Below are positions 1 through 35,255 of a stretch of DNA of 35,255 bases, one piece after another. Each line of letters opens with the position of its first letter. Within the stretch, counting starts at the first letter, position 1. Made by a program: the position numbers and the translations under genes. The stretch comes from a virus, in the IMG/VR virus record IMGVR_UViG_3300030060_003936, positions 1 to 35,255 of that record; one strand, given 5' to 3'. The notes below the pieces were generated by a model. The model had not been told where the DNA came from. It saw nothing but the letters and a program-made list of their open reading frames with translations, and made no database searches.

Positions 1-2
1 TT

Positions 3-521
3 TTAGAATACTTATCAAGACCACCTACAGCTGAAATATTCTTTGAAGATGTGTTAATGGCATTAGTATTTTACGGCATGCCAATACTTGCAGAGAATAA
101 CAAACCGCGTCTTTTGTATTATTTAAGACGTAGAGGTTATAGAGGTTTTAGTATGAATAGGCCCGATAAAGTTTGGAACAAACTATCTGTAGCAGAAAAA
201 GAAGTAGGTGGAATACCAAATTCAAGTGAAGATATAAAGCAGGCTCATGCAGCAGCAATTGAAATGTATATACAAGATCACGTTGGTATGAGGCAAGATG
301 GAACATTTGGTAGTTTATACTTTAATGATTTGTTAAATGATTGGAGTAGATTTGATATAACCAAAAGAACAAAGTTTGACGCAACAATAAGTAGTGGTTT
401 GGCTATCATGGCAAACAATAGGCATTTATACGCACCAAACGCAAAAGTTGAAAAACCTAAAATAAACATAAATATATCCAAGTATAGTAATACTGGGAGT
501 AATTCACAAATAATCAAATAA
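3..521 (+). CDS. Terminase large subunit, C-terminal part (5' truncated by window)
   Basis: This is the end of the DNA-packaging motor ATPase/nuclease. The reading frame is open to the window edge, so the GTG at 51 is internal and not the true start. The visible part reads as the tail end of a terminase nuclease domain: an AEIFFEDVLMAL helix, then ILAENNKPRLLYYLRRRGYRGF, which resembles the segment where terminases recognise a partner tract, and finally KFDATISSGLAIMAN near codons 378-420, where the last catalytic Asp of an RNase H-fold terminase nuclease usually sits (inferred). The Walker motifs would lie upstream, outside the window. It ends 5 nt before the portal start, the usual terminase-portal order. 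Family call rests on pattern recognition and gene order. Confidence 0.78.
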   Translation, partial: LEYLSRPPTAEIFFEDVLMALVFYGMPILAENNKPRLLYYLRRRGYRGFSMNRPDKVWNKLSVAEKEVGGIPNSSEDIKQAHAAAIEMYIQDHVGMRQDGTFGSLYFNDLLNDWSRFDITKRTKFDATISSGLAIMANNRHLYAPNAKVEKPKININISKYSNTGSNSQIIK

Positions 522-526
522 TAAAT

Positions 527-2980
527 ATGGCAGAGTCTGGCATTAAAAGTTATTTTCCGAGTCAAACAGTTAGTGATGCTGAAAAGCTAAGCTATGATTA
601 TGGTTTAAAAGTAGCTAAAGCTATAGAGCAAGAGTGGTTTAATTATGATATAGGTTCTAATAGGTATAGAACTAATTATAATGATTTTCATAATTTAAGA
701 TTATACGCTAGAGGCGAACAATCAATACAGAAATATAAGGATGAGTTATCTATAAATGGTGATTTGTCCTATTTAAATTTAGATTGGAAGCCTGTTCCTG
801 TTATTCCTAAGTTTGTAGATATAGTAGTAAATGGTATAGCTGAAAGAACATATGACATAAAAGCTTTTTCTCAATCTCCAAATGGTATTGAAAAAAGAAC
901 AAAATACATGGAGGCTATTCAGCGAGACATGGCTATGGAAGAGTTTGATAATGAAATAGATCAAAAATATGGCATAGATATGAGGGAGTCTGGTATGCCA
1001 GAGCTACCAGGTTCGCAAGAAGAGTTACAAGTTCACATGCAGTTAACTTATAAACAATCTGTTGAGTTAGCAGAGGAGCAAGCTTTAAATGTTTTGTTTG
1101 AAGGAAATAATTATGAATTAATAAAGAAAAGATTTTATTATGATTTAACAGTGCTAGGTATTGGTGCTGTTAAAACTTCTTTTAATACATCTGAAGGTGT
1201 TGTTATAGACTACGTGGACCCGGCAAATCTTGTTTACTCTTATACAGATTCACCATATTTTGATGATATATATTATGTTGGAGAGGTTAAATCTATACCT
1301 GTAAATGAACTAGCAAAAGAATTTCCTCACTTATCTGAAACTGATCTTGAAGATATAATGAAAAATAAAAGTTATAATAAAAATAGTTATAACACGAAAT
1401 ATTCGGTAGATAAAGAGGATGCTAATACTATTCAAGTTTTATATTTTAATTATAAAACTTATATGAATGAGGTATATAAAATAAAAGAAACTGGTACTGG
1501 TTCTAGTAAAATAATACCTAAAGATGATTCTTTCAATCCACCAGAGAATAAAGAAGGTGGTTACTCAAGATTATTAAGGTCTATAGAAACTCTTTATGAA
1601 GGTGCTTTAATACTAGGTACAGAAAAATTACTTAAATGGGAAATGTCTCAAAACATGATGAGACCTAAAAGTGATTATACTAAAGTAAAGATGAATTATG
1701 CTATTGTAGCTCCTAGAATGTATGACGGTAGAATTGATTCACTAGTAAAGCGTATAACAGGATTTGCTGATATGATCCAGTTAACACATTTAAAATTACA
1801 ACAAGTAATGTCACGTATGGTTCCAGATGGTGTCTATTTAGATGCTGATGGTTTAGCTGAGGTTGACTTAGGTAATGGAACTAATTATAATCCTCAAGAG
1901 GCTTTAAATATGTTCTTCCAAACAGGTTCTGTTATAGGTAGATCATTTACTAGCGAGGGTGATATGAACCCTGGTAAAGTACCTATTCAAGAAATAACAT
2001 CTGGTAGTGGTGGTAATAAAATGCAAGCCCTTGTTGGTAATTATAATTATTACATGCAAATGATTAGAGACTGTACTGGTTTAAATGAAGCAAGAGATGG
2101 AAGTACTCCCGATACCAATGCTTTAGTTGGAGTTCAAAAATTAGCAGCAGCTAACTCTAACACAGCAACAAGACATATATTACAAGGTGGTTTATTTTTA
2201 ACAGCAGAAACAGCTGAGTGTTTATCACTTAGAATATCAGACATTATAGAATATTCACCAACAAGAGATGCTTTTATTCAAGCAATAGGTGCTCATAATG
2301 TTGCTACTTTAGAAGAAATGTCCGAACTACATCTTTATGATTTTGGTATATTTATAGAGTTACAACCAGACGAAGAAGAAAAAGGAAGATTAGAAAATAA
2401 TATTCAAATGGCATTGCAACAAAAAACTATAGAGCTTGAAGATGCTATTGATCTTAGAGAAATTAAAAATATAAAATTAGCTAATCAACTTTTAAAAATA
2501 AGAAGACAAAAGAAACAAGAGATGGATAGAAGGATGCAAATGGAAAATATCCAAGCGCAAACTCAGTCTAATTCTCAAGCAGCGCAACAAGCCGCTCAAA
2601 TAGAATTACAAAAAAATCAAGCGTTAACTGAATCAAAGGCTCAATTAGCCCAATTACAAGCTCAAATAGATGAAAGAAAAATGGCTCAAGAAGTGACTAG
2701 TAAACAACAGTTAATGCAGATGGAATTTGAATTAAACATGAGATTAAAACAAATGGAAGTTCAAGTTACAATGGCTAAAGAAAATGAAAAAGAAAACAGA
2801 AAAGATGCTAGAACAAGAATTCAAGCTGACCAACAGTCTGAACTTATAGATAGAAGAAACTCCCAGCAAAGTCAAATGATTGATCAAAGAAAAATGGGTA
2901 AACCACCTAAAAACTTTGAGTCTGCAGGTAATGATACTTTAGGTGGTGGTTTTGATTTAGGCTCGTTTGACCCTAGATAA
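527..2980 (+). CDS. Portal protein
   Basis: Dodecameric portal subunit of the head vertex, through which DNA enters and leaves. At 817 aa it is long, as in podovirus-type portals. Residues about 85-110 (LNLDWKPVPVIPKFVDIVVNGIAERTYD, in pieces) form the typical start of the portal wing. Residues 205-235 (YDLTVLGIGAVKTSF, then VVIDYVDPANLVYSY) form the typical core strand pair. From about residue 614 to 785 the chain is Gln/Met/Lys-rich and nearly free of Pro and Gly, predicting a long coiled coil that would make a crown or barrel reaching into the head. The tail ends with a Gly-rich GGGFDLGSF segment. It sits between terminase and scaffold genes, as expected. Start is ATG after an A/T-rich leader with no Shine-Dalgarno. 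Confidence 0.85.
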   Translation: MAESGIKSYFPSQTVSDAEKLSYDYGLKVAKAIEQEWFNYDIGSNRYRTNYNDFHNLRLYARGEQSIQKYKDELSINGDLSYLNLDWKPVPVIPKFVDIVVNGIAERTYDIKAFSQSPNGIEKRTKYMEAIQRDMAMEEFDNEIDQKYGIDMRESGMPELPGSQEELQVHMQLTYKQSVELAEEQALNVLFEGNNYELIKKRFYYDLTVLGIGAVKTSFNTSEGVVIDYVDPANLVYSYTDSPYFDDIYYVGEVKSIPVNELAKEFPHLSETDLEDIMKNKSYNKNSYNTKYSVDKEDANTIQVLYFNYKTYMNEVYKIKETGTGSSKIIPKDDSFNPPENKEGGYSRLLRSIETLYEGALILGTEKLLKWEMSQNMMRPKSDYTKVKMNYAIVAPRMYDGRIDSLVKRITGFADMIQLTHLKLQQVMSRMVPDGVYLDADGLAEVDLGNGTNYNPQEALNMFFQTGSVIGRSFTSEGDMNPGKVPIQEITSGSGGNKMQALVGNYNYYMQMIRDCTGLNEARDGSTPDTNALVGVQKLAAANSNTATRHILQGGLFLTAETAECLSLRISDIIEYSPTRDAFIQAIGAHNVATLEEMSELHLYDFGIFIELQPDEEEKGRLENNIQMALQQKTIELEDAIDLREIKNIKLANQLLKIRRQKKQEMDRRMQMENIQAQTQSNSQAAQQAAQIELQKNQALTESKAQLAQLQAQIDERKMAQEVTSKQQLMQMEFELNMRLKQMEVQVTMAKENEKENRKDARTRIQADQQSELIDRRNSQQSQMIDQRKMGKPPKNFESAGNDTLGGGFDLGSFDPR

Positions 2981-3007
2981 ATTTATTAATTATTATTATA
3001 TTATATT

Positions 3008-4204
3008 ATGGAAAAAAAAGATGAAAAAGTAGTTGAAGAGACTACACAAGAAACAACTGAACAAGTTGATGAAAGTAAATTTGAATCTGCTAACGACGAT
3101 AGCGTTGTAAAAGTAGATTTAAGTAAACCACCAACACCAAAAGAAGAAAAAAGTGAAACTAAAGAAGATAACGCTGACGACAGCGGAGTGGTTGCAGAGT
3201 CTAAAGATGCCGACACCACAGAAAAACAAGAAGAAGTACAACCGGAAGCAGAAGCACAAGAAACCCCAGTATTAGAAGAAATTACTGAAGATTCTACTAA
3301 AGAAGAAGTCGCAGAAGTAGAAGAAAAAATTGAAGAAGCTGTTGCGGAAGCTGAAGCTACTGGAAAACCACTACCAGAGAATATTCAAAAGTTAATGGAT
3401 TTTATGGAAGAAACTGGTGGAGATTTAAGTGATTATGTTAAGCTTAATCAAGATTATTCAAAACTAGATGATCAAAATTTATTATATGAATATTATAAGC
3501 AAACAAAACCTCATTTAAACAATGAAGAAATTAACTTCCTTATGGAAGACTCGTTCTCTTACGACGAAGAAGAAGACGAAGAAAGAGATATACGAAGAAA
3601 AAAATTAGCGTTAAAAGAGCAAGTTGCCAACGCTAGAGCCCATTTGGACGGGCAAAAGTCCAGATACTATGAAGATATTAAAGCCGGAAGTAAGCTCACA
3701 ACTGAGCAGCAAAAAGCTATAGATTTCTTTAATAGATATAACAAAGAATCAGAAATAACAAACAAGGCAGCAGATAATAATAGAAAAGTTTTTGAACAAA
3801 AAACTAATAATCTTTTTAACGACAAGTTCAAAGGTTTTGAATATAACGTCGGTGACAAGAAATATAGATTTAATGTAAACAATGCTGAAGAGATTAAAAA
3901 CAACCAAAGTAATATAAGTAATTTTACCAAAAAGTTTTTGGATAAAAATTCTACTTTAATAGACGCTAAAGGTTATCATAAATCTCTATATACAGCAATG
4001 AATGCAGATGCTGTTGCAAAGCACTTTTATGAACAAGGAAAAGCTGATGCTATGAAAGATAGTGTTGCTAAAGCTAAAAATGTCAATATGGAACCAAGGC
4101 AAAAACATGGAACTATAGAGGCTGGTGGTATAAAAGTAAAGGTGCTAGGTGATAATTCTTCTGATTTTAAGTTTAAAATAAATAAAAACAAATTTAAAAA
4201 ATAA
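3008..4204 (+). CDS. Probable head scaffolding protein
   Basis: 398 aa lying between portal and major capsid genes, the standard scaffold position. Residues 1 to about 125 are strikingly acidic (runs of Glu with Thr, Val, Ala) and probably disordered. Residues 125-215 are helical and end in an EEEEDEER-like patch followed by RRKKLALKEQ. The C-terminal quarter turns basic, finishing in KFKFKINKNKFKK. An acidic helical body with a basic C-terminus that binds capsid protein is characteristic of scaffolds, but sequence conservation in this class is low, so the call is mainly from position and composition. The start ATG follows a TTATATTATATT leader. No protease domain is seen, so it is scaffold only and not a fused maturation protease. 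Confidence 0.65.
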   Translation: MEKKDEKVVEETTQETTEQVDESKFESANDDSVVKVDLSKPPTPKEEKSETKEDNADDSGVVAESKDADTTEKQEEVQPEAEAQETPVLEEITEDSTKEEVAEVEEKIEEAVAEAEATGKPLPENIQKLMDFMEETGGDLSDYVKLNQDYSKLDDQNLLYEYYKQTKPHLNNEEINFLMEDSFSYDEEEDEERDIRRKKLALKEQVANARAHLDGQKSRYYEDIKAGSKLTTEQQKAIDFFNRYNKESEITNKAADNNRKVFEQKTNNLFNDKFKGFEYNVGDKKYRFNVNNAEEIKNNQSNISNFTKKFLDKNSTLIDAKGYHKSLYTAMNADAVAKHFYEQGKADAMKDSVAKAKNVNMEPRQKHGTIEAGGIKVKVLGDNSSDFKFKINKNKFKK

Positions 4205-4223
4205 CAATTTAAAATAAAAAATT

Positions 4224-5741
4224 ATGGCAATTAATGCAGGAACTAATTTGAATAGCGTTCCGTCTTCACAAAGACAAACGTTATCTACAAATTATTTAGA
4301 CCTAGCTGACGCGACAAACGCGGGGTGGGGTCAACAATACGTGCCGGACTTGATGGAAAAAGAAGCTGAGGTTTTTGGACCTCGTACAATTTCTGGTTTC
4401 CTTTCTCAAGTTGGTGCAGAAGAGGCTATGACAGCTGATCAAGTTGTATGGTCTGAACAATCGAGATTACATTTATCTTACAAAGGTACAGTAGACGTTA
4501 ATGGTGATATAGCTTCTGGAACGCCAGGACACGGTGATAACAAAGGTATGTTTACTGTTGTTACTGATATTGATGGTAACGTTTCTGGTGACGGATTTGA
4601 CGTTGCTCAACACGGTGTTAGAGTAAATGATGTAGTATTACTTTCTTATGGAAACAACCTTGTTAGAGGTATTGTTTCTATGACAAACATTGGAAGTGAT
4701 GGTAAAATTGAAGTTTTAGCTTATGGTACAGATACTTTACCTGGTGCTGATTCAACTAATGCTACTTTATTAGTTATTGGTTCTGAATATGCTAAAGGTA
4801 AAACTTATTTAGCAGAAACAGGTCTTACGGCTTCTGATGAAAGACCTTCTAACGAAGCTACTTTTAAAACTTTCAGTAACAAACCAGTTATCATTAAAGA
4901 TTATTATAGTGTATCTGGATCTGATGCTTCTAAAATTGGTTGGGTTGAAATTTCTACTGAAGACGGTCAAGGAGGTTACTTATGGTACCTTAAAGCTGCG
5001 TCTGAAACTAGATTAAGATTCAACGACTACTTAGAAATGATGATGTTAGAATCTATCAAAGGTACACCTGGTACTGATGGTGTTGATAACTTAATTGGTA
5101 CTGCTGGTAACTTAACTGGTACTCAAGGTTTATTTGACGCTATTGAAAAAAGAGGTAATGTTACTACTGGTGTTACTGGTGTTAACCCAGCAACTGATTT
5201 AGCTGAGTTTGATGCTATTTTAGCAGAATTTGATAATCAAGGTGCTATTGAAGAAAATATGATGTTTGTAAATAGAGCTACGTCTCTAGCGATGGACGAC
5301 ATGTTAGCTTCAATGAATTCTTATGGAGCTGGTGGTACTTCTTACGGAGTATTTGATAACTCTGAAGATATGGCACTTAATTTAGGTTTTTCTGGATTCC
5401 GAAGAGGTTCTTATGACTTCTACAAATCTGACTTTAGATATTTAAATGACAAAGCTACAAGAGGTGGTATCAATGCAACTGCTGGATCAGAAGCGTTAAG
5501 AGGTGTTATTATACCAGCTGGTTCTTCTTCAGTTTACGATCAAACTGTTGGGGCTAGTATGAAACGTCCTTTCTTACATGTTAGATACAGAGCTTCTCAA
5601 ACAGATGACAGACGAATGAAAACTTGGACAACAGGTTCTGTTGGTGCTGCTACATCTGCTTTAGACGCTATGGAAATACACATGCTTTCTGAAAGATGTT
5701 TAGTTACTCAAGGTGCTAATAACTTTATGTTATTAAAATAA
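4224..5741 (+). CDS. Major capsid protein
   Basis: 505 aa, third gene after the terminase and followed by a strong terminator, as expected for the most abundant virion protein. The N-terminal arm (residues 20-70) has LADATNAGWGQQYVPDLMEKEAEVFGP, read in pieces as the N-arm and first helix of an HK97-fold subunit. Residues about 90-190 are Gly/Asp/Val-rich and beta-like, including GVRVNDVVLLSYGNNLVRGIV, and look like an inserted surface domain. The C-terminal half has the long spine-helix region (ETRLRFNDYLEMMMLESIKG) and a P-domain ending in RASQTDDRRMKTWTTG. No N-terminal delta domain or protease site is obvious. Family assignment by order and fold pattern; I cannot name the subfamily. Confidence 0.85.
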   Translation: MAINAGTNLNSVPSSQRQTLSTNYLDLADATNAGWGQQYVPDLMEKEAEVFGPRTISGFLSQVGAEEAMTADQVVWSEQSRLHLSYKGTVDVNGDIASGTPGHGDNKGMFTVVTDIDGNVSGDGFDVAQHGVRVNDVVLLSYGNNLVRGIVSMTNIGSDGKIEVLAYGTDTLPGADSTNATLLVIGSEYAKGKTYLAETGLTASDERPSNEATFKTFSNKPVIIKDYYSVSGSDASKIGWVEISTEDGQGGYLWYLKAASETRLRFNDYLEMMMLESIKGTPGTDGVDNLIGTAGNLTGTQGLFDAIEKRGNVTTGVTGVNPATDLAEFDAILAEFDNQGAIEENMMFVNRATSLAMDDMLASMNSYGAGGTSYGVFDNSEDMALNLGFSGFRRGSYDFYKSDFRYLNDKATRGGINATAGSEALRGVIIPAGSSSVYDQTVGASMKRPFLHVRYRASQTDDRRMKTWTTGSVGAATSALDAMEIHMLSERCLVTQGANNFMLLK

Positions 5742-5754
5742 GCATTTATTATTA

Positions 5755-5805
5755 AAGAAGAGGGCGGCATACATGTAAACGTTCTCCGCCCTCCTCTTTC
5801 TTTTT
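5755..5805 (+). terminator. Intrinsic terminator after the capsid gene
   Basis: GAGGGCGG (5760-5767) pairs perfectly with CCGCCCTC (5786-5793) around an 18-nt loop. The stem extends outward to 5755 and 5798 with a single mismatch, and a T-rich tract (TTTCTTTTT) follows. It is the only GC-rich, U-tailed hairpin in the window and lies 14 nt past the capsid stop, so it should cap or attenuate the head-gene transcript. Confidence 0.88.
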
Positions 5806-5829
5806 ATTAATTTTATTATATATTATATT

Positions 5830-6648
5830 ATGGCAAAAAAACAAAAAACAGAAAAGGTAGAGGTACCTGTTGTTGAAACACCTGTTGTTGAAACACCAAA
5901 ACCAAAAAAAATAGAAACAAAAAACCCTAAATGGGAAGTAAAAGATAGAGCTTATTATTTAACAAATAATAGAAAACCATTATCTTACATGATTAGATCT
6001 GCTAATTTATATTGGTTTGATGAGGAAAAAGGCTATGAAAGAGAAATAAAGTATTGTGAAAACCAAACAACATCTTTTGTAGATGAAATGAAAGGTGATC
6101 AACGACTTTCACATATAGTTTTTAGAAACGGAGCTTTGTTTGTTCCAAAAAACAAAACTATTTTACAGAAATTTTTATCTTTATATCACCCAAATATAAA
6201 TCAATTGTTTTACGAGTGGAGGCCAGAAGTTGATGCAGCCGAAGAAATAGAAACATTAGAACTAGAAGCAGATGCAATAGTTATAGCTAGAGATATGGAT
6301 ATTGATCTAGCAGAAGCTATTATGCGTGTAGAAAAAGGTTCTAAAGTGTCTAAGATGAGCTCTAAAGAACTTAAAAGAGATTTGTTAGTATTCGCTAGAA
6401 ACAACCCTTCTTTGTTCTTAGAATTAGCTGCTGATGATAATGTTCAACTTAGAAACTTTGGTATTAAAGCAACTGAACTTGGTATTATTAAATTATCTTC
6501 TGATCAAAGAACTTTTTCATGGGGTTCTAATGATAGAAAAATAATGAACGTTCCCTTTGATGAACACCCTTACTCAGCTTTAGCTGCTTGGTTTAAAACT
6601 GACGAAGGTATGGAGATTTACTCCAATATTGAAAAAAGATTAAATTAA
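5830..6648 (+). CDS. Hypothetical virion-associated protein, 272 aa
   Basis: Not recognised as a named family. The N-terminus is basic with a repeated PVVETP segment (residues about 14-25, encoded by a 15-bp tandem repeat at 5866-5895). A mixed alpha/beta region follows (residues 38-140, with YYLTNNRKPLSYMIRS and FRNGALFVPKNKTILQKFL). The rest is helical and acidic (about 138-190) and ends in a segment rich in aromatic residues. First gene after the terminator and before the connector genes, so a head-completion or neck role is plausible but only inferred from position. Start ATG follows an unbroken A/T leader; a promoter for it would have to lie in the short terminator-to-start gap or the terminator must leak. 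Confidence 0.8.
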   Translation: MAKKQKTEKVEVPVVETPVVETPKPKKIETKNPKWEVKDRAYYLTNNRKPLSYMIRSANLYWFDEEKGYEREIKYCENQTTSFVDEMKGDQRLSHIVFRNGALFVPKNKTILQKFLSLYHPNINQLFYEWRPEVDAAEEIETLELEADAIVIARDMDIDLAEAIMRVEKGSKVSKMSSKELKRDLLVFARNNPSLFLELAADDNVQLRNFGIKATELGIIKLSSDQRTFSWGSNDRKIMNVPFDEHPYSALAAWFKTDEGMEIYSNIEKRLN

Positions 6649-6655
6649 TCTAACT

Positions 6656-6692
6656 GTAGATGCAGTCGCTCTACGGGGCGATTGCAAACTAC
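6656..6692 (+). other. Intergenic hairpin without U-tract
   Basis: GCAGTCGC (6662-6669) pairs with GCGATTGC (6678-6685) with one G-U pair and an 8-nt loop. GTAG (6656-6659) and CTAC (6689-6692) extend the stem outside a small internal loop. It fills most of the gap between two structural genes but is followed by A-rich, not T-rich, sequence, so it may be an RNA processing or stability element and not a terminator. Confidence 0.5.
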
Positions 6693-6708
6693 AAATTAAA
6701 AAAGAAAT

Positions 6709-7443
6709 ATGATAAGCGTAGATAAAGTATATCAAAAAGTTTTAGCATTAGCTAACAAAGAGCAAAGAGGTTATATAACACCTCAAGAGTTCAACTTATT
6801 TGCCGACCATGCTCAAATGGAAATTTTTGAGCAATATTTTTACGACTTAGAACAAAGACAAAGAGCTCCTGGAAATGAATTAGATTATGCTGATATGGTT
6901 ACTAACCTTGAAGAAAAAATAAGCATGTTTGAAATATCTAATCAAGCGGTTGGTCTACAGACAGAAGGTGAAGTATACATTAGTAGTGATATTCCAGATT
7001 TTTACAGACTAGGTAATGTTAGCGTAGCATATAGCGGTGGTCACAAAATTAACGCGGATAAAATACAATTAAATGAATTAAATAATTATAGAAACGCACC
7101 ACTTGCAAAATGGGCAAAAACAAGACCTGTTTATTCTAAATTTTCTACTTCAATAACGCCTGTTGTAATTAAAATATACCCACAGATGGATCAAATGAGT
7201 GTAAGTATTAGTTACATAAGAAAACCAAAAAAACCTAACTGGACATACTTAATAGGTAGTAGTAGAAATGCTTTATATAATCCGTCCGCGTCTGATCATA
7301 ATGATTTTGAATTACACAATTCTGAAGAAAACGATTTAGTTCTTAAAATATTACAATTAGCTGGAATATCTATTAAAGATTTACAATTAGCTGGAGTAGC
7401 AACACAGCAAGAAATGAAAACTTTACAACAAGAAAAACAATAA
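6709..7443 (+). CDS. Connector/neck-like structural protein, 244 aa
   Basis: Starts MISVDKVYQKVLALANKEQ, then RGYITPQEFNLFADHAQMEIF (residues about 20-40): a helical opening followed by aligned Asn/Phe/Ala positions seen in head-tail adaptor-type proteins of phages from this environment. The centre (residues about 85-180) is beta-rich (YSGGHKINADKIQLNELN; VVIKIYPQMDQMSVSISYIRKP). The C-terminus is helical with a duplicated LQLAG(I/V) unit (two copies near residues 217 and 226). It precedes the 524-aa connector-like gene by 4 nt, implying joint translation. Role as ring/adaptor protein below the portal is inferred from order; the fold is not proven. Confidence 0.6.
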   Translation: MISVDKVYQKVLALANKEQRGYITPQEFNLFADHAQMEIFEQYFYDLEQRQRAPGNELDYADMVTNLEEKISMFEISNQAVGLQTEGEVYISSDIPDFYRLGNVSVAYSGGHKINADKIQLNELNNYRNAPLAKWAKTRPVYSKFSTSITPVVIKIYPQMDQMSVSISYIRKPKKPNWTYLIGSSRNALYNPSASDHNDFELHNSEENDLVLKILQLAGISIKDLQLAGVATQQEMKTLQQEKQ

Positions 7444-7447
7444 ATAA

Positions 7448-9022
7448 ATGGGATTATTAGACGATAAGACGCATAAGGAATACTATCAAGGCAATGATTT
7501 TGGAAACTATCAATTTGTATCACTAGATGATATTATAACTCAATTTGAAATTGCATATGTTGGAGAAAATAAAATAATACCAAAAATAAAAAGAATTGAC
7601 ATTGCTTTTCACGCCCAAAGAGCTTTAGCTGAATTATCTTTTGATACTTTTAAATCTATAAAATCTCAACAAATAGATTTGCCACCTACTTTAGTTATGC
7701 CATTGCCGCATGACTATGTAAATTATACTAAATTATCTTGGGTAGATTTAGCTGGTATAAAACACCCTTTATACCGAACAAACTCTACATCAAATCCTTT
7801 TCAAATAAGACAACTTGATAATGGTAACTATAATTTTCCCTCTGGAGAAACTGTAGTAAAGAATAGTGGGTTTGACGATTTAAATGGTACTATTCCTGAT
7901 AATTGGAATTTATTAATGCCCTCCTCAACTGGTTTTGATTCTAATTCTTTTAGTGCCATGGGAGTGTTAGGTGGTAAGTTAAGATGGTCTTATGTTACTA
8001 AAAATGGGTTTGGTCATATTGGATGGAGTCAAGTAGCAGCTTTATATCAACAAGTTGATGTATCTGATTTATTAACAATTAACGTTTCTGCCGATGGATC
8101 AACTAGTGATATTACGTTTACAACCGCCGCGAGTGCAAGTGGTACTGCTGTTAGTACTATTAGATTTGGATTCACTACACAAGATCCTAGTGCAATAACC
8201 AATTTTAATAACCATCCTACTTTCACGTACAATGGACATCCAACAATTCCAGATGGTACAACATTTCAACAAAGTCCGCTTGGTCAAACTGATTTTTTCG
8301 ATATAACTTATTTAGAATGGACTGGTGATGACACTAGTACTAAAACGATTGATAATTATGATGTTAGTAATCTTGACACTATTTATGTTGTTGCCTTGTC
8401 TTTTATAGATTCAGATATACATTTAGGCTCTACACTTGCTTTAAAACCAGAAGGGGTAACATTATCAGCCTCTGGTAGTCATTCTACTAATAGTAATTAT
8501 ATAGACAATATAAATATTACAAACGCTGAAGCTAGTTCAATTTTAACACCCACGCCTGGCAACGAAACAAATTCATCAACTTGGAATAATTACAAATCAC
8601 ATACATCTTCTGAAAACAACCATGATGACTATGAAGATGATACATATTGGCCTATGGCTGGTAATAGATACGGACTTGACCCGCAACATGCGCAGGTTAA
8701 CGGATCTTTCTACGTAGATAATAGAATTGGAAGAATACATTTTTCATCTAATATTTCGGGAAAAACTGTGATCTTAGATTATATAAGTGATAGTCTTGGT
8801 ACTGATGCTGAAATGCAAGTCCATAAATTTGCTGAAGATGCGATGTACAAGTGTATAGCATACGCTATTTTATCCACATCTTCATATGGTCAAGGTATAG
8901 TGCGTAAATTTCAACGTGATAAATTTGCTGCTGTAAGAAATGCTAAATTAAGATTATCAAGCTTAAAACTAGAAGAATTAACTCAAATACTTAGAGGCAA
9001 ATCTAAGCAAATAAAACACTAG
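7448..9022 (+). CDS. Connector/collar-like protein with inserted sugar-binding-like domain
   Basis: 524 aa. Residues 1-135 hold a helical adaptor-like part (DIAFHAQRALAELSFDTFKSI; LPPTLVMPLPHDYVNYTKLSWVD). Residues 418-524 resume it: FYVDNRIGRIHFSSNISGKT, a long helix AEMQVHKFAEDAMYKCIAYAIL, and a basic terminal helix. Between them, residues about 138-363 form an insertion that opens with NSGFDDLNGTIPDNWNL, the usual beginning of a galactose-binding-like jelly roll (carbohydrate-binding module), and continues as Ser/Thr/Gly-rich beta strands. So the ancestral protein is probably a head-tail connector (tail-tube-A type role) carrying a decoration domain on the collar. It overlaps nothing and ends 3 nt before the nozzle gene. 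Function inferred from domain layout and position. Confidence 0.6.
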   Translation: MGLLDDKTHKEYYQGNDFGNYQFVSLDDIITQFEIAYVGENKIIPKIKRIDIAFHAQRALAELSFDTFKSIKSQQIDLPPTLVMPLPHDYVNYTKLSWVDLAGIKHPLYRTNSTSNPFQIRQLDNGNYNFPSGETVVKNSGFDDLNGTIPDNWNLLMPSSTGFDSNSFSAMGVLGGKLRWSYVTKNGFGHIGWSQVAALYQQVDVSDLLTINVSADGSTSDITFTTAASASGTAVSTIRFGFTTQDPSAITNFNNHPTFTYNGHPTIPDGTTFQQSPLGQTDFFDITYLEWTGDDTSTKTIDNYDVSNLDTIYVVALSFIDSDIHLGSTLALKPEGVTLSASGSHSTNSNYIDNINITNAEASSILTPTPGNETNSSTWNNYKSHTSSENNHDDYEDDTYWPMAGNRYGLDPQHAQVNGSFYVDNRIGRIHFSSNISGKTVILDYISDSLGTDAEMQVHKFAEDAMYKCIAYAILSTSSYGQGIVRKFQRDKFAAVRNAKLRLSSLKLEELTQILRGKSKQIKH

Positions 9023-9025
9023 CAT

Positions 9026-12000
9026 ATGCCGGAAATTAAAAATACTTTCCTCAAGGGGAAGATGAATAAAGATTTTGATGAAAGACTGGTTCCAGAAGGA
9101 GAGTATAGAGATGCGTTGAATATAGAGGTTTCAACTTCAGAAAGTGCTGACGTAGGTGTTGTTAAAAATATTTTAGGTAATCATAGGTTAGAAGATTTAA
9201 TACCTAGTGGTTTTACTTGTGTAGGTAGTATAGCTGATGAGCAAACAAATAAAATATATTGGTTTGTATCAAGCTATAATACTGACGCTATTATAGAATT
9301 TGATGTAGATATTTACAGTGTGTCTTCAACTACTCCAGTTGCAAAACCTGTTTTTGTAGACAAATATGTTGGTACTCCAAAAGCAGTTTTAAATTTTCCA
9401 AATAAAATAATAACGGGTATAAATATAATAGATAATTTATTATTTTGGACCGACAATGTTAACAATCCTAAGAAAATAAATATAGATGATTGTAAAAAAG
9501 GTACTGTTGATTTAAACACCCATACACAATTAAGTTTTGACAAAGGTAGTTTTCATGGATTAACTATAAACCTTATAACAGATGATGTTGAATTATCTAC
9601 TAACCCATTTACACTTTTAAGTGAAGGAGAAAAAGCTTGGTATGACACAAAACAGCTTGATGCGGTTTTAGGTACAACAGCTGTTGTTACAGGTTTTGAT
9701 TCTGGACAACACGAGGTCAAGCATTATAGAGGCGATGAGTTTTTAGGTGTAAAAAAAATAGTAGCGTTTGACGTTCCTACCGCTGGAGAACAAGAAGGAA
9801 CGTATTTTCACGCTGTAGATAATTTTGATGATTTAAACGTTGATAGTGCAGCTTGGGAAAAAGGTGATGTTATCTTTGGTAATGATATTACTGTAGATAT
9901 TGAAGAGCGCCATATTACTGTTATAAAGCCAAAACCTTTAAGCTCACCATTTGTAAAAATAAATTACGAAGAAAATGTTGATAGTGATAGTAAAATTCCA
10001 AACATTTTCGAAACAAAATTACCTAGATTTTCTTATAGATATAAATATAGAGATGGAGAGTTTTCTCCATTTGCTCCTTTTACACACCCAGTGTTTAATG
10101 CTAAATATCCTAAAGACACGAGTGTTTCCAATGATACAAATATTTTTTACAACAAAGACAACGCTTATGATATAGATGAACCTCATAATAAAGCGATGGT
10201 AAACTCTATTCACTCCGTAGAATTAACTGATTTTGTTACGCCTCATACACCTGAGGATGTTGAAGAAATAGAAATACTTTATAAACAAGAAGAGTCTCCT
10301 AATATATATTCTATTAGTAGAGTTAAACGCTCTCACAAAGATTGGCATGAACCAAGCAATTATCAAGGTTTAGGTTTTAATATTGGTTTGGGTAAATCAG
10401 AAGAATCTAATACTGGAACTTACAGAGCACAAGGTGGTCTTACTAAAGGAAAGTATATTATAACAACAGAAAATATATACGCTGCGCTACCAGCGAATCA
10501 ATTGTTAAGACCTTGGGATAATGTGCCTAAAAAAGCGCTAGCACAAGAGGTTACTGGTAACAGAATTGTTTATGGTAATTATGTTCAAAATTATGATCTA
10601 GATAAAGATACTGAAATACTAGTTAGTTATGATGATAGAAAAGGTAGTTTAAATAGCTTTGAATCACAAGGTTTGCGCTCTATAAAATCTCAAAGAAACT
10701 ATCAACTAGGCGTTGTCTACAGTGATAAATATGGTAGAGAAACGCCAGTATTAACCTCAACAGGTGGCGCTGTAAATGTTCCTTGGCAAGATGGTAATAA
10801 CAATAAAAACGCTAGTAGAAGTCTCCAGCTAAATGCCAGTGTAACAAATAACTTTCCAGAATGGGTTGATTCATTTAAGTTTTTTATAAAAGAAACTTCA
10901 AATCCATATTATAATTTAATAATGGATAGAGCTTGGGTTACTAAAAGTACATATGAACTTGATTATACAAAAGGTAATTTATGGATTTCATTTCCATCAT
11001 CTGATAGAAATAAAATTTCAGAAGAAGATTATATAATTTTAAAGAAAAAAATTGGCACAGGAGAAGAGCAAGTGTCGACAGAGAACAAGTTTAAAATTAT
11101 TGATATAAAAAATAATGCTCCTGATGCTATTAAATTTCAATTAGTTAATTACGGCCAAATAGATCAAAAAGGAGATAACCATATAACTACTAGTGTTTTT
11201 ACCAACGCAGATAGAAGAATGGATAAAGAAGTTGATACTTTACAATTATCAGCGGAAGGATGGCAAGATTTTATAAATTCTGGTTCTACACTTTTTGGAG
11301 GTATTCCATTAGAGCAAGATCAATCTTTATCAACAAGTATATCTGGTCCAATTAGAACGACTGGGTTATATATTTCATGGAGACGACTTGATTCTGATGG
11401 TAAAGGCGTTTCTTCTAAAAAATACAAAATAACAAATGGTAAGTTTGACACTAATTACACTCTTAAATTAGCAACACCAATAACTAAAATTGACGCAGAT
11501 ATAGCGCATTTTGATGGTAACTCTGCTTTAACAAATGGAAATCTTCATCCAGATTTAATTGTTCAAATAGAAAAAAGAGAACGTAAAGATGAAGAAAACT
11601 TTTCTGGTAAATTTTTTGTTAAAATTTCTAAAAATCAAGTTACAGATTTAATTGAAACTGGAAATTCAGTTGATATATTAGATCAATTTCAAGTTTCAAC
11701 AAAAAGATTTAGTTGGTATTGGCAAGATGATATAGCTGGAAGTTCTCAAAGCGCAATATATAATAGTACAGATGTTAGTAATTATGGGCTTTTAAATTAT
11801 TTTGGAGAAAATCAAACACACTCTGGCGCAGATAGTATTCATAACGCTAATAATAATGTAGAAGGTAATACTGATGCTAATGCTTCGGTTTTAAAATTAA
11901 CAGATTATCACGATGCTTGGGCTGGTATAGAAACTAACTTTGGTCCTACGTTTTTTATAGATTCAATGCACATGGCCGCTGGACAAAGCGAGGCTAGTAA

Positions 12001-15000
12001 TTACGCTAAATATTCTTGTATCACTTGGTCTGGGTGTACATCTGGTGAAAGTACTTCTGCCGAAGATTCTAGTTGGAGTTATCCACCACTTAAAACTTGG
12101 ATAACTGATTTTAAAAATATATCAGGATTAAAAAATAAATTAAAAAGCGGTTCTGTTTGGTTTAATGATGATTTAATATCAACATCGCCACTTGTAGACC
12201 CTCAAGATGATTGGAGAAAGAAAAGAGTTGACGGTTGGGTTGGTCCGTTACAAAAAGTAACAAGAAGTACACCTACAAGTACTGCTTCCATAAACTCAAA
12301 CCATATAAACGGTTTGGAAGGTATAGTCACAACTAATAGTTATCATGCTACTGGACCTAGAAGATGGTTTAGTGGTATAACGAGTAATAATACAGAACAT
12401 GGTGTTGGTAGTGATACTAAAACTTATTCTAATGATGGTGAGGTTGATAGGCACTTTATGCACTTATCGTTTTTTGCTCCTGGAAGAGATTTACACCCTG
12501 ATGACTTTAAAGACGCTGATCCAGTTCTTTTTGGTAAAAATTCTTGGGCTGCAAACTTACAAGGTATATGGGGTGGTGGTGTTTTTACCGGCCAATCAAA
12601 AAACAAAAAGTTTGGTACTTCAAACTCTCACCGCCACATTATGATGGAAGGTAATCATGATTCAAATAATAATTATAGAAAATTAACACCAAGGCCTGGG
12701 ATTGGGGTTGGATATAATTTAAAGTACAAAGAACTTCACGCGAGACAATGGGATCCTACTTTTAATAAGAATGGTGATCCTGATAATAAAATAAGAGATT
12801 TTATAAGAAATTTACACGCTGGAGCTAGATTTAGATTTCATAAAGTTGCAAGTTTTGTTACTACTGACACTGTGGCAAGTGCTGTTAGTGATTCTACAGC
12901 AGTTACTTTAAGCACTAGTTATGAAACTACAGGTGTTTTAGCAGGTGACACTGTTAGTGGTGATGGTGTTGATACTGGAACAACAGTAGCAGCTGTAAAC
13001 GTTGGCTCAAGTGCTGTAGCTATAACGTTATCTGCAAATGCAACAATTGCAGCAGGAACACTATTAAAATTTACTGGTACCGATATAAAAAGAGCGGCTA
13101 GTATTGATACAGAGGTGTATACCATTAAAAAAGTAGCTGTAAAAAAATTATACAATCATACTTCTTGGAGAAAACCTTATAATAGATATGTAAGTGGTAC
13201 TTACGAAGACACGTCTAGTGTAGTTGTTGATTATCGTAGCGTAGAAACAGTAGCTTTAGAATATTTAAATACTCTAGACGCATCAGGCGTAAGTAATAGT
13301 ACTATAAAAAGAGACAATCTTAAAAACAAAATAAAAGAATTTGGCAAGGCTAACAATAGAAGAATTTGTTACATAATTGAACTAGACAAAAACCCTGCTG
13401 ACAACACTTCATTTAATCCTTTAGACGCTTCCGAAGATATAATGACGGCCAACTACATATCAGAAGATTTTTGTGATATTGAGTTTTTAGATCCAGTAAA
13501 ATCTGTTCTTCTATCTGATTTAAGTAAATTTCCAGCTATATGGGAAGTTGATCCTAAAAAACAAGAGGTAGATTTAGATATATATTACGAAGCTAGTAGC
13601 AATATACCGGTTAAAATAAATAGTAAAACAAACGAAATGTTTGCACCAATAGGTTGTACTGTTGAAATTTTAAATTCAACTATTACAACTTCTTGTATAT
13701 TAGAATCGTGGAATGGTTCTACTGCAACTTTTTCCCCAGGTTTTCCTAAATACTTTTACGACTCTGTTGCCGATGAGGATGTAGAATTTGATTATTCAGG
13801 TTTGTCATTTAAGTTTATTAGAGAAGATGGTAGCTACACTGTAGCTGAAGCAAGTGCTCATGATTTAGACAGTGCAATTGTTGACTTTAAAACAGAATTT
13901 AAGTTTGAAGAAAATATTGGTCAAAACTTAATGGCTGGACTTTCTTGGTATAATTGTTTTTCTTTTGGTAATGGTGTTGAATCTAATAGAATTAGAGATG
14001 ATTTTAACGAAATATTTATTACTAATGGGGTTAAAGCATCTACAACTACACAGGAAATATATGAAGAAGAAAGAAGAGCACACGGTTTAATATACTCTGG
14101 TATTTACAACTCTAATTCTAGCGTTAATGATCTTAATCAGTTTATAATGGCTGAGAAAATAACTAAAGATTTAAACCCTACGTTTGGTAGTATACAAAAG
14201 TTATTTCAAAGAAGAATAAGTTTGATTGCTTTTTGTGAAGACAGAGTTGTTAGCATAGTTTCTAATAAAGATACTTTATTTAACGCAGATGGTAATCCTC
14301 AATTAATAGCTAGTGATAGAGTGCTTGGTGATGCTAATCCATTTGCTGGTGAATACGGTATATCAACTAATCCAGAATCTTTTGCACAAGAATCTTTTAG
14401 AAGTTATTTTACAGATAAACAAAGAGGCGCTGTTCTTAGATTATCAAGGGACGGTTTAACACCTATATCTAAAAATGGCATGCATGATTGGTTTAGAGAT
14501 AATTTAACAGAGTACAACTCTTTAATAGGTACTTATGATAGTTACAAAGAAGATTATAATTTAACGTTGTCTAATAATAGTTTTAGTCAAAACTTATTAC
14601 AAGATGCTTATATAGAGGCTGGTGGTGACCCAATCACTATAGATCCAACTAATAGGATTGTAGACGGTGGTGTTAACAGTGGTGTAGAGTTTGAATATCT
14701 TTATGAGGCTTACAATGTGCTTGACGTAGTGCCAGGTCCTGAAAATAATCCTTTTGTTTGGGGTAGTTTTATACCAGAATCTTATGCTCTAAGCGCTTCT
14801 GCTAATATTACCCATCACGGTGAAATATTAAAAGGTAGTCTGCAAGCTGAGGTAATAGAGCAAACAAATTTTGATTTATATGGTGCTGTCACTGGATATG
14901 TACCCGCTACTTATAGTACAACTTTAGCTACTAGTGATACTGGTATAAGTGGAAACGTTATTACTTCTGATTTTCCACAAGTTTGGTCAGGTCTTTCTAC

Positions 15001-18000
15001 TACCTCTCAAAACATGGGTTATGATGGTAATTGGCAAATTTCTGGACAAGGAAGGACATCCCAAAATGGTGCTCAAGGTATTTGGTTTTGGAACTCAATT
15101 TTTCCATTTGAAAATAATAATAGTAATTACGCTTCTTATGTATCTAGTTCGTGGACTGTTGTAAATATGGATTCAGATATTAAATGCGATATTAACAAGC
15201 ATGACCCATCGTCAGTATGGAATCAATACCCATCAGGAGGAAGTTCAAGTATGTCGTGGAAATTTGGAAAAGAAGATGTATTTACCTTACCACAATATCC
15301 ATTTGGATATAAATATTATCCAGCGGTGGGTTCAGTATTAACCTCTAGATCTGTTAGTGTTGCTATGGTAGACTTTGACCCTTATTCTGGACAAAAATAT
15401 TTATATCATTTAACAGACAGATTAAACTATAGAGATGCTATAGTATTTGATAGGCCAACAAACGACGCTTGGATTGAATGGAGTAATTTTGGTAAAGACG
15501 GTACAGGTGACCTTGTTGACAACTTCAACGATCCAAACGTGTTTCATGGCTCTATATTTAATGGTGATGAGTTGCATGTTGAAATTGAATTAGGAATTTT
15601 ACCTACATTTTGGGCTGGTGGCGCCTTGTCTTTAGGATCTGGTCAAAACGCATCAGATATACATTATGATTATATAGCTGCTAAATATGGTAGTAATTAT
15701 ATTCAACCTAAAATAGAACTTTGGGACGATGCTACTGGAGCTATTATTTCTTCTTCAATTATACAAGATACTAGTGGGTTACCAGTAGCGACTGGTGGTA
15801 GTAGTGAAACACCTTACAACGCGATACATTCCTCTGCTTATACAGCCGCCGGAAGTGATATTGACGACGCCAATGGTTATGTAAATTCTGGATCAGTAGT
15901 ATTTGAAGACACTTATAATTACGAAAGCCTTGTTGGTCCTTCCAACGCCACTGCAAACGGACAACCAGCAGAGGTATCGCCGTCTGGAAATAATGACTAT
16001 TTTGACGTTACATCTAAAAGTTATACTATTAGTGCTAGTTGGAAGTTTCAAGATAGTGATTCATTAAATAATGATATTAATTCTAGCATATCAGAAAAAC
16101 AAGTTGTTGAAAACCTTAAATTAAGATTGCAAAACATTAGAACGCCTCATAGTGGTAATTGGGCTACCGGTCACCCAGATACAGAAACTCTTTCATCTGC
16201 CTTATCGGGTAGTACAATGGAGGATGTTTATAGTTCAGCTTATGGAGGTTTAGATCCTAATGGCACAGCTTCTCACTTAAATATGTTAAGAGAGCCTATG
16301 TGGTTTGTAAAAAAGATAAAAATACATAAAGGGCACGGAATTACAGCCCCAACAGATCCAGGTGTTAATGATCTTGATATAGCAATATTAGGGGTTGAAG
16401 AAGAACCACCTGTAAATATACCTGCTTGGACGGAGGTTACTCATAACTATTTTAACTTTCCAACTACTTGGAGTATTGTTACTAATGCAGAGTGGTCCGG
16501 TGCTCCAGGTGAAGAAAACACAACGTATACTCACGCTAATACTTCTGATATTTTTGGTGATGATTATCCCGCTGTAGCAGTAAACTCTAATTTTGCAAAC
16601 ACTACACCTGGCCAAGAAATGAATCCTGGAGCTTCATTTTCTTATGTAGTTCCATTTGGATTTGACGAAACTACAGTAGACTTAGGTGGTTATGGTACTG
16701 AAAATCCACCGGGAAATACTACAAATCAATCAAGTATTTCTGGGGCAACAAATTTTACCGCATCGATAAGTAACACTGGTAGTTACACATCTAATACAGT
16801 GTTACATGATAATCAATATATATATGTGGAAAATTACGATAGCACTTCGGCTTCAGATATTACACATGATATAACTAGTGAACCTTGGGTTGCTGGTAAT
16901 TGGTATTTAGTTGATGTTGAGTATAGTGACTTTGTGCATGGAACTGATAGTGGCGATATAATGGTATACGGCGTTGCTTCGGGCGCGAGTTTTGATGATG
17001 GTGAGGCAATAAACGAAGAAGGTGTTGGTTTGTATGGTGGAGATAGTAGTAATGCGCACTGTGTATTAGTACCAGTAATAAGAAATGAATATGGTTTAGT
17101 TGGTGGTGGTGGTGATGGAGAACTTGTTTTAAGAGGTATATTTAAAATACATGGAGATAGTTGGGTTTTAAATAATGAGCCAAATAAATTTACTTTAAGA
17201 GTTTTAGGCTGTACTAATGGTGTCAAAATTAATAAAATAGTTACTAAAAAATTAATTGATACTGCTACCGCTGGAACTGTTGACTATTGGTCTAACCAAG
17301 TACCATCTTCGTCTGATCCGACACATAGCTTTAGTAATAACTCAATGTATTACAAGGCTGATAAGTTATGTTGGGAAATTGAAGCTGATTCAAATGGAAT
17401 TAATCTATATCATATATGGTCACAAGATCTCGTTAATACAAACACTCTTCACCAAGGTCCTTGGGATTTATTTTTTACAGTTAGTATTAATCCGGTTACA
17501 GGTATTTTTTCTGGCTCTTTAAGCGGTGTAATAGCTGTTAGTGATACAGGGGTGTTTAGAGGCGCTGCGTTTAACAAAATAAAAGATGTTGGTAATTATA
17601 AAATTTCTTTTGACCTTACGGATAATTCAGATGGCGCTGGGTGGAAAGTTTACCAAGAAGATTTAAACGGTGATTATATTGAATATACAACGGCAGATAT
17701 TGAAACAGCTATTGATTCACCTTGGAATGTAGGAGATGCTGGTAATAAAATACAATTTCATCAAGATTTAGGCGAAACTAGCGCGCAGGAATACGCTGTT
17801 AGTGGAATATCGTTAACACCTTTAGAACAAACAATTTTAATTGGAAATATAGGATCTTGGAATATAAATGGGTTTGACGTTAATCAAGTAGATCCGTATA
17901 TTTATTTAGACAGCATTAATAATTACTTCGTGTTTGATGATTGTCCTATTCAAGATGATGGCACTCAATTTATAAGTATTACCCAACAAATTAATGAAAG

Positions 18001-19006
18001 TACAAATCAATTTGATAGATATAAAATAAGTTTTAATCATGGTATAACAACAGGTGAAATTAATATTTATTACTATAACGCAAGCGGGTATGGTTTTAAA
18101 ATAACAGGTATAGATAGTTCTACGCCAACAAATTTTGAGCAAATTGTTAGTATTGGAGACGATTTATGGTCGCCAGATCAAGGTATAATAAACGGTAATG
18201 ATTATTCTGGTTATAACTCTGATTTAAAAAACACATTTGTTATACAAGCTTTTGATAACGGTGATGATATAAATGGATATATAGATAATATATCAATGTT
18301 TAAAGTTTATGAAGATGAAACTATAGCTGATAAAACGGTTACGTTTAATGAGTCTGTAAATGGTTGGAGTAGCTTTAAAAGCTTTGTACCTGAAAATGGA
18401 GTTAGTTTATCTAAAAAATACTTTACATTTAAAAACGGTAAATTGTGGCAACATTATATACCGAAATTAAATGGAGCGACTGGAAGTTTTAATGATAATG
18501 GTTTTTATATAAAAACAAAAGCAGAAGAAGCTGATAATTATAATGTTTTTTATGGAAACTCAAGCTATTCTAGTATAAAAAATGTTATAAACCAGGGTTC
18601 TTCAACTGTAAAAATTTTTAATACTATAAATTATGAAGGTAGTCAAGCTTATGTAGCTAAGCCAACTCAATCTGAAATAACGTTAAATAACGCAATGGCT
18701 TGGTCTAATGGTGATGATATTTTAGGTTGGAATTGCTCTGAAATAAAAACAGATTTAGACAGTGGAAGCGTAGTTGAGTTTATTAAAAAAGAAGGCAAAT
18801 GGTTTAATTATATAAAAGGATTAAACACTAGCCAAGTGTTAGATACAAGTAAATTTAGCGTGCAAGGTATTGGTATTGTTTCAAGTACACAAAGCTCATC
18901 TTTTGTACTTGCTACACCGGTTGCACCTTCTGCTCCTTCTGCTCCTTCTGCCCCAGCTCCTGGCAGTGGCAGTGGTAGTGGTAGTGGTAGTGGTAGTGTT
19001 TATTAA
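9026..19006 (+). CDS. Giant tail nozzle/adhesin protein, 3326 aa
   Basis: Likely tail-tube end (nozzle) fused to receptor-binding extensions. The N-terminus (INTFLKG-like: KNTFLKGKMNKDFDERLVPEG, then EYRDALNIEVSTSE) and a segment near residues 1770-1825 (EYGISTNPESFAQESFRSYFT; RGAVLRLSRDGLTPIS; MHDWF) match the two ends of the beta-propeller nozzle protein of short-tailed phages. Between them are long inserts, including a Ser/Thr/Val module at residues 1278-1351. From about residue 1870 to 3295 the chain is a series of Gly/Ser/Asn/Asp-rich beta domains with jelly-roll features (YKISFDLTDNSDGAGWKV; FDRYKISFNHGITTGEINIYY). It ends in Ala-Pro-Ser repeats and six Gly-Ser repeats. The frame is uninterrupted over 9981 nt. 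Confidence 0.7.
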   Translation: MPEIKNTFLKGKMNKDFDERLVPEGEYRDALNIEVSTSESADVGVVKNILGNHRLEDLIPSGFTCVGSIADEQTNKIYWFVSSYNTDAIIEFDVDIYSVSSTTPVAKPVFVDKYVGTPKAVLNFPNKIITGINIIDNLLFWTDNVNNPKKINIDDCKKGTVDLNTHTQLSFDKGSFHGLTINLITDDVELSTNPFTLLSEGEKAWYDTKQLDAVLGTTAVVTGFDSGQHEVKHYRGDEFLGVKKIVAFDVPTAGEQEGTYFHAVDNFDDLNVDSAAWEKGDVIFGNDITVDIEERHITVIKPKPLSSPFVKINYEENVDSDSKIPNIFETKLPRFSYRYKYRDGEFSPFAPFTHPVFNAKYPKDTSVSNDTNIFYNKDNAYDIDEPHNKAMVNSIHSVELTDFVTPHTPEDVEEIEILYKQEESPNIYSISRVKRSHKDWHEPSNYQGLGFNIGLGKSEESNTGTYRAQGGLTKGKYIITTENIYAALPANQLLRPWDNVPKKALAQEVTGNRIVYGNYVQNYDLDKDTEILVSYDDRKGSLNSFESQGLRSIKSQRNYQLGVVYSDKYGRETPVLTSTGGAVNVPWQDGNNNKNASRSLQLNASVTNNFPEWVDSFKFFIKETSNPYYNLIMDRAWVTKSTYELDYTKGNLWISFPSSDRNKISEEDYIILKKKIGTGEEQVSTENKFKIIDIKNNAPDAIKFQLVNYGQIDQKGDNHITTSVFTNADRRMDKEVDTLQLSAEGWQDFINSGSTLFGGIPLEQDQSLSTSISGPIRTTGLYISWRRLDSDGKGVSSKKYKITNGKFDTNYTLKLATPITKIDADIAHFDGNSALTNGNLHPDLIVQIEKRERKDEENFSGKFFVKISKNQVTDLIETGNSVDILDQFQVSTKRFSWYWQDDIAGSSQSAIYNSTDVSNYGLLNYFGENQTHSGADSIHNANNNVEGNTDANASVLKLTDYHDAWAGIETNFGPTFFIDSMHMAAGQSEASNYAKYSCITWSGCTSGESTSAEDSSWSYPPLKTWITDFKNISGLKNKLKSGSVWFNDDLISTSPLVDPQDDWRKKRVDGWVGPLQKVTRSTPTSTASINSNHINGLEGIVTTNSYHATGPRRWFSGITSNNTEHGVGSDTKTYSNDGEVDRHFMHLSFFAPGRDLHPDDFKDADPVLFGKNSWAANLQGIWGGGVFTGQSKNKKFGTSNSHRHIMMEGNHDSNNNYRKLTPRPGIGVGYNLKYKELHARQWDPTFNKNGDPDNKIRDFIRNLHAGARFRFHKVASFVTTDTVASAVSDSTAVTLSTSYETTGVLAGDTVSGDGVDTGTTVAAVNVGSSAVAITLSANATIAAGTLLKFTGTDIKRAASIDTEVYTIKKVAVKKLYNHTSWRKPYNRYVSGTYEDTSSVVVDYRSVETVALEYLNTLDASGVSNSTIKRDNLKNKIKEFGKANNRRICYIIELDKNPADNTSFNPLDASEDIMTANYISEDFCDIEFLDPVKSVLLSDLSKFPAIWEVDPKKQEVDLDIYYEASSNIPVKINSKTNEMFAPIGCTVEILNSTITTSCILESWNGSTATFSPGFPKYFYDSVADEDVEFDYSGLSFKFIREDGSYTVAEASAHDLDSAIVDFKTEFKFEENIGQNLMAGLSWYNCFSFGNGVESNRIRDDFNEIFITNGVKASTTTQEIYEEERRAHGLIYSGIYNSNSSVNDLNQFIMAEKITKDLNPTFGSIQKLFQRRISLIAFCEDRVVSIVSNKDTLFNADGNPQLIASDRVLGDANPFAGEYGISTNPESFAQESFRSYFTDKQRGAVLRLSRDGLTPISKNGMHDWFRDNLTEYNSLIGTYDSYKEDYNLTLSNNSFSQNLLQDAYIEAGGDPITIDPTNRIVDGGVNSGVEFEYLYEAYNVLDVVPGPENNPFVWGSFIPESYALSASANITHHGEILKGSLQAEVIEQTNFDLYGAVTGYVPATYSTTLATSDTGISGNVITSDFPQVWSGLSTTSQNMGYDGNWQISGQGRTSQNGAQGIWFWNSIFPFENNNSNYASYVSSSWTVVNMDSDIKCDINKHDPSSVWNQYPSGGSSSMSWKFGKEDVFTLPQYPFGYKYYPAVGSVLTSRSVSVAMVDFDPYSGQKYLYHLTDRLNYRDAIVFDRPTNDAWIEWSNFGKDGTGDLVDNFNDPNVFHGSIFNGDELHVEIELGILPTFWAGGALSLGSGQNASDIHYDYIAAKYGSNYIQPKIELWDDATGAIISSSIIQDTSGLPVATGGSSETPYNAIHSSAYTAAGSDIDDANGYVNSGSVVFEDTYNYESLVGPSNATANGQPAEVSPSGNNDYFDVTSKSYTISASWKFQDSDSLNNDINSSISEKQVVENLKLRLQNIRTPHSGNWATGHPDTETLSSALSGSTMEDVYSSAYGGLDPNGTASHLNMLREPMWFVKKIKIHKGHGITAPTDPGVNDLDIAILGVEEEPPVNIPAWTEVTHNYFNFPTTWSIVTNAEWSGAPGEENTTYTHANTSDIFGDDYPAVAVNSNFANTTPGQEMNPGASFSYVVPFGFDETTVDLGGYGTENPPGNTTNQSSISGATNFTASISNTGSYTSNTVLHDNQYIYVENYDSTSASDITHDITSEPWVAGNWYLVDVEYSDFVHGTDSGDIMVYGVASGASFDDGEAINEEGVGLYGGDSSNAHCVLVPVIRNEYGLVGGGGDGELVLRGIFKIHGDSWVLNNEPNKFTLRVLGCTNGVKINKIVTKKLIDTATAGTVDYWSNQVPSSSDPTHSFSNNSMYYKADKLCWEIEADSNGINLYHIWSQDLVNTNTLHQGPWDLFFTVSINPVTGIFSGSLSGVIAVSDTGVFRGAAFNKIKDVGNYKISFDLTDNSDGAGWKVYQEDLNGDYIEYTTADIETAIDSPWNVGDAGNKIQFHQDLGETSAQEYAVSGISLTPLEQTILIGNIGSWNINGFDVNQVDPYIYLDSINNYFVFDDCPIQDDGTQFISITQQINESTNQFDRYKISFNHGITTGEINIYYYNASGYGFKITGIDSSTPTNFEQIVSIGDDLWSPDQGIINGNDYSGYNSDLKNTFVIQAFDNGDDINGYIDNISMFKVYEDETIADKTVTFNESVNGWSSFKSFVPENGVSLSKKYFTFKNGKLWQHYIPKLNGATGSFNDNGFYIKTKAEEADNYNVFYGNSSYSSIKNVINQGSSTVKIFNTINYEGSQAYVAKPTQSEITLNNAMAWSNGDDILGWNCSEIKTDLDSGSVVEFIKKEGKWFNYIKGLNTSQVLDTSKFSVQGIGIVSSTQSSSFVLATPVAPSAPSAPSAPAPGSGSGSGSGSGSVY
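12857..13078 (+). repeat. Beta-module copy A within the giant nozzle gene
   Basis: Codes residues 1278-1351 of the 3326-aa protein: TAVTLST, then G(V)LAGDTVSG, TTVAAVNVG, AITLSANATI and AGTLLKFTG. The same order of blocks recurs twice in the next gene, so this is a shared tail module rather than local low complexity. Confidence 0.55.
18923..18997 (+). repeat. Ala-Pro-Ser and Gly-Ser coding repeats at the adhesin C-terminus
   Basis: Three GC(A/T)CCTTCT units (9 nt, Ala-Pro-Ser) start at 18923, then six GG(C/T)AGT units (6 nt, Gly-Ser) run from 18962 to 18997, just before Val-Tyr-stop. The first two Gly-Ser units use GGC and the last four GGT, so the latter are perfect copies. Both repeats keep the frame when units are gained or lost. 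Confidence 0.9.
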
Positions 19007-19027
19007 GGATTATAAAAATAAATTAAT

Positions 19028-20284
19028 ATGAGAATAAACAACTTTGATATAAATATTAGCGACATGCCTACTGGGCAAACTATTAGAAAGTTTACTATCA
19101 ACGGGCAAGTTGGAGCGGAGTTTGAAATGATTGTTTTACAAAATCCTAGTAGTTCATCTACGCACACTTTATATTACGACTTTAACAGTGGTTCTTTTGA
19201 ATCAGGACATAATGATTTAAACAATAATTTAAGAGTTGTACTTACAAGTGTAAACTTTAATGGTAGTATTATTTTTCCATCTGGTGGTGGTGATTTTGTT
19301 ATAAAACTTATCGCTATAAATGGTACGGAAATAGCCCGTTCAACATCAAGCGTTATAACTAGAAATATATCTAAAGCAGCTTCAAATGCTACTATAACTT
19401 TTACCCCTGGAACAACGGCGGCAAATGCTGGTAATTATGCTACCTTACCAACTTCAACATCTACAGGGGCTGTAAACTCAACAGGGGTTGTTAGTTTTGA
19501 TTGGGATATAACAAATTCTGATACAGATGCTAAAAGTCACGGTTTCATAATACCAGCTCCAATACCAACTATTAATGATACTTTTTGGTATTTTGAAGCA
19601 ACAGAAAATGTTCTTGACAATCCACAGGGAAACGGAGAAGACACAGGTGTTGTTGAAGTTGCTGATTTAACAGGTATAGCTGTTGGTATGGATTTAATAT
19701 ATTACAAAGGCACTACAGCGCCAGAGCTTAATGATGGAAGTACTGCTGGTAATATTAGAATAACAGGAATTGATACAGCGGCAAAAACTATTACTTTTAA
19801 TAGTGAGGTTGGTTTTGATGAAGGGCAAACAATGACTTTTAGAGCATATGGATCGTCAATGATAGATTCTGCAATTGGTCTTGGTTTAAGTTTTGGAGAT
19901 ATTGCTTTTAAAGGAAAAACTATAGAGTCAACTCTTAGAGACGATTCAGATGGAGACGGCACGACATCAACAACGGTTAGACTAGGTGCTACTGGTGGTA
20001 TTGCGGGTGGGGCTGGTGTTACCTACATTGGTGAAGGTGTTAATAATTCTTCCACAAATACAGTAACTTCTGTTACTCCAGATCCAGATGGAAGTGATGG
20101 TGATGGCGCTATGGTAGTTACGTTAACACAAGTTTTAAAAAAAGGAACATTACTAAAATTTAATGGCTCCCATAAAATTATTGATACTATAGGTACCATA
20201 AATATAAGTAAATATCCAGCAACTAACGCAACTATATATTTAGATTTAGAACTATTAATACAATTAGGAACCAATGGATTATAA
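19028..20284 (+). CDS. Beta-rich tail-associated protein, 418 aa
   Basis: Almost all predicted beta: alternating Val/Ile/Thr with Gly/Asn/Asp turns, almost no Cys, and no signal peptide. Residues 1-115 make one sandwich-like domain (VGAEFEMIVLQ; GGGDFVIKLIAINGTEI). Residues about 207-275 and about 312-380 each carry the module also found in the preceding giant protein (GIAVGMDLIYYKG ... TITFNSEV ... GQTMTFRAYG; GIAGGAGVTYIGEG ... VVTLTQVL ... KGTLLKFNG). The C-terminal strand region (ISKYPATNATIYLDLELLIQL) may mediate oligomerisation. Lying directly downstream of the nozzle, it is likely a tail fibre or an appendage subunit. I do not recognise a named family. Confidence 0.62.
   Translation: MRINNFDINISDMPTGQTIRKFTINGQVGAEFEMIVLQNPSSSSTHTLYYDFNSGSFESGHNDLNNNLRVVLTSVNFNGSIIFPSGGGDFVIKLIAINGTEIARSTSSVITRNISKAASNATITFTPGTTAANAGNYATLPTSTSTGAVNSTGVVSFDWDITNSDTDAKSHGFIIPAPIPTINDTFWYFEATENVLDNPQGNGEDTGVVEVADLTGIAVGMDLIYYKGTTAPELNDGSTAGNIRITGIDTAAKTITFNSEVGFDEGQTMTFRAYGSSMIDSAIGLGLSFGDIAFKGKTIESTLRDDSDGDGTTSTTVRLGATGGIAGGAGVTYIGEGVNNSSTNTVTSVTPDPDGSDGDGAMVVTLTQVLKKGTLLKFNGSHKIIDTIGTINISKYPATNATIYLDLELLIQLGTNGL
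19646..20167 (+). repeat. Beta-module copies C and B within the 418-aa gene
   Basis: Copy C covers residues about 207-275 and copy B about 312-380. Both contain the block order Gly-Ile-Ala-x-Gly, a Tyr-x-Gly turn, a T(I/V)TF or VTL strand and a terminal Gly-(T/Q)-(L/T)-x-x-F strand, as in copy A at 12857-13078. Divergence at DNA level means old duplication. Confidence 0.5.
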
Positions 20285-20293
20285 ACAAAAAAC

Positions 20294-20626
20294 ATGGCAG
20301 AAAAAATAAATTTTAATAATAAAATTAATTCTTCAGTACAAGTTGGTGATACTGTATATGTTTCTAACGTAAACAGTGGTGTTACTACAGATCCAATTTC
20401 TGCTGGAACCATAATAGATGTAAAACCAAGTTATATAATAATAGATAAAGATCCGAGCGCATACCCTGTGATTATGCCCGGTATGTTTATATTATTTTCA
20501 AAACACACAGGTGTAAACGATTCTAGTTTAAAAGGGTATTATGCTAATGTTACTTTTGAAAATTATTCTAACAACTATATAGAGTTATTTGCTATTAGCT
20601 CAGAAATAACTCCTAGTAGTAAATAA
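20294..20626 (+). CDS. Small beta-barrel virion protein, 110 aa
   Basis: A compact beta protein: SVQVGDTVYVSNVNSG (residues about 15-30), AGTIIDVKPSYIIID, then MFILFSK, and a conserved-looking ending with SLKGYYANVTFEN, ELFAISSEI and SSK. The GYYA-x-V-x-F-E-N ... ELFA-x-SSE pattern is one I associate with small structural proteins widespread in environmental phages, placed next to tail genes. No signal peptide or membrane segment. Starts 9 nt after the previous stop and is followed by a 49-nt gap with a small hairpin. Exact role unknown; probably a virion decoration or minor tail component. Confidence 0.62.
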   Translation: MAEKINFNNKINSSVQVGDTVYVSNVNSGVTTDPISAGTIIDVKPSYIIIDKDPSAYPVIMPGMFILFSKHTGVNDSSLKGYYANVTFENYSNNYIELFAISSEITPSSK

Positions 20627-20634
20627 AACACAAA

Positions 20635-20658
20635 AAGTGTAACTATATAATTACGCTT
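20635..20658 (+). other. Small intergenic hairpin
   Basis: AAGTGTAA (20635-20642) pairs with TTACGCTT (20651-20658), 8 bp with one G-U, loop of 8. AT-rich, no T-run after it; it marks the boundary between tail and internal-protein genes but may be chance. Confidence 0.3.
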
Positions 20659-20675
20659 AATTCAAGAAATAAGAT

Positions 20676-22505
20676 ATGAGTAAAAAACAAACAAAAATAT
20701 CACCTTTAAAGCATTACGAAGGAACTCCAGCGGGTCAACATGATCATCCACATGGCAATGTTACTGGCAGACCAGATCGAGATGGTACTACATACACACC
20801 TCAGCCATATTTTAATCCTGACATGCTTGATGAAGACTCCCCTATTGGTAGTTTAGGTTTGATGGCCACAATGGGAGGTTTAGCTCAGTCTGGTAGAGAT
20901 GTACAATTAGCTGAAATGCAAGCCGCTGGAACTAGAGCTGATTTTGACGCTTTTCAATTTGAAAACTTTATGGGTAATTTACAAAACCCATATGCTGATA
21001 TACAAACTGAATTTGATAATTTAGGAGCTGGATATGAAAACGTGGCGGCTGGTATGACAAATGTTACAGAGGGAATGACAAATGTTTATGCCGGCGCAAA
21101 AAACGTGTTTGCAGGCGCTAGAAATACTTTTGCTGGTATGGAAAACGCTTTTGAAGGTCTTGAAAATCAGTTTGCTGGTATGGAAAACCAGTTTACAGGC
21201 TTAGAAAATCAATTTGAAGGTATGGAAAATCGTTATGAAGACATGACGGTAGACATGCGTGCTGCAGATTTTGCTGCTCAACAAGGTCAACAACAAAGAG
21301 CTAATATAATGCAAGGATTAAGAGGTGCCGCTGGTAGTAGTGGTATTGCAGGTTTAGCGCAAGCGATGGCTAGTCAAGGACAGTTAGCGGCTCAACAACA
21401 AGCAGCTGGTATTGGTCAACAAGAAAGACAAAACCAAATGCTTGCAGCTCAAGAGGGCTCCAGGATAGATATGGCACGAAGAGGTGAAGCATCTAGATTA
21501 GCAACTCAAGAGGCTCAAGCAGGTATGGCTATGCAACAAGCTGAAAGGGCCGGGGCAGCACAACTACAAGGACAACAAGCCCAAGCGGCTATGGCAAACC
21601 AAATGGCTTCTCGACAAGGGGAAATGCAAGCACAGCAAATGAGGATGCAAGGAGCAGCGCAACAACAAGCTATGATATTAGGTGGTGCCCAAACACTACA
21701 AAGCCAACAAATTGCAGCTGCTTCACAACTTCAGGGTATTGAGGCACAGTCAGCAATGCAAAACCAACAGATGGATTTTCAAGGCGCTTTACAGGCTGAA
21801 CAAAACGCAATAGCGCAAAATAATTTAATAGCACAAGGTGCTTGGGCCGCTGATTTAGCTGCCGCGCAAGGCGCTATGGACGTTCAAGGTATGGAGTTTG
21901 GTCAGTTATCAACTCAACTAGGTATGGATTACGCGGAATTAGCTGGTGCTAGAGAAGCTTTTCAAATGCAACAACAAAATTTACTTTCTTACGCTGGTTT
22001 AGAAGCTGGTATTGATATGCAGAATTCTGCAAATCGTGCTTCAAATAGAAGCAACTTCTTTAACACAATAGCAACTTTAGGCGTGAAATACCTGTCAAAG
22101 TGTATGCCTAAAGGAACTAACATTGATTGTGTTAGTGGTAAAATTCCAATTGAAAACATAAAACCTGGAGATACCGTAATAGGTTATAGCGGTAGCCCAG
22201 TAAAAGTATTACAAAAACACGAATACTTAGAAGATCCTACTAGAGAAGTATTTTATGAAGTAGAATTTAAAGGTAAAGGTAATAAAACTCACAAGGTAAA
22301 TGTTTGTGATATGCACAGAATAAACAATGTAAGAGCAAAAGACATAACTGAAAACGTTATAAGCAAAAGGATTTATGGTGGTGTTAAGTTTAGTTATGAT
22401 TTAGTAACAGAAGACATGGGTTATAGAATAAACACTATACCAGTAAATAGTATGGTTGGAGAAATGGCGTTAGAAATAGCAGAGTTAAAAAATAAATTAT
22501 TATAA
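20676..22505 (+). CDS. Internal-virion-type protein with C-terminal Hint (intein-like) domain
   Basis: 609 aa in three parts. Residues 1-115 start with a His-rich loop (QHDHPHGN). Residues 118-187 are ten consecutive 7-residue repeats of the form AGMENQF. Residues 190-455 are an Ala/Gln/Met-rich helical region typical of ejected virion proteins (QQGQQQRANIMQGLRGAAG; GIAGLAQAMASQGQL). Residues 476-591 form a Hint domain: Cys476 in CMPKGTNID, then IENIKPGDTVIGYSG, a block-B-like VNVCDMH (His547) and block F/G-like YDLVTEDMGYRIN ending Asn591-Ser592. The penultimate His of inteins is Val590, and the block B Thr is Cys544. An 18-residue tail (SMVGEMALEIAELKNKLL) follows, so cleavage or splicing is possible but not certain. 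Followed after 1 nt by the next gene. Confidence 0.75.
   Translation: MSKKQTKISPLKHYEGTPAGQHDHPHGNVTGRPDRDGTTYTPQPYFNPDMLDEDSPIGSLGLMATMGGLAQSGRDVQLAEMQAAGTRADFDAFQFENFMGNLQNPYADIQTEFDNLGAGYENVAAGMTNVTEGMTNVYAGAKNVFAGARNTFAGMENAFEGLENQFAGMENQFTGLENQFEGMENRYEDMTVDMRAADFAAQQGQQQRANIMQGLRGAAGSSGIAGLAQAMASQGQLAAQQQAAGIGQQERQNQMLAAQEGSRIDMARRGEASRLATQEAQAGMAMQQAERAGAAQLQGQQAQAAMANQMASRQGEMQAQQMRMQGAAQQQAMILGGAQTLQSQQIAAASQLQGIEAQSAMQNQQMDFQGALQAEQNAIAQNNLIAQGAWAADLAAAQGAMDVQGMEFGQLSTQLGMDYAELAGAREAFQMQQQNLLSYAGLEAGIDMQNSANRASNRSNFFNTIATLGVKYLSKCMPKGTNIDCVSGKIPIENIKPGDTVIGYSGSPVKVLQKHEYLEDPTREVFYEVEFKGKGNKTHKVNVCDMHRINNVRAKDITENVISKRIYGGVKFSYDLVTEDMGYRINTIPVNSMVGEMALEIAELKNKLL
21027..21236 (+). repeat. 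Ten heptapeptide (21-nt) repeats
   Basis: Residues 118-187 repeat [AET]-G-[MLAY]-x-N-x-[FYVTA] ten times. Gly at position 2 and Asn at position 5 are invariant in all ten. The last five units are near identical in protein (ENAF, ENQF, ENQF, ENQF, ENRY endings). Gly and Asn at fixed spots make it unlike a simple hydrophobic coiled coil. Confidence 0.9.
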
Positions 22506-22506
22506 T

Positions 22507-24462
22507 ATGGCAAAATACGGAGCAGATGCAACTTTAGTAAACGCGGCTTATAAAGCCTCGATGGCTAACGCACCTAAAGATGTAAGCAAAATACTTGAGA
22601 ATCAACTTAGAAGTTATCAATATACTATGGCTCAAATTAATAATAGCTGGAGTAATGTGATGAGAATGGGTGGTAAACTTTTAGGTATGGCAGCTGCAGG
22701 TCTTAAAAAAAGAACAGAAAGAAGGGCTTTTGGCTCCACCGTTAAAGATGAATTTGGCAATGCTTTTTTAATGGATGGTAGTGAGTTTACTAAAACTATA
22801 AATAACGATAAATTTAACGATCAACTTCCTGAGGTTGAATATGATCCAAGTGATCCTACTGGAAACTGGAGATCTAGAGCAGAGGTTACAGAGGTTATGG
22901 GGTTGAAAGATATAAGCAAAGCTTATAGAGAGACTTTTAAAGAAAATCCTTTTAGTCCAGAAAGTATAGCCGAAAGAATGGAGCTAAACCAAAAAAAGCA
23001 AAGAATATATACTCAAATAGACCAATTAAGAGCGGGTTATGGTAATTTAGAGCAAATATTTGCTAATGAAGGTTATAGTAAAAACGCAATAGCTTCTAAC
23101 TATGGTGATTCTCGTTTTCTAGCTGCTATAGCTGGTGAATCTGAATTTGGAGATAAAATAGTTAAAGGGCACGATGCTAATGGCAATATAATACTTAAAC
23201 TATTTAATAAAAACAATGATCCTATATTACAAGACATGAGTCAACCAATGTCGCAAGATAATAAGCAGTTGACTGTTAGAGCTGATGAGCTAGGCAGTTT
23301 AATAATAGCAAAAGATCCTGCTGTTTTACAAGCAATGAATCAAAGTTTTGAAAGCCTTAGAGCACAAGGTGCTAGTGGCGCTAAGGGCGTGAGCTGGGAG
23401 ACAGTGCAGGGTAAATATAAAAATGAACTTGATAATGTTGTAGGTACAGAAAATCAGCTACACTACGCTATGCATGAAGATGGTTTTTTTAATTTTACAA
23501 GTAGCTTTGTTGATGATTTAACAAGTCAAAGTTTTACTTCTGCAAATTTATATGGCTCTTTAGGTCGCAAAGTACCTGTTGATAAAAATGGTAATCCAGC
23601 TATTGATATTAGTAAAGGTAGTGACCCAGATGCTTTTGATGCTGAAGACTTTGCAACACCAGGTAATTATGCTAAAATTATTCAGGCATTGACAAATAGA
23701 AAAAGTAGATTTTATAACGAAGATGCAACTAGAGATGTTTTTAAAGAATGGGCCGCGCAAAAAGGTTCTGATGTTTTTACTTACGGCACGACTCAAAGAA
23801 AAGAAATTAATCCATGGGGCAACAATAGTCAAATGCGACAGATGTTCTTCCCACCAAATCAAACTTTTAAAGGTGGTATTATGGGTAGTCAATTAAACAA
23901 TGTTGTATCAAGATTTATGCAAGGTTCTGTCCCATCTCCAGATGGTAGCGTTTGGAATGTAGATAAGAAAACACAATCATGGACTAATAATGTTAATGGG
24001 AAAACTATGTCTGGAGATGAAATGATAAAATTACATCAACAAATGTTAACTGGAGATAAGGAAGATGTATTTGACTTAATTTCAGACGCTAGATTCCAAA
24101 GATTTAAAGGAGTTGAAGGCGGAAGCAGTACTCAAGAAACAGCAACTGATTTATCATCTAATCAAATAGGCATTATTAAATCTATGTTTGGTAGAGAGGG
24201 TGATGAAGACATTGCTTATGAAAACATAACAAAAATACTTAATGGTTTTGGTGAAAAAGGTAAAGAAGTTAAGAAAAAATTTAGAATACCAGTGCGACCA
24301 GGTCAAGATAAAATAGAACTTGATGGAGTTGAGTACAATTTAAAAACAATGGGTGAAGCTGATAAGTTTATAGCTGAATTAATGAAAATGATAGGTGGAG
24401 TTGAGGGCGTTAAAAGTGTTGGTGATCAAGCAGACGAATTATTAAGTAAATACGGAAGTTAA
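22507..24462 (+). CDS. Hypothetical internal virion protein, 651 aa
   Basis: No family recognised. The N-terminus (residues 1-70) is helical with a Met/Ala/Gly-rich stretch GGKLLGMAAAGLKKR. The middle alternates charged helices (NPFSPESIAERMELNQKKQRIYTQIDQLRAGY) with loops, and a NPWGNNSQMRQMFFPPNQTF segment lies near residues 436-455. The C-terminus is a basic/acidic helical end (KFIAELMKMIG; QADELLSKYGS). No Cys-rich site, Walker motif or lysozyme signature was found. It is joined by TAATATG junctions to the genes on both sides (609 aa and 2498 aa), so the three are probably made together and form the core packed inside the head and ejected with DNA. That role is inferred from position and helical make-up. 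Confidence 0.6.
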   Translation: MAKYGADATLVNAAYKASMANAPKDVSKILENQLRSYQYTMAQINNSWSNVMRMGGKLLGMAAAGLKKRTERRAFGSTVKDEFGNAFLMDGSEFTKTINNDKFNDQLPEVEYDPSDPTGNWRSRAEVTEVMGLKDISKAYRETFKENPFSPESIAERMELNQKKQRIYTQIDQLRAGYGNLEQIFANEGYSKNAIASNYGDSRFLAAIAGESEFGDKIVKGHDANGNIILKLFNKNNDPILQDMSQPMSQDNKQLTVRADELGSLIIAKDPAVLQAMNQSFESLRAQGASGAKGVSWETVQGKYKNELDNVVGTENQLHYAMHEDGFFNFTSSFVDDLTSQSFTSANLYGSLGRKVPVDKNGNPAIDISKGSDPDAFDAEDFATPGNYAKIIQALTNRKSRFYNEDATRDVFKEWAAQKGSDVFTYGTTQRKEINPWGNNSQMRQMFFPPNQTFKGGIMGSQLNNVVSRFMQGSVPSPDGSVWNVDKKTQSWTNNVNGKTMSGDEMIKLHQQMLTGDKEDVFDLISDARFQRFKGVEGGSSTQETATDLSSNQIGIIKSMFGREGDEDIAYENITKILNGFGEKGKEVKKKFRIPVRPGQDKIELDGVEYNLKTMGEADKFIAELMKMIGGVEGVKSVGDQADELLSKYGS

Positions 24463-24463
24463 T

Positions 24464-27400
24464 ATGGATGAATTAAAAGCTATAGTACAGCGTATGATTG
24501 AGGCTGGTGAGTCTGAAGAAAATATCAAACTAGTAATAGAAAGATATCAATCTCAAAACTTGGGAAAGACACAAGGCTCGACGGTAGATTCGACGATGAG
24601 CCAAGGAGGTATGGAATCACAATTGGAAATTGGTTCTTTGGTGCAACCGCCGAACCTGCAAGAAGTAGAACCTTATGATTTTAAAGAAAATAGTAAGGCT
24701 TATAATAGACCAATACTTGATTGGTTTAAATTAATCACTGATGATTGGACGCCTGAAAATGTAAAAGAAACAGATAGGCAAAAAGGAGAGTATTTTGCAA
24801 TGCAACAACATTTAGCTCCTTATTTGGGTTATGACAATGTACTTTCAAATTTTGTAGCAGAAGGTCTTTCAAATGTATTTAGATCAGGTGATATTGGCGT
24901 GGCGCAAGGAGAACAAACTCAACCAAGTTTAGACGTGATGAAACATGGTAAAGATATTACTTTTGAAGAAGCTCAAGCTTTAGTTGATGTAAATTCTAAT
25001 TTACAAAACAAAGAACAAACTGATAATGTTAAAAAATATCAAGAAAGATATGACAAGGTAAAGGAAAAACATGGTGGTACTATGGCTTTTATGGTTGCGG
25101 CGGCTGAAAACCCAATGTACTTAAGAGATGTTTCTATATCTTCTTTATCAAGTATGGCTACCTCTTTACTTACGTCAGAAGACGTTGCTAGAAACGCTTT
25201 TATAGCAGCGCCTGTTGGTGGTGTAGCTGGAGCTAAAGCTGGCCCTGTTGGCGCTGGTTTAGGTTTTGTGTCTACACTCATGGGTACTGTATCTGGAACA
25301 ATGGACGCTGGATTATCTTATCAACAATTTTTAGCGGAGCAATTGGAGGCTGATGGTTTAGATTTTACTCCAGAAAATATACAAAAAGTATTACAAAATG
25401 AAGAAGTTGTTACATATGAAGATCCAAATGGTAATACTTTTTTAAATATAACTGGAACTAGAGCGGAAATACTTAAAAAAAGAGCTACAAGACGTGGTAT
25501 TACTGTTGGCTTTACAGATACCGCTACAGGACTTTTAAGTGGTGGTATTGCTAAAGGTTCTTTAATGTCACCAAAAAAACTAACTACAAGAACAACTAGA
25601 GCTATACAAGGAACTACAACAGCTATAGGTGGTGGTTTAGCCAGTGAAATAGGTGGTCAAACACTAGGTGGGCAAGAGTATGATGCTGGTGAAATACTAA
25701 CAGAAGGTTTTGCGGAAAAAGGTGTTGCTATGACTGGTGTTACTGTTTTACCAAATCTAGTTAAAAAGAAAGGCACTTACTCTATAGAAGACGTAGAAAT
25801 GAGTGAAGCCGAGTTTGTAAAGCAGGTTAACGAAATGGACGATATGACTTTAGCTATGGCTAATATTAATGTTCAAAATGATGCTGTTATGAATAATAAA
25901 CTTGGCATTCGCCAAGACAATGCTATAAGAGACTCTCAAGTTGATGTAAAGGTTAAAGATGTTGAAGATAGAAAAACTTTAATAGAAAAATCTAAAGAAT
26001 TAGAAGCTGCAGAAAAAGATGCTGAAAAAAAAGGTGCATATGCAGTTCCTGGAGCTGATTTAAAAGTAGAAAAAATTAAAGGAGAAATACAAGCTATAAT
26101 AGATAAATATGCTGATGTAGATACTAGAACAAAAGAGGTTAGAGCTAGGGCAAAAATAAAAGAACAAGTAGCTCAAGCTAGGGAAAAAATTGTTTTACAA
26201 CAAACAGAAAAATTTTTAGGTAAAGCTGGTGAACAATTACGTTTAAACCCTTATCAAAGTTACAAAACTACTAAAGATTTTGCTAGTGGACTTGTAGATC
26301 ATCTAATGAAACAAACAAGCTATGAGTTTGATGGTAAAAGCGTAGATATATCAAATCTTTCAAACGAAGAAATAGCTATAGAAGCAAATAGAATAGCAGA
26401 AAGTGCTACTAAAGCAGCTGGTGCGGTTAATATTACAAACTCAGATGGTACAACAAGTATATTAATAAATAGACAGGCTGCTGTAAAATATAGACAGTTA
26501 GATGTTGGTTCTCACGAAATACTTCATAGTGTTTTACGAAACGCTTTGGCCGGTATGACTATTGATAAAAGAAAAACATTAATCAAAGATTTTAAAAATC
26601 AAATTAAAGAAAATCTTGGCGAAAATGTATTGAATAGCATTGAAAAAAGATTAACAGAAGATTACGAAGGTGTTTTAGACTTAGAAACCACAGATGAATG
26701 GTTTACTGCTTTGTCAGATGTTATAGAAGATAAAACAAATCCTATAACTTATGATTCAAATAAAAGTTTTTACGATAACATAAAAGAAAATATTGCTAAG
26801 TTTCTTAATAAAAACACTCCCTACGAAAATTTAAGTATAGAAACTGGTCAAGACGCTTATAACTTTATGAAAGAATATAGTAAAAGCGTTAAAGCTGGTA
26901 AACTTAGCGAAAGTATAGTTAAATTTGCTGAAACTGGTAAAACAACGCCTATAAAAGAAGCAGAGGCTAAGTTTTCAAAAAACAATAGATCAAAAGCTGT
27001 TGATGCTGTAAACAAAATAGAGCAAAAGTTAAAAAACAAATTACAAACAGAGAAAAAAGAGTATACTCAAGATGAGTTTAGAACAAGTGACGAGTTTAAT
27101 GAGTTATTTGATTCTATAACTGAAGCTGGTGGAGCTGTAAACAACTACATCAAAAGCCTTGGTATGAGTAAAGAAAAAACTAAACAAACAGTACAAAAGG
27201 TTTCTGATAGATTAATGGGCTATAATCCACAGGCAGAAAGAAAAACAGGTAGTAAAGAATCTGTAACTATTGGTGAGCGTATAATGTCTGATACTCAATT
27301 TGCAAAACTAGATGCTGCTAGAGATTTAGCTATAGAAAGTAAAAAAGAAGGTAAAACATTAAGAATAGACGCTGCTAAAAGAACTAAAGAAGGTGAAACA

Positions 27401-30400
27401 ACTTTTGATATAGAAGACACTGGGGTTGACGCTAGACAAGAAGCTTTTGAAACAGAAGACATGTCACCAGCTGCTCAACAAAGAAAAAAAGCAGAAAAAG
27501 CTAAAGCAAAAATACAAAAAACATCTAAATTAAGAAAACAAATAGGTATAGAGGAGGGTGGTAAATTATATAACAAAATTATAGACGCTGCAAAACAATC
27601 TTTATTAAAAGCTTATGAAGCTGGTACTTCTGCTAGAAATATACAAAGAAAATTAAGAGATCAAGCTAGTAGTTATTTATTTAGCGATATTAAAAAGTTT
27701 TTAGGCACAAAAGATTATATAAACAATCTAAAAGAGTTTAGAGTACCTATAATAGATGCTTTGTTTACATCCGATTTAGTACAAATAGAAAGACTAGTTC
27801 CTGAAAACGAAAGGATATTTACTAAGTTTGAAAGAAAGCTTACTAGAAAAGCAGATGTTGAAGCAGCTGTTGATCAAGGTTTATTACCAACAGAAGCATT
27901 AAATACTTACGATAGAGATAAATCTGTAAATCTTTATACAAAAATAATGCCGTCTGAGAGTAAATTTATAGCTTTTTTTGATCCACCAGGTTCTTTGCCT
28001 TCTAAAAAAGATCCAACTAAAATGGTTAGAAGTGGATTAAAAGGTACTAGAAAAGACACTTTAGCTAGACAGTTATCGGGTGCCTTATCTTTTGATGCTA
28101 CATTACAAGTAGCGCAAGAACCTGATGTAATAGAAAAAAGATTACAATTTGCTAAAATAAATAACACTGAAATATTAAAAGATGATATTAGTGTTTTAGC
28201 AGCAACAATACATAGAGATCCAAGTGTTAAGTTTGCTAAAGGTAATGTTCAAATATTAGAAGACCCTAAAAAGAAAAAAATATATGATTATGGTAATAAA
28301 GTTGCTAGAGCTTATACTGTTGTTGAAGATATATTTTATAATAATAGGCTAGATTATTATCAAAACTTAACACCAGAACAAAAGAAAAAACATGGTGGTA
28401 AAAAAATGGTTGATATCGCTATTGATCAATACTTATCAAGACCAATTGAACGTTTAGATGGTAGCCGTATAGTTGATATAATAAGAAAAAGTAGAAAAAG
28501 AGGACAGAAAGTTAGCGAAGCATATGAACAATACTTTATAACATCGGCAAACAAAGCTATAAAAGCTATAACGGGCACAAAAGCGAAAGTCAATGTTGTT
28601 GTTAGAGAAGGTGGTATACCAGATGTTCATTTTCAATTTAACGGTACAACAGTAGGTCTTGAAATAAAAATGGATACAGCTAGAGGTGTATCTTCTACAT
28701 GGAAGTTTGATGGTACTTACTCTGTTAATAATCCTATAGAAACAAAAGCTCAAGAAAGTCTAATTGAGCAAATAAAAAACACGGCTAAAATAAAAGTGTT
28801 TGAAGGTATAGATTTTGTTAAAGGAGTTACTAGAGAACAGTTTGAAACATTAAAAAAACACAAGCATAATTTTAATAAATATGTTGATGTTACTGCGGAT
28901 TATTTATCTTGGCAGTACACAAACAAAGCAATGCCTGAGTATTTTATAAACATAGGTGAAGCTGGTGTTTTTTACATGCTTGGTGATAATTCTGCTGTAA
29001 ATGCAATGGTTGTAGATATAGCTGAAAAATTAGGTATTCCAAAACTACAAGGTAATTATAAACTTTATTCTAGACTTAATACTTCTTCAAAATTTAGAAA
29101 AGGAGACGGTAGAAAACCAGTAACAATTAGAACTGATGTTCAAATAGATACAAAGTCTAAAGATAATTTTACAAATGGTTTTTCACCTGTAAACCTTGCT
29201 GTATCAAAAGATATGAATAATTTTGTTAAAGAATTAAACAATTCTTTAGTAAGCTTTAGTAAAAGTAAAAATACTTCAAACATAGATAATGCTGTTAAGT
29301 TTTCTCGTTCAAACAAAAATAAATCTAAAGGTATTACTATTTTAGATTTTGATGATACATTAGCCACAACTAAATCGTTAGTTAAATATACAACTCCAGA
29401 TGGTAAAACTGGAACTTTAAACGCAGAGCAGTATGCTAACACATATGAAGATTTGTTAGCGCAAGGTTATACTTTTGATTTTTCAGATTTTAGTAAAGTA
29501 ATTAAAGGTAAAATAGCACCATTATTTAATAAAGCTATGAAACTTCAAAACAAGTTTGGTTCTAAAAACATGTTTATATTAACCGCTAGACCAGCTGATT
29601 CAACAGTTGCAATACGTGATTTTTTAAAGGCAAATGGCCTAAATATACCTTTAAAAAACATTACTGGTCTTAGTAACTCAACCTCAGAAGCTAAAGCATT
29701 GTGGATTTCTGAAAAAGTTGCAGAAGGTTATAATGACTTTTATTTTGCTGATGATGCTTTGCAAAACGTACAGGCGGTTAAAAATATGTTAGATCAGTTT
29801 GATGTTAAGTCTAAAGTTCAACAAGCTAAAGTTAAGTTTAGCAAAGGTATGAGTAAAGACTTTAATAAAATATTAGAAACAACAAAAGGTGTTCCAGCTA
29901 AAAGTATAATATCAAGAGTTAGAGCTATTGAACGTGGTGCTAAAAAAGGAAAATATGCGTTTTTCTTACCACCATCCGCGGAAGATTTTAAAGGCTTGTT
30001 GTATTATTTTATGGGTAAAGGTAGACAAGGAGATAAAGATGCTGCTTTTTTAAAGAAAGCTTTGGTTGATCCTTTAAATAGAGCTTATACAGAGTTTAAC
30101 GGCGCTAGGCAAGTTATAACAAATGATTATAGAACTTTAAAGAAATCAATGCCAGAAGCCGCAAAAAAAGCAAATCAACAAAGTCCAGATGCTGATTTTA
30201 CATATGGAGATGCTATTAGAGTTTATCTTTGGAACAAAGCAGGTTTTGATATTCCTGGTTTAACCGAAACAGAAACAAACAAATTAGTAGATATGGTAAC
30301 TAGCGATTCTCAATTACAAGTATTTGCTGACAAAGTAGGTTTAATATCTAGAAGACCCGAAGGTTATACTCAACCAGGTGAATATTGGAAGATTGGAGAT

Positions 30401-31960
30401 ATTAGAAATGATTTAGATGATGCTATAAATAAAGTTGGTAGAAAAGAATATTTTGCTGAATTTATTGAAAACACTGAAGAGATTTTTGGCAAAATGGTAA
30501 ATGGTAAACTTACTGGCGATAATATCAATAAAATAGAATCTATATATGGTACAAACTTTAGAGAGGCTTTAGAAGATATATTATATAGAACTATAAATGG
30601 TACTAGTAGACCTTACGGTTCTAATAGATTAGTAAACAGCTTTACTAATTGGGTTAATGGATCTGTTGGAGCTGTTATGTTTGTAAACATGAGATCTGCT
30701 TTACTGCAGCAAATGTCTTCAGTAAACTTTATAAACTATGGTGACAACAACGTGTTTAAAGCCGCTGCTAGATTTGCTGATCAAAAACAGTTTTGGAAAG
30801 ATTGGGTTATGTTATTTAATTCAGACAAACTAAAACAAAGAAGAGCTGGTTTAAGTATGGATATCAATGCTAATGAATTAACAACATATTTAAACAAGTC
30901 AAAATCAAAAACAAAAGCTGCTATAAACTGGTTATTGCGACAAGGATTTAAACCTACACAAATATCGGATAGTATAGCTATTGCAAATGGTGGTGCAACT
31001 TTTTATAGAAATAGAGTTAATACTTATTTAAAGCAAGGTTTAAGTAAAAAAGAAGCAGAAGCAAAAGCTTTTAATGATTTTTCTGAAATAGCAGAAGAAA
31101 CACAACAATCCGCAAGACCTGATATGGCATCACCGCAGCAAGCATCTGCTATTGGTAAGTGGTTTTTAAACTTTTTAAATACACCTATGCAATATAGTCG
31201 TATTATAAAAAAGTCTATGTTAGATTTAATTAATAGAAGAAAAGTACCTAATTTAACACAAGCACAATCTGACACAACTAATATTAGCAGAATATTATAT
31301 TATGGTTTTGCACAAAATGTTATATTTTACACGTTACAAACTGGATTGTTTGCCGCTTTATTTGATGATGATGATGACGAAGAAAGTGAAAAGTTTTTTA
31401 ATAAAAAATATCAGATGGCAGCAAACAGTGTCGTTGATGGTTTGCTTAGAGGATTAGGTTTTGGCGGTGCTGCTGTTTCTACGTTAAAAAATATGATAGT
31501 TAAATTTATTGAAGAAGATAGAAAAGGTTACACAGGAAAACCAGTTGAAAAAGTTACGCTTGAAATGGTAAACTTATCGCCGGTAGTAGGTATTAAAGTT
31601 AGAAAAGTTGCTACAGAACTAAGATCTTATAGTTACGATAAAGATGTTATTAAACATATGGAAACTTTTGATATTGATAATCCAATATGGGGTATTACAA
31701 CAGGTATTACAGAAGGTTTAACTAATATACCTGTTAATAGATTATATAGAAAAACAATGAACTTAAGAGCGGCGACGCAAGATGATATTGAAGCTTGGCA
31801 AAGGCTGGCTTTAATAAGTGGTTGGAGCGTTTGGAACATTGGTATGCAAAATGAAGAGTTAGAAAGAATTAAAGATGAAATTAAACAAGAAAGAAAAAAG
31901 TTAAAAAAGAAAAAGAAAAATACACCAAAAAGACCAGTTCAAGGTGGTATTACATGGTAA
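24464..31960 (+). CDS. Giant polyvalent internal virion protein: metallopeptidase, PD-(D/E)XK and HAD domains
   Basis: 2498 aa. N-terminal helix (1-31), then a Gly/Ala membrane-active stretch (246-280). HExxH metallopeptidase motif at 684-688 (VGSHEILHSVL; His684, Glu685, His688). Helical region with KFSK-type linkers near 820 and 836. A 1070-1240 module (SDIKKFLGTKDY; FIAFFDPPGSLPSKK; RSGLKGTRKDTLARQL) followed by a PD-(D/E)XK-like motif at 1386-1402 (IPDVHF ... GLEIKMD). HAD phosphatase domain at 1612-1791: DFDDT (1628-1632), LTARP (1706-1710), FADDALQNV (1761-1769). The C-terminal ~650 aa is helical with TQQSARPDMASPQQASAIGK and hydrophobic segments (2278-2300) before a five-Asp run, probably a membrane channel or ejection part. 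The chain resembles phage polyvalent proteins that carry several effector domains into the cell. Domain presence seen; catalysis not proven. Confidence 0.78.
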   Translation: MDELKAIVQRMIEAGESEENIKLVIERYQSQNLGKTQGSTVDSTMSQGGMESQLEIGSLVQPPNLQEVEPYDFKENSKAYNRPILDWFKLITDDWTPENVKETDRQKGEYFAMQQHLAPYLGYDNVLSNFVAEGLSNVFRSGDIGVAQGEQTQPSLDVMKHGKDITFEEAQALVDVNSNLQNKEQTDNVKKYQERYDKVKEKHGGTMAFMVAAAENPMYLRDVSISSLSSMATSLLTSEDVARNAFIAAPVGGVAGAKAGPVGAGLGFVSTLMGTVSGTMDAGLSYQQFLAEQLEADGLDFTPENIQKVLQNEEVVTYEDPNGNTFLNITGTRAEILKKRATRRGITVGFTDTATGLLSGGIAKGSLMSPKKLTTRTTRAIQGTTTAIGGGLASEIGGQTLGGQEYDAGEILTEGFAEKGVAMTGVTVLPNLVKKKGTYSIEDVEMSEAEFVKQVNEMDDMTLAMANINVQNDAVMNNKLGIRQDNAIRDSQVDVKVKDVEDRKTLIEKSKELEAAEKDAEKKGAYAVPGADLKVEKIKGEIQAIIDKYADVDTRTKEVRARAKIKEQVAQAREKIVLQQTEKFLGKAGEQLRLNPYQSYKTTKDFASGLVDHLMKQTSYEFDGKSVDISNLSNEEIAIEANRIAESATKAAGAVNITNSDGTTSILINRQAAVKYRQLDVGSHEILHSVLRNALAGMTIDKRKTLIKDFKNQIKENLGENVLNSIEKRLTEDYEGVLDLETTDEWFTALSDVIEDKTNPITYDSNKSFYDNIKENIAKFLNKNTPYENLSIETGQDAYNFMKEYSKSVKAGKLSESIVKFAETGKTTPIKEAEAKFSKNNRSKAVDAVNKIEQKLKNKLQTEKKEYTQDEFRTSDEFNELFDSITEAGGAVNNYIKSLGMSKEKTKQTVQKVSDRLMGYNPQAERKTGSKESVTIGERIMSDTQFAKLDAARDLAIESKKEGKTLRIDAAKRTKEGETTFDIEDTGVDARQEAFETEDMSPAAQQRKKAEKAKAKIQKTSKLRKQIGIEEGGKLYNKIIDAAKQSLLKAYEAGTSARNIQRKLRDQASSYLFSDIKKFLGTKDYINNLKEFRVPIIDALFTSDLVQIERLVPENERIFTKFERKLTRKADVEAAVDQGLLPTEALNTYDRDKSVNLYTKIMPSESKFIAFFDPPGSLPSKKDPTKMVRSGLKGTRKDTLARQLSGALSFDATLQVAQEPDVIEKRLQFAKINNTEILKDDISVLAATIHRDPSVKFAKGNVQILEDPKKKKIYDYGNKVARAYTVVEDIFYNNRLDYYQNLTPEQKKKHGGKKMVDIAIDQYLSRPIERLDGSRIVDIIRKSRKRGQKVSEAYEQYFITSANKAIKAITGTKAKVNVVVREGGIPDVHFQFNGTTVGLEIKMDTARGVSSTWKFDGTYSVNNPIETKAQESLIEQIKNTAKIKVFEGIDFVKGVTREQFETLKKHKHNFNKYVDVTADYLSWQYTNKAMPEYFINIGEAGVFYMLGDNSAVNAMVVDIAEKLGIPKLQGNYKLYSRLNTSSKFRKGDGRKPVTIRTDVQIDTKSKDNFTNGFSPVNLAVSKDMNNFVKELNNSLVSFSKSKNTSNIDNAVKFSRSNKNKSKGITILDFDDTLATTKSLVKYTTPDGKTGTLNAEQYANTYEDLLAQGYTFDFSDFSKVIKGKIAPLFNKAMKLQNKFGSKNMFILTARPADSTVAIRDFLKANGLNIPLKNITGLSNSTSEAKALWISEKVAEGYNDFYFADDALQNVQAVKNMLDQFDVKSKVQQAKVKFSKGMSKDFNKILETTKGVPAKSIISRVRAIERGAKKGKYAFFLPPSAEDFKGLLYYFMGKGRQGDKDAAFLKKALVDPLNRAYTEFNGARQVITNDYRTLKKSMPEAAKKANQQSPDADFTYGDAIRVYLWNKAGFDIPGLTETETNKLVDMVTSDSQLQVFADKVGLISRRPEGYTQPGEYWKIGDIRNDLDDAINKVGRKEYFAEFIENTEEIFGKMVNGKLTGDNINKIESIYGTNFREALEDILYRTINGTSRPYGSNRLVNSFTNWVNGSVGAVMFVNMRSALLQQMSSVNFINYGDNNVFKAAARFADQKQFWKDWVMLFNSDKLKQRRAGLSMDINANELTTYLNKSKSKTKAAINWLLRQGFKPTQISDSIAIANGGATFYRNRVNTYLKQGLSKKEAEAKAFNDFSEIAEETQQSARPDMASPQQASAIGKWFLNFLNTPMQYSRIIKKSMLDLINRRKVPNLTQAQSDTTNISRILYYGFAQNVIFYTLQTGLFAALFDDDDDEESEKFFNKKYQMAANSVVDGLLRGLGFGGAAVSTLKNMIVKFIEEDRKGYTGKPVEKVTLEMVNLSPVVGIKVRKVATELRSYSYDKDVIKHMETFDIDNPIWGITTGITEGLTNIPVNRLYRKTMNLRAATQDDIEAWQRLALISGWSVWNIGMQNEELERIKDEIKQERKKLKKKKKNTPKRPVQGGITW

Positions 31961-31990
31961 AGAATTTAAAAAACAAGTGACTATAAGACA

Positions 31991-33088
31991 ATGGTAAAAA
32001 AACTAATAATAATAATAGCAACGCTTACTATAGCTTGTTCTGTACCTAAAAAATGTTGCTCACAAGCATTTGATATTAAGGATGTCAAAAAAATGCTAAA
32101 GTATTCTACGTTCTACGCCGCTGTTAATGGTGGAACTTCGCTTTCTGATGTTGATGTGTTTTCTGTAGATAATGGTTTATCTACACAGACTATATCAACT
32201 CCTTATGATTATAATTTTACCATAGGTTTACGTAAGATAGCGAGGTTTGGCTATGAAAATAAAGCACAAACATTTTATGATGGAACGGAATCTAATTACA
32301 GTGATGCGGCCACTGTCGGTAAGGTTAAAGGAGTTGAATACTTATTTGAAGTTGATTACAAAAGACAAGAAGGAGTTGATTACATGGATCAACACCACTT
32401 TATTAGATTTAGCTCTGATGATGGGTGTGGTGACGAGCTATGTATAAACTTTTTTGCTTTAAAACTAGAATATTTAGAGGATGGATTTGCTGATATTAAA
32501 TACTTTGAAGCATCTGAAAGATATAGACAGCGTAAGGGTAAAAACTTATCTTGGAACGTTGGACTAACACATCGTTTGGCAGAACCATATGGATACAATG
32601 CTTTAGATGAGTGGATGTTAGATAATGGAAATATACATTATACTTATTTAGCATTACAAGAAGGTTATACGGTGGATGTGTATAGCAACGAATATTATAA
32701 TCCAGCTGGAGAAGTTGTGGCTACTAGCGCTGAAGTTTGGGAGGCGGTTGTAATACCAGAAGTGCTATCGGATTATACAGCTAGAAAAAGAAACGAATTA
32801 AAGAAAACAATACAACACTCTTTAGTTGTAGGTTTTGATTATTATAAATACTCTAAGAAAACCTGGGTGCACGCTTGGGGGAGTTTAATGCCGTATCATT
32901 ATGATGACGGTAGTGAGTTTAGTTATCACAACTATGTTGATGGCCAATGGTATGATTACTCGGGTGGATTAATATATGGGATAAAAGTTAACAAAAACTT
33001 AGGTTATTTTGTAGAAGGTAAGTATAATAAGTACTGGAACAGAGAATGGTACGATTTTAAATTAGGTATGAACTACGTTATATTTTAA
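31991..33088 (+). CDS. Exported outer-membrane beta-barrel-like protein, 365 aa
   Basis: Starts MVKKLIIIIATLTIAC, a clear signal peptide. Cleavage could follow the CCSQA segment (type I) or the Cys16 could be a lipobox Cys (weak, TIAC). The body has alternating Tyr/Trp/Phe/Val strands (FTIGLRKIARFGYENKAQTF; YLFEVDYKRQ; FFALKLEYLEDGF; SLVVGFDYYKYSKKTWVHAWG) and short Asp/Asn/Gly turns, and it ends in YDFKLGMNYVIF: an aromatic terminal strand with a C-terminal Phe, the usual outer-membrane barrel signature. A phage copy could alter the host surface, exclude related phages, or be a virion-linked protein. Lies 30 nt after the polyvalent gene and 3 nt before the one-TM protein. Not assigned to a named porin family. 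Confidence 0.65.
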   Translation: MVKKLIIIIATLTIACSVPKKCCSQAFDIKDVKKMLKYSTFYAAVNGGTSLSDVDVFSVDNGLSTQTISTPYDYNFTIGLRKIARFGYENKAQTFYDGTESNYSDAATVGKVKGVEYLFEVDYKRQEGVDYMDQHHFIRFSSDDGCGDELCINFFALKLEYLEDGFADIKYFEASERYRQRKGKNLSWNVGLTHRLAEPYGYNALDEWMLDNGNIHYTYLALQEGYTVDVYSNEYYNPAGEVVATSAEVWEAVVIPEVLSDYTARKRNELKKTIQHSLVVGFDYYKYSKKTWVHAWGSLMPYHYDDGSEFSYHNYVDGQWYDYSGGLIYGIKVNKNLGYFVEGKYNKYWNREWYDFKLGMNYVIF

Positions 33089-33091
33089 AAA

Positions 33092-33373
33092 ATGGCGAAA
33101 GAATTAAATGAAGACACAGCGTTTAAATTAAGTATAAAAACGTTAATAGGTATAGGTTTTGGTATGGCAACCTTAATAAGCATGTATTTTATGCTTCAAG
33201 CAGATATTGCAGAAGCAAAAGAATTACCGATTATACCACCGGATGAAGTTACGCGCATGGAGTTTAACATGAAAGACCAAATGATACGTAACACTATTAT
33301 GGATACGCAAAAAGATGTACAGGAAATAAAAGCATCCATAGAAAAAATAGAAGACAAACTATACAATAGATAA
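33092..33373 (+). CDS. One-TM coiled-coil protein (holin or spanin-like candidate)
   Basis: 93 aa. Charged N-terminus MAKELNEDTAF, one membrane span around residues 15-36 (KTLIGIGFGMATLISMYFML), then a Pro/Asp linker (PIIPPDE) and a C-terminal helix with heptad spacing (QKDVQEIKASIEKIEDKLYN). The topology would be N-in, C-terminal helix in the periplasm, as in inner-membrane spanins or small holin-like proteins. No outer-membrane partner lipoprotein is obvious; the adjacent exported thioredoxin-like gene overlaps by one base (TAATG). I cannot decide between lysis and another envelope role. Confidence 0.55.
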   Translation: MAKELNEDTAFKLSIKTLIGIGFGMATLISMYFMLQADIAEAKELPIIPPDEVTRMEFNMKDQMIRNTIMDTQKDVQEIKASIEKIEDKLYNR

Positions 33374-33699
33374 TGAAAAATTTACTTTTTTTACTGCCAT
33401 TTATTTGTAGCAATGCTTTTGCTCAAATAGAAGTAAAACATTTTAATGCAGAGTGGAATAGTTCTAACGGCGTTAGTTGGTTTATGGATCTTGAAGATTG
33501 TAAAACCAAAAGCACTGTTGATATAGCTAAAGACGCTGATGCACAAAAAAAATATAAAATAGCTGTTATACCTACTATTATTGTATTTAAAGATGGTGAA
33601 GAGGTTGCTAGATTCCAAGCAGACTTATCATTTAAAATGGTAGCAACTAAAAAAGAAGTACAAGAAGAAATAGATAATCAATTAATGAGTGACTTTTAA
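33373..33699 (+). CDS. Exported thioredoxin-fold protein lacking the CXXC site
   Basis: 108 aa. Signal peptide MKNLLFLLPFICSNAFA with likely cleavage before Gln18. The mature part follows the thioredoxin plan: VKHFNAEW (residues 21-28), a VDIAKDADAQKKYKI helix-strand, then AVIPTIIVFKDGEEVARF with the cis-Pro at 67. The position of WCGPC reads W28-NSSN, so both active-site cysteines are absent. The only Cys in the mature protein is Cys43, outside the site. It therefore cannot do dithiol exchange in the standard way and is more likely a binding or chaperone module in the periplasm. Its start overlaps the previous stop by 1 nt, so the pair is translated together. Gene is well formed and not broken. 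Confidence 0.75.
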   Translation: MKNLLFLLPFICSNAFAQIEVKHFNAEWNSSNGVSWFMDLEDCKTKSTVDIAKDADAQKKYKIAVIPTIIVFKDGEEVARFQADLSFKMVATKKEVQEEIDNQLMSDF

Positions 33700-33701
33700 T
33701 T

Positions 33702-34091
33702 ATGCCAGGAAGCGAAACACAAAATAGTATGTTTAAAAAAACTAAAGGATACGTTCAAGAAGGTAATCCTTTTGCTGTTACTAGTTGTGGACGTAGAAGA
33801 AACGACGGTTCACCATTAGAAAAAAAGAAACGTAAAAAAAGTAACGAACCTAGAAAAACTACAAAGGGTAAAGGTCGTAACTTTAGAACAGTCAAAGAGG
33901 GTGCTGGGATGACTTCTAAAGGAGTTAAAGAATATAGACGTAAAAACCCTGGAAGTAAGCTTAAGACAGCTGTGACGGGAAAAGTTAAACCTGGCAGTAA
34001 AGCCGCTAAAAGAAGAAAGTCGTTCTGCGCTAGATCAAAAGGTTGGACCGGTGAAAGAGGTAAAGCCGCTAGACGTAGATGGAAATGTTAA
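33702..34091 (+). CDS. Small highly basic Cys-containing phage protein, 129 aa
   Basis: Rich in Lys, Arg and Gly. Opening KTKGYVQEGNPFAV resembles the start of the incomplete gene at 35206. The second half is the part I recognise as common in environmental phages: MTSKGVKEYRRKNPGSKLKTAV, then KPGSKAAKRRKSFCARSKG and the terminal RRRWKC. Cysteines at 29, 109 and 129; no metal-site spacing that I can identify. It starts 2 nt past the thioredoxin-like stop. The charge suggests nucleic-acid or phospholipid contact, perhaps inside the head, but there is no direct evidence. Confidence 0.62.
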   Translation: MPGSETQNSMFKKTKGYVQEGNPFAVTSCGRRRNDGSPLEKKKRKKSNEPRKTTKGKGRNFRTVKEGAGMTSKGVKEYRRKNPGSKLKTAVTGKVKPGSKAAKRRKSFCARSKGWTGERGKAARRRWKC

Positions 34092-34102
34092 AATAATAAA
34101 TT

Positions 34103-34348
34103 ATGGGATACGTAAGTGATGCACAAAGAAAAGCTGTACATGCTAGTAAAAAAGATGGCGGGGCAGGCAATCCGAACAAAATGAAAATAACAAAAAGTTC
34201 AGCATTAAAAAAAATATCATCTGCTTGTAAAACCGCTGCTAAACGTAAGTTTAAAGTTTGGCCTAGTGCCTATGCCTCTGGTTGGGGTGTAAGATGTACT
34301 AAAGCTGGCGGACCAAGTAAATTTGGTGGTGGTAAAAAGAAAAAGTAA
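34103..34348 (+). CDS. Small basic conserved phage protein, 81 aa
   Basis: Basic, with a central helix (ALKKISSACKTAAKRKF), a VWPSAYASGWGVRC motif at residues 52-65 and a Lys-rich tail (GGGKKKK). The KVWPSAYASG pattern with a following Cys is one I have seen in small proteins of environmental phages, function unknown. Cysteines at 42 and 65. Overlaps the phosphatase gene by one base (TAATG), so the two are coupled. No membrane segment or signal. Confidence 0.6.
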   Translation: MGYVSDAQRKAVHASKKDGGAGNPNKMKITKSSALKKISSACKTAAKRKFKVWPSAYASGWGVRCTKAGGPSKFGGGKKKK

Positions 34349-34875
34349 TGTTAAAAGATTTTGACATATCAAGTTTTAAAAAACAAAAACCACCTAGTGA
34401 TAATAGCTTTGATACTGATCAAGAAATTAAAGCTCTTAAAAAAATACCTTTACGAAAAGAATTTGTTAAAAAATATGACAATATAGAAGCTGCATTTGAA
34501 AAAACAGCTAAAGAACAAGGTATAGAAGATTATGACAAAAGTATTGCTAAAAAACTTATAAAAGAGTCTGCGCCTGTAATTATGAAGTTAAAGAAATATC
34601 ACAATAGACCAAGACCATATGATTTAGATAGTAGTTTAAAGGCTGTTAAAATGAAATCAATGAATACACCATCGTACCCATCTGGTCACTCGGCGCAAGG
34701 AGAGCTAATAGCTTCTGTGTTAAAAAACAAATACGGTAAAGGATCTGCTTTTATGCAGACAGCAAAAAACATATCTGATAGTAGAAACATAGCACATGCT
34801 CATTACAAAAGCGATAGTGTTAATGGTATAAAGTTAGGAAAATCAATGTATAAACATATTAAAAACAAAATTTAA
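34348..34875 (+). CDS. PAP2-superfamily phosphatase
   Basis: 175 aa with the full PAP2/class A acid phosphatase signature: K-x6-RP at Lys82 to Arg89-Pro90 (KYHNRPRP), PSGH at 111-114 (YPSGHSAQGE), and SR-x5-H-x3-D at Ser145-Arg146, His152, Asp156 (SRNIAHAHYKSD). All catalytic positions are present. No signal peptide and no obvious membrane spans, so it looks like a soluble vanadium-type acid phosphatase, possibly cytosolic or virion-packed, acting on phosphomonoesters or lipid phosphates. Short for the family (about 200-250 aa), with only about 80 residues before the first motif. Neighbours are small basic proteins; it overlaps the previous gene by one base and ends 1 nt before the Lys/Met-rich gene. 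Confidence 0.85.
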   Translation: MLKDFDISSFKKQKPPSDNSFDTDQEIKALKKIPLRKEFVKKYDNIEAAFEKTAKEQGIEDYDKSIAKKLIKESAPVIMKLKKYHNRPRPYDLDSSLKAVKMKSMNTPSYPSGHSAQGELIASVLKNKYGKGSAFMQTAKNISDSRNIAHAHYKSDSVNGIKLGKSMYKHIKNKI

Positions 34876-34876
34876 A

Positions 34877-35206
34877 ATGAAAAAAGCACCTGCTAAAATG
34901 AAAAAAGCAGCTATGAAAATGGCTAAAAAATCACCAGCTAAAATGGCTAAAAAATCACCAGCTAGAAAACCTGAAGATTTAGAAGTTGGTAACAGAAAAA
35001 ATTTACCAGCTGATTTAAAAGCTAAAATATCTGCTGCTAAAATGAAAAAAGCATCGGCTATGAAACTTAAAAAAGAAGAAGGAGCTGCTATGAAAATGAA
35101 AAAAGCTGCAATGAAACTTAAAAAAGATTCAGCAATGATGATGAAAAAAGCTGCGATGAAAATGAAAAAAGTTTCAGCTATGAAAATGAAAATGAAAAAT
35201 AAGTAA
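34877..35206 (+). CDS. Lys/Met/Ala-rich histone-like repeat protein, 109 aa
   Basis: Composition is dominated by Lys, Met and Ala with KKA(A/P)xK and AMK(M/L)KK units, like the tails of H1-type or bacterial Lys-rich DNA-binding proteins. A more ordinary stretch at residues about 33-55 (PEDLEVGNRKNLPADLKAKI) interrupts it. The DNA contains a perfect 24-nt tandem repeat at 34916-34963 coding a KMAKKSPA unit twice. Strong + strand coding by start and phase with neighbours; the long reading frame on the other strand is a hydrophobic mirror of Lys/Met codons. Role in DNA condensation is inferred from charge only. Confidence 0.65.
   Translation: MKKAPAKMKKAAMKMAKKSPAKMAKKSPARKPEDLEVGNRKNLPADLKAKISAAKMKKASAMKLKKEEGAAMKMKKAAMKLKKDSAMMMKKAAMKMKKVSAMKMKMKNK
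34916..34963 (+). repeat. 24-nt perfect tandem repeat
   Basis: Two identical adjacent 24-nt units, 34916-34939 and 34940-34963, each beginning AAAATGGCTAAAAAATCACC. In-frame (8 codons), so unit gain or loss only changes length of the Lys-rich protein. Confidence 0.9.
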
Positions 35207-35255
35207 TGTACGTTCAGGAGAACAATCCTATAAAGAAAAAGCAAAAAGGCGGAGG
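35206..35255 (+). CDS. Start of another small basic gene (cut by window end)
   Basis: ATG at 35206 overlaps the previous TAA by one base (TAATG). The visible 16 codons read MYVQENNPIKKKQKGG, close to the YVQEGNPF part of the 129-aa basic protein at 33702. The rest lies beyond the window. Confidence 0.55.
   Translation, partial: MYVQENNPIKKKQKGG

Follow-up and report, generated by a model that had tools for sequence, protein, structure and literature searches.

A Hint module at the C terminus of a putative gp14-like ejection protein of a podovirus is exchanged with Peptidase_S74 in sibling phages

The stretch of DNA analysed here (the window) comprises bases 1–35255 of a 45,946-base virus record (IMG/VR record IMGVR_UViG_3300030060_003936). 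Its portal is related to those of Flavobacterium, Cellulophaga, Maribacter and Tenacibaculum phages (41–52% identity among the matches listed) and the gene order agrees with that of Elemovirus and of Maribacter phage Panino; the virus is a short-tailed podovirus. On the plus strand, a gene for a 609-aa protein (20676..22505) is followed by genes for proteins of 651 aa (22507..24462) and 2498 aa (24464..31960). This layout, which is common to other Hint-bearing contigs, fits the published gp14-gp15-gp16 gene order (PMC8954989), with the 609-aa gene as the first of the cassette and, by synteny, a gp15-like ejection protein and a gp16-like giant internal protein behind it. At the corresponding position elemo88 encodes a 202-aa 'structural protein' (QMP84707) and Panino a 216-aa protein annotated as structural (CDS0072), both without a Hint domain. 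No PHROG match named the N-terminal part of the window type an ejection protein; three Hint-bearing members with other N-terminal parts (L049, L051 and L054) matched phrog_4287, 'DNA ejection protein'. From its position, composition and resemblance we infer that the 609-aa protein is a gp14-like ejection protein, which probably helps to push the viral DNA into the host cell.

Elsewhere in the window, a 110-aa gene product (20294–20626) matched the C-terminal part of phrog_18548 (144–237), while residues 3103–3211 of a 3326-aa protein (9026–19006) matched its N-terminal part (3–90), as if a single protein had been split across the two genes. Two further matches fell just under the Pfam cut-off: a PAP2-like (phosphatidic acid phosphatase) match at 34348–34875 (E 1.8e-5) and a thioredoxin match of a small protein at 33373–33699 (E 9e-5). 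A thioredoxin-like redox protein could be relevant to a thiol-dependent Hint domain.

Residues 1–475 of the 609-aa protein (20676..22100) form a Gln/Ala-rich ejection-protein body with homologues at 37 viral loci. Near-repeats of seven residues (GMENQFA, GLENQFE) occur within it at residues ~119–192 (21030–21251), with a weak match to an ice-binding beta-roll model. The initial annotation had placed a Hint domain at the end of this protein, and the translated reading frame carries all motifs that it named. Cys476 (codon 22101–22103), the putative nucleophile, opens CMPKGTNIDC and block A, which extends to GDTVIG (residues 498–503; 22101..22184). A conserved loop, H515-E-Y-L-E519 (22218..22232), precedes block B, VNVCDMH (22296..22316), whose CDMH (residues 544–547) places Cys544 at the Thr position (B:7) and His547 at B:10. 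Block F (SYDLVTEDMGYRI; 22392..22430) and the block G region, NTIPVNSM (22431..22454), follow, and in the 15-sequence alignment both the block-F His and the block-G His are missing. Asn591-Ser592 lies at 22446–22451, with 18 residues (592–609) beyond Asn591 and 17 beyond Ser592. These last 17 (residues 593–609; 22452..22502) are a predicted helical tail, which the models, the alignment and the DNA comparison assign to the module.

Profile searches and predicted structures confirmed a Hint domain within the C-terminal 134 residues. Pfam Hint_2 (PF13403) matched from Cys1 onwards, below threshold both in the window (E 6.7e-5) and in the best family member (E 3.2e-5), and the relative L065 exceeded the curated cut-off (33.1 versus 28.4 bits). 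A seven-member profile searched against the PDB matched PI-SceI and the BIL domain of C. thermocellum, a 15-member profile matched the Cat intein C-fragment across blocks B and F (E 3.8e-4), and NCBIfam returned nothing useful for the domain. AlphaFold2 models were obtained for residues 466–609 (pLDDT 86.9) and for the divergent member L055 (pLDDT 88.2). All 18 Foldseek matches of the window model to solved structures at E <= 0.001 were inteins or BIL domains. By structural alignment, the best match of both models was the Hedgehog autoprocessing domain 1at0 (window: Z 15.3, 1.8 A over 112 residues; L055: Z 16.7, 1.9 A over 119 residues), and inteins ranked after it. Thus the features of the Hint superfamily, namely the fold in the predicted models, a Cys at position 1 and a His in block B, are all present, and the position in the gp14-like cassette agrees with the earlier assignment of the domain to the end of a virion-type protein.

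Searches of IMG/VR yielded 13 domain-bearing loci, to which a DNA pattern for the tail added L093 and L098. Of 84,980 prokaryote species scanned, no more than two matched, both of them Verrucomicrobia MAGs; among 50,697 phage records there was no close relative but only remote intein matches, and no cultured phage with the module was found. The family, counted with the window and without the near-duplicate L053, thus comprises 15 viral and 2 bacterial sequences, of which L093 and L098 were not part of the 15-sequence alignment but are included where 17 members are given. A general Verrucomicrobia family was rejected, as the single matching genome of 289 was the query's own source; searches of this phylum for Hint_2 and for inteins yielded nothing informative. 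Each genome searched had one copy of the module. The bacterial relatives L065 (9872–10453, 193 aa) and L066 (8011–8619, 202 aa) look like lipoproteins by sequence: ahead of the Hint domain they have a signal sequence, then a Cys in a lipobox-like context and a short hydrophobic segment. Their neighbours are ordinary bacterial genes (LolA and NDH2 at L065, a C39 ABC exporter and HlyD at L066).

The other viral sequences of the alignment are 42–68% identical to the window, with 31 invariant columns over the 15 sequences. Invariant residues include Cys1, the block-B C-D-M-H, His515 and Glu519, Asn-Ser-Met in the last block, one Glu of the tail, and Lys471 at position −5 from Cys1 (22086..22088). 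The latter is kept in 17/17 members although the other flanking residues vary. In the two loci found by the tail pattern, block B reads SDSH (L093) and CDTH (L098), with Cys1 and the block-B His present in both; position B:7 may thus be Cys or Ser. The helical tail is conserved along with the Hint domain. A hydrophobic segment ahead of Cys1 is strong in several members and weak in the window. In L051/L052, the most closely related pair that could be used, dN/dS was 0.10 in the Hint part versus 0.25 in the N-terminal part; on this one pair, the Hint domain is under purifying selection.

The N-terminal parts of the members fall into several groups without detectable mutual similarity, whereas the Hint parts are 43–82% identical. 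Between the window and L003, DNA homology in this region starts at 22101, exactly where the Cys1 codon begins. By these comparisons, Hint and tail are a mobile C-terminal module. The sibling L002 (5001–6674) is 77% identical to the window protein over residues 1–454, lacks the Hint domain and ends in Peptidase_S74 (Pfam E 6e-4); the two DNAs are similar up to 22004 and again from 22504, a base within the stop codon, after which they share 89.7% identity over most of the following gene. Five other siblings (L008, L018, L020, L023 and L026) also have S74 ends, one of them above the Pfam cut-off, and other siblings end without any module. Among relatives of other N-terminal types, only one remote locus was found that carries S74 or no module. 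Siblings without the Hint domain also lack the tail, and the tail travels with the Hint. As no relative has the tail but not the Hint, there is no empty extein site; an inserted intein was rejected on this ground, in agreement with the initial annotation, which had doubted a typical intein in an enzyme.

Peptidase_S74 (PF13884, intramolecular chaperone autocleavage) is mostly reported from tail fibres and spikes. In MYRF it cuts between P586 and S587, directly ahead of the catalytic Ser (PMC8326128), and its catalytic dyad is Ser587/Lys592 (PMC3742440). The corresponding Ser-x4-Lys pattern (SDRRLK) is kept in the S74-bearing phage siblings. As is proposed for the Hint module, S74 has its nucleophile as the first residue past the cut, and it takes the same place in sibling genes; it differs in its unrelated sequence, its Ser-Lys dyad and its activity as a trimer. 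Two unrelated domains, each expected to act on the bond that precedes its own first residue, thus alternate at one site. The presence of S74 at the Hint position in close relatives suggests that self-trimming of the ejection protein matters for infection. The literature searched, a partial body of papers, did not describe any ejection protein that carries a Hint or an S74 domain.

Whether the domain could also act at its C-terminal end depends on the register in which its final block is read. The initial annotation had read Asn591-Ser592 as an intein C-terminal junction in which only the penultimate His was replaced, a reading at odds with both models. In the structural alignments, the last aligned pair joins the model Ser with Asn145 of MchDnaB-1 (6rix), Asn440 of Mtu RecA and Asn198 of Mxe GyrA, the catalytic Asn in which each of these chains ends (N145 is confirmed by the title of 6riy). 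The chain ranges of these alignments give end residues only, so that longer-running rows are supportive rather than exact, and a few (e.g. 6zgq) would fit only with gaps. In the HMMER alignment to the Cat intein, the turn Gly-Ile lies opposite Asn-Gly-Ile, and this continues into the register with Ser592 in the Asn slot. When the final 40 residues were aligned pairwise with seven inteins, most of the alignments were meaningless. Most likely, Ser592 and not Asn591 fills the catalytic-Asn slot, and Asn591 that of the penultimate His. From the turn residue to the catalytic Asn, the spacing is 5 in the inteins compared (at least 6 in some), versus 4 to Asn591. With Ser592 in the Asn slot of two independent models and a five-residue turn spacing in most compared inteins, Asn cyclisation is not expected. 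On the modelled register, the domain quite probably lacks the catalytic Asn and, like Hedgehog, retains N-terminal chemistry alone, and classic C-terminal cleavage or splicing is unlikely.

We put a probability of about 60% on the reading that the gp14-like protein bears a Hedgehog-type self-processing module, in which N-terminal cleavage at Cys476 sheds the Hint domain together with the tail, a role like that of S74. Cys476, aided by His547 and the block-B Cys or Ser, would undergo an N-S acyl shift and form a thioester with residue 475. This thioester would be resolved by water or another nucleophile, hydrolysis being most likely. A fragment of 134 residues (roughly 15 kDa) would be released, leaving the ejection protein with an unscarred C terminus; since Ser592 probably occupies the catalytic-Asn slot, neither Asn cyclisation nor splicing would follow. 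Of the release or trimming role proposed earlier, trimming or loss of the tail is plausible, whereas release through cleavage at Asn591 is not expected. The Hint module would then do the same job as S74 in the sibling phages, that of a C-terminal device which is present during assembly and afterwards removes itself. With a folded Hint domain at its end, the ejection protein might stay soluble or be assembled at the right moment, after which the domain would depart in the manner of S74. Simple N-terminal cleavage does not account for why Asn591 and the tail are invariant.

Their invariance is an argument for an intein- or BIL-like reaction at Asn591/Ser592, by which the tail would be released or joined to the N-terminal part: Asn-Ser-Met is found in 15/15 aligned members, the tail is conserved, Ser is an allowed +1 residue, and the penultimate His is dispensable in some inteins, which are able to splice without it (PMC7664689). 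We nevertheless regard such a reaction as unlikely, since both models put Ser592 in the catalytic-Asn slot, the turn-to-Asn spacing would be shorter than in any intein compared, the block-F and block-G His are absent, and among the relatives the tail never occurs without the Hint. The altered blocks B and G could instead point to an inactive Hint domain with a role in structure, oligomerisation or metal binding, with Cys476, Cys544 and His547, all invariant in the 15-member alignment, as ligands. The Ser in place of the block-B Cys in L093 weakens the case for a zinc site or a Cys476-Cys544 disulfide; furthermore, Cys1 and Lys(−5) are strictly kept and the domain is swapped with another autocleaving module, which makes an inactive domain improbable.

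The likeness to Hedgehog, the nearest fold, also raises the question of transfer, in which the Cys476 thioester would be passed to an envelope lipid, an amine or a protein, so that the ejection protein becomes anchored or crosslinked in the envelope of the host. T7 gp14 localises to the outer membrane (PMC8954989), the bacterial relatives are lipoprotein-like, one of them (L065) near a LolA gene, and the His515/Glu519 loop could possibly serve as a general base. Against this stand the absence of a sterol- or adduct-recognition region, with a 17-residue tail only, and the S74 siblings, which are expected to cleave and nothing more. We also know of no adduct for the module, and consider transfer quite improbable. 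Its most specific form is more speculative still: once ejection has taken place, the ejection protein would have its C terminus moved from Cys476 to a lipid or another nucleophile of the envelope, the DNA-ejection pore would be anchored in the host outer membrane, and the lipoprotein-like relatives in bacteria would rely on that chemistry too.

Among known systems, the preferred reading of N-terminal self-cleavage has its closest parallel in the Hedgehog Hog domain, which shares the fold, Cys1, the block-B His, the C-terminal placement and, by structural alignment, a last strand without catalytic Asn. The phage module differs in having Cys, not Thr, at B:7, an ejection protein as partner and, past Ser592, a short helical tail without the sterol-recognition region. 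Class 1 inteins (Mtu RecA, Mxe GyrA, Ssp DnaB) have the same fold and the same order of blocks A, B and F. Unlike them, the module has no endonuclease, no site in a conserved enzyme and no block-F or block-G His; the predicted structures lack an in-register Asn, Gln or Asp followed by Cys, Ser or Thr in the last strand, no relative has the host gene with the tail but free of the Hint, and the tail is part of the module. Class 3 inteins are marked by a WCT motif and lack Cys1; the phage module has Cys1, the alignment shows a residue other than Trp at B:12, and this class was rejected. BIL type A/B and Hint_2 domains likewise occur in variable non-enzyme proteins, and weak Hint_2 matches and C. 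thermocellum BIL (2lwy) were among the matches. BIL type A ends in His-Asn, whereas the phage module has Pro-Val-Asn-Ser (Asn-Ser in these positions by register), lies at the C terminus and carries a fixed helical tail.

In phages, most known Hint domains are inteins of enzymes, and the fold and chemistry described here are already known. Relative to the literature searched, what is new is where the module sits (a putative ejection protein), that S74 can replace it, that its helical tail is fixed, and which residues it combines (Lys(−5), Cys or Ser at B:7 and, in the last strand, Asn-Ser). A compact Hog-like Hint domain that lacks the Asn and has a short tail, found beyond animals, may be a tool and may offer a clue to the evolution of Hedgehog chemistry. 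To our knowledge, the assembly of the DNA-ejection apparatus is still poorly understood. One Hint family ends the putative ejection proteins of diverse podoviruses, and an unrelated autocleaving domain swaps in at that very spot; if both domains cut, self-removal of a C-terminal device would be a selected step in making or using this apparatus.
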